A stretch of DNA of 64,000 nt from Romanomermis culicivorax. Lineage: Eukaryota; Nematoda; Enoplea; Mermithida; Mermithidae. The notes beneath the pieces are model-generated. The model did not search any database. It worked only from the letters and a program-made list of their open reading frames with translations, and had not been told where the DNA came from. Numbering within the stretch: the first letter of the stretch is position 1; each line of letters begins with the position of its first letter. A program made the position numbers and the translations under genes. Shown here one piece after another: positions 1-64,000 of the stretch. The stretch covers positions 124,001 to 188,000 of the forward strand of contig CAWUHX010000156.1 of the NCBI GenBank assembly GCA_963922205.1. The letters run 5' to 3'.

Positions 1-411
1 TTGTAAATTCTAATGAAAAGCAATTTTTTCTCAATAAAGAATTATAACAATATTTCTCCACTCTCGAAAACTTGTACTGTAGAATTAGTTATTCGAAAAA
101 TGTTGAAACGCTATTCATGTGGGCTGAAAAAATTTTAATTCACTTGATGCGTGACTTTTCAGGAAGTAACAAAAATATGAAATGTAACTTGCTTTACAGT
201 TTCATTAACTTACGAACTAATAGTCTGTTGATGGATTAATTTTTAACTAATAGTGCAAGGTTCTACGCTATTATTAGGTACAGCTCAACATTTACTGTAA
301 CTTGACATTTCAACTCCAGAAACTGTGGTAAAAAAACCCGGATGGATTCTAGCTTAAGCCCAGAGGCCACACTAAAATTTTTGTTGGATTTTCGATAATT
401 TTTCAAAATAG
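1..411. other. upstream flank, probably intron of the SAM-domain gene
   Basis: AT-rich sequence with no coding signal I can support. It ends in a pyrimidine-rich stretch and an AG acceptor at 410-411, so it is best read as the intron before the first visible exon of the SAM-domain gene. Confidence 0.5.
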
Positions 412-709
412 CTCTCGTCAACCGAACATGAATCGGACGATAACCATTCCCAAGCATCGTCCCTAACCCTTTCCCCGCCGTCGGCCAGAGGCGAAGACGC
501 GTCGACAAACCCTGAGTCCGACAACCAGGGTCAAAATGCTGTAACTCTGGACCATGCCGTTAGCGGTTCCGTCGCCGCGTCGAGCGCTCGCGATTCGGGC
601 TATACGTCGTCGCGTAATTCACTAGAAAAAAGTGAATGCAGTAGCAGTAGCTATAGCAGCAATAGCGAGAAAGATGAAGAAAAGGCGATCAGTCACGCTA
701 GCGTTTCAG
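412..709 (+). CDS. penultimate exon of a SAM-domain gene (Ser-rich linker), 5' part outside the window
   Basis: The stretch is GC-richer than its surroundings and open for 99 codons with one base left over. It lies between an AG acceptor (410-411) and a CAG|GTAAAA donor (709/710). The translation is a low-complexity, Ser/Asp/Glu-rich linker containing motifs such as ARDSGYTSSRNS, a type of sequence common in phosphorylated scaffold regions. It ends in phase 1 (a lone G). The next exon, at 2328, starts with the two bases AT needed to complete a GAT codon, which ties the two exons together. The N-terminal part of the gene lies left of the window, so the full product is unknown. There is no start codon here and none is needed. 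Confidence 0.7.
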
Positions 710-2327
710 GTAAAAAAATTGAAGCTACAGTAATTATGAAACATTTAAGGGCTTTTAGTGTAATTGATTTTATTGTCTATGAGAAGATTCTAGAAAAATA
801 ATTTTGTAATTTTCAACGGGTATCTAAAATTTGAGATGGAAAAAATTCTCAAATTCATAAGAACAAAAATCTTTGGTATGTGTTGATATACAAAAAAGAC
901 TATAATATTCAGTACTGGATAGCGTCATATGTCTTTCAATTCTCATTTTCTCAGTTGATTTTTTATTGACCTGCTTCATTGTAGCGTTCTTCACATCCTA
1001 AATTTAGGGGAACTGTTTATGGTCGAATTTCTTTCAATTGTGAAACGTTATTCAAAATGCATTAACTTTGGTATTCAACGAAAGATATCTTCTTGATCTT
1101 GATCTGTTTGCAAATATAAAAGTCACGATCACCAGTCTTTCATTTCGATCAGCAAATTCACAAAAAATTTGAATATTTCTGTTCAGCACAATTTTCACAA
1201 TTGCATTTAATTTTTGTCAATATATCCCAACTTTTGATGGTCGGCTTTACGCCTTTTTCTTTTGAAAGAAACGTGTCGCATTTTCAAATATGTTGAATTT
1301 GAAAATTTGATTCAAATTCATGCTTTTTTGATCGTTTTATCTCATCAGTTTGATATAACGTTTGAATAATTTAAAATTTCTTCCAATTGTGTGCTACTTG
1401 CAGTGTTTGTAAGGATGCTATGTTTTGGCTTTATATCTTTAGTTCGACAGCCTGCTGCAAATTTTAATGACATGGCTACGGTAAACGAAATGGTTTGGTT
1501 ATTTGAAGTAACCTACTGTGTTTTCCTGTCAATTTGAGCATTATTATCTAAAAGTTAACTATTTAGACCCTGTTTGGCTGATAGTAAGGTTTTTGTTTTC
1601 ATGTATAATTTTCAGGGCAACTTCCCCTAAATTAATTACTCTTCTGAGATGAGTAAAGGAACATGCCCTAGAAAAAACAAAAATCAATCATTCTACTTCA
1701 GGCTCCTTCAATCTATTATTAGTGGATTCAGACCACAAATAAGGTTTTGACAGATGAAATCACAATAATTCGAAATATTATGCAGAGGAACCTTAGATGT
1801 CTCGTTGTTACTGTAATATAACAGTTCAAGTCGTGACGATTTTGTACACGTACATTTTATGAATTTTGATCCACAATGCCTATTTCAGTTCATCTATTTC
1901 CATAAAAAAATTTTGCATGTTAGTTGAAAAGAATTTATTTATTGAGTGTATCAAGTTTATGATGTAGAACACATCTTTTTGACACTGTTTCCTTAAGTGT
2001 TTTTCAAAGAATAAATTTACTGAGTTTACTGTTCTGGTAGACAATGTGCAAAAAATCATCAAATTGATTGTTTTTTACTCAATGTCATATTTTTAACATA
2101 GCCTCTAATGTATAAGGAAATATTTTGTGAACTGCTCTCCTGTATTGGGGATTTATTAATAAATTGACAGTTAGATCAATACTTTTTTTGATTACGTTGC
2201 TGAAAAGTAGATCATAAATTTGTATTATTTAAAATTGTGTATTGTGGAAAAGACAAGCCATCCTGTTTCTAATTTTTCCAGTCCTTCGCGGTGACCTGGT
2301 TTCATTTTTAGCATTCCAATTGTTTAG
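710..2327 (+). other. intron of the SAM-domain gene
   Basis: About 1.6 kb of AT-rich sequence between a GTAAAA donor and a TTGTTTAG acceptor. The phase is consistent on both sides. I saw no embedded gene. Confidence 0.6.
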
Positions 2328-2620
2328 ATGATGACATCATCGTGACGTCATTTTCATCAAAGTCTTCGTCATTGTGGGCCGAAAAGTCGGTCGATCGTTG
2401 GACGGTCGAAGAAGTGGGATTTTGGTTGGATTCGCTTTATTTGAGCGAATATAAACGGAATTTTCTACGTGCCGAAGTGGACGGCGCCCGATTATTGCAA
2501 TTTTGTCGGGCCGATTTCGCTAAAATGGGTTTAACTCGAATTGCTCATCGTTTAACAATCGAAAACGCTTTGAAATCGCGGAAGCGATTTTCGCCCGATG
2601 CCTCTAGTAGGCGTTTATGA
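2328..2620 (+). CDS. terminal exon encoding a C-terminal SAM domain
   Basis: After the phase-1 acceptor the frame reads through to a stop at 2618-2620. The first about 20 residues are Ser-rich. A complete sterile alpha motif follows, starting at W-T-V-E-E-V-G-F-W-L, continuing through L-S-E-Y-K-R-N-F, and ending in a G-L-T-R-I-A-H-R-L-T-I-E-N-A-L helix; the tail is short and basic. SAM domains are 5-helix protein-interaction modules. The pattern W..EEV..WL..L.L.EY...F is somewhat like the SAM of diacylglycerol kinase delta/eta, but I would not name the gene from the domain alone. An AATAAA signal lies about 200 bp downstream near 2816. No in-frame ATG opens this exon, consistent with its being internal to a longer protein. 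Confidence 0.8.
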
Positions 2621-3428
2621 AGAAGGCCAAATATATATTTTTTGATTTAATTAACTCCTGATCAGGTGATACAAAAATGAGAATGCTTCCATTGTATCGT
2701 AGAATCAAATTTTTAAGAATGAGCAGAATTTAGCAATCAAAGACTGTCATGCTTGTAAAAGATACTGTAGTCGACAGTGACATTTTTCTATTTTCGACAG
2801 AGTACAGAAAAACTGCAATAAACCTTCGCTTCATCGCTGTTTTTTGAGTTATGATGTTCGAAAATTTTTATGTTTGAGATCTCCTTGCTGTATTCTATTT
2901 TCTGAAATGCTTATTAAATGAAAAACTACATTAATACGTATTGACTAGAAAATGGTCAACAAAAAGTTTGGACTGTAAAACCTTCTATTCGAAAATTCCT
3001 ATAGCTTGGTTGAATTGGCCTTGCAAACTTTTAATTTCACGGAAAATTTCGCGGAAAATCACAAAATCTAAAATGGAACTTGCTTTTCAGTTTTATTTTT
3101 TCCATTTTTTGTTTTTCACTAGCAGTAAAAAGAACAGACTATAATTTACGTCGTTTAAATCTCTATTAAAATTTCTAAACCCTGAAAAGCAACGCAAAGA
3201 TGATAGAATTTGGTTTAACGCCTGCAAGATTAAAAATTGATCACCATTTTTATATGTCATCGCTGCAATAAACTGATGTACTTCTACTGCCGGTTTGCTG
3301 TCTTTCTGTACTAAATAGTATTTCATATTTTCAAAGTCAAACTAACCTCTTACGTTTTTTAACTTAAAGGTTGAGTAAACTTCGACTAATTTTTGTCATT
3401 TTTCAATTTACAAGCATTCTATAAGGAA
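2621..3428. other. 3' flank of the SAM gene, no gene seen
   Basis: Holds the probable polyadenylation signal (about 2816) and AT-rich spacer. Short open frames at 2941-3144 (+) and 3093-3326 (-) have no recognisable content. Confidence 0.5.
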
Positions 3429-3800
3429 TAGACTATAGTCCATTCACTTCGAAATGACAAATGCTGCGACGAAATAGAGGTTGGTTCAATTTTACGCTCA
3501 ATTTTTATAGATTTAATCAACTTCATACTGTAGAAAAAGTATATGTTTCCCCGTTTCAAAGAAAAAGCTAAAATCAAAGGAACAGCTTACCAATTTTTGG
3601 TTTAAATGGAACAGTTACCTACACCTATTTTCATTTGACCACGTTATTGAAAAATATTTCGCTCGATCTGTCTAGTTTGTCGCTGACAGACGAGGAAGTT
3701 ATCCGCATTGATTACGGTAATAAGTTACCTTTTTTCGGAATTAAACCTTCGACGATACGCGGTATTTGCGATTTCATAATGGATGGACTATATAGCATAT
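3429..3800. mobile_element. short MITE, family M1, copy a
   Basis: The left end TATAGTCCATTCACTTCGAA is matched, in reverse complement, by the right end near 3760-3795 (TATAGTCCATCCATTATGAA). About 370 bp lies between imperfect terminal inverted repeats. The same pattern recurs at 12229-12520, 28617-29015 and 29213-29604. The internal part has no coding capacity. Confidence 0.6.
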
Positions 3801-4340
3801 TCTTGTTGTCACTGGAAGACATCCATTTTTGCAAAAGGAAAGAAAAAATATAGAAGTCTAGCAAGTGGTAATGTAAAAAGTATAAATCATGGACATGTGT
3901 AAGAATTGCTAATGCTAAAAAGCAATGGTATACAATGAGAATAGTGAGAAATTGAATCAGGAATAAAGGAACCATCGTCAGATATTAATGACATGGTATT
4001 TACTACTTATATCCTATGCTTGCTTATATTTGTAGTTGTTAATCTCATTAATTCTTTATAAAGCTAATAAAGTTTTCGTTATTTGAAAACGTTTGAACGT
4101 TTTTCTCTTTCCTTCTTCTATTTTAGGGATTCGAGGTTTGTGTTAAAAGATTTTTTTACTGTTGCTGATACTCCTCAACTTTTATTCCCACCGTGGGGAC
4201 ACACAACCATTTTCCGTAGACAACACTCATTTCCAATCCAAATTGTCTCTTTTCCAAACTAGTAATGGTACCCAAGTTGAGATTAAAGGATTTCGTGGAA
4301 AAGTTACTCACTACACGGTTACCCTGAAATCCGCTTCATA
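3801..4340. repeat. segmental duplication D1, first copy (matches 13562-14080)
   Basis: Long collinear similarity to 13562-14080, for example GACATGGTA followed by TAGTTGTTAATCT here against GACATGGTACTAACT and GTAGCAGTTAATCT there. Shared downstream blocks include GATACTCCTCAA and CATTC.TTTACAATCCAAAT. This copy lacks the hAT element inserted in the other copy, so it serves as the empty site. Confidence 0.7.
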
Positions 4341-5742
4341 AATATGCTCCAATTTTGCACCCGCTAGACAGCTGTAGCAACCAAAATTCATAACTTATTA
4401 TTGACGAATATTCTTATGAATTTTTGTGATACCTTTCATATCTAATCGAATTTCTATAATGAATACTATTAAATTCAGGATATGCTTCCAATTCCTCCTC
4501 CTGAAATAGTAAAAATTTGCATTTTAGGGGCAGAGGATAATGTTTTATGAATATTTTTTTCCAGTGCTTGATTTTCATATGTGAATGCTACTTGAGTCTC
4601 CCTCCCTTGACACTGACATGCATTAGATGACAGACAACAAGCAATTTTTGAGATCTTTCCTTTATTTGAGCATTGACATTTACCAATACTTCCTGATATC
4701 TATTGACTAACTGAACATGTTTTAACTATAGCCATTCTTTTTCCATCTGTCAAAAATAGACTACTGTAACGTTGAGGTGGGGGGTTGTGAGGATGAGATG
4801 CAGCCTCAAGAGTGAGGGCTAGTGAATGCAACAGGAGTCGCAGGCAACGGGGTACTGTAGGTAGGAAACGCTACTCATTACCTCCACCGTGTACGCCACA
4901 GAGCCTGACTGCCCGCAGATAATGAGAGAGAGACGTCAGCAATCCTGGTCCTGGAAAGGGCCTTGTGGAGAGCTGGAACCTTAGTCCTAATGGGAAATCC
5001 CTGGAGAGAGAAACCCGATAGAAGACTATAGGGGTAAATCGACACTGGAGTAGAAAAGAGAAGGAGTTGGGACCCAAACCCAATGTTGTAGCTCAGGGAG
5101 AAAACTTACCGAAACAATATTCCAATTAATTATTTATTAATATATAAAAATGATGTTGACGTAAAGGCGTTTCGAGTTGATCCAGGCTCCGTAGTATCGA
5201 AATACGAGTTTGGTGGAACAAACTCGGTATTTATGCTAGCGGGAGTAGGAGTGTCAGTAGCTCCTGAGTACGGTAGGAGGCGGTGAGTACAGTAATCGTC
5301 GACGCTTCTTGCACGAGAAGAAGGTCGAGGCGGAGGCCAAAAATAGTTGGCGCTGGCCTTTCTTAGGCAAGAAGAAGCCAGCACGCGTGCATTCCTGTAG
5401 AGACGCAGGAAAGGATATCTGGAAGGATGCCGACTTTGTTTGCTAAAGTCGTTTGTCAAGTACAGAAATAATCACAAAAAGACGCGAACATGAAAGCATG
5501 CAAATACAATAATAAATGAGCATACTGTACGAGATTAAAGGTATACTGTAATATCACATGAACGGCTGTCCGTGACATTACCAAGCATTTGAATTTGAGG
5601 TGAACTCACTGATGGAATATTTATTTCAATATTCCTCCAAACAGGTGGTGTTCCTGATCTTAGTATAAATCTTTCCTGGTATTCTCAATTGGGACATGAA
5701 AAAATTTCATAAATTTTATCAGATAGGGGCTCAGCGTATATT
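4341..5742. other. unassigned; GC-richer block at about 4780-5460
   Basis: 4341-4780 is ordinary AT-rich spacer. From about 4780 to 5460 the base composition rises, and the block carries a 109-codon minus-strand open frame (5459 to 5130). It could be a solo LTR or other retroelement piece, but I found no matching second copy, no clear TG...CA ends and no domain. 5461-5742 shows nothing. Confidence 0.35.
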
Positions 5743-6881
5743 TTATAGAAAAGACATGCTGAGGAGTGGAAAAAGACAACTGAAACCTGCACATCCACAA
5801 GAGTCAATGAAATATGTATACCACGGATATTTATTAATTTCATCAGCTAATTCAGGTATGATTTTGTTTGCTTGACTTGTACATGTATCGCCTGAACATG
5901 ATTCCATGGTAGGACATCTCCTATAGTTTGTTTTTCTCGATATGCTTTTACACCCTAAAATTGGAAACCAAGTATTTTCTTTTTCAGGACCTTTTGTTAA
6001 ACCATGAGTCACACATGGCTGGAAATTTGTGGGCATACTCAATCAGCCTCTAACAAGTTTTGTAACAAGAAATCTTTTTGCCAAAGCTTTCTGTAAACGA
6101 TTTTGACAGAGGTATTGATTTTCTTCATTATTCAATTTTGAAATTTTATAAAAAACAAACTGTAGAAGATTTAACGTGCATCTTTACTAATCATGTAAAA
6201 CAGTCACTATGCATACTGCAATGCAGTCTTATTTGATCTACTGATATAGCCAAAACACCTTTTGAGTTATTATTAAAATCCTTTATCAGAAAACTACTGT
6301 TCTGCCCTTGAGGAACTAATGCTATTCTTGTTGTTTGTATGATTGTACAGTAAAATTTACTACCATTCAAGTCATTACGTACTGATTTTTGTGATTTCAA
6401 AGTTGTTTCTTTACTACAGCAGCATGGGCATAGACAGATGCAAACCCAAATTATAGTAAACAAGGAGCTTTCTTCATGATGTCTATAACGTAATGCTCTC
6501 CTCGTTCTTTGGCTCATAAATGTATGTCTCATACATTTATGCCTCATACAAAATCTAATTTATCTTAATTATGAGTTTCAGAATATAAATAATGAATTTA
6601 TCGATATGAAATAATATTTTCACTGAAAAATGCAATGCTGCCAAAAACATCAAGCAAGTCAGTATCAAGTATTCTGTAGGGCTACATTGAGAATTGCGTC
6701 GGAGTTCTAGAATGATTGATCCACGAAATCGTTGTGCTTCACATGTTTGCCTAGTCAGTCTTTTGCACAAATCCACTAATCCAGATTTTCGAGACTGCAC
6801 CAAAAGTTGTATTGCTGAGCATTTTTCATTTTTTCGAATAAACATACAATTAGAGCTGACCTCTGTCAGATTTTTGCACAA
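5743..6881 (-). pseudogene. phlebovirus-like (class II fusion) Env/Gc remnant of a retroelement
   Basis: Three consecutive minus-strand open segments, broken by stops or frame changes, read in the order expected for the Gc-type Env found in some Ty3 and BEL elements. The first (6881-6555) is Cys-rich and ends in a hydrophobic stretch. The second (6547-6191) has a short Cys-rich hydrophobic part and then an F-Y-C-T...L-V-P-Q-G-Q...G...C segment. The third (6042-5743) has the pattern R-R-C-P-T-M-E-S-C-S-G-D-T-C, then I-P-E-L, then S-C-G-C-A-G-F-S-C-L-F, matching the Cys-rich fusion-domain layout of phlebovirus-type glycoproteins. I recognise this by pattern only. No intact protein can be made. 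No LTRs or pol were found next to it, although short frames at 6955-7187 may be more of the same element. Confidence 0.55.
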
Positions 6882-8160
6882 TTTTATCGTAATACATTTT
6901 TCGCCCTATTAGTAATGCAGCCACTAGCCCAAAAACGGCACCTGCACATTTTCCCTAATATCCTCTTTCTATTAATCGCAACCTTTGTTGGTATATTACT
7001 TTGATTGCGTGAACATATTTTGATATTTTTGTATTCTGATTTTGTATTCCTTTATTTGATACGCAATTTTCACTATTTGATTCTGTTGGGCCCACTGCTC
7101 CATTCCTTGATCGTTTTGCCTTTTGTTTTTTTTTTGTATTCTGGTTTTCAAGAATGAACTGGTTGTGCATTTTTTGAAAAAGTGCAAAACTGCATTAGTA
7201 TTTATGTTTCTAGAATCACTCTTTTCTTTTAAGCGTTCTATTAAAATTATATCTATAATTTTTTTTCATAAAAGATTTTGAAGAGCTTTTCCCTTCATTT
7301 CACATCGTTTGTGTGATTCTATTGAGAACCCTTGATATAAGTGTTTCACTGATATTCTCAGGGATTAACTACTGTGTATATACGCTCTATTGTAGAACCT
7401 TTTGTCACATGTTGTGTGATTTTCACATATTTCAATATTTTACAGCCTTGTACTGCTGCTAATTTTTGATTGCTCAGTTCTAATAGACCCAGTTAATTTT
7501 GCAAGTGATAGTGTTCTTCCTTGTAGATGGTGGCAGCATAAATTTGAATATTTCAGTGTGTCATCTGTTCCATAGACCTACGGTCCCAAACTTATCACTT
7601 CGAACTTTGGCAAGTGAATTTTCTAGTCCGTATACTTGCACACATTTAATTGTGATACACTGTGTCCACTGAACATAGTCAAAGTTGAACTCAAGTCAAA
7701 TTTTAATATTTAAAGGTATTTTGATAAATGTTATACACAATTTGTATTATTTTCTGGTTAAGTCATATCTACTACCATTTTCTTAATCATTTTCATCGTT
7801 ATTTTCATTCGTTTTATTATTTCATTAATCTGTACAATATTTATCGTAGCTTTATTTACTTCCCAATTTCTACTATTTTCTTGTGAGAATTCACGGCAAG
7901 TATGGTCCATTCATTCAGTTTTCATTCATTGCAAAAATTATACACTAAGCTACCGATTTTTATCGTTTTCAATTAATCAGCATTTTTGTAAAAAAACGGA
8001 GTATGAAATGCTTTCAGCTCAAATTCCATTCGAACGATGCATACATCGATAAGTCTTATCAACATACTGTAGGGTTCAAACTTATGTTTACATAAGGATT
8101 TCTAACCTGACCAGTGCCACAGTAGTAATCCTGGCCTATACAGGAAGAACGCCTACATGC
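6882..8160. other. unassigned AT-rich sequence
   Basis: No gene seen. Part of 6882-7500 could be eroded upstream sequence of the Env remnant on the minus strand. From about 7990 it belongs to segmental duplication A. Confidence 0.4.
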
Positions 8161-9480
8161 AGCCCTGAGTTACACAAAGGATTAAGCCAAACTACTGACA
8201 CACAGCAAGACACAAAGTAAGACCCATTGGCATAACATTACAACAAACATAATAATTGGCGTGTAAACAAAAAGCACTACTCTTTTTGACAACTTTTCAA
8301 AATCTTTACACTTTTTCGACAATTTTCTTAACCATTTTCAACAAATTTTTGAAATTTTTAACAATGTTTGACAATTTCCAACAACTTTTTACAATTTTCA
8401 ACAACTTACAACAACTTTTTACAATCTTTGAGAGTTTTAGTAGCTTTACAATCATACTTTAAATGAAATTTATCAGGGAAATCAAGTTGATAAACAAAAA
8501 TATAATTAATGTCAAAAATTATGAAAGGTCAACGGTGAGCATGGAGAAAATGAAGAAAACTTTTATTTCCGGTTGTCGAAATATTGTCTAAAAGTTTTTA
8601 AAAATTGTAAAAAGTTGTTGAAACTTGTCAAAAAATTGTTGAAAAAGTTTAGAGTTGTTGAAAAAGTGTAAAGTTTATTTTGGTTTAAACACCCATTATA
8701 TAACTGTTGTAATGTTACGCCAACGAGTCTTTTTAGTATCTCACCCTAGATCTCGGCTTAATCCCTTACAGTAACAAACCGCGCAACCCTCACACGTTAT
8801 AACATAGCCTAGTATTCATGACGTGATTCTCAAGAATTAATTTTTCCTTTCGGTATGAACTTTTGTTCAAACATAATTTAACACTAATTCAGCGTCAATA
8901 GTATTTAATTGGGGTCATATGATTTGATAGAATAATGTTCAGAATTGGAATGGTTTAAAATTCAGGAGTGCTGATTAGGCAGAGAAAGGAAGTAGAAACT
9001 TTAAAATTTAATTTTACGAGAGAATAAAAATGTTAGTGGAACTTGTTTCATCAAGAATCTTTAACATGTGCCTCTTTTATATGTTTTGTAGCATCCTAAA
9101 ATCGACAATGAGTTTACCGAAAAAATTCCGTCGTATGTAAACAAATCGTATGAAGCTGCCCACTTTTTCTAACAATTTCAAGAATTTTTGAAGAACAGCC
9201 TATATAAATTTGCATAATTGTGTTTGAATTATTCTTTCAATCATAAATCCCATAAGATTGGAAAGATTGTAATGTTTACTTTCTCAATTTTCTGCTCTCT
9301 CCATAATTTGTCCAAAACCATTAAAACCAAGCTCTGTCTACAGTAAGCCAGATTCAAAAATTTACATGAAAAACACTTGTCACGCGTGCAATTGCTAATA
9401 ATTGCAGTCGATTGAGAAATTAAAATATTTTCATTTATTGTGCATTTTGTTGCTACAATAAACTTCGACATTCGGAAAAA
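7990..9480. repeat. segmental duplication A, upstream part (matches 18410-19260 and 24660-24920)
   Basis: Collinear similarity to 18410-19260: both have AATTCCATTC, then GATGCATA.ATCGATAA, and further on AATTGGGGTCA.ATGATTT. Past 9280 it matches the 24.7 kb region, for example CTTTCTCAATTTTCTGCTCT and CTAAGCTCTGTCTACAG-type blocks. A foldback element (8161-8792) is inserted in this copy. Confidence 0.65.
8161..8792. mobile_element. foldback-like element F4, arms of reiterated TTTTTACAACAAC-type units
   Basis: The left arm (about 8256-8460) is a run of near-repeats of the form CAACAACTTTTTACAATTTT. The right arm (about 8580-8680) is the inverse complement with TTGTAAAAAGTTGTTGAAA units. Outside the arms, matching termini face each other: AAAGGATTAAGCC and TTGGCATAACATTACAAC on the left, and their complements near 8710-8775 on the right. 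Total length is about 630 bp, with no credible coding capacity. Confidence 0.6.
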
Positions 9481-9492
9481 ATTTCAATAATC

Positions 9493-9738
9493 ATGAACAA
9501 CTTGAACAACATCGTCATATTTTCCGTCGCGGCTATGATCAACATTTTATCGAACGTCAACCAATCGGTTTTTGCTGCTTTTTTAAACGATAAGAAAAAA
9601 TTCAAAGGATACCCCTCATTGAGGGGTGCACGGGCCAGGAACGCCAATCAAAATCGTGGCGAAAGACGGGAAGAGAGATTGCATAAATACCTGATCGAAT
9701 TGAGGAACGACGTCCAATTGTACGGCAGGACGAGGTGA
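9493..9738 (+). CDS. small secreted peptide precursor, 81 aa (copy 1)
   Basis: Intact ATG frame. The N-terminus is a probable signal peptide (residues 1-28: polar start, hydrophobic core I-V-I-F-S-V-A-A-M-I, cleavage likely after S-V-F-A). The mature part is about 53 residues without cysteines: a conserved F-L-N-D-K start, a basic Arg/Asn-rich middle, and an amphipathic C-terminus L-H-K-Y-L-I-E-L-R-N-D-V-Q-L-Y-G-R-T-R. The final G-R-T-R could be an amidation/processing signal of a peptide hormone, which is inference. The paralogue at 24924 shares the signal peptide and the C-terminal L-R-N-D-V-Q-L-x-G-R-T-R while the middle differs. Conservation of both ends in two copies argues that it is expressed. 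I do not recognise the family. Confidence 0.6.
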   Translation: MNNLNNIVIFSVAAMINILSNVNQSVFAAFLNDKKKFKGYPSLRGARARNANQNRGERREERLHKYLIELRNDVQLYGRTR

Positions 9739-9798
9739 GGGAGAGTGTGAAGCTGATTGAAAAATAATGAGCAAGTAGAACTTTATGTCGGATATTCT

Positions 9799-9920
9799 GT
9801 AGTATTAGTAGTAGTATTAGTAGTATTAGTAGTATTAGTAGTATTAGTAGTATTAGTAGTATTAGTAGTATAGTGTAGTATTAGTATTAGTAGTATAGTG
9901 TAGTATTAGTATGTAGTAAC
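9799..9920. repeat. (AGTATT)n microsatellite
   Basis: Reiterated AGTATTAGT/AGTAGT units over about 120 bp, immediately downstream of the peptide gene and absent after its paralogue. Confidence 0.9.
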
Positions 9921-10176
9921 AGAGTAGTTATAGTCTGTTTTTTATAAAATGCTTTCAAATAGAAAAGTGACACAAATCAGTACTGTCGTCAAAATCGTTT
10001 ACATAGAGCTCCCACCGTCAAATTTTTCACTCGAAAAATCGTCAAAGGTGAGGTCAGTTTGCTGACAAATTTCCAGTCCTATATGATATATTGTTTATTA
10101 GAAAATCGTGAAAATCTGAAATACTACTTGCTTTCCACTTTCATTATTTAGAAGCATTTCAGGAAAAACAGGCTAT

Positions 10177-11287
10177 AGTTATATGGGCCTGTACAGGGGG
10201 TACACAAAAGATACAAAAATATACATCAAAGTTTGCCACCTTAATTGTGTGGGACGATACAGGGGGCGTAGAAAGTATAGCCGACAATCCGAATTCGTAT
10301 AACGTGCAGGGCACTACAGAGGGTGTAGAAATTGTAGTCGGCAATGTAATATGATCCGAATTTTGTTTTGGGCTAGAATGGAGAATGTAAAAATTCAAAA
10401 GCTTCAGCGTATAAAATTCGAATTCTATGTGGAAAGTACACCTGAAGCTTCAACCGGTAAAATTCTATCTCAATGTTCCTCGACTGACTCAGATGTTAAA
10501 ATTGATGACGCAATGTCTCCCAAAAAATTTTAAAAAAAACGCCTGAAGGTCATAGAATCCAACGATCTAACGGTTTTACTCATTTTTTTTACAAAATTTT
10601 TGCAAATAATTTTGTTTGAAACACAATTTTTATGTATTCGGGACACTTTTCTGATGATTGCCTATCCTTAAGCGTAAGCATTTTTAAAACAAAACATATG
10701 GAAAATCGTGTCCCGAAACAGTGAAAAACGTGACCCCGAAAACAATGCTTAAGCACAAGGAATCATCACAAAATGTGTCCTGAATACGTAAAAAAACAAA
10801 AAAAAGAATTTTGTGAAAATTTTTTAAAAAATGAGTAAAACCGTTAGATCATTAGATTCTATGTACCTCAGGCGTTTTTTTTAATTTTGGTAGACATTGC
10901 ATCATCAATTTTAACGTCCAAGTTTGTCAAGGAACATTGAAGTCGAATTTTATCCATTAAAGCATGGGGCATACATGGAAGTCAAATTTTACTGGTTGAA
11001 GTTTCGGTCATACTTTCTACATGGAAATCAAATTTTACACGTTGAAGTTACGGGCGTACTTTCTACACCTTTGGTATCACACCGCATGCTCAATGAAATT
11101 TGGATCATATTACATCATCGACTACTTTCCACACCCCTGTATCGCCCCATACATTGTGCGAACTCGGATCATTGGCTATACTTTCCACACCCCCTGTGTC
11201 ACCCCACACAGTCAAGGCGGCAAACTTTGATGTATATGTTTTGTAGTGGGGTATCTTTTGTGAACCTCCTATGTGGGCCTGTATAAC
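10177..11287. mobile_element. near-palindromic foldback element F5
   Basis: The left terminus GTTATATGGGCCTGTACAGG is mirrored by ATGTGGGCCTGTATAAC ending at 11287. Inner blocks are also mirrored, for example TAACGGTTTTACTCATTTTT (about 10570) against AAAAATGAGTAAAACCGTTA (about 10830), and CCGAATTTTG against GAAATTTGGATC. The two arms are therefore several hundred bp each, close to a full palindrome. Imperfect repeats containing CATACTTTCTACATGG lie in the right arm. A detached terminus occurs at about 11660-11705. The open frames inside are by-products of the repeats. Confidence 0.65.
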
Positions 11288-12228
11288 TACTACACAGTCT
11301 TCAGGAGTTTATTGTATTTTTTTATAAGTCGAGCACACTAATATTCTGAAAATTTAGATTTGAGAGAATCAGATAGTCGCAATATAATCCAAGCAAACCG
11401 TATCGGGACTGATACGGTAATCAAATCCAGGTTTCTCCTATAGTAGCAAAAATTCAAAGATTCCGAGAAGATTGAAAATTCTTCGGAAAATAAATTTTTT
11501 CGCCCAAATTCAACCAATTAAATGGAATGTGACCATTTAGCGAATTGCGCTGCATTTATTGAGAAATTTTCTATGTTCTTACAGCTCAACGGTAATTAGT
11601 GCAAGGCATTATTTGTTTTCAAATATCATTTTGAATGATTGAAATACATAAATTATCCAGAGGTATCTTTTGTGTACCCCCTGTATGGGCCCGTATAACT
11701 ACTCACATTTGTCGTTTTGTTGCAAAACCATGCTTCATATGGGACTCGAAATTTCTTAGCTCACTAACTGACTTTTTTTTTAATTTTCAAATAGAGATTT
11801 CTGTTTTGTCTTCATATGTCTTTCACTAGAGTAAACTGTTCCTATCTGACGTTGATTCCTTACCTCAAGTGAACTGTACTTGTTTCATCGCTCTAAATGT
11901 TATAGGCTACACTCTAGAATTTGTGGCTAGAGTAACCACTAGTGGTTGCTGAGACGTTTTCGTATAAGTGATTCATCGTACCTGCAATTTAGAAGCTTAT
12001 TCCAAGCGAGTAAAAATTCAGTTCAGATAGATTTTTGCATTGAGTACAGAAAACCTACAGTCAGTTTTTCTTGGAATCATCCTAAATAATAACATACTCA
12101 AAAGCAAGTAGTATTTCATAGTTTTTATATTTTCCAATCAAACTGCTTTTTAACTATTATTTAACTAAAATGTTTGGTATACCTTAGCTACTTTTTCGTT
12201 TTTTAGTTTACAAGTATTTTATGAGGAG
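11288..12228. other. unassigned spacer with a detached F5 end
   Basis: Contains the isolated F5 terminus (about 11660-11705) and duplication A sequence around 11390-11640 that resembles 25300-25560. No gene seen. Confidence 0.5.
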
Positions 12229-12520
12229 ACTATAGTCTATTTACTATGAAATGGCAGATGCAGCGGTACAAAAAGGAGGTTAAATTTGAGACACAATTTT
12301 TATGGATAACGTAGAAAAAAATGAATTTCCTCATTAAAACTGGAAGGCCAAAATCAAGGAAGCTGCTTATCCGTTTTTGATTTGAAGACAACTGTTGCCG
12401 ACATGAGAAAGTTGTTTGCATTGATTTATGTAATAAGCTTTTACTATTCTTCCAAATCGAACCTACTTCCGACGCTTCGCTGCATCTGCCATTTCAGAAT
12501 TAATAGACTGTAGTATATCT
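12229..12520. mobile_element. short MITE, family M1, copy b
   Basis: Left end GACTATAGTCTATTTACTAT, inverse match at about 12485-12520 (CATTTCAGAATTAATAGACTG). Same family as 3429-3800. Confidence 0.6.
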
Positions 12521-12536
12521 TGTTGTCACTGTAGAC

Positions 12537-13561
12537 CAGTGTTTTTTTTCCCGGCGGCAAATGAAAATTTTTTTTGGCAAACAAAATTGAGGTAGTCATT
12601 TGTACATGCACAAACGGCTCTTTCCCCATTTAGGGAAGAAAATTTTGTAGATAAGGTACAGAAAATATGCATTTTGGTACATTTCAGAAGTTCATAATGT
12701 CAAAATTTTTCGGCACTTCGCGTCGATTATAACTTTAATAATCATTATTATGTATTACCCAGCTCAGACGCGGCTTTCAGGATGTCTTCCCTCACCTATC
12801 ATTTAATGTATAATAGTTTTCATCATTTCAAACGTATTATCTCATGTTTTGAGTGGTAATCTTCAATATTTTATCTTTTTATTTAATGAAGATTCACAGT
12901 TTTTCATTGGAACATATCTTGAGAAAGATCAATACGTCAAGTCTGTAAACTTTTCGAAGCAATTATTTCTTTCTTAACGTAAAATCCATTCGGGAACTCC
13001 ATGGAAATAGTTTTCGGAAATTTTTACTCTTCCACACATATTTTTTTGGCCAAGTTCATGAGAGTTAACGAATAAATTGGTTTAAAATTTTTTCAAATAA
13101 TAAAATTCTAAAAATTACGACCCTTGAACACTAAATTCGAATCTAATTCTTGAAATGAATGTTTGGATATTGATTTTCTAGTGTCGCCGACGGTCAATAC
13201 ACAAAAATTTTCACATTTTTTTTGGGCTTTCACTTCTCATCATGTAGGAATTAACTTTCGGTTTATCATCTAAAGCAAACTCAATATGCTATTGGATAGT
13301 TCTCTAGACAAATTGTTCCACAATGCTTGTAAATTAGACTTAAAACTCGATAATTTCGATTTTTAGTTCAATTTTAATGATTTTTTTGCAGTTATAAATA
13401 ACATTTGAAAATTACACTGATTTGATTATTAGTCTTTGGCCATGACATAGAGGAACACAGGTTACTTATTTAAACCTATTTTTGCAACGTACAAATTGTA
13501 CAAATTGAATATTGGCTGTCCTTTGTACATGTGCAAATGGGTCATGTACAAAAAAGCCCTG
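12537..13561. mobile_element. hAT-type MITE, 1025 bp, with 8-bp target duplication
   Basis: Starts CAGTGTTTTTTTTCCC and ends AAAAAAGCCCTG, giving hAT-like CAGTG/CAGGG termini. The flanks are CTGTAGAC (12529-12536) and CTGCAGAC (13562-13569), 7 of 8 bases identical, the size expected for a hAT duplication. The related segment at about 3810-3835 reads straight through this junction without the element and so gives the empty site. The interior matches the MITE at 59198-60243 in inverse orientation. It has no transposase and is non-autonomous. Subterminal TTTGTACATGTGCAAATGGG motifs are shared by all copies. Confidence 0.8.
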
Positions 13562-14080
13562 CTGCAGACCATTTATTTTTGTAAAAGGAAAAAAAGAAAA
13601 GAGTATAGAAAGTGCTGATGTACAAAATGTAAAATCAAGAAAATGGTACTGAAAAACAAAATGATACGATAGATATTGTAAAAAATTAGATCAGGAAGAG
13701 CCGAACCATCGTCAAATGTTTATGACATGGTACTAACTCTTTATTTTCTATGATCGCCTATTTTTGTAGCAGTTAATCTTGTTAGTGCTGTGTATAGCTA
13801 ATAAACTTGTCATTATTTGAAAAAGTTTCAATGTTTTTCTGTTTCTTTCTTCCATTTTAGACAATCGTGATTTATGTTTGAAAATTTTTTTTCTACTGTT
13901 TCTGATACTCCTCAATTTCTATTCTCTGTTCAGGGACAGTCAGTCATTATCCGTGCCCATCATTCATTTACAATCCAAATTTTTTCTTTTTTTTCTAGGC
14001 TAATAGTGGGCTAAGTCGAGAATTAAATGTTCTCGTGCACAAGTTACTCACACGGTTAGATTGACTTAGACTTTCTTGGT
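13562..14080. repeat. segmental duplication D1, second copy (matches 3801-4340)
   Basis: See the first copy. The hAT MITE lies at its left edge. Confidence 0.7.
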
Positions 14081-15429
14081 TGTAAGTACCATCTGTGCTA
14101 TGTTTTTTGTGACATGCAATTTTTAGTTTTTTATAGTTAAGTTTATTAATGTAACTTTTTTTTATTTTAATTCATTTTTCTTTTTACTAATTTTTTAGTA
14201 GTTCTTTTGATTTTCTCTTTTTCATGTCTTTTCAATTGTGATTCCTATTTTGGCTAACACGCGTTTGTTCAGCTATTCTCATTTTTTGTGTCAGTTTGGT
14301 TTATATTTTGTTTACTTGATTTTCTGACCGTTTTTTCTTCTTTTGTCAACGTATCATTTGGTTCGTTCTTTTTTCCATTTGCTTTTCTATTAGTAATTGT
14401 GTCAAGGTACTTTATTTTCGCTTGCTTTAAATTATTTCCTCTTCAGCCTAGCTTTATGTGTTATTGTTGCTCTTTGATTTTTCCTGACGGGGTTTCTTCT
14501 TTTAAGTTTCTTTTGTCTCGTATCAACCTACGAAACTTGAATTGTTCATCTATCTTCGTATGTTTCTACGTGTTCGGGTCCCGATCTATCATACTTTGTT
14601 CTAGAGCAACTTGTCGTGGAAATTATTATCGCTGGAAAATATGCATAATTAGCATGCAAAATTATAACGGATTGAAGATAATCTTCTTCGTTTTCCGCTT
14701 TTGCGAATCCATAAAATATTCACTACGGATGAAAACCGCGGAATTACGCTCATCTGTCTTCATCTCTAGTTTTCGAGATATTTGATCGCGTTACTCTTAA
14801 TTCGATCAAGAGTTGAGCTTATTTTGCAGACTCGTTGATACTCAAGATTCTGCAACACACTGTCTTACACGGTTAGTTTGGCACAATACGAGAAAAGTAT
14901 ATGAAATGGGAGAAACTGGATAATCTCGTTATACCTCGACCGATACTCTGCCATTTTTCATTCCACAAGAAACGTCATCTACTTCATCAAATTTCTAGCA
15001 GTAGATTCTAGAGTCAGAATCATTCGCATATAAAAAGCGCATGTTGGCCTGTAAATTTTCTGTTTCACTGATTTTCCCAGTTCACTAACCTTTTGATAAG
15101 ACTCCAGATGCGAATGGTTTTAAGGAATACGAAGTAATGCAGCTATAGTATGATTATTACACGTAAATTGTATTGAGTTTGTAGCGAATGAATGCGTATC
15201 AAAAGATGGGGCTTTGGTATATTTATAGTTCGATGGCCTTAAAGCTTGTTTAGAAGAAATGGTGGTATTCATGTCATAAAGCACATACGTTTTTGTTTGT
15301 TTGACAGCAAATAAAGCACATACTTCCATATGTCAACATTACTGTAGTTTCATGTGCTATGGGTTTTTATTTGCCGTGTATTTATGCCAGCAGACTATAT
15401 GAGGAATTGACATTTAATCACTGATTATC
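14081..15429. other. T-rich unassigned region
   Basis: 14100-14450 is strongly T-rich. A 165-codon plus-strand frame (14288-14785) translates to a Phe/Leu/Ile-rich string typical of T-rich DNA and has no ATG start, so I do not call it a gene. No other signal. Confidence 0.45.
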
Positions 15430-17095
15430 TCAAATTCGGCGGATATTCTAATAAGTGACAAGTTATAGTGCATTCGATACACCGAAGCGAGCGGGATACG
15501 GACAATTCGCCCCCAGTAATTGGCTACCAATTCACTGTTTTTTAATCAAAAAAATTCAGATTTAAAAATAATTCTACTGGGCTGTTAGCAGACAAAAACT
15601 ATAAGAGATGTTTCCCAGCCCAAACAGCATGTTTATTCATGAATTCTGCATGCAGAGTGCATTTATTATGTACAAAAAGAAAAAAGTCTACAGCAATGTT
15701 CCAAATAAAAGTCCAGAAACAATTTTTTTCAAATTCTCTCTGAATATAAGATTTTCTACTTGTCCAGTTAGTACTAAGTCTGTATAAGCCTTTTTTACTC
15801 GTACAGTCAGCAATACAGGCGTTTGAGCAGCAGTCCTGAAATTGAAGTGATCGGTTGTATTTTCACTTGAAACAAAACGTGTGGTTTCAAGTTTAAGACA
15901 AAGGCTTTCGGCCAAAGTTTAAGTGGCTAAAAATTACTATTTTCGACCAAAAATGTGTGAAACATTCGACACTGACAATTTTAAAATCATATTTTTTAAA
16001 TTTTTAATGATGGTGTCCCAATCCCCAGTAACCATGCCAATTTTTTCCTCTTGAATTCCTCTTCGTTCTTTTTTGTTTAGTTTCGTATTCTATATTATTT
16101 TTGATTCTTTTTTAACTCATTTTCGTTTTCTTCTCTTGTCCTTTATATTTTTCTGCTGTTCAATCTTTTAATGTCTTTGTTGCTATTGATGCACTGCAAA
16201 GTTGTCATTAAAAAGATGGTAAAGAACACTATAGAGTCAGACGTAGAATAATCATGATACTTTGTAATACTCTTAATTGCTCTCCGCAGATTCCGATAAA
16301 AAGTTACAAGAAATGAAGCTGGGAAAGGAAAATATGTATGAAACCAGAAAATATAAGAAAAAAGACGGCGTAAAAAAGAATAAAAAGGAAAGCAGAGGCG
16401 ACAGGGCGAAGTCTAAAATCATCTTTTCATCTCTGTTATGGTTCACACAAAATATACCTAATGGTGAAAATATCTGAAAATATATTACGTAACATGGCAT
16501 GAAGTTGCTTTTGAAATCTAAAACCTAGCTAAGATATAAGTACCAGAGACGAATTGCTGGGGGACGCATTGTCCGAGGGCGAACTGCAGTGGGGGAAAAT
16601 TGTCCTAGAACCCATATTTACACTGAATTGTGTATAAATGTGGTACACTGGTGAGATTTTCCAGTTGCCCATATTTCCTGAAATCAGATATATGTAAACT
16701 TTCGATTATTCAGTACGTGCAAATTCCAGTGTAAAAAAGGATTACTGGTGGCAAAAGGACAGTGTAAAATTATTCAGGTTGCCGTGGGATATCAAATGCA
16801 ATGATTTCAGAATTTACACTTGGGGACCCTCTCTAGTAAAAATATTAGGTGGGAAGCCAAATCATTGATAATATTACTCTTAGAAAGGCCTTTCGATGGA
16901 ATGCATTTGCATGTCTTATGCTTATTTGGTTGTTGATATCAAGTATACAAGCGGACTTGATATTAGCCATTTTTTATTTTAGTGTAAATAAGGTTCATTT
17001 AGCAGTGTGACGATTATGTAACATTACTCAGCTCGCTTTGGAGTATCGAATGCACCAAAATAAGTGATTTCATAATTTCCGCCAGAAAACTCTAC
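15430..17095. mobile_element. candidate element bounded by about 60-bp inverted repeats
   Basis: GTGCATTCGATACACCGAAG (near 15471) is mirrored by CTCGCTTTGGAGTATCGAATGCAC (near 17030). Outside both are mirrored GGCGGA and AATAAGTGA-type blocks. Just inside, the left arm has TTCGCCCCCAGTAATTGG and the right arm GAGGGCGAACTGCAGTGGG, partly complementary. Total about 1.65 kb. No transposase or target duplication recognised. Confidence 0.45.
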
Positions 17096-18409
17096 TTGTG
17101 TGTATTTGCAGTACTCGCTTGGCGGATTTCGAAAAAGTCTACTGTATATTTTGGTTTAGTAGTTGATATTAAAGCACTGAAATTGACCAGTTGAAACGAG
17201 TTATTTGGATTAAGTTATGCGGATTATCTAAACATTAAATTCAACTACAAACTAAACCGGAACTTTCGAGAGAAAAAATTGCAGTAAATGCTGATCATAT
17301 TCAAGACAGTACAAAGTGATCCAAATGTAGATTTGGAATTTGAATTTTTTGCATTCGATAGCGAAGTTATTTTGCTAGCATATTGTCAGAATTTCATGCA
17401 TGTCTGACATTCAAATACAGATTGGCAAAGCTTATTCCAAAACTAGTAATTTTTGTGGTTTTCCATTTTTTGACAGGATTCAAAAAAAAATCGGCAAATT
17501 TAACGGAAAGTACCGCGAAAGAGTCTATTTCTGAACGAAGTTCGTTGTTCGTTTTTAACAGATTTAAACAAATTCTCGATCTTTCTGCAGCTTTCAATCA
17601 AGAAATTATTTAAAATTTTTGAAAACTGAAAATTTATCATGAAAAGAATAGTTTTTGTCACGGTATTCAAAATTAACGTTTGAGTTAAGAAACCAATGAT
17701 CACTCCTTGTAGTCCATATTTTCTAAATATGTATCTGGAAGAAAAAAGGTGCTCATGCAAATAATAAACGACTTGCATACGTGGCCGTCTTTTTTTCTAC
17801 ACATTGACTGTAGCAGTGAGGACTCGTTCGTAGAAACACCTCCTTCGACCAGATCAATTCCATGAATTTTTCCGATTCAAATTTCGACTTCCTACTTTAT
17901 TGGCGAATTTCACAGATTTATTTTTTCTTGTTCTAAAAGTGATACTGAGCATTATTTCGGCGCGAAGCACCAAAAATTTTTTCTCTTTAACCGATTTTCC
18001 CCCAGAAAAGTCATTTTCGACCAAAAAATGATATTTCGTCAATTTCCAGCCATCTGGGGTGGTTATCTGTCGACAACTGTAGTTGGGGAGAGTGTATTTA
18101 TACGATTGAATATTTGGGGCCGCCCCCCCCCCAACCCTCTAAATAGTTATGTTGCAAAAGATTGCATGTTGCAAAAGAAAAGACCAGGAGCACAGCTCAT
18201 CGTGTTCCATAGATATATACGCCAAATTCTTAGGTCAGTTTGATGGACAAAATTGAACATTCTAGCTTGGCATGGCTGAGGTACTATAGTCTCAACTAAA
18301 CAATTTTTTCACTAAATAATCTAGAATATACAAGCTTTAACGGCGGTAACCAAGTTTTGTCATTTCTTGATTAAGAAGTATTTTTACAACAGACCGATTA
18401 GGAAATTTT
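17096..18409. other. unassigned, with a dispersed low-complexity repeat at about 17870-18130
   Basis: The part at 17940-18130 (GCGCGAAGC followed by runs such as TTTTCGACCAAAAAATGA and a C-run near 18121) resembles the insert at about 35885-36150. No gene seen. Confidence 0.4.
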
Positions 18410-19260
18410 TTCGGCACCAATTCCATTCAAATGATGCATAAATCGATAAATCTGATCAACATGCTAGAATTTAAATTAATGTTGACGTAAGAATTTCTAA
18501 GCTGATGTGTGTCGTAGAAGCTCGAGGCCAAGTAAAAACTGTGATCCAAGAATGCCCCCGAGATTTGCTTGGGTGATATGATACTCTTCAGTATCTTTAC
18601 TTACATTTTATTGACATAGGTAGTAGTAGTGTATAGGTGGTGTTTCCATAAAATAGTCTTCATAACTAATATTTCTTCATGGTCTACTTCAGCTTGGGAT
18701 TTTTCTCTCATATTTTTCATTAACGCTTTTCTATTGCTCAATTTCTCTTATACGCAGACGAATATGTTATTTATGACGTGATCCTCAAAAATTCATTTTT
18801 CCTTACAGTATGAATTTTTCTCCAAGCATAATTTTACTTCAGTGTCAATAGACTTTAATTGGGGTCACATGATTTCGAGGAACAATGTTGAAAATAGGAG
18901 TGACGCAAAATTTAATTGTGTTGACGAGAAAAAAGAAGTAGTGAGTTTCAAATCGGATCTAATGAGAAGTATCCAAGTTCAAATGTCGCCAGTGGAACTT
19001 GGTTCATATTAAGCATTTTTTTACACTGTGGCCTCTTTTTCATGTTTGTAACATCCTGAAATCGTCAATAATTTCGCATATCAAATTTTCAGTTAAGAAT
19101 TCTACCGTAGAAGTTTGTGTAAACAATCTAATGGAGCTGCTCAATTTCGTTGTCTATTTCAAGTTTACAAACATTTTATGAAGAATAGCCTATATAAATT
19201 TGCATATTGTGTTTTTAGATTATTCTTCAAATCAAAAGTTTCAAGGTTTAAGAAATACAT
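18410..19260. repeat. segmental duplication B, first part (matches 8020-9240)
   Basis: Collinear with copy A from AATTCCATTC through ATGACGTGAT to AGCCTATATAAATTTGCAT. It lacks foldback element F4. The continuation of this duplicate lies 5.4 kb away at 24660-25560. Confidence 0.65.
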
Positions 19261-20798
19261 GAAAGACGTGAAGATCCATACTTGATAACTTCGCCTTTCA
19301 TATTTTTGCTTGCTCTGTAACTTCATGTCCAGCCGACGCTACGTTTTAACAACACGGCCGCCTACGTTCAAATAATATTCTAACGTGTATGAGGAAGCTC
19401 TACAAATTTCCATGTTTTGTATTATCAACATATGATATTGAAAATATGGAATTGAAAAATGAAAATTAATTTTCTATACGGGTGAGCCCTCGTGAAGTTG
19501 TTCGCTCGAAAGCCTAGTTGAGATTGAAAAAAAGAGGAATGAGTTCTATCTCAAGTTCCAGGTAATGCCAATCTTTGTCGTGTCGTTGAATCTTTTCGCG
19601 AAATGAGCATCTTTATATGGGGCGTAGATTTGTGAACTGAAAACGGTCATGCCTATTGGATTAATTGTCCTACAGTAAGCATTCCAACGGCTACAGTAAA
19701 TATTTGTTCTGGAAAGGCGAAGAAATTAGAAATTTTACCGTGATACATTTCCAGAAAAGGTCTTGGACGTTTTAGCGTAGAACTTTTGCTCTATAGTCTA
19801 TTCCCGAATGAGCCTCGGCGCGCAGAGATGTTCATGCAAATAAAAAACGTGCGTATACTGACACCTTTTTTCTGAATTTAGCAGTTTGGCGAAGAAATTG
19901 AGAAAAAAATTTTCGGCCTTCGATGCAGGCTTATTGTCTAAGGATAATTTTGCCTTTCGAGGCTCATTTGAAATTCTTATTCTATGAAAATTTCCACATA
20001 TTCATCGTGAAATAATTTTCTAATGATAAGATTTTAATAGAGTCATGTAATTTTAAAAATGATCCGTAGGTCTTTTAGAAGTGTACTTGTTTTTTAAAAT
20101 TTATTTCCCTAATTTTCATGGTTGTCTCAATCTATTTCAGCTTGAAATAATTTCTTGAAGAATTTTCTTCGCATTGCAATGTAATAATCTGCATCGAGAT
20201 AGAATATATATAGAACATGGATTCTGGAAAAACCTTGAGCTTATTTTGTCTAGCAAACCCGTTTTTCACAATTTTCAGACTTTTCCAAACTCGGATAAGT
20301 AAGTGATTCACTGTGGTATAACGATTCTTTGAGTCATACTGTAAAGTGGTATAACTGAATCTTATTAGAATGTAGGTACAGTTCTTGTCCATCCTATCGT
20401 ACTGTAGAGCAAGGAAAATTTCACTCGCCCTCATAAGAAGTATCTGCGGAAAAAATGACGTCATAAAAAAACGTGATCATCAACCAGGTCAATTTTTCAC
20501 ATTTTTGTCATTCTCCATTATCTATCTGGCAAGAAAAAACCTAAAAATAAACAAATTACCCGACGTTAATTAGTCGACCGGCTATTTTTCTAATGAATTG
20601 ATATTCCAGGATACAAACAAAAATTATAAATAGGCTCTCCCGGTAACCCGAAAATAATATACACAATCGATCAAAAAGTAAGTTATATATTCATCATGTT
20701 AATGATCCACCTGTTCATGTGACGTTCGAAAATTTTGCATTTCCCCCAATATGTTTCATGTTGGAAATTTGGTCAATTTTTTGTAAACTTGAAAATAA
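19261..20798. other. unassigned sequence splitting duplication B
   Basis: No gene seen. A 110-codon minus-strand frame at 20132-20464 has no recognisable features. Confidence 0.4.
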
Positions 20799-20999
20799 AT
20801 GAACGTGATATGTGGAATCTGTGATTGCCAAAAATTCAGTCCATTTCATGTTGTCTCGCATTTTGCTACTGTAATTGATAAATTTGGTGAGAGAATCATG
20901 TGTGGAAAAATAAAAATAGATAAAAAAGTACAAGAGTACACAAAACATGAGTTGAAACTCGGAGACGGTATGCTTTTCTGCAATCACTGTTTGCCATAA
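20799..20999 (+). pseudogene. possible BED-like zinc-finger fragment
   Basis: A 66-codon ATG frame whose end reads Y-T-K-H-E-L-K-L-G-D-G-M-L-F-C-N-H-C, then stops. A Cys-x2-Cys after a G-D-G-x-L-F-C run is how BED-like DNA-binding fingers of hAT transposases and related domesticated proteins begin. The expected His-x-n-His half is missing, so this would be a broken fragment. Alternatively it is chance; confidence is low. Confidence 0.3.
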
Positions 21000-21152
21000 G
21001 CTCATGATATTCATTTCATTTGCTTACCTTTGCATGTTTATGTTTGAATATGAGAGATTTGATAAAAGTTTGACTCTGTTTACTTTCCCAGTTTAATGTC
21101 CTCTTACTTTTTGATTGGCAACAATGGACCTTAATACCTTAATACCTTTTCC

Positions 21153-22373
21153 AGAAAGTAATGTCGAAAATTTGACTACATTTTTAGTTTTATTACAGTT
21201 GCATGAAGCATGATTAATCATCAAAATATGCTCGATTACTATCAATCATGCTTTGCCATTTCGCAGGTAGCTTTGCAATGCCCGCATAATAAAAGGCTTG
21301 GGGCTTTGAATCAAAAAAGTTTTGGATGAACATTTCGATCTGGTCATTGTTTTCAATTCCATATCTACAAGGCTATTCTGCAATGACTGAAACAAATAAT
21401 AATCTGATGGTGCAATGTCTGGTGAATATGGTGGATGGGATAACAATTGCCAATTTAATTCCTGGATTTGTCTGGACAATGGCAGGGGTATGTGGACGGG
21501 CATTTTCATGGAGCAGAAGTACTCCTTTGTGGTTTACCAATGCAGGCTGTTTCTGAATCATTGCATTTTGTACACAATCAAGCTGGTCTTCATAGACTTT
21601 AGCAGTGATGGTCAAACCAGGTGGAAGCAACTCAAAGTGGATGATTCCCTAGCTTTACCACCATACACATAACTGTGATGGTTTAGAGCCTTTGCTGACC
21701 CATTGTCTCGTCGGGATGATGTTAACATACACAACCCACTTTTCGTCTCTAGTGATGATTCGATCAAGGAAAAGGTCGATTTTGTGCAGTGAAAGTAACG
21801 ACATGGAAATGATAACATGCTGTTGCATAGCATGATCACCAAACTTGTGAGGCACCCATGTTTGGAGCTCGCAAACCTTGTTCATCTGCTTCATTTGATT
21901 TTCAATAGTAGTGTGGGTAATGGCAAGGACTTCTGCTATTTCCCTAGTGGTTGCTTTTGGATCGAGGTCCAGCTGTTCTTGAATGTCTACTTCTGATACT
22001 TTACCTGGTCCTCCACTACAAGGTTCATCTTTGATACTGTGGGTGCCAGTCCTGAACTTTGCACAGTACTGTTCCACTGCACATTCAGATACAGCAGGTT
22101 CACCATATGCTCCTCATATATTTTTCGTTGTCTCAGCTGCAGTTCCGCCCAAATCATTCTCATACAAAATGTAATGGCATATATGGTCGTAGGAAGGTAA
22201 CACTTTGTTTTAGGTATCAATAAAATGGACAGTATGAGCCAACTGAAAACCGACCCCATTTTGGAAATAATGTTTGCTCTTAAAAACAAACAATCAACAA
22301 CCCAATCTATTTGGCTGGATTTTAAGAAAAAAGTTGATTGATAACACATGACCAAAAATCGACATTACTTTCT
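21153..22373 (-). mobile_element. degenerate mariner element
   Basis: About 1.2 kb bounded by inverted AGAAAGTAATGTCGA ends: 21153-21167 forward, 22359-22373 as TCGACATTACTTTCT. Size and content fit a Tc1/mariner-superfamily mariner. A TA target duplication is not visible, so the outermost bases may have eroded. Confidence 0.8.
21246..22200 (-). pseudogene. mariner transposase, inactivated by frameshifts
   Basis: Reading the minus strand through several frames recovers the mariner order: an N-terminal helix-turn-helix segment (A-T-T-R-E-I-A-E-V-L...T-T-I-E-N-Q-M-K-Q-M near 21900), the W-V-P-H linker motif, the catalytic block T-R-D-E-K-W-V-V-Y (first Asp of the triad), then L-L-L-H-E-N-A-R-P-H, where the usual second Asp is Glu, then H-P-P-Y-S-P-D-I-A-P-S-D-Y, the third acidic position of DD34D elements. 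At least three frame changes separate these blocks, so no functional enzyme can be made. Confidence 0.8.
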
Positions 22374-24659
22374 TGCAAACCCAATAGAAATCGATTAGAC
22401 TCATTTTTGGATCATCAGCATTGCGAAACTTTCTCTTGTGAATGAACAAAGATCTATTTTAATAAATGTCCTTGGTAATGCTGATGTCGGATATCCTGTC
22501 GATCTCAAGCTGTTAAAATGCAGCAACGATTTCAGTTGATCTGTGAGTTTTGTGGTCTTGTAGTAGAAAAATTTTAATGTCTGGGTCAGTTTTCGTACAG
22601 CAAAAATGATCAGATTGAACATGATACTAAATGACAATTTCCAAACATCAATTTATCAATTTAATTTATCTAATAAAAATATTTGTGCGTAGTTGCAATA
22701 AAAACCCATGAAGGAAAAATTATATAAAAATTTGACCAAAATCGCGCAAATCCCTTGAATATTATCTGCTTCTTGATTCCGGTCTCTTGATCCCTCAACT
22801 CCTGAGTTAATTACCATTCAAGAGTTAAAAAGACATTACTATATAATTCCGATACCGATTCTTAGTGAAGTTTTAGTCACGTGTCAGGTTTTCTCGTATG
22901 ACGTCTACCGTTTTCTTAGTACACTCAGCGTTAAACATGGTGGCAGGAAAACTGTTCGTCACTACTTTTTGATGTCGATTTCTGCTTTATCATCTGAGAA
23001 ATTAAGAAGCAGTGTTTGGTAGCTTGGTGGTAACTTACGGTGAGCAAGCCTTGTTATCAATGAAAAATGAACGACAGCTCAGTATTTCAAATCAAGAAGA
23101 CAATAATACTTTTTTCCGTAAAATTTTTTTCGATTTTCTCATAAATTTTCCATATTTCTTCATTGAATAGATGAAGATGAATCCTATAAACCATCTTCAT
23201 TTGGAACTGGACCACAACAATATCTTTCCTTGCTGTTTGAAAATCATTGTAGAATTTAATTATCAAAAAACTTCACGAAAAACCTCAAATTCAAATGTTG
23301 AGCAAAGCCATTCTAGTTATTCCGTGAATTAGGAAACGAATCAATAACAGTTACATTATACTACAATAATTTGGCGAATTGACTGTAGAAAACTGGCGCA
23401 TGTTATATTGCACTTTCGGGTGGGTCTCATTTGAACCACGCAGTATTTTGAGGATATGTTTTTTCTACAGTATAAAATAAGTGTATTCCAAAAACCGATG
23501 ATCGTATTTCATAAGTTCCAACCAAAAAGATCAATATTGAGAGATTACTTTTCAAAAGAACCATTTTTCGACCGGTTTTGTTTATTTTTTTCAAGAGGAA
23601 TAGAAAAAAGATGATTCTTCGCACTTTCACCCGTCGGGGATTGGTTCCTCTATTTTTTTATTCTGATGAGCAATAGAAGATTTATATCTTGCACAAGACT
23701 ATGCGGAAACCTCGAATAATGATGATTACTTTGCATAAACATTATTCAAATTTTTCTACACTCGAGGACAAACACAAACTTATAAATTGCTTTGTTTCAG
23801 GGGATTGATGTTACTAGGAAGATTTTCCAGTCCTGTGTGCTTTTTTATAAAGCTGTAGAGTCATTCAAAGTGATAATTTCGATGCAGATTGAAGTGGTGG
23901 GTTATGGAATATCTAATCCTCAAGGTCTAAGAACAGGGGTGATAGTAACCAGAATCCAATTCGAAACATTTATTCAAATATATTACCCTAAAACATTCTA
24001 TCTTGTAAATTGAAAAAAGGACGAGAATTAGCACCGTAATCAAAATTGTTTGTAAAAAGTTTTTATTATAGAATTTTTACTCTAAACATTGTTAAAAGTC
24101 AGTTGGATTCTAGTTTGGCGTACAGTTTAGCAGAAAACCGTAAAAATATGAAATAGTATTTGCTTTCCACTTTTACTATTTAGTAGCGTTTCAAGAGAAA
24201 TAGACTATATGGAATTTTCCAACAGCACAATGCTTGAGTTTTGATCTTTCCGACCCCGATTCCACGTATTTGGCTCCTACCGAGTCTCCAAAATTTGGTA
24301 ATTATGATTGCACGATATTCTGATAGGATTTGGATATTATGATTATTAAACTCAGCTTGCAAAGTTTTAATTTTTTTATTAAAAAAATTTTTTTTTGTTC
24401 CCATTTTATATTTAAGTTTTATATTTAAGTTATTTAAACCTTTAACTATTATTTAACTATTTAACTATATACTAAATATTTACTATTATAAAAAATTTAC
24501 TATTTGAAGTAATTTTATTTACTGTGTGTTGTACTGGTTACCTTTTCACGAGTCAGTGTCTAGTGAAAAATTACTGTAGTAGAAAGGCGTCTTCTTATGT
24601 CCAAGTGGCCACTTCATTGGCACATGTACTTCCTACTATATACTGTAGTTGATAAAAAT
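22374..24659. other. unassigned AT-rich sequence
   Basis: No gene recognised. 24015-24200 shares short blocks with 9940-10170 (ACTTGCTTTCCACTTT-like), probably an older repeat. Several 60-80 codon frames have no features. Confidence 0.4.
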
Positions 24660-25560
24660 TATGAATATGAATCCCACAAATTTGGAAGAGCAGTAAATTT
24701 TACTTTCTCAATTTTCTGCTCTCACCATAATTCTTGTAAAGCCAGTAAAACTAAGCTCTGTCTACAGGAAGCCAGATTTGTAAACTCTCCTGAAAAACAG
24801 GTATCGCATGTTCAATTCTTTGTAACTGCAGCTGATGAAGATACTGAAATGTTTTCATTTATCGTAAATTTTGTTGTCTAGATCTACAGTAAACTTAGAA
24901 ATTCGGAAAGAATCTCAATAATCATGAACAACTTGAACGTCGTCTTATTTTCCATCGTGGCTATGATCGTCATTTTATCGAACGTCGACCAGTCGGTTTT
25001 TGCTCTTTTTTTGAACGACAAAGAAAATTTCGATGGGTACGGCTCGATAAGAAATGTACCGGTCATGGACGCCGATCAAGGCCGAGAGAGACGGAATCAA
25101 AATTTCCATAGATTTATGAACGAATTGAGAAACGACGTTCAATTGTCCGGCAGGACGAGGTGAGGAAGAGTGTGAAGCCAAGCGAGAAATGATGAGCAAG
25201 TAGAATTTCATGTCGGTTTTGCAAGTTTACTGTATGTTTACCGTAAGTGGTGCACAGTATCCTTCTGCCAATTTGGATTCGATAGAATCAAAAAGTCTCA
25301 ATATAATCCAAAGCAATCCGTCACTTGATTCACGAAAGACATAAAATTGGATACTGTGATCAAAGTTCATTAACCAGGTTTCGACTTTCTGCTGTATTCA
25401 AAAAATTCAAGTTTTTGTGCTTTGTTTCAACTAATTAAAAGGAAATGTGACGAAAATATTTAATTCAGCTAATGACTCTGCATTTATTGTGTGATTTTCT
25501 ATGTGTTTAGAGCTCAACACTGTGAAACACTATTTTTTCAAAATCCATTTCGAATGATAT
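24660..25560. repeat. segmental duplication B, second part (matches 9280-9790 and 11300-11640)
   Basis: Carries the second peptide gene and its flanks. Relative to copy A it lacks the microsatellite and foldback F5 found at 9799-11287. Confidence 0.65.
24924..25163 (+). CDS. small secreted peptide precursor, 79 aa (copy 2)
   Basis: Paralogue of 9493-9738 with an intact ATG frame. The signal peptide (about residues 1-27, ending Q-S-V-F-A) and the C-terminal N-E-L-R-N-D-V-Q-L-S-G-R-T-R are conserved. The middle has changed from basic (K-K-K-F-K-G-Y) to acidic (K-E-N-F-D-G-Y), and the copy-1 Tyr before the terminal G-R-T-R is Ser. No cysteines. It sits in the second half of duplication B, with conserved upstream sequence including AATAATCATGAACAACTTGA around the start. 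The pattern suggests two expressed, diverging secreted peptides. The family is not recognised. Confidence 0.6.
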   Translation: MNNLNVVLFSIVAMIVILSNVDQSVFALFLNDKENFDGYGSIRNVPVMDADQGRERRNQNFHRFMNELRNDVQLSGRTR

Positions 25561-26239
25561 AAAGACATGAATGGAAATTTGAATTTGACTTTCTCATAGA
25601 TTTGGCAAACGATCGCGCTTGATAATGTCGTGAAGAAATGTGGAAAAAAACGAAATTTCGCATTCGCCTGATGATAGGTTTCATTCAACTTGTCGTACTG
25701 TGGGTTATCGTAATGCATATAGTGGAAGTTTTTGAAAAATAAAAGTTTGGTAGGACAGTTAGAAACTTCGAATTTACTATAATCAACTTGGTCAATTTTG
25801 TTCAACTATTTTTTAAATCCTTCCCTCTATTTGTCAAATATTTTTTCGACGTTACTCGAAGCGGTTAGGTTTCCAAATATCGTCGTAAATTTGTCTGAAT
25901 CCTGGTGAGCTTATTGAAACTATAGTCTTCTTAGAAGATGCTTCTAAATTAAGAGAAGATGACAAGAATAATAGTAATGTAGCCAAAATTGTCTTCATAA
26001 AGTTTTTCCTAAAGAAAATTTTACTGAAAAAGTTGTTGGAGGTTAGTTTGGTATGCATAAAAATTTTCAGTCCTAGAAAACTGCAAAACATGAAATATAG
26101 ATACTTACTTCCCAGAAAAAAAACCCCTACACCCTAGAACATCGAAAATTCATAACAGCAAATTCTCAAAAAATGACGATTCTCAAAACAGCGATATTCT
26201 TTATGCAATTCAAAATTAGGCGAAAACACATGATCCTGA
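25561..26239. other. unassigned; fragment of foldback family F1 at about 26145-26200
   Basis: Holds a few AACAGC/ATTCTCAAAA units like the arms of F1, directly left of F2, and the left 8-bp target repeat of F2 (26232-26239). No gene seen. Confidence 0.45.
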
Positions 26240-27307
26240 CGTCGTAGACTGAGTGGCCGACTGTGTCGTCTGGCCGACTGTAGCGGCTGACCGACTATAC
26301 CATATGGCCGACTGTAGCACATGGCCGACTGTAGCACATGGCCAACTGTAGCACAGCCGACTGTAGCGGGTGGCCGAATTCAATTTGAAATAGTTTATAT
26401 GTATAAGTCAAACCTTATGTAAAATGTTTTTGCACGAAATGTGAATAGAATGTTGCTAAATATAGGTTTCAATGTAAAAGATATCAAAAAATGCAAGAGC
26501 AAAGCAAAAATATGCTAATTAAGTAAAAGTTTTTCATTTTTTAAGAAATTTTGCCCCTTGTATGCGTTCACTTGGTTGAGTATATTTGTTGTAAAATGAA
26601 TGAAAATGATTTTGGAGTTTTGAGCCCTGTAAAATTTGAATTTAAAACGCTTTATAGGAACTATTTTTGTTCAGGATCGTACTTCGCATTTATATACAAG
26701 AAAATCTTAATTTTGGAGCACTTATTTTGAATTTTCATGAACAGAAAATGCAAAAAATTCACCAATATTCTTTTCAAATAAAAGCACCATACTGATATTC
26801 TACAAATGTGAAGGCCCCATGGCTTTTACCACTGCTAAACCCACATATCGAAAAAATAATGAGCCAGAGACATTCCTGAGTAAAACCCTTAGACAATTTA
26901 GTCAAGTAAAGACTAAATTCCGTTATTGTTGTTCTATCTTTTTTGAAAATTCCATTTTTTTGCCAAGTTCTAACATAATTCATTCATAGTTTTTTTGCTA
27001 CAAAAATATTAGAAAAAGTCAATAGAATCAATCAATCTAGGCTTTTATAATGAATTAAAAAATTATGAAGGGCATATTTCTACACTTAATTAGCATATTT
27101 TTGCGTCGCTCTTGCATTTTTTGATGATATCTTGTGCATTGAAACCTATATTTATTTAGCAACATTTTATTCACATTTCGAGCGAAAACGTTTTACATAA
27201 GGTTCGACTTTCATACAAACTATTTTAAATTGAATTCGGAAACCCGGTACAGTCGGCCAACCGCTACAGTCGGCCAGACGGCACAGTCGGCCACCCGGTA
27301 CACAATC
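26240..27307. mobile_element. foldback element F2, arms of GGCCGACTGTAGC repeats, 8-bp target duplication
   Basis: The left arm (about 26250-26385) repeats TGGCCGACTGTAGCACA. The right arm (about 27245-27300) carries the complementary CTACAGTCGGCCA units. Inner flanks are also mirrored: ATATAGGTTTCAATGTAAAAGA against TGCATTGAAACCTATATTT, and CTTAATTAGCATATTTTTGC against its complement. Perfect 8-bp GATCCTGA direct repeats lie outside (26232-26239 and 27308-27315), which defines the ends and suggests a hAT-like mobilising transposase. The right end is GGTACACAATC. Confidence 0.8.
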
Positions 27308-27315
27308 GATCCTGA

Positions 27316-27588
27316 GTCTTTTGGCTAACGGAGCCGAAAAGGTAGCAGAGTTAAGACTTGAAATTAAATAGGATTTGCACGAAATCCAAAAGTGAACTTT
27401 ATCAAGTTCGTGCGTATTTTTCACCCTGTCCTGGATGCAAATTTCAAGTCGATGACGCTATGGAGCAAATCGTCATTGTGGTGAGTGGTAGAGTATCCCA
27501 AACTCGTCTTTTCATAAACTTCAGATCAGAATAACAATGAATTTTTGAATAAATCAGTATTTATTAGCTCAACTTGAGTGACTGCGGA
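27316..27588. other. spacer between F2 and F3
   Basis: No gene supported. A short plus-strand open stretch around 27420-27475 looks weakly codon-like but has no acceptor or homology I can name. Includes the left 8-bp repeat of F3 (27581-27588). Confidence 0.35.
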
Positions 27589-28184
27589 GGATAAGTAGGT
27601 CGACCATCCCAGTAAGTCGACCAACGGTATAAGAATCATTTTTTTAGACGTATAAATTCTCAGTAAGTCGACCGTCCCAGTAAGTCGACTGTCCCACGAA
27701 ATCGACTATACTGATAAAATCGATTTTCCCCCGGTAGCGTGAGAAATTTCCTTGAATATATATTACAGAAATTAAAAGCACTCCTTGATACAGTCTAAAA
27801 ACGCATATTTGTTGAAACATCAAAAATTTGAGGGTTTCTCTTGCATTCTGTTATGATGGCATGGTACTGCATCCATTTAAACAAAGTCAATGAATTGAGA
27901 CATTGCTAAGATCAATCATAATTAATTAATGTTGTTAATTAAAATAGGAGTGTCATATGTAATTTAAAATCAGATACAATAGCATGATTAGTATTTTTAA
28001 GACGTTCCTATAGCTAGGGCATTGCACAATGCATTTTCCACAGTATGAGTATACATAAATCGTTCTACATGTAGTGACAGTTTATGAGAAACATGCTGAA
28101 TTGCAGTGCAGTTGACCTACTGGGATGTTCGACTTACTGGGACGGTCGATTCACTGGGACAGTCGACCTAAGTGGTATACAATC
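27589..28184. mobile_element. foldback element F3, arms of CCCAGTAAGTCGACC repeats
   Basis: The left arm has AGTAGGTCGACCATCCCAGT and four further AGTAAGTCGACC/CGAAATCGAC units. The right arm (about 28105-28170) holds the complementary GGTCGACTTACTGGGA-type units. The flanks ACTGCGGA (27581-27588) and ACTGCAGA (28185-28192) match 7 of 8. The right end GGTATACAATC is nearly the same as that of F2, so F2 and F3 probably share a mobilising enzyme despite unrelated arm repeats. Confidence 0.7.
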
Positions 28185-28192
28185 ACTGCAGA

Positions 28193-28616
28193 CGTGACAA
28201 TTCAACATGGCCAAAGGCGAAGTTAATGGCGGTAAGCAAAAGAAGCAGGGCATCAAAGTAACACTGACGAGTCAGTAGATTACTGTTATATTTATATTAT
28301 TATAAAATTCTTGCTCCTACGCCCTATTCACTATTCTGAGTTTCGTAGGGGACAAAAAAGACTGGCAATAAATCTGTAAGTATCGGGGAATACAGTGCAA
28401 GCTGAAACATGGATATATAAAATAATCGTGACATTCGAGTGGCTTTTGTGAATGTATAAAAGTCTCAATCTTATACAGCGAAATCCGAGAAAAAGCAATG
28501 AACAAAAAAATTCTGTAAAATTTTCACGCAAATCAAGAATTAAAAAAACTAGTATTTTTTATTAAAAGTGATTAGCTATCGTTGAAAATCTTGCACAAAA
28601 AATGTTAAGTTTCTAA
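28193..28616. other. unassigned spacer
   Basis: Contains a 23-codon plus-strand ATG frame at about 28207-28278 (starting M-A-K-G-E-V-N-G-G) with a GTAAGC just after codon 8. It could be an orphan first coding exon, but no partner exon is visible. Otherwise nothing. Confidence 0.3.
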
Positions 28617-29015
28617 ATTATAGTCCATTTATTTCGAAATTGTAACGATCGATAAGAGTAGGTTCCGGAAAAAGTATAGCAGGCTTTTTGCTGTAATGAA
28701 TGATAAAACTTTCCCGTGACTGAAACTAGTCAAATGCATTTGGCTGTTTGATACAGCGCAATTTAAATCAAACATTGATAAGCATGATTTTGTTCCCTTG
28801 GTTTTGGTTTCTCCTTTATTTCTTCCACGCTGTAAAATTCTCCAGTTGATAAAAATTGCGTGTTAAGTTAAGCCTATACCTCCACATGATCGATGCTGCG
28901 CGATGTCGCGTCAAACTTTTATTCAAAATTATGATGAAGGGCTCGCTGATTCTATTCAAAAAATTTTTCTTTCATGAACCGCTGCATCGATCATTTCAGA
29001 ATGAATGAGGTATAT
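28617..29015. mobile_element. short MITE, family M1, copy c
   Basis: TTATAGTCCATTTATTTCGAA at the left, inverse complement near 28990-29010 (CATTTCAGAATGAATGAGG). Confidence 0.55.
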
Positions 29016-29212
29016 TCAACTCGAACATCCCATTTCAAAATAAATGAGCTAAATTGAAGTTTTGTGTTGTTAGAAGAACTTTATAATGGAGAGGAGAAAA
29101 GACGAGAAAATTAACGGAAGGGAAAAAAGAACGTCAAATGAAAACTAAGATAAACTGACGGAAAATCAGGAAAAAGCAAAAAATTGTAGTAATAGAATCG
29201 AAAAGAGAAAAA

Positions 29213-29604
29213 AGACTATGGTCCATTATTTCGAAATGATAGACGCAGTAAAAGCCAGAATAGCAGGTTCGATTTGATACACAATTCTCACTGCGGAAAA
29301 CTTTATCTTGTAGAAAAACGCTAAGTTTCTTCACGAGACTGGGAAAATGCCAAAATCATTGAAAAAAAATCGCGCATAGTAACATGGATTTATACAGAAC
29401 TACGCCGGTACCTGAGTGCTACTCGATAAATTTTGACTATTTAACCAGGTTATCGAAACAAAATTTTCAGCTGTTCTATTTGCCGCTCATATGGAGAAAA
29501 AAATTATTGATTACAGTAATAAGTTTACCAGTCTTTTCTGTATTGAACCTACTTTCATGAGATCGCTACACCGATCATTTCAAAATGAATGGAGTAAACA
29601 GGGT
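29213..29604. mobile_element. short MITE, family M1, copy d
   Basis: GACTATGGTCCATTATTTCG at the left, inverse match at about 29570-29600. The interior shares ACCTACTTTCATGAGATCGC-like sequence with copies a and b. Confidence 0.55.
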
Positions 29605-30065
29605 GAGCCAAAAAAGGCGACCAGTACTCACTTTCATAGCTTTCAACTGAGTGAGGCTTTTTTAATGCGGTTCCCTATCATTGATAGATAAAACATCTGA
29701 CATAAAAATTCCAAAGTATCAGCCAGATTGCTCGAATATTGACTGACCAGAATCAAAAATACAAAAGGTCGGTTTTCTTGCAAATAAATTTTGAAAAATT
29801 GACAAAATCAACATGTTTTACAACAGAAAAGTACAATACATCCAATTGTGAGAACCATATAACATCTAGAAACTACAAGAGAGCCGTTTTAGTGTATCCT
29901 ACTTCCTGTTTCACCAATAATTTTAATCGTTTTTCGATCTTGTCAATGACAGAATTGATTTTGTTTTGATCTTGCTTTTTTTCCAATTCCAAAACAAGAG
30001 CTCTTGATTTTGGCGAAATTTTCCGCCATATTGAAACAAGAAGTCAATCACTCTAAATTAAGCCC
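29605..30065. other. unassigned spacer
   Basis: No gene or repeat recognised. Confidence 0.4.
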
Positions 30066-30272
30066 GGTTCATACTTCTGCTCGGCGAGCAAATTTATCCC
30101 AAGCACGCTCGCTGAGTAGGCTCGGCAAACATCTCCGAGCATGCTCGCCAAGCATGCTCGCAGACGCTCTGCGAACAGCTTGCTCACCGAGCATGCTTGG
30201 AGTTCGTTCATACTTCGCGAGCAAATTTTTCCACTGAAATGCATACTTATTTCTTCTTTCCATGTATGAACC
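30066..30272. mobile_element. compact 207-bp MITE-like element with internal palindromes
   Basis: Bounded by a perfect 9-bp inverted pair, GGTTCATAC (30066-30074) and GTATGAACC (30264-30272). The GC-rich interior is built of GAGCATGCTCG/CCGAGCATGCT palindromes and GCGAGCAAATTT repeats, unlike the AT-rich surroundings. No coding capacity. Confidence 0.6.
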
Positions 30273-31194
30273 ATAAAATCAGTACCTTCAATACTTTGTT
30301 TGTCGTGAATTTCTTTAAGGACTCGGCGTTTTTTAAAACGTCCTTGTAATCAGGGAATTAAACGATAAACAGGAATTATTCTCTACGGTCAAGCTCAATA
30401 AGTTCAAATCTTTCATCATCTGATAATTTTTTTCGAATAGATATGGCAAAAAATTTACAGAAAAAAAATAAAATCCCATGGATAAATCTAGCGATTAAGG
30501 ATGTATCGGACCTCTTGACCAGGTATGTTACCTGGTCCTATCCGATATTTTCTGACCTGACCCGAAAGAGGAAACAAGACTCTTGACTTTACCCATCATC
30601 CAAGATACCTCCGTGCCTAGAAGGTCACGGTCAAAAAATTAAGTTGATGATTTTCACTGTTAGAAGAAAAACAGATAAAATGTATTTCTACATGAGATTA
30701 ATTTGGTCATTATTACATGTATTTCGAAAATAAAATTTTCTCGGTAGCTTTCCAATGAAGATAGCGAATGATCCATATATTGGCATCGGCTGATAATTGA
30801 CTTTTTTAAATATCGGCCGATGGTTTTTTGGGCAAGCTGTGATCAACAATACCCTGTTTTCTACGGCAATTTTTGCATTAATCAGCTCTGCATGTGATTA
30901 CTTACTGGGCGTAAAAGTGTAAGTCTTGGTTCACTTTTGGTTAATTGTGATAAGAAAAACGTTGAACGTGCTTTTTCCCTTCAATGCATTATGACACAAT
31001 GGTTGATGAATAATTTTCAGCCTTCACCTTCTGAAAAAGTATGCTTAAAGAATGTTCAATTTCCATAATTCACGAAGAATTATTCAACAATATCATCTTG
31101 AAAGCAAAACTTTTCAAGATGAAATACCGTTTCAAATCAAGTGTTTTATAATTTCTATTGTATTCAAAAAGTTCTATAGTGAAACTTTCGAACC
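30273..31194. other. unassigned spacer left of the LTR element
   Basis: AT-rich, no gene recognised. A short imperfect TGACC(A/T)GGT/ACCTGGTC inverted motif lies near 30515-30560. Confidence 0.4.
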
Positions 31195-31749
31195 TGTTAG
31201 AACTACTCCCTTGGCTAAGCCTCGGTGATAGTGCAACAGTCCGGTTCCCCAGACCTACAAAAACAAAGATAAACTTAACCTCAAATGCAGGGCCTCACCA
31301 AAGAGCTCCGCAGTCTCCTAGCTGAGACAAGGAATCCCCTCAGGGATAGACTTACTTGAGTATAACCCTTAAAGGGTTTCCCAAAGCTTGCTGGGTGCAA
31401 GCTGGCGCCTGGGCCTTTGGCCCTCCACCTTCGACGATCGGAATTATCTAAATGAAAAACGAATATATTAAGCAATATTTCCGGCGAAATAATAAAAAGA
31501 ATGTGGGAACACCACAGTTTGTAATATGTAAAATAAAGTCGAAATGCTGGGAAAACTTTTATGGACGCCAGCAATATAACAAGAATAATATTAAAAAAAA
31601 CGTTTATAGTGAACAATGATTTTCACTATCATTTTTGGTCTTTCTTTGGCGCTCCACTTCTATGCAAATGTCTGCGCCGCTGGTCGTCCATTTCTTCGAT
31701 TTGCATGGCGATTTCCCCACGGGAATTGCCATCGACAGGGTGCCCAACA
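31195..31749 (-). repeat. LTR (3' LTR of the minus-strand element)
   Basis: 555 bp, direct repeat of 38912-39467 with roughly 14 differences by eye (about 97% identity). On the minus strand it begins TGTTGGGC and ends TTCTAACA, the usual TG...CA form. A purine run CGAGGGA lies directly upstream on the minus strand, as expected of a polypurine tract. Confidence 0.8.
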
Positions 31750-31757
31750 TCCCTCGG
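31750..31757 (-). promoter_or_regulatory. candidate polypurine tract
   Basis: Minus-strand CGAGGGA abuts TGTTGG of the LTR. The plus-strand element has GGGGAGGGA abutting TGTCAG at 48625, so both share GAGGGA|TGT. Confidence 0.5.
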
Positions 31758-32490
31758 GCGTCGAAACCGGCCTACGGGAGGTAGAAAAAAAACTCTCGGC
31801 CGGGTTACCCCGGCATTAAAAGAATTAATCAAAAAGAAAAAATCTACTACTCTGGCTGACTCCTGTTTTTACAGTTTGTCTCACTCGGACTCCCGTTTCA
31901 TAGTCTGTCCTAATCAGACTCCTGTGGTGGTCGTTGGACACAACGAATACCAAGGACTTCGCGGCAATGGCTGGCAAGTGACCCCCATTTTGACTTCGGC
32001 CTTGATGGAATAACCTCCCGTCCTAAGGAGTATGACGTTGACGTCCGCACCAAATTTGGTCGATTTCAGGTTCGGCTGCTCGGTCTGCATGCTGTGGCAA
32101 ATTGTTGGTCGTGGGTCTAACCGCATGCAAATCGTTTTCCCGCGTCTCTATTTTAAATCAAAATACGAGATTATATTTTATACGATACAACAAAGACGAC
32201 GCGGGAATGTACGAATATCACAAAATAAAAATGCGCTAAAAATTGAGCATAAAATTGTGGCCAAAAATTTGAAAAATGTTTTTTTACGGTTGCATTTTGC
32301 ACCGGTTTGTCAAAAAGAAAATTTTAGTTGGCCAGCAGCACCAAAATTTAAATAATATTTTTGGATTTTATAATTTTTTGATTTTTTTTGATTTTTGTGA
32401 TTTTATTAGAGTTTTTGGGTTTTATATTTTATGAAGTTAATAAAAATAAATGTGAAAAGATGATTTTTGGGCCAAAATTTGTGCGGCTGA
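31758..32490 (-). other. 3' untranslated region of the minus-strand LTR element
   Basis: Between the stop of the RG-rich protein and the LTR. The open frames on the opposite strand (31561-32013 and others) are not supported as genes. Confidence 0.5.
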
Positions 32491-34014
32491 TTACTGCTGC
32501 TGCCCGCCATCTCGGTAACCTCCTTGAGGTCTTCCTGGATAGTATCCCCTCTGGCCGGGTTGACCTCGGGTCTGACCTCCATCCTGGCCTTGATTCTGGC
32601 CTTGCTGGCTTCCACCGCGTCTACCAAGCGGCTGAAAGTTCGGATTATAAAACTGCGCATCCGGGTCTTGGCCTTGGTGTTGCCAGGTTCCTCGGCCTCT
32701 GTAGGGTCGCTGAGGGCGCCCTCTGAAGCCTCCTCTGGCTTGACCTCGGTCATACCCCGGTCTATCCCTGTATGGGGCCGGGTTTGAGAACATGTTGTCT
32801 CTCCCCTGTTGCCTCTGCGCTGGACCACTGCTAGTGGAGCTGCTGCGCTGTGGTTTTTGAGTCCGGAAAGTTGAATTAAGAGATTTTGATGATGTTGATT
32901 TGGACTGAGAAAGCGGACTTTTATAAGAAGTGCTAGCAGCTTCACTATACGACCTCTGGCTGGTTGCAGTAGATGATTGTTGTGTCGTCCGCGGCTGTTT
33001 CTTAGCTGGAGGGAGTCTAGGCACTTTAAATTTACTTGGGCTCTTGGCAGCCGTTCGCTGATATTTATTAGCTTGCGATCTGTCATCGCCTGGTGCCTTC
33101 CTCTTAACACCCATCTGGTTTAACCTCTGCAAGCCCATAAAGATGTACTGATTAAAGGCTGCAATGTAGGCCTCATCTACGCGGTTTCCCTGGGCCTCAA
33201 TGACCAGTTGTCTGTTCGCAAACGAACACGCCTGGGCATACCACCTACCAATTGCCATTGGCGTGATCAGCGCGAAATCCAACTGTAAGAATATCATTAA
33301 GGTCACATCCCTAATGGCCGTAAAGACGTCTGAAGCATCATAGTCCTGAAGCCATCTGGGAATAAGAACTAAAATAATCCATTCCCAAATTTCCTCGGGG
33401 ACGCGTTCTCTGTCAAACATAAATCCGCCCTGCATTTCGAACTGTTGGCAGTAATTTTCATGGATCTCGGCCATGGCATCATTGACCATCCTATAGATAA
33501 TGGGCCCTTCTTGGCGGTCAAAGGCGAAATAATTTGTGACCTCTGGATTTTCGAATGAGATCGGTCCAATTAGACGCCTTTGTTCCCATTGCCACTCCCA
33601 ATAATCAATCAGAGTTTCAGCTAATTGGCCAGGAGTGACAAACTGCTGTGGCTCCCTTTCGGGTCTTTTAACCACCACATTCAGTTTGACTTTCTTGATC
33701 AACTTTTCCTCCGATTCAAGATCGGGCTTTACCAAAATGCTTCCCGCAGGTTTACTACTCCTTGCGGTGTAGCTGGTGGGAACTGACTTAGATTTGCCAG
33801 ATACCATACTAACCTCTCCGCTGGTTTTCGATACCGTTCTCGTCTGAGTGTACGTTGCAGTGGACGCTGTTGTCCTATCCGATTTCGTCTGGCCTTTGGA
33901 GGTCTCCATTCGCGTTTGACTCTTGGTGGTCTCCGTCCTCGTTTGACTTTGAGTTGTCTCCGTTCTCGACTTTTGACTTGTCGAATATTCTGGGGTCGTA
34001 GTTTCCTCGGCCAT
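32491..34014 (-). CDS. nucleocapsid/Gag-like protein with RG-rich tail (507 aa)
   Basis: The ATG at 34014 follows the upstream TAG stop (34020-34018) by one codon and is in the same frame. Residues 1-110 are Ser/Thr/Lys/Arg-rich and low complexity with repeated T-Q-S-Q-T-R-x-E-T. Residues about 125-320 form a mostly helical domain rich in Trp, Tyr and Phe (from [10 protein letters not shown] to G-L-Q-R-L-N). From about 320 the chain is basic, then Ser-rich, and ends in an R-G-G/R-G-R-P/G-Q-rich tail typical of RNA-binding nucleocapsids. The helical domain aligns by eye with that of the plus-strand protein at 45872-47465: N-P-x-V near the start and a P-E-x-(I/L)-W segment of about 50 residues. 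Proposed role: packaging of element RNA. I cannot assign it to a known Gag or nucleoprotein family. No zinc knuckle. Confidence 0.7.
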
Positions 34015-34017
34015 ATC

Positions 34018-35112
34018 CTAAGATTCGTTTTCGGAACCGGTGGCGGCTGTTCCTTGTTGCTGCTGACCTTGAGCTGCAAGTCTGCGTGCTTTGGCCTTAC
34101 CTGGCCTTTTCCTACGCCTTACCTTTTCTCTGGCCAAGTGTTGGATAAATTTTTTGGACATACCTTCAGCTAACATTTGCTGAACTTTATCTGGGGAATA
34201 TACTCCAGGGATTTCTTCCTCAGTTATTTTTCCCCTCTTCATCAGCTCTGTCGCTGCAATGGCTGAATCTGAGCTGTCATCGGCTAAAGCCTGCTCCTTC
34301 AGCTTTCTTTGAAGTGCCCTCTGACGCAGGAATTCCTGCTGCATCAGCCTTCTCTGTTCCTGTATTTTGGCCTGTAGGGCCTCATGCTTCACTTGCTGAT
34401 CATGATCCTTAGGATCCTTAGCTTTAATAGGTATCTCCTGGGATGCCTCTTGCATCTTCTCCAGTCTGACGTCGATTCCCGACATTTTAGTCACTGCTTC
34501 ATCTATTTGAGTCTGGATCTTTTCCTCCTCAACAGCCTGTTTCTGAGTTTCGACCTCCATTGCGTCTTTATTCTCCGATGTCTGGCCCTCAGACTCCAGA
34601 ATCTCACCTTCTTCTTCTTCCTCTTCAACATCCTCCTCTGAACTAGACTCAGAGTCTGAATTTCGTATCTTCGGCAACAGTTGTTTTACTTTAGCTGGCA
34701 AAACAGCTGGTGCTGGAGGTACAATTTGCATGATGGTGACTACTTCTGGCTCAGGCTCGGCCGGCTGCTGTACCTGAGTAACCTGAGTCGGCTGTGCCAC
34801 CGCTGGTTGCATTGGCGGCGGCACCACGACTACAACTGCAGCTGCTTGCGTAGCATCAGTGTACAAAGCTGGTTGTTTTGCTTTGACCACCGGCGCTGGT
34901 GCTTGCCGCTGGGTTTTAACTTGTCCCAACCCTCCGGCTTGCGCCGTTTGGGAAGTAGAGGGACAGTTTACCGGTACTTTAGATATCAACTCACTGGCTG
35001 GGGTATAAGTTAGCTTATACCCAGGCATTTCTGAAGCAATTGTTCTCCCCCGGAAGCTTTTGCTGATGAATTCCAGTCTGAGTTCGAGCGGGTTTTGCGG
35101 TGCGTAAGTCAT
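34018..35112 (-). CDS. acidic coiled-coil protein of the LTR element (364 aa)
   Basis: The ATG is at 35112, six codons after the in-frame TAG that ends the previous open stretch, and the ORF stops with TAG at 34020-34018. Residues 1-150 are Pro/Ala/Gln/Val-rich. At about 155-185 there is an acidic run with [14 protein letters not shown]. Residues about 200-300 form a Gln/Glu/Lys/Arg-rich coiled coil, and the end is very basic ([15 protein letters not shown]). In the plus-strand relative the corresponding acidic plus coiled-coil segment is fused to the exonuclease ORF, so this is probably its detached C-terminal region. Phosphoprotein-like cofactor is one possible reading. Function unknown. 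Confidence 0.65.
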
Positions 35113-35127
35113 CGGGTAATCGGTCGG

Positions 35128-35880
35128 CTATGCGTCTTCCATCATCGGATACTGCAGTCCAGGTGTCAAAGTCTCGAAACCTACATAGTAAAAAGTTACA
35201 TAATAGTAAGGATTCACCTTGTAAGCTTCGTCCTTTAATAATGATTTGTCGTCGCTGATTTGCAATATTTCTTCGGCTTCTCTAAATCGTAGCGGGACGA
35301 ATCCAAACCGATTTTGCCAGGGGTATACCCCTTTTTTGGATGGAAAACGGGGTTCTGACAGCGGTAACGTCGCTGCTAATTCTAAATAGTAAGCCAGGCA
35401 GTCCCCTGACTTCCAGGACATGCGTTTTATCATCTCCTGGCCTTCTTTAGTATAACTATTTAAAAAGTTATAATTTAGCAGTGCGCTAGTTTCATAGTTG
35501 CACTCCGCTCTTGAATGAGGCCATGCCAAGTGATAGGCCAATGGCATGAACTTACAGATGACCTCTAACTCTGGAAAGTTTCGCTCATCCAACATGCCCG
35601 AAATTTTGGCCAAATTTGGCGTATAAAAATTCGTTTTATACGCCTGCCTATGACCTTCTATACCCACTGGGTAATGGTTATTAGCTGAAAACACTTCCTC
35701 TGGAATTTCATCGGGCATCCCGGCCTGTTGCCAGTATAGCTTAGCGTTTTCATAAAGCGTCAAGGAAATCTTACCGTCTAAATCATACATGTAACAGAGC
35801 TCTGAGGTCTGGGGGGTTTGGAGCACTTTTTTGGGGCCGGGGGTCAGTAATTCCCAAAATGTTGGGGGGAGGGGTCCCTG
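35128..35880 (-). CDS. C-terminal domain of the exonuclease-like protein (separated from its N-terminal part)
   Basis: The frame is open from an apparent TTTCTTTCAG acceptor (about 35879) to the TAG at 35130-35128. The segment [14 protein letters not shown] matches P-L-I-Y-F-L-W-P-H-S-A-Q-E in the plus-strand exonuclease ORF, and a later F-V-P-L-R-F-R-E...Y-Y-Y-V-T-F-Y-Y-V block matches C-V-L-P-I-R-W-I-P...Y-F-M-N-C-N-F-Y-N-V. It is therefore the same protein, split here by an insert or intron. No ATG opens the frame. I do not recognise the domain outside these two copies. Confidence 0.6.
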
Positions 35881-36200
35881 AAAGAAAAAAAATTAGATTT
35901 TTTCCATGAAAAATGTCCGAAAACGGTTTAAAAAGTAGTAATTTTTGTCTAAAAAATGATAAAATATGTACTTATAGCGCGAAGCGCCGAGAAAATTGAC
36001 GTTTTTGACCATTTTTTGTTCAAAAATTGACATTTTTCATAGAAAAAATGACATTTTTCAGTATTTTTCCGACTAAAACTATGGGGGTCCCTAGGGCTAC
36101 CATATGGCTAGCCATAGGATTGGAAAATCCTGGGGGGGGGGGGTGGTCGCCCAATAGCTAGCCATATGGTCGATGATTTATTGGGGGGTCCCATAGCACT
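35881..36200. repeat. insert or unspliced intron interrupting the exonuclease ORF
   Basis: Low-complexity sequence with G-runs (36131-36143), mirrored CCATATGGCTAGCCATA-like palindromes, and a GACATTTTTCA/GACGTTTTTGACC block related to 17940-18050. The right side (plus coordinates) lies just after the conserved W-D-L-D-H-T of the exonuclease protein. The nearest donor-like GTAATT is phase 1 while the acceptor is phase 0, so a simple intron does not fit. Confidence 0.5.
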
Positions 36201-37471
36201 TCCCCCCCAATTACATGTATGGTCTAAATCCCAATAGGTTCCACCTGACTTGAGATTTTCCAGGATATCCTTGGGGATATTAACCCAGTCTGGTATTTGA
36301 ACGTCCTGGATTTCGTCAGGATTGCTATCTTCAGTGTACCCATCATCCTTCATCGGTTTACTATCTCTCGGGAGCAATGGATAAAAACCACTTGGTAATT
36401 GAACTCCCTGAGGACGGACGGGGTTACACTCCGTAGGTGCGGTATAATAACCTGTGTTATTTCCCTGCATTTGTACTGCCCAACGGTTGTACATTTTGCA
36501 CTTCATCATATGGTACACCATATTAGGCTGTACCTGATCGGTTTCCAATACTGGGGAGCCTAGCCCCATTTCTCTATTTACGTTGCCCGGTATCATTAGA
36601 TATTGCTGATAAAAATGTAGGGCAACATTATTGATCTGTTTCAGATCAACCTTGTCATGATTGAAAATCTGCATTTGCATCAGCAGTTGATCGGCCATGC
36701 CATAGTGAATTGCGGCAAAGATAACCAATAAAGAATAATATGCGTCTAGAGCTGCGTACCTAAGCTCTTCTGGCAATATACCTCTTTTGGCAAACCGATC
36801 ACGGTCGGCCTTGAGTGAAAAATCATACTGATAGGGGCCCACGTCTATTAGATAAAATTCTGTGAACAGTCCCTTTAACCGAAAGGTTTCGGGACAAATA
36901 ACTGTTTGAAAACACTTTTTCTCCAGGTTAACCCCTACCATGGTTAAGGCGAAACGGTCTAAATCAAAGTAGTGACCTTTGGTCTTCCTAAGATATTCCC
37001 TTAAGGGGACAGTTTTGTCCCTGTCCTTATTGTCTTGCCCTGAACCACATACATTATAAATACTTACCAAGTCCTCCAGTACCAAATATCCGGCAAATAG
37101 CATGTCGGAATTGAGGAAGTCGTGGAGGCTTGTCCATTCCTTGAGCATCAAGGTCGTTGTATCGATAACGTACGTTTGACCGTTGGTTAGCGCGAAGCTT
37201 ACGTAATGGGCGAATTGTTTTCCCATCGGATTGTCGACCTCTCTCGTTTTGAACAAGGCGGCGACTTTATCCTGATGGACTTTTTCAACATCGAATCCAC
37301 CAACTGGTTGTCCTCTGAAGATTGAAACTTCTCGGATGAAGTGGAGTACTTGGCTGACTTTCCCAATGTCTACCATTCGAGGTTCCTTGGGATTAGCCGG
37401 CCAGTATCCAAAAGTGGCTTTGAACCACTGGTCCAGTTCGTGAATTCTCACGACCCTTTTGAAGTTGTAAT
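36108..37471 (-). CDS. DEDDy 3'-5' exonuclease-like (RNase D/EXD-type) protein of the LTR element, main exon
   Basis: Open from a TTTAG acceptor (exon starts at 37471 with AT-TAC-AAC) to 36108. Counting from the GTG at 37451: exo I is G-G-F-D-V-E (D54, E56), exo [10 protein letters not shown] (D127), exo III Y-A-A-L-D-A-Y (Y232, D236). That is the full DEDDy set of the RNase D/WRN/EXD2 superfamily, which removes nucleotides from RNA or DNA 3' ends with two metal ions. A helix before exo III matches the family's usual layout. After about residue 260 the sequence is element-specific. The last about 30 codons run into the insert and are probably not native. The plus-strand copy keeps the same residues despite strong divergence. 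Activity is predicted, not shown. Confidence 0.7.
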
Positions 37472-37668
37472 CTAAAGATTAAAGATACTATTAATTTCTG
37501 TGATTATTCCCCTTTTTTCAGCGCATTTCTCGAGTCTATACTACACCAGCACCACAACACCAAGCGGGTTAAGTTTCGCAGAAAATAAATTTAGTGCAGG
37601 GTTGTTAGGGGAGCCACTGATATACAAACATTGAGCTGGTAGGCAACTAGCACCTTACCAAATCTTAC

Positions 37669-37774
37669 TCTTGCTACCTCTATATGTTGGGGAGGGTAGA
37701 CCTGATTCGATTGTCCGCCACTTGATCGGACACCCATCTCTGACCAGCTGCTTGAGCGACCAACTACGCTCCAT
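37669..37774 (-). CDS. predicted first coding exon of the minus-strand exonuclease gene
   Basis: The ATG at 37774 opens 35 codons plus one base, ending at an A|GTAAGA donor (37669/37668). The leftover A joins AT at 37471 to give AAT (Asn), followed by Y-N-F-K-R-V-V-R. The plus-strand homologue does the same: A|GTAAGT, AAT, then Y-N-V-R-R-L-V-R. The shared phase, junction codon and following residues support the splice. Confidence 0.55.
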
Positions 37775-38911
37775 TTTTGGCGCTGTATTTACAATTTTTA
37801 TAGCGCTTGAAATTGATAATTTTTAATGATTTTGATATCGAAAAAGTGATATAATTTGATTTGATTTGAAAATAATTAATTTTTGATAAATTTTGATGAT
37901 AAAACTTTGAACGGGCTGAACCCAAGGTTCTAGGTTTCCCTTGAATCGTATAGCTCTCGGTGGTATCAGGTATATTTCCAAGTTTGGAAATTCCCTGCTT
38001 GGCTTCGAGCTTCCACTTCTCGGTACTCCTGTTTTTCATTCCCTCTAAGTTCTAACCTCGTCTGCCCTTTGGGGCGCCAAGCTGGTCTTCTAGTGACTTC
38101 TGGGCATTACCTGCGATTTCCAAGAATATTTGATAAAATAAGTTCGAAACTTACCGTCAATGAAGAAAAACCAGTTATCTTGTTGGTGTTGGGGCCTGCC
38201 GAATTCAACGTGGCGCTCTGTGTGCGACCACTCGCGCATCGGAGCTTGTTGGCAGTTCCACGCGCCCTTTCCCATTTCTTTTCTTTTCGAAATCTTTGTT
38301 TTGGAATAGTAAATTTATACATTTTCTAAAAATTTTTGAATGCTGAAAAAGTTTAATCTAGCAGTTCTGCTAATTTCCTTTTTATCGCAGTTTAGGGAAT
38401 GTTTTACTTCTTCCTTCTGATGGAAGTTTAGAATTCAGATAAGCGGGGCAGCTATAATTGATTTTAGAATAATGAAAAAAATTTGAAAATTTATATTTTT
38501 TGGAAAAATATCACAAATATTTTGGGTTGACACTTTGGTCTAAAATTCCGGAGAATTTTTCCCAAAGTCTGAGATAAATATGAAAAATTTACAAAATTAA
38601 TACTAATAATACTTAAAAGCCATAAATATTACAAAATAATACATATTTAATTTAAAAATAAGTACCTACACGCCTGAGATATATACATAATTTAAAAAAA
38701 TCAGCGCGAGATCGCGCATAGATTCGCCTTGGGTGAATTTCCAAATGATTTCATTTGGTTTGGCGCTCCAGTCCTAACTGTTTGCACCATATTGGAAAGT
38801 GACGATAACGCCAAGGTCAACAGTTCGATCCTGTTAGGGGCCATCACTTGTTGTGCAGGTCTCTTCTTAAGAGGCCTAAGAAAAGATGGAGACTTCTGGT
38901 CAGAACTGACC
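37775..38911 (-). other. leader between 5' LTR and first exon; no pol or gag
   Basis: About 1.1 kb with no reverse transcriptase, protease or integrase motif in any frame. A possible acceptor (AAATACAG) lies about 14 nt before the ATG at 37774. Near 38070, minus-strand TTGGCGCCCCAAAGGG looks like a primer-binding site in form but lies far from the LTR edge. Confidence 0.45.
38749..38843 (+). pseudogene. tRNA-Ile-like 3' half, or primer-binding-site region of the LTR element
   Basis: 38799-38843 resembles the anticodon-stem, variable, T-arm and acceptor 3' strand of a eukaryotic tRNA-Ile: GATAACGCCAAGGTC, then AACAGTTCGATCCTGTT (5-bp T stem), then AGGGGCCA. Upstream CATTTGGTTTGGCGC is D-arm-like, but a proper 5' acceptor strand is missing, so this is not a functional tRNA. 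Read on the minus strand it starts TGGCCCCTAACAGG, the form of a primer-binding site, 68 nt inside the LTR edge at 38912. Confidence 0.4.
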
Positions 38912-39467
38912 TGTTAGAACTACTCCCTTGGCTAAGCCTCGGTGATAGTGCAACAGTCCGGTTCCCCAGACCTACAAAAACAAAGATAAACTTAACCTCA
39001 AATGCAGGGCCTCACCAAAGAGCTCCGCAGTCTCCTAGCTGAGACAAGGAATCCCCTCAGGGATAGACTTACTTGAGTATAACCCTTAAAGGGTTTCCCA
39101 AAGCTTGCTGGGTGCAAGCTGGCGCCTTGGCCTTTGGCCTTCCACCTTCTACGATCAGAATTATCTAAATGAAAAATGAATATATTAAGCAATATTTCCG
39201 GCGAAATACTAAAAAGAATGTGGGAACACCACAGTTTGTAATATGTAAAATAAAGTCGAAATGCTGGCAAAACTTTTATGGACGCCAGCAATATAACAAG
39301 AATAATATTAAAAAAAAACGTTTATAGTGAACAATGATTTTCACTATCATTTTTGGTCTTTCTTTGGTGCTCCACTTCTATGCAAATGTCTGCGCCACTG
39401 GTCGTCCATTTCTTCGATTTGCATGGCGATTTCCCCACACGAATTGCCATCAACAGGGTGCCCAACA
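38912..39467 (-). repeat. LTR (5' LTR of the minus-strand element)
   Basis: 556 bp partner of 31195-31749 in the same orientation. I found no matching target-site duplication outside the pair (left flank ...GAACC, right flank TCTTC...), so one side may have been rearranged. Confidence 0.8.
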
Positions 39468-40597
39468 TCTTCAGTTTTCCGAACGTGGTCTTCATTAAAC
39501 TAGATTTCTGCCATTAAACAGTTTTCAAATTGCATGCAAACCATGAGGTAAATTTTTTTCGTAAGGCTTCTTTTTTTAGACAAAAATTTATAAATAAAGC
39601 TTCTCATCATTATTCTTCGAAATCTGGTTGATTGGCACAAATTATGAAAGTTTTTTGTGAAACTTGACGCTGTAGCTTCACCTTCAGTCTCATAATAATA
39701 GAATGGTCAGAAAAAACAATCACATATTACTTTAATGATTTTGGGACCAAAATAGATGGACGGAATTATGCGTAGCAGACGCCTTTCAACTAAGATGTCT
39801 CATGAAGACCATATCAACTTAAGCTTTCGAGATGCATTCCTTTACGCATTAATTTTTCACTGATTCTCTTGGGTCTTTTCGTTCTGCTGAACCAAATCAT
39901 CTAATTTCCTGACAAGCTTTTGTAAAATTGTTCGTCTCTATCGGCCACAAGTTTCACCCCTTTTCAGTTATCTCTGATCTCCCGAATCGACTTCTGCTTT
40001 GACTAGAAAAATAATTTTTCAAAACTTTTCCTCACGCTTTTTCTTTGAATTCGAATACACATATCTTTGAATTCGAATACACATATCTTAATGCTCGACT
40101 CAAAGACGCAGAATTCCATTCTCATCAGGAACTAAGTGCAACGAATTTTCTTCTTAGCTTCCATATCAACGAACCATGCGGAAAAAAATCGACTGGCAAA
40201 AAGTTGTGAAACCATCATGCAAGTTCTTTCTGCACAATTAACGTCCGAACATTTATGTTTTTCATCAAAAAAAAATTATTCTTGACTCGGTAAACAACGA
40301 TAAAATTACTTTAATGGTGTCAAACTCAGTTTGGGAAAATCACCGTACTACCTTTTTCGCGAAGTACATTTTAGAGCGCGATAAAACTCGGCTTTTGAAA
40401 CTTGAGTTTTAAGTCGGTTTGATAAAACTCTTCGAGAAACTCATCCATAGAGCCATGCCAACGTTTTTTCCAGCACACCGTACACCCTTATTTAAAATCT
40501 TTTCGATAACACGCACTCAACAACTAAGGGATACCCCCTGAAATCTTCGATGCAGAGAATTATTGTAGATTTTTTTGGTTAAAACATAATTCAAGCG
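39468..40597. other. unassigned spacer; small tandem duplication at about 40043-40089
   Basis: No gene. CTTTGAATTCGAATACACAT occurs twice in tandem near 40043-40089. The Ty3-like pol begins abruptly at the right edge. Confidence 0.45.
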
Positions 40598-41455
40598 TTG
40601 TGTCTCGATACCTCGACTGTCCCGTTACTGTCACCTAAATCCATCAAGCAGCTGCAAAAGTTCTTGGGGTTAGTGCAGTGGTCTAAACGATTTATCCATA
40701 ATTTAGCCTTCATCGCCCAGCCTTTATTTAAAGCCCTCGTAAAGAAAAATAGGAAGGAAAAGTTTGAACTTTCAGAGGAACAGTTAGCAGCTTTTGAAAG
40801 TGTAAAGAATGCCCTAATGACGGCACCCTTCCTTCGATATCCAGTATTCGACGGATCGGCGAGATTTGTAATTCAAACAGATGCCTCAGGAACAGCGATA
40901 GGGGCAATATTGTATCAGGAAATGGAAAATGATCGATGGACAATAGCCTACTCGAGTAGAGTTTTAAATGACGCCGAAACAAGATATTCAACAACGGAGA
41001 GAGAATGTTTAGCCGTAGTTTACGGGTTCAAGCAGTATAGGCACTACGTGATGGGATTTAGGGTCACAATCAGGACAGATCACAAACCACTTACGTGGCT
41101 TTCAGCAGAAAAACAACAAAATCAAAGGCTGTTAAAATGGGCTTTATATCTTGGTCAATTTAATTATACATTCGAATATGTAGCGGGACGAGAAAACGCC
41201 TTCACAGATTTCTTATCACGGTCCGAAGAAAAGGAAAAGATTCGAAACAAGAGACAAGAAACAAAGGAAGAAATCGAAGAGGGGAAGTTGAGTACGGAAC
41301 CTGAATGCATGGCAGTAACTCGAGCCATGACGAGACAAATGCTTGAACCCGAGACTCAAGAAACATTCATTGATCCCCCACCGCCGACGCAACAAGAAAT
41401 AGATCAAACACCGAAGGAAGCGAAAAAAGATTCCAATTGTTTTCTCTGGAATTAG
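40598..41455 (+). pseudogene. Ty3-like pol, 5'-truncated: RT thumb and RNase H
   Basis: Begins inside the reverse transcriptase, at the K-Q-L-Q-K-F-L-G-L-V segment that follows the palm domain, so the catalytic Y-x-D-D region is absent. RNase H follows with its acidic residues in place: Q-T-D-A-S-G, T-E-R-E-C-L-A-V, R-T-D-H-K-P-L-T-W and a final F-T-D-F-L-S-R. The segment then changes frame into the integrase part (overlap at 41437-41455). Upstream RT, protease and Gag are missing. It lies in the same orientation as, and upstream of, the exonuclease module at 43086. Confidence 0.85.
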
Positions 41456-42687
41456 TTAAGAAGCAACAACGATTGGATCCGAAGTTGGTGGACATTTTTC
41501 GGAACGTTGGCGAAAATAGTTCGAAAAAATACTTTAATAGTTTTCACTTAGAAAACGGAGTATTATACCACGAAAATGCCCATGGGAAAAGCCAACTAGT
41601 GATCCCATCAAGACTTAGACACCTCATTTTACATCAATATCACGGTGATACATTAATGGGGCACCAGGGAATAGACAGAATTATCGCCGCAATAGGAAAC
41701 AAGTTCTGGTGGCCAAATATGGAAGACGACATTATTAAGTGGATAAAATCCTGTGTTGTATGCCAATTATGTTGCCCCATAGCAAACCCGATCCAACCAC
41801 TTAACCCAATACCCGTCTCGTACCCTTGGGAAATAGTAGCAACCGATGTGGTCAGTATTTCGCCTCTTCGAGAAAAAAGACCATACGTTATTGTATTTAT
41901 GGACTATTTCACGAAATGGGTCGAGGCAAAATGCATTCCAGACCAAAAAGCCGACACAATAGTGAAAGCATTCATGGAGAAGGTCATTTATACTCACGGA
42001 ACACCGAAACACTTGCTGAGTGACCAAGGCTCAGCGTATATGTCCGAATTAATGCGCAACGTGTGCGATCTCCTAAAAATAAAGAAAATCAATACGACAC
42101 CATACCACCCGCAATGCAATGGTATGGTGGAAAGATTCAATAGAACGTTAATAGAGCAAATTAGGAGAGTCGCAATAACCGACCTGGACGATTGGCCCCA
42201 CTATCTGGAGCAGATTTTATTTGCGTATCGGATTACGCCTCACAAAACAACGAAAAATTCCCCCCATAGTCTATTGTATGGACATGAGGCAAGGTTCCAG
42301 ATAGATAATGAGATTGCAAGGCCAATAATTATTCAAAACAATTACGACACGTACAAATACATGTTAATGGAGCACCTCCTTAACACGTACAAAATTATCA
42401 ACGAAAATCATAAAAAATCGGCGGCCAAAAGAAAACTACAGTATGATAAGAAGGCTCGCGAAAAGACGTTCCAAACGGGAGAACTTGTTCTCTACCAGAA
42501 AGGAATTATCAAAGGGAAGGCCGACACAACAAACGACGGTCCCTACGAAGTAATTGAGACACAGAATTTAGAGAAAAATGTCATAAAAATACGTCGCGCT
42601 GGGAAACCAGATTCGCGCATACAAATAGTTTCTATAAATCGCGTAATGCCTTTTGTTACGCGAACACCCGATTTTTACTGTAACTAA
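41437..42687 (+). CDS. Ty3-like integrase part of pol
   Basis: Contains a zinc-binding H-Q-Y-H...C-V-V-C module (HHCC), then the catalytic core with A-T-D-V-V, L-S-D-Q-G-S-A-Y and G-M-V-E-R-F-N-R. The second Asp and the Glu are separated by exactly 35 residues (DD35E). Near the C-terminus is the G-P-Y-E-V motif of the GPY/F module, and no chromodomain. The frame differs from that of RNase H upstream, so one indel (or a frameshift) separates them. The integrase itself looks intact and may be relatively young. No independent start codon at its beginning is convincing. Confidence 0.85.
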   Translation: MFSLELVKKQQRLDPKLVDIFRNVGENSSKKYFNSFHLENGVLYHENAHGKSQLVIPSRLRHLILHQYHGDTLMGHQGIDRIIAAIGNKFWWPNMEDDIIKWIKSCVVCQLCCPIANPIQPLNPIPVSYPWEIVATDVVSISPLREKRPYVIVFMDYFTKWVEAKCIPDQKADTIVKAFMEKVIYTHGTPKHLLSDQGSAYMSELMRNVCDLLKIKKINTTPYHPQCNGMVERFNRTLIEQIRRVAITDLDDWPHYLEQILFAYRITPHKTTKNSPHSLLYGHEARFQIDNEIARPIIIQNNYDTYKYMLMEHLLNTYKIINENHKKSAAKRKLQYDKKAREKTFQTGELVLYQKGIIKGKADTTNDGPYEVIETQNLEKNVIKIRRAGKPDSRIQIVSINRVMPFVTRTPDFYCN

Positions 42688-43085
42688 TAATTCATTTTTA
42701 TCATTCTCGTTGTGCGTTCTGTTCGAATTAATTTTATTCGTACCTTTTAATGCCCTATGTATTGTATTTTTTCTAACCTTTTCCCCTTTCTTCTTTTTCA
42801 ATTTTTAATTGTACTGACTTATTTTTGGCAACTTTATGGCAAGTTTTAGGCATTTACCAAAAAATTACGACGCCGGAAAATTTTAATGGGCCAAATAATA
42901 TTTTTTCACGCGCTTAGTGTGAGAAAATTAAAGGTTTATAAGTCCCGAGAAAATCATCCCCGAATTATAAAGTCCGTGAATTCGAAGAATTATGGAGTTA
43001 TTTTTTAGATTTAATTTACAGAGACTTAGTATATTAATAATTTTCGTCGATTGGAGATTTCAAGAAATTCGAATCCGAACGTGAT
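42688..43085 (+). other. pol to exonuclease-gene spacer with candidate subgenomic splice acceptor
   Basis: 400 nt AT-rich. TTTAATTTACAG ends at about 43021, 65 nt before the ATG at 43086, the kind of acceptor used to make a spliced subgenomic mRNA for a third ORF. This is inference. Confidence 0.35.
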
Positions 43086-43170
43086 ATGGCAACGTCCAGT
43101 ATCGTCGAAATTGATAGCACCTTCGGGCAGCCTCAAGATCGGCAAGATAATACAAATTTTCAAATCAGTA
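43086..43170 (+). CDS. predicted first coding exon of the plus-strand exonuclease gene
   Basis: The ATG at 43086 gives 28 codons plus one base (M-A-T-S-S-I-V-E-I-D-S...), ending at a strong A|GTAAGT donor (43170/43171). The phase and joined codon (AAT) agree with the acceptor TTTTAAG at 43380. The main exon has no ATG near its start, so a spliced leader exon is needed. Confidence 0.6.
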
Positions 43171-43380
43171 GTAAGTTTGGGAAAGGTAGAATATGTCATG
43201 AAATTTTTCGGAATGGGACTCTAAGTTGACCGGCCGGCAATTTATATGCCGAGGATTTTGGGTGTTTGAGAGCCTGATCAACTCCCCTTCGTCCAAATTT
43301 ATTCTTGTGCATTTGAGTCGTTTTTGTTTCGAAATCATTATCAAAAAGTTGTAGTTAGAAAAGTGTATGAAAATTTTAAG

Positions 43381-45872
43381 ATTACAATGTTCGAAGATTG
43401 GTACGTTCAACGGATATTTTTAATTATTTCACATCGTTGTTCGGTGTGCCTCATGCGGCCATCGAAGAACCATTATTTCTGGAGCCCGAGAATTTGAAAG
43501 CATTTATTAAGGCGATAAACCTTTCGAAATTTAGAGGACGTATAGTCATAGCGTTAGACACCGAAAGTGGGAGAAAGCCGAAAACTCCAGGATCAAAGCC
43601 AAGCGACGCATTGCGACTTCTAACGATTTCAACGATGTGCGGGAAGAACTTTATAATTGATTTAAAGTTTTGGGACAAAGAACACTTTCACAAAGTATAC
43701 GGAACGATTTTTCGCCGCGAAAACATCATCGTCGGTTTCCACATACGCGAGGATATCACGCTAGTTCTGACTAAATTCGGGTATTTAGATCAGGAAAAGG
43801 AACTAGTTCGAAAAAGGCGTGACAACATAGACTACATTTTATCGTGCTGCGTCTATGATTTGGAAATCGTACTGGCGGAGATGAAGGACAAGTCGAAAGC
43901 AAGAATAATCGGAATCAGCCCTGAAGGCCTTAACCTGAAAGCCCTTATGACAGAAGTTTTGTTTTTATGGGCCGACGCTTTCAAGATTTCCTGGGGACAG
44001 TTGAGTTCCCTAGAATTTCGGCAACTCATGGAGGCAGACAAATTGAATATAGAAGTTTTGCGATACGCGACGCTCGACGCGCGCGGATCCCTTCTATGTT
44101 TCTTGGCTCTACTTCGCTACGGATTCGCGACAGACATTCAAAATTGTTTCCAGTTGTACCCACACGATACGATGGAACCGGAATTGGTCGCTGATTTAGC
44201 ACGAAGATTTAGGGACACGTTCGAAAGTAAATACACGGATCCACAATGGAAAGGCGCTTACGGAGTGGAAGAAATAACTGGCAATACTAACGCATTATAT
44301 TTCATGATGCGTGGAGAAGCCATAGCGACCTATAAATTATCAGAGGAAATGACGCCAGGGACTTTTCAGTGTCCTCCGCATTTCTCTAATAGCGACATCG
44401 AACCGCAGCCAGTGCCCAATGGTTGGTTTCCATGGGTAGAAAGAAAGGTAAAAGCGTCAAGAAAGAGAAAGGATACGGACGATTCCGAGGAAGGACCAAC
44501 TAATGATTGGGATTTAGAAGATATTCTGGCGGCACGGCAATTTGGACGGCCAATTGAACCCCGAGAAATAGAAATGAAACACGGAAAATGGCCAAAAGAA
44601 GTGATCCACTTTACCAATATTATACGAGAACAAGTGTCGTTGCTTGAGGACCATTTTCACTCGAAAATTAACCGATCGATCGTCCCGATAGTCAAAGATT
44701 TGTACAAGAAAAACGTAAATCCACTAATTTACTTCTTGTGGCCTCATTCGGCGCAAGAGTGGAGAGCTTGGGTTCCGGGATTTACGTCGGGAATGTGGTC
44801 CTCCGTGTGGAGAAATGAACAAGAACGAATCGAATTCATGAAATGGATGGGCCAGGATCTCTTGAACAACAAGACGACCGATCAAATGGAACAGATGATG
44901 GAACGGTATCCAAAGATACGTACGCAGAAATCGATTCAAAACATTTTTTGCGTACTACCTATAAGATGGATACCGCGTTCCTGCAAAGAACCCATCAAAG
45001 AAATAGAGACAAATTTGCGCGACAATTCTATTTATTTTATGAACTGTAACTTTTATAATGTGTTCCATTTTTTGAGTATCCATGCCGCCAGTCGAAATCT
45101 TATTTATTGGAATGTTTCCGCGTCCATATTCGAGGCTAAGGACCTATGGGCCCCTAGCACCTCTGCAACTTTTAAATCTGTAACTAAGTGGGAGGACTCA
45201 GATCTGATTCCGCAAGTAGAAGTTGTGGTCCCGGCTAGCCAGGGTCCTACAGAACAAACTTCGAAGGAGCAGACTGTAAATGTACCACCTAAAGTAGATA
45301 ATTTGAATGTTTCAGATAACGGAATGGGGCAAGATAAGCCCGTGGTCGTACTTATCGCGGATCCCCCTATCACCAGTACACCCGCGGATGGGAGTAAAGG
45401 TGCCGAAGAGGAGGAAAAATTAATGGAGATAGTTGAATCCGAAAATCAGACACAACCCGATTTGGAAAAATTAACCGATCAGATAAAGGAAATGAAAGAG
45501 AAAATAGAAGTTTTGGAAAAGGAAAAGTACGGGAAGGCCGCGATCGAACTAGCGAAACAGTTAGAAGATACCAATCCCGAGGAAGAAGGGACGAGCGAAG
45601 AACCGTACGTAGAAGTAATATCCGAAATCGGTAGCGATGACGAAGAAACCGGAGATAACGTTTTGCCCACTCCGCCGGTTTATGCAAAGGCCGGTGGACA
45701 AAATGTAGAAAACATTACCAATCCGGTGAAATTCACAAAAGCAATGCAGAAGAAGAGACAAGATAAAGAGAAACGAATAGTTCGCGAAGAGAATAAAGCC
45801 GAGCTGGACAAAGTAAAGAGCGGAAAGTTCCAACAGCCCGCCGAAAATCCAAATGATAAGGTTAAATACTGA
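43381..45872 (+). CDS. DEDDy 3'-5' exonuclease-like fusion protein, main exon (about 830 codons)
   Basis: Starts after the acceptor at 43380 and stops with TGA at 45870-45872. Counting from the TTG at 43398: exo I A-L-D-T-E-S (D54, E56), exo II V-G-F-H-I-R-E-D-I (D119), a G-L-N-L-K-A-L helix near 177, exo III Y-A-T-L-D-A-R (Y223, D227). This is a complete DEDDy catalytic set as in RNase D, WRN and EXD2. Residues about 370-600 match the minus-strand C-terminal domain (L-I-Y-F-L-W-P-H-S). Residues about 600-824 are acidic with a Lys/Glu coiled coil (I-K-E-M-K-E-K-I-E-V-L-E-K-E-K) and a basic end, equivalent to the separate acidic ORF in the minus element. Likely a retroelement-borne nuclease. 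Substrate unknown. Confidence 0.75.
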
Positions 45873-47465
45873 TGAGGTCTCGGGGGGCGTGGACAAGTCA
45901 TCAACAAAGCCTTGAAAGAAGGAAAATATATCGTGGATTTCCAGTATGGAAGAGTATCTCTATCAAATCCATGTGTCCAGAAGTATCTCGCGCACATGGA
46001 TCCCGCTCTGGATGAGGAGGTAGCTCTAATGACGACAGATTTAATAAACCGGGTATACGACGAAGCCGGGATCGAAATCGAAACAATACGATATTATGAA
46101 TTACAGTTTCATGTTCTGCAAGCAAACTTGCCCGAAAAGTTGTGGAGCATTTTCGAACTTCAGCTAGCCAAATGGAGTACAACGCGATCTCCAGAGAAAG
46201 CATATGAAGCGGCTGTATGGGCCTGCGCTTGTCTATTTATGAAATTGTCTCGATTGGGCAGAATTCCACAAAATTTCGCAGGATTCCACTACCAGGCCCA
46301 CGCGTATATTACGATGAAATTGGGGCGGGAATTTAACGCTGGACAAGGAGGAGCAGGTAGCAATTTTCATGTGTTATACGCCTCTTGCCAGTCGAAAGCA
46401 TCGGCGTTAGCATATACGATTGCTAAGGCCGTGCTTCAAGACAAAAAAGACCCCGAACCGAAGTATGCGAATATACAGGTATGGAAGAAGGAAAGGGACA
46501 ACACCGACCCACGGATACGATTTTGGGAAGTAATTGATCGAAGGAAAGCCCATGATATATTGGAAGTCGAAAAAACTTTGAAGAAAAGAGTTGGATACCG
46601 AGTCAAGCATGCCCACACTAGGCCTGCGACCAGTAAGGTATCCAAACGATGGGTTAGAAAAGATAGGGATACGCAAAGAAGGGAGAAATCAGAAACGCCG
46701 GAAAAAGATAGAAAGAGAAAGCAGGAGAGTCGACACAGAGACGAAAGTCGCCACGAGAAATCGATGTCGCGAGAAAAGAAGCGAAAAGAGGCGGAAGAGG
46801 AGAGTTGGCGCAAAGAAATCAATGATTACGAAATGGCTTACGAAAGGAAGGAAAAGGAAAAGAGAGAAGCGAAAGAGCGACAGGATAACCGAGAATCTCG
46901 AAGTAGAAAAAGGGCATCGGCATATTACCAACACGACGATAGAGTGGACGTGGCCTACTCCAGTCGAAAGACTTCACTGGATAGGTCTAGGGCCGCGGAA
47001 ACAACGCAACAGGGAGTGTCGATGGCCGATGCGAACGCGATGGTACAGGCCCACCAGCAGCAATTACCATATTTACCGCCGAATTATCCGGGGTTGCCGA
47101 TGGTGGGTGTTGACTGTATAAATCGCCCTCTTTTTTCAGGTCAATTATTTTCAAATACAATGGTGCCGCCGCCGGCACAGTATCAAGTGCCGCAGTTTCC
47201 GATCATGCAATTCCAGCCCGGGCAACCGCAATTTTGCAACCAGTTCTTAGTTCCGCCGGGCGTGCAGATGCCTCCGCCTACGATGATTCCCCCGGTGCGT
47301 AATGTGCGAACCGAAGAAAGAATGGATATTCCGGGGACGTCTACGGGTACGCAACCGCCCCAAAGACCGCCGTCCACAGAGAACCCCGATTATATTTCCC
47401 CGTTGAAACGAGATATTGGTATTGGTCAACCGGGACGGGACCATAGGGGTCATAGAAGAAAGTAA
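45872..47465 (+). CDS. nucleocapsid/Gag-like protein with basic, Pro-rich tail (about 517 aa)
   Basis: The ATG at 45872-45874 overlaps the upstream stop as TGATG, but the main frame is one base off. The frames meet only if one G of the G6 run at 45882-45887 is skipped. Within the main frame there is no ATG before the conserved domain (first at K-Y-L-A-H-M). Residues about 20-180 are helical and align with the minus-strand protein (N-P-C-V-Q-K-Y, then L-P-E-K-L-W-S-I-F). The next about 150 residues are extremely basic and charged (R-K-R-K-Q-E-S-R-H-R-D-E-S-R), and the last 130 are Pro/Gln/Gly-rich, ending G-H-R-R-K. Proposed nucleic-acid-packaging role by analogy. Family unknown. Confidence 0.65.
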
Positions 47466-48612
47466 ATTTTTTATGTTCCAGATGACCCCGCTCTCCATGA
47501 GGTCATTATAAAGACAATTATTTCGTTCTGTAAAATTTTTCGATGTTTCAAAAGTTACCTATTTTTTCCGTTTTGAGCATCAGTATTACAAAATCGAAAC
47601 CGGTTGTGCCACCTTTATTATGCCTTAAAGTTGCCTCTTGTACTAATCTCAATTTGTTTCATTTATTTTTTCGTTTGTGTTTTGTTCGAATCTGCACGGA
47701 GATATATCGTATTTCTTTTTTTTGCGAATTTGTAAATTATCAAGCAATTTTTGTATTTTCTTAAATCTCGGGTATTTTGTTCCTTTCCGACAAGGTCACC
47801 AACTGACATCACCCAAGGGTAGCAGGCTTTGCGCTGCCATTTTCATATTTTTCTATCTTTTTTCCAAAACACATTTTCATTCTAAAATTTTTTCGTGGCA
47901 CAGACCGTGTTATGGGTTTAAGTTTACCTTTTAATAAGGCAGACTCACTTTAGCAATAAATACCATAAATATTTTGGTTCAAAATCTAGACAGCCAAAGG
48001 GCCAGAGGATTTGGTTTTCGGGCATCCTTTCTCCCTGGGGGCAGATAATACCAAAGGCGTTGGGGGGGCCAGTGTCCGGCCAAGGGGCCAGAGGAGCAAC
48101 AGCGGCGGAAATTCGAAAGTCTTGCGGGCTCTCCACGATCAACAACCCCCCCTCCGGAGAGGACGGAGACGAATGCCACAATCGATGATGGAGGAGCCGC
48201 CGATACGAAATACATCGACGGCAGTGGGGAGCAGCCCACAACCTAACTCGGGCACCGCGGGGGTTGCCGCCGGTCAAACGTTTTTATTTTTATCTTGGTC
48301 AAATTCGGCCCGAGTGCCGCGAACGCTATTCGTTCGAACATTTTTATTCTTTTATTCGGGACAACGGGCCCACGGGGCATTTTATTAGTGAACTTTGTAG
48401 CGTCGGGGGTAGCATCTGGCGCAATTGGCCCAAAGTTGTAAAGATACCGTGTGATACGGACGTTTTTATTTTCATTATTTACGATTGCGTCAACGGCGCG
48501 TAGCGTCGTTTTTGTTGAACATTTGGAGTCGCCGATCGTCGGCGTCGAGGGTCTGGGGCCCTTGGGGGATCTCCTGACTTTTCCCTTCGCTGGCGGGAAA
48601 AGTCTTGCCTTT
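47466..48612 (+). other. 3' region of the plus-strand element
   Basis: About 1.15 kb. The first part is AT-rich; 48040-48600 is GC-rich. The 125-codon frame at 48011-48388 has no recognisable domain. It leads into a polypurine tract. Confidence 0.45.
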
Positions 48613-48624
48613 GGGGGGGAGGGA
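48613..48624 (+). promoter_or_regulatory. polypurine tract
   Basis: GGGGGGGAGGGA directly before TGTCAG. The last six bases and the following TGT equal those at the 3' LTR of the minus-strand element. Confidence 0.6.
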
Positions 48625-49384
48625 TGTCAGAGGGTCAATTCCTCTGACCTTTGGTCCTCTAATTACATCATTTCATTTTCTAAAGTTTCTTTATCGCTAA
48701 AGTGTTTTCATTTATTCTCAGGTAAACAAACCGATAAAACGGTTTGTGTCACTCATATTTTTGGTCAAAAATAAATAAATGGTTGGCGCAAATGTTTTGC
48801 ATATCACTTGCAAGTCGACGTTAGACGCGCTGCAGTGTTTTTTATTCATTCTTATTATTATTATTGTGAGTAATATTTTCGTCGGGAGAATCGCCTCTCC
48901 CTCGTTTGATATTAGCGTCTGCACCGTAACATTCGGGCGCCTTGTTATTTTGGCGGTGGTGACAGAGGAAAGGATCACCGCTTCGTTTATTTGTGTTTTG
49001 AGATTCGCGTCGCGGACGAATTTGAGTAGTGACGCAGCCTGAGACGTTTGCGACGTTCCATCTTGAGGAGAGGAACCAGTGAGTGGTTGTCTGAGGTAGC
49101 TCACTTATTTTTGGTAGAGTTTCAGCTTAGGCCGTGGCCTGAGATATCCTATTGGCCCTGTGGCTCGTTGCTCAGGGACAAAGAAGGATCAGCCGACTAG
49201 GGAGGTTGAAGGCGTTAGCGTTTGTATTTTTGGGCACTCTGCACTTTTGTTTCGTACTCACATCCATCGTTGTATTCTACTACCTGTTGTGTTTTGCTCA
49301 CCAATAAACGTTCTCGTGCATCAAGTCTCAACTCACTGCAGTAGGACTGTATTTAGTACCGGGTTAGCGTCAGGGGCTGTACCA
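48625..49384 (+). repeat. probable LTR, right end uncertain
   Basis: Starts TGTCAGAGG directly after the polypurine tract and carries a perfect 8-bp hairpin (GTCAGAGG/CCTCTGAC, 48626-48648). AATAAA occurs at about 49303 within CCAATAAACG. The end is guessed at a CA near 49384, because TTGGATCTCCCAAG follows and could be a primer-binding site. I found no second copy upstream of 43 kb. Confidence 0.4.
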
Positions 49385-49523
49385 GATTGGATCTCCCAAG
49401 AACCGCAGGTAGGCAGCCGAGGGTATACGAGCACTTAATACGACAGGATGAAGCCAAAGTCCCTTGTGGGTCCGCATACCCCTCTTTCATTAGGGAACCA
49501 ATCCTTGCAGTTCAGCGAGATCC

Positions 49524-50174
49524 TTGCAGTTCAGTGAGATCCCTGGAAAAAAAATTTCCCAACTAAATGAAAAATTCGATATTTTAATGGCCCATGTGCT
49601 TGAAAATAAAGGCCAAAATGATAGGCAAAAATGCGCGGATCATTTGTCTATCACTTGTTTCAAATGTGGGAAAAAAGGGCACTATGCCAACGAATGCAAG
49701 GGCGATCCCGCCTCTTCTTCACCCCCTAAATGCTCTATTTGTAACAAGGAAGGGCACCTAGCTGCCAACTGCTTCGGGAAATGTCGTCACTGTAAAAATA
49801 TGGGGCATAGGCACAAAGATTGTCCTAACAGGAAATGCATGGTATGCATGCAAAGTGGGCATTTTGAAAGTTATTGCCCTCAAAAGCAGGGTCAACAAAA
49901 TAATGTTAGTGGGTCTAATTTTGATCTTTTGGATTCTGATGACCCCTGTATGATGACCTGCACAAATATTTGTACTGTTGCAGCACATTGTCAAATTTCG
50001 ATTCGAATGGGCTCAAAGTGGCCCAGGAATTTTCGTCAGTGCCACTGGCCCCTGAACCCAATGAAACGAGCGACAATGGGAATGAGCAAGTCTGGGCACT
50101 GGATGATGGAGCTACAGCATCCGTGTTGCCCAAAATCGAAAGGATTGACCCACATGGGCCTACACTGCCCTTGA
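49524..50174 (+). pseudogene. Gag nucleocapsid fragment with four CCHC zinc knuckles
   Basis: The first 140 codons are open and contain four knuckles in a row: C-F-K-C-G-K-K-G-H-Y-A-N-E-C, C-S-I-C-N-K-E-G-H-L-A-A-N-C, C-R-H-C-K-N-M-G-H-R-H-K-D-C and C-M-V-C-M-Q-S-G-H-F-E-S-Y-C. These bind single-stranded nucleic acid in retroelement Gag proteins. The matrix/capsid part of Gag is missing; just upstream, CCTTGCAGTTCAG(C/T)GAGATCC occurs twice in tandem. The segment after about codon 140 is out of its natural frame. Confidence 0.75.
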
Positions 50175-50746
50175 TAAATGAAGGCTCAGCTTGTAACCAA
50201 GCAAGTAAGCCCATTAAAAATAAAAAGTCCACAGACGAGTTTTCCACAAACGCTAAATTGAATTTTTTGGCGTTACAAATGCGGAATTTCAAAATTCAAA
50301 ATTTTCAAAATATCGGGAACGAACTTTGCAGGGAGGCCCAGTGGCATATGGATCCAGCTTGGCAGTCCCTCCAGTTGGATGCCACTTCCTTCCTCCAGCA
50401 GGGCGATATTATCGCTCAGTTTACAGGTGATGCCCTAACTATTTGGCCGTGCAGGCAAGTTAATGCCTCTCCAATTTACAAAAATCATAAAATTAATGGT
50501 ACATGCTACGAGTACATGCCTGCCATCGTTGAAGAACAACCAGGTGGTGAGGATCTCCTAGCCCTGAGCCAAAGGGTCGATTGCACCAAGCAATACACCC
50601 TTACAAAACTAACCAAACCCAGCAAACTGAAGAGGGCCCCATACATGTCAGTAAGGTGCCCCTTGAAATTATATGGCATGGTAACTTTTCTGTCTTTGAT
50701 TTCAAGGCTCCGGCCATTTTTCATAATCAGCTGGCCGCAGTCTTGA
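49970..50746 (+). pseudogene. protease-like motif fused to Env ectodomain (pol deleted)
   Basis: In the -1 frame relative to the zinc knuckles, W-A-L-D-D-G-A-T-A-S-V-L resembles a retropepsin active site (D-S/T-G-A). About 60 residues later, with no RT or integrase between, comes a glycoprotein-like stretch: G-D-I-I-A-Q-F-T-G-D-A-L-T-I-W-P-C, then N-G-T-C-Y-E-Y-M-P-A and a V-D-C. That Cys pattern reminds me of class III-type glycoproteins seen in chuviruses and some BEL elements, a tentative assignment. Several kb of pol must have been deleted. The frame is lost at the end and continues at 50581-51003 in another frame. Confidence 0.5.
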
Positions 50747-51226
50747 CCAGTTTGACACTTTTGAAAAGTTATATGTTCAGGACCCATGACTTGGAATTTG
50801 TGGTCAATAGACTTGTGAATTACACGGCGGAAATGTCCCTTAATTCGGGGACTGTTTACAATTTTTTGGCTGCATATGGTCAAATCCTGGGACATACCGT
50901 TTCAGGGGCGGGTCAAGCCCTAAAACATGTAATCGTTGATTCAGGCCAAACAATGACTCAAGGGCTCAATAATTCACTAAAAGGTCCTAAAATAATTCAA
51001 TAATTCACTAAAAGGCCCTAAAATAACTCAATAATTCACTAAAAGGCCCCTAAATTTAGCCATCTTAAAAGCCTTTATAATGGGCGCCATCTACGTTAGC
51101 TACAGGGTTTCTCGTTGCATTAAGCAGCCTCGGGCTTCCCCAAGGTATGACTTGCCCAGCCACCATATGGCCCCTTGTGCAGCCCCTACACTTGGACAAG
51201 CCCTTTTGGAGTTGGCGTTTAGGAAA
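50581..51226 (+). pseudogene. C-terminal Env fragment
   Basis: Frameshifted continuation: W-H-G-N-F-S-V-F-D-F-K-A-P, several N-glycosylation sequons (N-F-S, N-Y-T), then a hydrophobic G-A-I-Y-V-S-Y stretch after a tandem-repeat interruption, and stop near 51226. Broken by at least one frameshift and the 31-bp repeats. Confidence 0.45.
50968..51055 (+). repeat. 31-bp tandem repeat, about 3 units
   Basis: Units of AATAATTCACTAAAAGGCCC plus TAAAATAA(T/C)TC. They lie within the Env 3' end and break its frame. Confidence 0.85.
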
Positions 51227-51500
51227 CTCTGAAATGCCCGAAAATATATTGTAGCGCCTGAGAAAAAGGCCCTGAATGCCTCTCTGATCGAGTGGGTAAC
51301 TGAAATGGAATACTTCCACTCTCGAGTTTCTCATGAACGACTAGGATCCTCAACAGGATCAATCACTTCCCCTCGTCTGACGTCGATCAAGGCTTCAAAG
51401 TCCATCGGAAACAAATGGGGAAGTCTATACAACCGACTCACGTTCAAAAATTCACACCATGGAATGCGAATGAAGGCGTCTGCTTTTTGAACGACGGGAA
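51227..51500 (+). other. 3' region of the collapsed retroelement
   Basis: No coding signal. Ends with a short purine run GACGGGAA directly before TGTCAC. Confidence 0.4.
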
Positions 51501-52356
51501 TGTCACCAGGTACGAGTGACAGTGTAAAATATGCAAATTATTATTTTTGTTTTCATGTTTTACCAAAAATGTGTCCAGTATAAACCAGTTTTGTACAATA
51601 GGTGTTTTCGTGTTTTCTGCACCAAAATTATATGCACACTTCACTTTTTCCACTGGATTAAGTCACACATTTGTTTTATATGTTTGCACTTCTGTATTTA
51701 TTGGCAGGTGCGGTCAGATCAATCACAAAACACTAATGGGTTTTCGGGCATGGGCCACTCTGCCCCTTACATGCGATGGGTGGAAAATGTACTGTACATC
51801 GAATAAGAAATTATGCAACAGATGCCCGTAGAGCATGAATATAGAATGGGACTGTAGTGACAGAACCTACATCTCAAGTTGTAGGCCGATCTAGCTTGGG
51901 GGTAGACCCCTTCTGAAAGTATGGAAAAAGATCAGTCGAAGAATTGGCTGCTCGTTGGAGAGTAATTTTGGTACTGTTTCTCTTGCATTTTTGGCGTGTA
52001 ATGTGAACGTTATCGCCGTTTTTGTGGATAGCAAACTATCCCAACTTTACATTAGATTTTCTTTGTGGGTACTATAGTACCCCTTTCTCGTATTTTTCAG
52101 GGCCGCCTGCCCTTCACATTATTCCTTCCTTTCCACGGGCAGGGTCATTGCCCCGTTTTATTTATTCGCCAGCATCGCTACTCAACCCGAACCCTCGAAT
52201 TCTTGGTGTACGTCTGACCATATCCGACTGATTCCTAACCTAAGTTGTAACATTTTATTTATTGTTGTTACTCTAAACTAGTAAAGTTAGAAAAACCCAG
52301 TCCCGTTTGTCAGCGTTTTGGGGACTAATAATCCTCCCAAAACCCCAACCCTGACA
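51501..52356 (+). repeat. probable 3' LTR of the collapsed retroelement
   Basis: Begins TGTCAC and ends CTGACA (TGTCA/TGACA inverted termini), 856 bp, preceded by GACGGGAA. Its sequence does not match the 48625 LTR, so the 5' LTR of this element is missing or the assignment is wrong. Confidence 0.4.
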
Positions 52357-52899
52357 TTACCTCGACTAATGTGTAAAACTATCACTACATTTACCGATGA
52401 ATTTTTATGAAAAATGAAATCTTTTTTGCCCTATCTCGCTATTCCGACCTTGCTACGGATATTTTAACTATCGATAAGCTTCAATTGGTTTCGTTCCATT
52501 TTCGACAACTTTCACCATTTTCTGATCAATGCTAATGTTTCAATTGTCGCGCAGCATCCCTCGGCGCTGACCAACTTCAGGATTGTTAATTATTCGATTA
52601 TTTTTGACCTTTGTTCTTCCTTTATCGTCCCCGAGTTTATTACAATTTCTACACTGATAGCAATCAGTCCATCAATCAATCTAACAGATTTATTTTCCTG
52701 GGAAAGGTAGAAATGATTAGGCTGAGCCGTACCTTCGCATTTTAATAAATCAGTTCTTATGTATTTTGTATGGATAAACGTCACTTGACCATGTCTTCCG
52801 TTTCGGAAAAAATTCATTCAAGTACAACCTTACGGCCAGTTCACTTGAAGTACGGACAATCGGGCGCCATTTCGTACCAAATATCGATTCTATAGTTAT
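52357..52899. other. unassigned spacer
   Basis: No gene recognised. Confidence 0.4.
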
Positions 52900-54274
52900 G
52901 GCGTGTCTTCAATACAGCGAAAATCAAAATAGTGATATCAAAACAGCGAAGTCTCAAAACAGCGATTCTCAAAATAGCGAAGTGTTAAAACTGCGTTTCT
53001 CAAAAGAGCGAATCTCAATACAGCGAATAGTAAAAAGTTCTATGCATTAGAGAAAACGCGCACATTATCTTTATAATAAATGTGCAAATTAGGTATATTG
53101 AAATCGTTTTTGCTACACTACCAGGCGAAACTAACCCTCAAGAATTTGCATCGAGTATGCGTTCAGGTCACGTCCGGAACGCGTCTTTTTCAGCAGCTCA
53201 AAGAAAACTTTCATCTTTCTTAATAATTGACATTCATGCAATAACTGTCAATCATATTTTTTTCATAATGTAAAGTGGATATGCACTTTGTTTTGACCTA
53301 CAGTATAACAACAGTTGACCTTTCGTTTATATCTGGTAAATAATGTGTGCTTTCTATAGAGAGGTAAGAAGGAAGCATCAGCAAAATTCTTTGGCTTTGT
53401 GTGACACAAGCACATGGCCTGTCAATTTTATTGTCGGTATAGTGACGGTAGTTTCGCCTGGTAGTGTAGTTCGAAGTCTATTTTTAGTTGCATTTGGCCA
53501 CCTAAGTTTTATATTCTTTTGTGCTGCAGTTGCGCTAGGCATGCACAAACGTACCATTCCTAAATCACAGAAAATATCTGTCAGAAAAATATTTTTGTAA
53601 AACGTTTGAAAGAAAACAAAAATAGAAAAATCATCATGTGGATTCCCGATTAGAATTGTTTTGTGTGGAGCTTACTTGCAAAAAAATTAAATTAATAAAA
53701 TAACAAAATGAAATGAAATAAGAAAATAAAATGAAATAAATAAAACAATTAAGCAGTAAAGAAACAAAAAACAAATAATAAAGAAATTAAAGGTAAAATA
53801 ATGTAATAAAAAGTAGATAAACTTAAAAAATAGAACCAAACACGACCTGAAAAAATTAAGCAAAAAGCGGCTCAAAATAAGAAGAATATAAAAGGGAATA
53901 AGGGAAATAAAAAAAGGGAAAAAAGAAACGAAAAACATGCATGCAGATATGTTAATAATAAACAAAACAAAATAAAAAGCTGTAATGTCGTGAAAACACA
54001 TCCTACAGGGCCATAATGTCAGAAATCTGGTGATTCGTGCCAAAATGTGTGACAACCAGCATCCACCAGATCGAAATGTGTCTACCCCCCTACAATCTCC
54101 ATTTCCCATCTTAAAGATAACTTTTTTGAAAATTCGCTATTTTGAGAATCTGTTCTGAGACTTCGCTGTTTTGAGGATCGCTGTTTTGAGACTTTGCTGT
54201 TTTGAGAATCGATGATTGAGACTTCGCTGTATTGAGTCTCGCTATTTTGAGTTTTGCTGAATACGGGTGAAACC
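52900..54274. mobile_element. foldback element F1, copy 1 (arms of TCAAAACAGCGA repeats)
   Basis: Left arm 52915-53045 with units such as TCTCAAAACAGCGATTC. The right arm, 54130-54265, is their complement (GAGACTTCGCTGTTTTGAG). The ends are GGCGTGTCTTCAATACAGCG and ATACGGGTGAAACC. Interior 53050-54100 includes A-rich sequence and an 85-codon frame (53343-53600), partly shared with copy 3 at the nucleotide level but not shown to be coding. Confidence 0.75.
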
Positions 54275-54331
54275 ATATTTGTAAATTTCACTCTCTGAAT
54301 TTTTATGACGTCATAACATAGGCCCAGTAAC

Positions 54332-55274
54332 GACGTGTCCCTAAAACAAGGAAACCCACAACAGCGAAACACATAATAGCGAGACTCGGAACATTGTTTC
54401 TCAAAACAGTGATTCTCATTACAGCGAAATCTCAATACAGCGATTCTCATTACAGCGAAGTCTCTAAACGCGATTCTCTATACAGTGAAATCTCAATACT
54501 ACGATTCTCAAAACAGCGAGGTCTCAAAACAGTGATTCTCAAAAGAGCGAATTGTAAAAAGTTCTATGCATTAGAGTAAACACACATCATTTTTATAATA
54601 AATATGCAAATTAGGCATATTGACATTATTTTTGCTAGTTGAGATATGCGGTAGATATGCACGGACGGACCATTTGAAAATCGCGAAAAAATATCTGGCA
54701 GAGAAACAATTTTGCGAAACGTTTGAAAAAACGAAAACAAGAAGTTATAAAAATTTCCGATTAAGGTTGTTTTGAACGGAGCTTAATTGCAAAAAATTAA
54801 ACTAATAATATAAATAAAACAAAATGAAATAAACAAATAAGATGAAATGAATAAAATAATTATGCAGTAAAGGCAGAACAAAAAACAAAACAATAAAGAA
54901 ACGAAAAATAAAATAATGTACTAAAAAGTAGGTAAAAATAGATCAAAAGTGCACAACCTGAAAAAATTAAACAAAAAAAACAAAAAGTGGCTTAAAATAA
55001 GAACAATATAAAAAGAAATAAGTCAATAAAGGAAAAAGAAATAAAAAACATGCATGTAGATATGTTAAGAATAAACAAACCAGAATGAAAAGCTGTGATG
55101 TCGTGAAATCACATGCCATGAAGCCATAATGTCAGAAATCTGGTGATTGATGCTAAAATATGTGACAAGCAGCATCCGCCAGATCGAAATGGGGTCGGTT
55201 GAGAATCGCTGTTTTGAGACTTCGCTGTATTGAGAAACACTGTTTTGAGTCTCGCTGAATAGAGGTGAACAATC
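54332..55274. mobile_element. foldback element F1, copy 2
   Basis: Left arm 54360-54550, right arm 55198-55260; interior shares ATGTCAGAAATCTGGTGATT with copy 1. Right end GGTGAACAATC, similar to F2 and F3. Flanks CCAGTAAC and GCAGTAAT match at 6 of 8 positions, a possible eroded target duplication. Confidence 0.7.
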
Positions 55275-55883
55275 GCAGTAATTGTGTTTAATGTTGTACA
55301 TTAATCGAGGTCATACATGCACAGCATAAGAATTCTGCTGGGGGTCAGCCTTGACGGCGAGTGGGATAGAAAATTTTTTTCTAATTAAAGGTATTCTAAC
55401 ATCCAAGCAGCCTATTCTTCCACTCAAATATGAGAAACTATTCAATTGATCAGCACTTTTTAGTTTCAATTCCGTGGAATCAAGTATGCTTGTTTGGAAA
55501 ATCCGTTAAACTAGAGCATAATTTTCATTTTCATAACGTTTTTTCTCTTTCTCTTATTTCTTTCACCATCTTTCTAATCAATGCTGGGGGTTAGCAAGAA
55601 TCTGTTGAAGGTCCAGACCCCGTTGTGCATGTATGGTCAAGGTAACGGGATTTATTTCTTATTTATATTAGTCGAGGTGGCATGCAGGATACAATCTTCC
55701 ATCAGCAGAAAACATGAAAAATACGAGATATTTGCCTCATTATATTTACAAACATTCAGAGACAAACATCACGGACCCAGTTTTCTGTAGAATAATCGTT
55801 GAGACTAAACAAAAACAACTGATTTTATAATTATTATTAAAATCAATTATACAAAAAATAGATGATTTCAATGTACACAAAAA
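55275..55883. other. unassigned spacer downstream of DDX49
   Basis: No gene recognised. Includes the 3' flank of the DDX49 gene. Confidence 0.45.
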
Positions 55884-58800
55884 TTACGAGGTAATGTTTT
55901 TTAATTTCTTTACTCTAGCTTTACTCTGTTCTTTTCGCCGTTTCTTCTGCCTTTCGATAGTTTTTTGCACTTCATCCGGGTCTAAACCTTCCAAAATCAT
56001 TTGTTTTCGTTTATTAATTTCTCGCCGTTCGCCGAAATTCTGTTCGTCCAACTTGATTTCGGCTTCTCGTTTGGCGACTAGAACTTCGGCTACGTTTTGA
56101 CAAACTTTTTTATGACCGACTTTCAACTCTTTCAATTGGCATTTGATCAACGATTCGACACTTTTCAAAAGTCCAACGTCGTATTGGGTGACGAAAGTGA
56201 TGGCCGAACCGGAACGGCCGGCGCGGGCAGCCCGACCGACCCGGTGGACGTACGATTTGGGGCATTGGGGGACGTTATGGTTGACCACGAGATCGACCTT
56301 AGAATAAATGTTTACGTTGTTTGGATTCTTTTTAGTTTTGAAGACTATAGAGCAAAATTAATTGCATTCTGAGAAGAAAACAAGCGCAATATCTCACGAA
56401 TCATAGATGTAAACAATAACTTAATGTACGAACAATCAGTTTTTCTTACACTATTTCAGATTGGTACGATTTTTTTGCAGGCTGGAATATTTTGAGTCTA
56501 CTGAACTAATCTTTAACAATCTTTTGAGCGAAATTTTTGGCAATGATAACTTTGTATGAACGATTTTGATGACATTTCTAATTTTCCAGTCGATAAGCAT
56601 TTAAAAAAACATATATACTATATAATAGACATCGTTTTAAAAGCAATTTTTATTATTGCAATTTCGTTAAATATTTTTTGTCACCCGAAAATTCAGACTC
56701 TTGCAAAATGTCTTAACATAACAATTTACAATTCTTTTTGCATAGCGAAATTCCAGATTAAGAAACATAAGTAAAAATGAGACGTTTTAGATTTGCATAT
56801 CAAATCGCTATGCATATATAAAAAATCTGTTCTTCATAACGAAATCCATCTTAAAAAAGTGATTAAAGCTGTAAAATTTGATATCTTCAAAAATAATTTG
56901 CACAATATTCCTGAGTCAAAACGACACAAAATGCTAATTCTCGAGTCTACAAAAGCTGAATTAAGTTCTAGTCCAAAAGATGCTGAAAATATATTAATAA
57001 ATTGTTTCCCATCAAGTGAGAATGAATTTTACAAATAATCACAGTTTTCGCAAAAATCTTAAAATTTTGGTCAATAGTCAAAAAAGTGATATAAACGAAT
57101 AGATAACCTAAACAAAATTTACAGTTATTTGTTTCAGCATTAGAAAAGGTAAACTAGAAAGCAATAAAATGAGTTGAGGATTAGACGGCAGAAAACGAGA
57201 CTACCCGTACATAATAACCGTAAAATGAAGGTTTTCCAAACGTTTTGCTACTTCTGGAAAATTATTTTCTGTTTTTTTTAAATAAAAAATTCGCAAAATA
57301 TTACGTGAAATCTAAATTAAGATTGGGTTGAACAACTGCAACAGTTTGGGAGTGAGGGAGAAAAAATATTTTATATAAAAAACCCTAATTATGGCAAAAA
57401 ATAAAATGTTCAGAAATATTTGAAATTCCAAATAATTCATACATTAGATGAAACACTGTGGAAACATTAATTTTTTTCTTACTTGTGGAATATCTAATCC
57501 TCTAGACGCAACGTCCGTACATAACAAAATTTTAATCCTGTCCGACCGAAATTTTTGTAAAGCGTCCAAGCGTTCCCTTTGGCTGATCATCGAATGTAAA
57601 GCGGCCACTTTGAACATTTTCAAATCACTGAACATCATCGACAACGCTTGACATTCGCGACAAGTTTGCGTAAAAATTAAGACCGAACCACTTTCGTGTT
57701 TTTCGTGCCATTGTTTAACGACGTAGACCAAATAGGCGTCTTTGACGTCCACCGGGCAAAGTACGTAACGTTGATCTAAGTTATCGACGGTCAAAGTTTC
57801 TAGATCGTCTTCGTAGAAGTAAGGTTCGTGCATGGCTACTTCGCGTAAATGGTTCAAGGCATCGGTTATAGTAGCGCTGAATTTTTTAGGACAATCAATT
57901 AGAATATAATATCTGATATCAGATAAAAATGGGAAATTTCAAAATTTTTCGGTGAAAAATGTCATTTTGTACTGAAAATGACAATTATTTATGAGCTTAA
58001 GGCAAAAAACTCGTTCATCTAATTTTGCTACAATAATGTGAAATTTCTGATCAAGAATTATGACTTCAAAAATTAAATTTTTTCCTGATAAACTGAAAAC
58101 ATAGTACAGTCCTATAGTTAAATAGCACAACGTTCTATTCATTTTTGAGCATTAAAAATGAAATATAACGAATTCAAACCCAGAAATATAGATCAACCAG
58201 CGAAACATAAAATTGAAGAATGATTTATGTCGAAAAATGCGTTAATCATTATTTTCAAGGAAAAATTCGACTTGTTGGTTTAACCAATTTACACTGACTG
58301 GATACCGGAAATGAAAAATTCATCTCGACTTTCGAAGAGGGATAACATTATCAAAGTTTCATAGAAGAAAATTCTTTTTTGCGATAATTTTTCATTCAAG
58401 TTTTGCAAATCTTAGAGATTCGCGAACTATTTGAAAATTGACTCACCTAAAAAGCAATGTTTGCCTTTTTGCAGGTAAATGTCCTAAAATAATTTTTAAC
58501 TGATCGGCGTATTGACCGTCTAATAAACGATCGGCTTCGTCGAGAACTAAACATTTCAATTTTTCTAGAGGAACCTCCTGTCCGCTTTTAATGTGATCGG
58601 ACAAGCGACCTGGCGTGGCTATAAGAATATGCGGTCGATGGGACATGTCTAGAGCTTGCTGAACCATATCACGACCTGATAAACAAAAATTAAGCCGACA
58701 TTAGAAAAAAATCATTTATTTACACGTTCGAATTTCTTTCGTGTTCAACTTGGTTAAATTAACGTTTTTCTGGATATGCTTCAATGAATAGATATTTCGA

Positions 58801-60511
58801 AAAATTTCAATTCGCAGACATTTAGATTGAAAAATATATAAAAAAGGCAACGGAAGCCGGAAAAATGGCACAGATGTTATTTATTACCTCCAACTATGAT
58901 GCCAACTTTCAAGTTGATAGGTTTTCCTAAAACTTTGAATTGATCGGCGATTTGAAAAGCCAATTCACGGGTAGGAGTTAAAATCAAGGAAAATATTCCA
59001 TGCGGATCTTGGGCCAGAAGTTGTAAAATTGGTAGAGCGAAAGCCAACGTTTTACCAGTGCCGGTTTTCGCGCATCCGATAACATCTTTGCCTGCATAAA
59101 GAATAGGTGCTTGAAAATTTGCGGTTGACGGTAAGAAGACATGATTTAATTCCGACGGAAAGGAATGAACTATATCTTAAACATACGTGCTTTCATCCAG
59201 TGTTTTTTTGCACGAGCTCTTTTGCACGGTGCAAAAAACTCACCAAAAAAGTTTCGCATGCCAAAAAATTTTTTGTACTATAAATAGGGTTTTTTTGTAC
59301 ATGACCCATTTGCACATGTACAAACAGCAGCCAATATTTCATTCCTACAATTTGTACATAGCGAAAATAGGTATAAATAAGTACCCTGTGTTTTTCTACA
59401 TCATTGCCAAAGACTAATAACCAAATCAGTGTAATTTTCAAATTTTATTTGTGACTACAAACATTAAAATTGAGCAAAAAACTGAAATTTTCGAGTTTCA
59501 AGTCTAATTTACAAGCATTTTGCAACAAATTTTCTAGAAAACTGTTCAATAGCATAACGAATTTGCATTAGATGGTAAATCGATGGTTAAGTCCTCTATG
59601 ATGACAAGCGAAAGCCCAAAAAAGATGTTAATCTTTCCGACGCGTAGCGCCGCAGAAATTTTTTGTCTATTGATATTCGGCGACGCAGCAAAATCAATTT
59701 TCCAAACATTTATTTCAAGAATTAGATTCAAATTTTGTGTTCAAAAGTCTTAATTTTTAGAATTTTATTATTTGAAAAATTTTAAAACCAGTAATTTATT
59801 TGTTGACCCTCATGAACTTGGCCGAAAAGATATGAGTGGAAGAGTAGAAATTTCCGAAAACTACTTCCATGAAGCATCTGAATTGATTTTATGTTAAGAA
59901 AGGAATAATCGCTTCAAAAAGTTTAGAGACTTCACGTATTGATCTTTCTCAAAAAAAGTTTCAAGGAAAAACTGTGAATCTTCATGAAATATCAAGATAA
60001 TATTGAAGATTACGATTTAAAACATGAAATAATACGTTTGGGATGATGAAAACTAGTATACATTAAATGACTTTTTTTTGAAATTTGGACTTTTGAAATT
60101 TTGAAATTTGGACCTACTAAAATGCACCAACTTTTCTATATGAAAACACCAAATTTTTTCATTTTTTTGCACAGGGCAAAAAAACATGAAAAAAAAAGTT
60201 TTGCACGAACGGAAAAAGTTTTGCACAGTGCAAAAAAACCCTGCTTTCATCAATACCTAAGCGCTCAAAAACCGGATTATTTTTTCTGTCGAAAAACTCA
60301 GTTTTTTGAAACCTGTAATTACAATTCTAAAGTAGTATAAATTGTTTAGTTAATTACCTTCCAAGATTTTCGGTACGCAATTGTATTGGACGTCGGTTGG
60401 TTCTTTGATGCCCATAGATTCACATTGCTTGATTAACCACTCGTTGACGTGCATATTTTTGAAGGACAATTTTTCAACGACTTTTATGGGCGCTGTCGAC
60501 GTCGACGCCAT
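55884..60511 (-). CDS. DDX49: DEAD-box RNA helicase, DDX49/Dbp8 orthologue (5 exons, 464 aa)
   Basis: Exons (minus strand): 60511-60358, 59091-58888, 58675-58447, 57876-57483, 56297-55884. All junctions are in phase with GT/AG. The ATG at 60511 starts M-A-S-T-S-T. Motifs in order: Q-motif region ending P-T-D-V-Q, Walker [26 protein letters not shown] (split by an intron), T-D-V-A-S-R-G-L-D and [10 protein letters not shown]. The C-terminal E-I-N-K-R-K-Q-(M/L)-I-L-E-G block is characteristic of DDX49/Dbp8, a nucleolar helicase of the small-subunit processome acting in 40S ribosome maturation. Length is close to the human protein (about 480 aa). Intron 1 carries a hAT MITE; intron 4 is about 1.2 kb. 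It looks intact and functional. Confidence 0.93.
59198..60243. mobile_element. hAT-type MITE in DDX49 intron 1, perfect 8-bp target duplication
   Basis: Begins CAGTGTTTTTTTGCACG and ends AAAAAAACCCTG. Perfect CTTTCATC duplications flank it (59190-59197 and 60244-60251). The interior is the inverse of the MITE at 12537-13561, with shared blocks such as ATTGATCTTTCTCAAAAAA and CATGAACTTGGCC. Fully intronic, so it should not disturb the protein. Confidence 0.9.
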
Positions 60512-61018
60512 ATTCAAAAATCTATCTAAAAGGGATTCAAAAATGGACAGAAATTTGATCGGCATAATGATTCATGCTGAAAACTTTGTCAACAGTAGAC
60601 ACCACTGTTTTTACCCAAATGACCTTATTCGTGGAAAATTTTGTCAGAATGAGGAAAACAAATTTAGGGTTTTTATACTAATGTGGAACAAATTTTTGTT
60701 ACTTCTGGCGAAGTCTTTTTGATCAATAATTTGGATTTATGGATTAGAGAAAAAGTAAAGGTTCATCACAACATTCATTTGCCAAATTAATGGCTATTTG
60801 GAATTATCATTCTCATTATCTCCACCATGTTGGTTAAGTGCTTCGGAGTGCTGAAATAACACAAAATGTAGAAAATTTTTTGTACAGAATGCAAAAAAAT
60901 TTCCACTTTACGAGTGGAAAATTTCTTTAAGGTCTTTCCACAAATGTGGAAAGAAGGCAGGGAAAATACAGTAATAGACAGAGGTGCATTTATTTTGTTT
61001 TCTCTGGATGCTTGTAGA
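60512..61018. other. promoter/5' flank of DDX49 and spacer
   Basis: No other gene seen. The DDX49 transcription start must lie here on the minus strand. Includes the left 8-bp repeat CTTGTAGA (61011-61018) of the next MITE. Confidence 0.4.
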
Positions 61019-61616
61019 CAGTGTTTTTTTTTGCCGTCGGCAAATGAAAATGTCTAGCGGCAAATGAACTTTGAGTCGTCATTTGTACATGTACAAACGA
61101 GAAGAATCCAAAATTTTGCCGAAATTTGTAACAAAAATTGAGATTTCCGCTTGTCTCAGCGGAACTGTGCAGCATGTTGTGCGGAACTGTGCCACTTCGA
61201 CCGAACGAGGCCGATACAATACTGGCCAAATCTGCGAACCGCAATCCAAAAAGAAGTGTCCGGCAGTGGCCGAAGTATTGGAAATTGAGGCGGTGGCGGA
61301 AACTGCTGAAAGTGATGAAGAAGAAGATGCAATAAAATTGTTTGAGAAAGATCTTCCTCTACTTGAATGATTTTTCGACGTGCGGCCCTGCCCGGTGTTG
61401 AATAAATTTTGTTGTTGTTGAGTATTTTTTTGATTTTATTTAGAGCGGTCTCACTTCTTCTAAAATCATAATATATTTGATTCGATATCTGTACCAATAA
61501 GTACCCAAACAAAATCGCTTAAAAAACTAATATTTTCATTGTACAAATATGTACAAATGAAAATTGCCTACTCGTTTGTACATGTGCAAATGGGTCATGC
61601 ACAAAAAAAAACACTG
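61019..61616. mobile_element. short hAT-type MITE carrying a gene fragment, perfect 8-bp target duplication
   Basis: CAGTGTTTTTTTTTGCC at the left, GCACAAAAAAAAACACTG at the right, flanked by perfect CTTGTAGA repeats (61011-61018, 61617-61624). The subterminal TTGTACATGTGCAAATGGG-type sequence matches the other two copies, but the interior is different and gene-like. Confidence 0.88.
61138..61400 (+). pseudogene. captured 3' gene end inside the hAT MITE
   Basis: A GC-richer open stretch reads to a stop at 61368-61370, ending in an acidic tail E-S-D-E-E-E-D-A-I-K-L-F-E-K-D-L-P-L-L-E. GTTGAATAAATTTTG (a polyadenylation-like signal) follows about 25 bp after. It looks like the last exon and 3' UTR start of a host gene caught between MITE ends. 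An acidic tail of this kind fits translation elongation factor 1-beta/delta-like or many other proteins, so I do not name the source gene. No start codon, not expressed as a gene here. Confidence 0.5.
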
Positions 61617-61702
61617 CTTGTAGATATTATGCCTGGAAGGCGAGTACTATTTCACGCTTACTCAATTATTGCTGAACCTATCCCACGTAAAGTCTTATTC
61701 AA

Positions 61703-62587
61703 GGTTTCACCCCTATTCAACGAAACACACAACAACGAAACTCAAAATTGCGACTTAATACAGCGATTCTTAAAACAGCGATGTCTCAGAACAGATAAAA
61801 TGGCGAATTTTCAGAAAAGTTATCTTTAGAATGGGAAAATGGAGATTCATTTCGATCTGGTGGATGCTGGTTGTCACACATTTTGGCGCGAATCACCAGA
61901 TTACTGATATTGTAGCTCTATGGCATGTATTTTCACATTAGTTTTTTATTCTGGTTAGTTTATTATTAACATATCTACATGCATGTTTTTTGTTTCTTTT
62001 TCCCTTATTCCCTTTTATATTCTTCTTATTTTGAGCCAATTTTTGTTTAATATTTTCAGGTCGTGTACTTTTGTTTTATTTCTTACGTACTTTTTATTAC
62101 ATTATTTTACTTTTCGTATCTTTATTATTTCTTCTTTGTTCTGCCTTTACTGCTTAATTATTTTATTCATTTCATTTTATTTATTTCATTAATTTAATTT
62201 TTTTGCAGTTAAGCTCCATACAAAACCATTTTAATCGGGAATCCTTATGAAAATTCTTGGTTTTTGTTTTTTTCAAACCTTTGGCAAAAACGTTTTTCTG
62301 ATAGATATTTTTTGGTGATTTTGGAATGATCTGTTCGTGTATACCTACCGCAAACGCAGCACAAAAGCATGTAAAACTTAGATGACCAAATGCAACTAAA
62401 AATAGACTCTCAATCAGCAAAAACGGTTTTAATGTACCTAATTTGCATATTTATCAATGATGTGTGCATTTACTCTAACGCGTAAAATTTTTTACTGTTC
62501 GCTCTTTTCAAACTTCACTGTAATGAGAATTACTGTTTTGAGATTTCGATGTCGCTATTTTTAGTTTCGCTGTATTGGGGACACGCC
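61703..62587. mobile_element. foldback element F1, copy 3 (inverse orientation)
   Basis: Ends GGTTTCACCCCTATTCAACG and TGTATTGGGGACACGCC; arms of CAGCGA/TCGCTGT units (61720-61795, 62500-62575). Flanks TTATTCAA (61695-61702) and TTATTCAG (62588-62595), 7 of 8. The interior matches copy 1, including the segment coding for the hydrophobic L-F-L-V-A-F-G-H-L-S frame in inverse orientation. Confidence 0.75.
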
Positions 62588-63368
62588 TTATTCAGAAGTG
62601 TAATCGGCAACTAATACCGATTTTATTGTGAAATAAACAATATCTGCAGACTCATTACTTGTATCAACTGTCCGTTGAAATACATAGAAAATTATTTAAT
62701 TAGGTATCAAAATCTCTAATAGTGCGAAATACTCCAGACTTGAAAAATGATAAAATATTTTTTCTAGGAGTGTAGAAATTTTTCCCTCGTGAAAAACAAA
62801 ACACCATAGCAGCACCGCAAAATAGCAGAGAATTTTCTTCAAGTGCATGCACGTAGGTGTTTTTGGATATACAATTGACAAATACTGAAACGGCGAAAAT
62901 ATTCCAAAAGTAACATCAATACATAACATTTTTCATTTTCGAGATGTACTAAATTCATGACATCGTTGACTGCTACGGGATTACCCCGTGCGAGGAAACG
63001 CAGTCACGGCAAAATGTACAAGTTGGGCTATTCTCCGGTCACCTGATAAAAAAGTCTTTGAGCCATTAACACTTTATTTTAGATTTGCAACTTCTTTCAT
63101 CAACAATGTTTGTATAACAACAAATAATATAACCCCTACAGCGCTCAATTTTTCTCCTTAAAATAAGAATATAACGATGAGCGAACGCGAAAAGTATTTT
63201 GGATACGCAGCGCAGCTATACATCACTTTTTCTGAAATCAAAGCCGGAAAACTTATAATGGAAAAAAATAAGCCGTATATCGTATGTAGTAGACGATTTT
63301 TTCTTGGAAAAACGCAAAATAAAACGAAAAAGGAAAACTGAAAAAGAAGAAACGTGTTGCGATTTGAT
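62588..63368. other. 3' flank of the right-edge gene
   Basis: No gene recognised. A minus-strand AATAAA (plus strand TTTATT near 63072) could serve the gene whose last exon ends at 63369. Confidence 0.4.
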
Positions 63369-63434
63369 CTAATCTTTCGGCATATTTTTAAATCCTAGAA
63401 TGGCTTCTTCACCCATGGCTGTTGTAGCGCTGAT
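63369..63434 (-). CDS. terminal coding exon of an unidentified minus-strand gene
   Basis: After a CACTTTTTCAG acceptor the frame reads I-S-A-T-T-A-M-G-E-E-A-I-L-G-F-K-N-M-P-K-D and stops (TAG at 63371-63369). The phase-0 entry matches the exon end at 63966. GC-richer and codon-like. I do not recognise the protein. Confidence 0.5.
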   Translation of the reverse strand: MSATTAMGEEAILGFKNMPKD

Positions 63435-63965
63435 CTGAAAAAGTGTAGTTATTCACTATAGGTAAATATTGCAAAAGACGGAGCTGGAACATACCTGTAA
63501 TTGGAGGGGGTTGGAGGGGACCTCCCAACTAGGTCCGACCGTCGAACTATCCAACTTGTCGAACCCTATGCTCTAATGTCGAAACCCCCCAACTCGGAAA
63601 AATAAGGAAAAAAGTAGCTTTTTGGGGAAAATTTTCGTAATTTTTTCGACCCCCTCCCATTGAGGCGGCATGCAAACAGTGTATCGCGTAAAATCAACAT
63701 TTTCTGGGGTATTCAGTAAAAAAAATTTTGTCCGCAGGAAAGGAAAAATCCTGCGCACGGCGCTGTGTGTGTACATTTTGAGTTTTCAATACGCACAATA
63801 AATTTTGATATAGCCCAACTCATAACTGAAAATTAGACTCGCGCTATTGAAGCCTCCACTACTTTTTCTCACTTCTCATGTTCAAGAATTCATTTTATAA
63901 TTCATCATGTTGCAGACAGAAACATTATCGATAGACATTAGTTGAAATCGCGAACAAAAACTTAC
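63435..63965 (-). other. intron of the right-edge gene
   Basis: 530 bp, GTAAGT donor at 63965 and CAG acceptor at 63435. The short open frames inside are not supported. Confidence 0.45.
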
Positions 63966-64000
63966 TAAAATTCCCGATTCATCTTTTTCGAAGGCGTCGC
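63966..64000 (-). CDS. partial internal exon of the right-edge gene
   Basis: Reads D-A-F-E-K-D-E-S-G-I-L and ends at a TTA|GTAAGT donor in phase 0, joining in frame to the exon at 63434. The rest of the gene lies right of the window. Confidence 0.45.

Follow-up and report, generated by a model that had tools for sequence, protein, structure and literature searches.

The function of third genes in LTR retroelements is often unknown. Exonuclease domains in LTR elements are reportedly the subject of a paper by Ustyantsev et al. (2017).

In bdelloid rotifers, DEDDy ORFs are carried by the Juno and Vesta LTR elements and by Terminons; in the report on these ORFs, a role of the bdelloid DEDDy ORF3 in 3′-end processing or silencing was considered, its activity was described as yet to be demonstrated, and mut-7, EXD1 and Maelstrom were discussed as silencing-linked DEDD proteins (PMC5408684). 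PMC6338049 describes a DnaQ-like 3′-5′ exonuclease as an accessory domain well known from the polyproteins of LTR elements. According to PMC10309623, CERV of the C. elegans element Cer1 is a spliced, non-Env third gene needed to export unspliced genomic RNA.

Here we analyzed a 64,000-nucleotide stretch of the genome of the nematode Romanomermis culicivorax (the window), in which the initial annotation had recognized two modules, one on each strand. Its statement that no family with an RNase D-like ORF plus a second nucleocapsid was known fails for the former in view of Juno, Vesta and Terminons (PMC5408684) and of PMC6338049. Capture of DEDDy exonucleases by LTR elements is already known; what seems new is a four-part, intron-bearing ORF3 in two diverged families. 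A search of open-licence papers, with Repbase and most subscription journals outside its range, found no four-part ORF3 with an intron.

Two LTR retroelement families and their copies in the window

We searched an assembly of 359 Mb in 595 contigs for copies of the two modules, which define a minus and a plus family named after their strand in the window. The minus-family query (37000-37700) gave 645 first-look candidates and the plus-family query (43500-44400) gave 251; 40 were scored in each case, the window copy counted in, and all scored at least 93% and at least 88%, respectively. Twelve minus-family stretches picked from the 40 scored served as the comparison set, hereafter the 12 other copies.

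Three elements were read completely, piece by piece: C7 and C239, both among these 12 minus-family stretches, and C2 from the plus family. They were 13,953, 14,639 and 13,625 bp long, and their LTRs were 97.6, 96.9 and 98.0% identical, respectively. All three had 4-bp target duplications (AATC, AGGA and ATAA) and TG...CA LTR ends, one LTR of C7 having slightly altered ends. The layout, all on one strand, was LTR-gag-RT-RH-IN-ORF3-LTR. Pfam reported PR, RT, RH and IN on L111, consistent with the pol order PR-RT-RNase H-IN, and RT, RH and IN with no PR on L112; with these two scanned, a protease was reported in C239 only. Integrase sequence lay directly upstream of ORF3 in 10 of the 12 other minus copies and was absent in L100 and L103, which resemble each other.

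Both modules are ORF3, the third gene, of two multicopy Ty3/gypsy-type LTR families. The initial annotation had proposed an accessory gene set of a retroelement lineage and had suggested looking for multiple copies and LTR flanks. Both were found (from the 645 and 251 candidates, 40 scored in each family), and this proposal is further supported by the position downstream of integrase and by a Gag encoded separately upstream. Before the copies were examined, introns at a common place and long frames spoke for two host genes adjoining retroelements by chance; the many copies on many contigs, together with the LTRs and target duplications around the three whole elements, rule this reading out and leave it a practically negligible probability. 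We also rejected the idea that introns were kept since the genes are antisense to the element, because pol and ORF3 are on the same strand in the three whole-read elements.

The features of the two window copies are listed in Table 1. The initial annotation had called the modules LTR-associated. The LTRs are real, both the minus pair and the plus-family 3′ LTR, but what lies between the minus pair is an incomplete element that lacks gag and pol, while integrase sits immediately upstream in 10 of the 12 other copies. In the window minus copy, the primer-site-like stretch and 5′ LTR directly abut the pre-ORF3 region, so that gag and pol are absent. The sequence at 38805-38848, around the primer-site-like stretch, differs from that at the same place in C7 and C239; minus-family members may have different primers, or recombination may have occurred between them. 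The plus copy starts inside RNase H and ends with its 3′ LTR at 49445. No target site duplication was seen at either window copy.

Table 1. Features of the minus- and plus-family copies in the window
Feature	Position	Strand	Basis or remark
Minus family: whole copy	31192-39467	−	LTR to LTR, gag and pol missing
3′ LTR	31192..31749	−	97.7% identical to 38909-39469; ~60 bp shorter at outer end than other copies
ORF3 helical domain and RG-rich basic tail ("nucleocapsid-like")	32491..34014	−	Homology; dN/dS 0.23, 0.35
ORF3 acidic/coiled region	34018..35112	−	dN/dS 0.32; charge profile
ORF3 WPHS domain (W-P-H-S core)	35128..35784	−	Homology to plus module; dN/dS 0.22
437-bp insertion, short inverted ends (CATACATGTAA-like), beside repeated 9-bp word GTCTAAATC	35785..36221	.	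Not in 12 other copies
ORF3 exon 2 first part, putative DEDDy exonuclease (core 36651-37400) and linker	36222..37471	−	Homology, residues, fold matches
Predicted ORF3 phase-1 intron	37472..37668	−	Ends align in 12/12 other copies
Predicted ORF3 exon 1, ~35 aa	37669..37774	−	ATG in 11/12 other copies
Primer-binding-site-like stretch	38821..38843	−	Just inside 5′ LTR; tRNA likeness by eye
5′ LTR, TGTTG...CAACA, 619 bp	38849..39467	−	LTR pair identity 97.7%, element ends
Plus family: pol remnant, RNase H and integrase	40598..42687	+	40633-42684 is 96.5% identical to C2
Predicted ORF3 exon 1	43086..43170	+	Sequence prediction
Predicted phase-1 intron	43171..43380	+	Position as in minus family
Putative DEDDy exonuclease domain and linker	43381..44390	+	Homology, residues, fold matches
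WPHS domain, approximate bounds	44391..45110	+	Homology to minus module
Acidic/coiled region, approximate bounds	45111..45869	+	Charge profile
Helical domain and K/R-rich tail	45876..47465	+	Homology to minus module
Polypurine-tract-like stretch	48608..48624	+	Judged by eye
3′ LTR	48625..49445	+	94.5% match to 5′ LTR of C2

Other features were seen elsewhere in the window. Beside the plus-family 3′ LTR, an ORF at 49494-50746 (+) has three zinc-knuckle stretches (Pfam zf-CCHC) and is perhaps a remnant of another retroelement; an overlapping frame that follows it had no Pfam match at E≤0.01. Two ORFs at 55884-57938 (−) match Pfam Helicase_C and look by eye like exons of a DEAD-box helicase host gene, which we take to be possibly DDX49-like. 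The ORF at 21655-22113 (−) had no Pfam match at E≤0.01; by eye we presume it to be a mariner-type transposase remnant. Repeated blocks and arrays of 15/31-bp periodicity (TCAAAACAGCGA-like) occur in both orientations at 52909-55264 and 61733-62579. At E≤1, nothing in the window matched Rfam.

Reading frame, predicted intron and selection of ORF3

The minus and plus modules were compared part by part with BLASTP. The exonuclease part was identical at 83 of 400 positions (E=8e-15), the WPHS part at 26% (E=2e-5) and the last part at 20% (E=3e-4), and the pieces were collinear, confirming the original description of two homologous modules with the same order; with homology in three parts, the alternative that the modules are unrelated fell away. 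Between the families, pol is 41-47% identical, gag 27% (103 residues) and ORF3 21%. In both families, a phase-1 junction at the same position is followed by YNxxRxVR as the opening residues of exon 2, and this common intron place, despite 21% identity, supports common descent of ORF3. The simplest reading is that ORF3 was already in the common ancestor of both families and is fast-changing.

In the window copies, exon 1 ends at a GTAAG donor, the intron being predicted from sequence, and the predicted intron ends are present in the window minus copy, the 12 other minus copies and the window plus copy. The short first exon noted before each module is thus upheld as a prediction. Divergence in the intron (0.039) was below that of the flanks, but we did not take this as constraint because the copies had been chosen as best matches to a stretch containing the intron. 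The gap at 35785-36221 was also considered as an intron and rejected: blastn pieces run from 35784 to 36222-36241 in all 12 other minus copies, so that the gap is an insertion, which looks like a MITE.

The stop between the WPHS and coiled parts of the window minus copy was found in none of the 12 other copies, and that between the coiled region and the end domain in one (L104). Likewise, the double stop at the latter joint of the window plus copy was absent in all three other copies read there (C2, L095 and L096). Stop readthrough as a real feature was rejected on these counts. Among the 12 other minus copies, the frame was continuous across the exonuclease/WPHS joint in 8, the WPHS/coil joint in 7, the last joint in 9 and all three joints in 4. 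Each of these copies had at least one stop within six counted segments, and no ORF3 open from end to end was seen in them or in C2. In C2, an uninterrupted frame of 1,077 codons covers all four parts, reaching from the exonuclease into the beginning of the tail, where a stop closes it.

Each copy has its own set of lesions, and this is most simply explained by one ancestral frame that decayed separately in every copy. The separate ORFs of the window copies would then be due to stops nearly private to the window and to the insertion, and the minus set, first described as separate genes, is probably not four genes, given stops shared by 0 and 1 of 12 other copies and joints continuous in 8, 7 and 9. 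ORF3 appears to be one polyprotein behind one predicted intron, in the apparent order DEDDy exonuclease, WPHS domain, acidic/coiled region and helical domain with a basic tail.

We calculated dN/dS over 13 rows (the 12 other minus copies and the window copy), leaving out exon 1 and 33736-34014. The values were 0.24 for the exonuclease, 0.17 for its linker, 0.22 for the WPHS domain, 0.32 for the coil, 0.23 for the helical domain (33055-33735) and 0.35 for the tail (32494-33054). Without the window copy and L103, the values were 0.17-0.37. Frames shifted by one or two bases gave 0.73-1.39, compared with 0.17-0.35 in the ORF3 frame. All six tested segments of ORF3 are under purifying selection, and these parts were therefore kept while the family spread.

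The exonuclease-like domain and the other parts of ORF3

In the minus family (20 rows from 13 copies), the first D, E and D of the DEDDy set were present in 18 rows, the other two rows not covering them; Y was present in all 20, and the last D in 18, with E in two rows that both come from copy C239. In the plus family (9 rows from 8 copies), D, E, D, Y and D were present in all covered rows, so that the conserved pattern is DxE...D...YxxxD. Pfam listed no match to PF01612 at E≤10, an RNase D profile comparison was not significant, and a sequence search of PDB gave no exonuclease match.

The first structure model, of 577 residues, was useless (pLDDT 32). With a low-confidence model, the 28 best PDB matches, none at E≤0.001, all carry DEDD-type domains; they include EXD2, trypanosome RNase D, Egalitarian entries and Exd1, with 12-21% identity in the aligned part. 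The half of the model matched by these proteins corresponds to their DEDD exonuclease-type fold, but they are cellular proteins. From the conserved residues and this model, the first domain of ORF3 looks like a DEDDy exonuclease.

A third gene downstream of integrase and probably spliced could also be a diverged envelope-type gene in which the likeness to an exonuclease is superficial. In a hydropathy scan alone, one minus-family segment reached 1.89, and this slightly raised our estimate for an envelope; the plus-family maxima, however, were 1.29 and 1.16, so that no membrane segment stood out clearly in that family. The conserved DxE...D...YxxxD pattern and the DEDD-type domains in the 28 best PDB matches also argue against it, and we regard an Env origin as highly improbable.

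Pfam found no relatives of the WPHS part or of the coiled region, and none of the end domain were found in Pfam, PHROGs, NCBIfam or PDB sequences. No relatives were found in viral contigs, and phage records gave one match, at E=2. Comparison of the end domain with the element's own Gag, with two sequences a side, gave an hhalign E of 0.66. The tail is RG-rich in the minus family and K/R/E-rich in the plus family. The label "nucleocapsid-like" in the initial annotation came from the look of the sequence, no family match stands behind it, and a "second nucleocapsid" is a guess. The end domain possibly binds RNA.

Possible roles of ORF3 and its known counterparts

The best overall explanation is that ORF3 is the third gene of Ty3/gypsy-type elements, very likely encoding one spliced four-part polyprotein. 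We give this reading a probability of about 0.72, slightly reduced because no end-to-end open ORF3 was seen. ORF3 would very likely be made from a spliced subgenomic mRNA, by analogy with retroviral Env and Cer1 CERV. We put even odds on the joint proposal that ORF3 is not a membrane protein, that its basic end binds the RNA of the element and that the exonuclease trims or removes RNA 3′ ends there. Such trimming might serve either processing or export of genomic RNA or protection from small-RNA silencing, two purposes between which the data do not decide. Likewise evenly balanced is the proposal that ORF3 works as an RNA-directed factor, either in the particle of the element or in a nuclear RNA complex, with export or processing and anti-silencing weighted about equally.

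ORF3 would be a silencing suppressor if the basic domain held small RNAs, or precursors of these, for degradation by the exonuclease. This is consistent with the linkage of an exonuclease and a basic domain, preserved by selection, and with the silencing-linked DEDD proteins mut-7, EXD1 and Maelstrom discussed in PMC5408684; that paper, however, suggests an auxiliary role in replication and regards self-limiting elements as unlikely to last if the enzyme aided silencing. A suppressor is a tentative idea with the odds against it. A second specific role would be that of Cer1 CERV, a nuclear export factor for unspliced genomic RNA, the exonuclease acting as an RNA-binding or end-trimming module. 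Position and predicted spliced layout are as in CERV (PMC10309623), and an intron retained in genomic RNA would pose the same export problem, but the word "exonuclease" is absent from the main text of that paper; we consider an export factor of this kind doubtful.

A broader scenario, which we think rather unlikely, is that an old Ty3/gypsy lineage swapped Env for a polyprotein that combines an exonuclease with RNA binding, has an intron in its gene, accompanies the RNA of the element and destroys or trims silencing RNAs. If this were true, ORF3 would be the retroelement counterpart of viral exonuclease-nucleoproteins. For the polyprotein as such, a recognizable enzyme linked to a basic domain behind its own predicted intron, maintained by selection and present in two well-diverged families, makes specific functional tests possible.

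Among described systems, Dada DNA transposons are also mobile elements with a captured DEDDy domain, but according to PMC3706591 it lies inside a DDE transposase and not in a retroelement. Cer1, the nearest case by layout, is also a Ty3/gypsy element in which pol and the 3′ LTR flank a third gene that is not Env and is expressed from a spliced mRNA; in contrast to ORF3 here, CERV has exons in common with gag, and PMC10309623 does not present it as an exonuclease. Juno and Vesta, the nearest by enzyme, and Terminons likewise encode a DEDDy exonuclease at the place that env takes in an LTR retrotransposon, and the present families may extend DEDDy capture beyond bdelloid rotifers. According to PMC5408684, neither CC nor TM domains occur in the bdelloid DEDDy-like ORFs, and a dUTPase is present in Juno, Vesta and TelKA, whereas Pfam reported no dUTPase here at E≤0.1. 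Set beside Juno and Vesta by description, the present elements differ in that the exonuclease seems to form the first of four parts of a polyprotein that has a basic end and a gene with a predicted intron, and in that two families show this arrangement.
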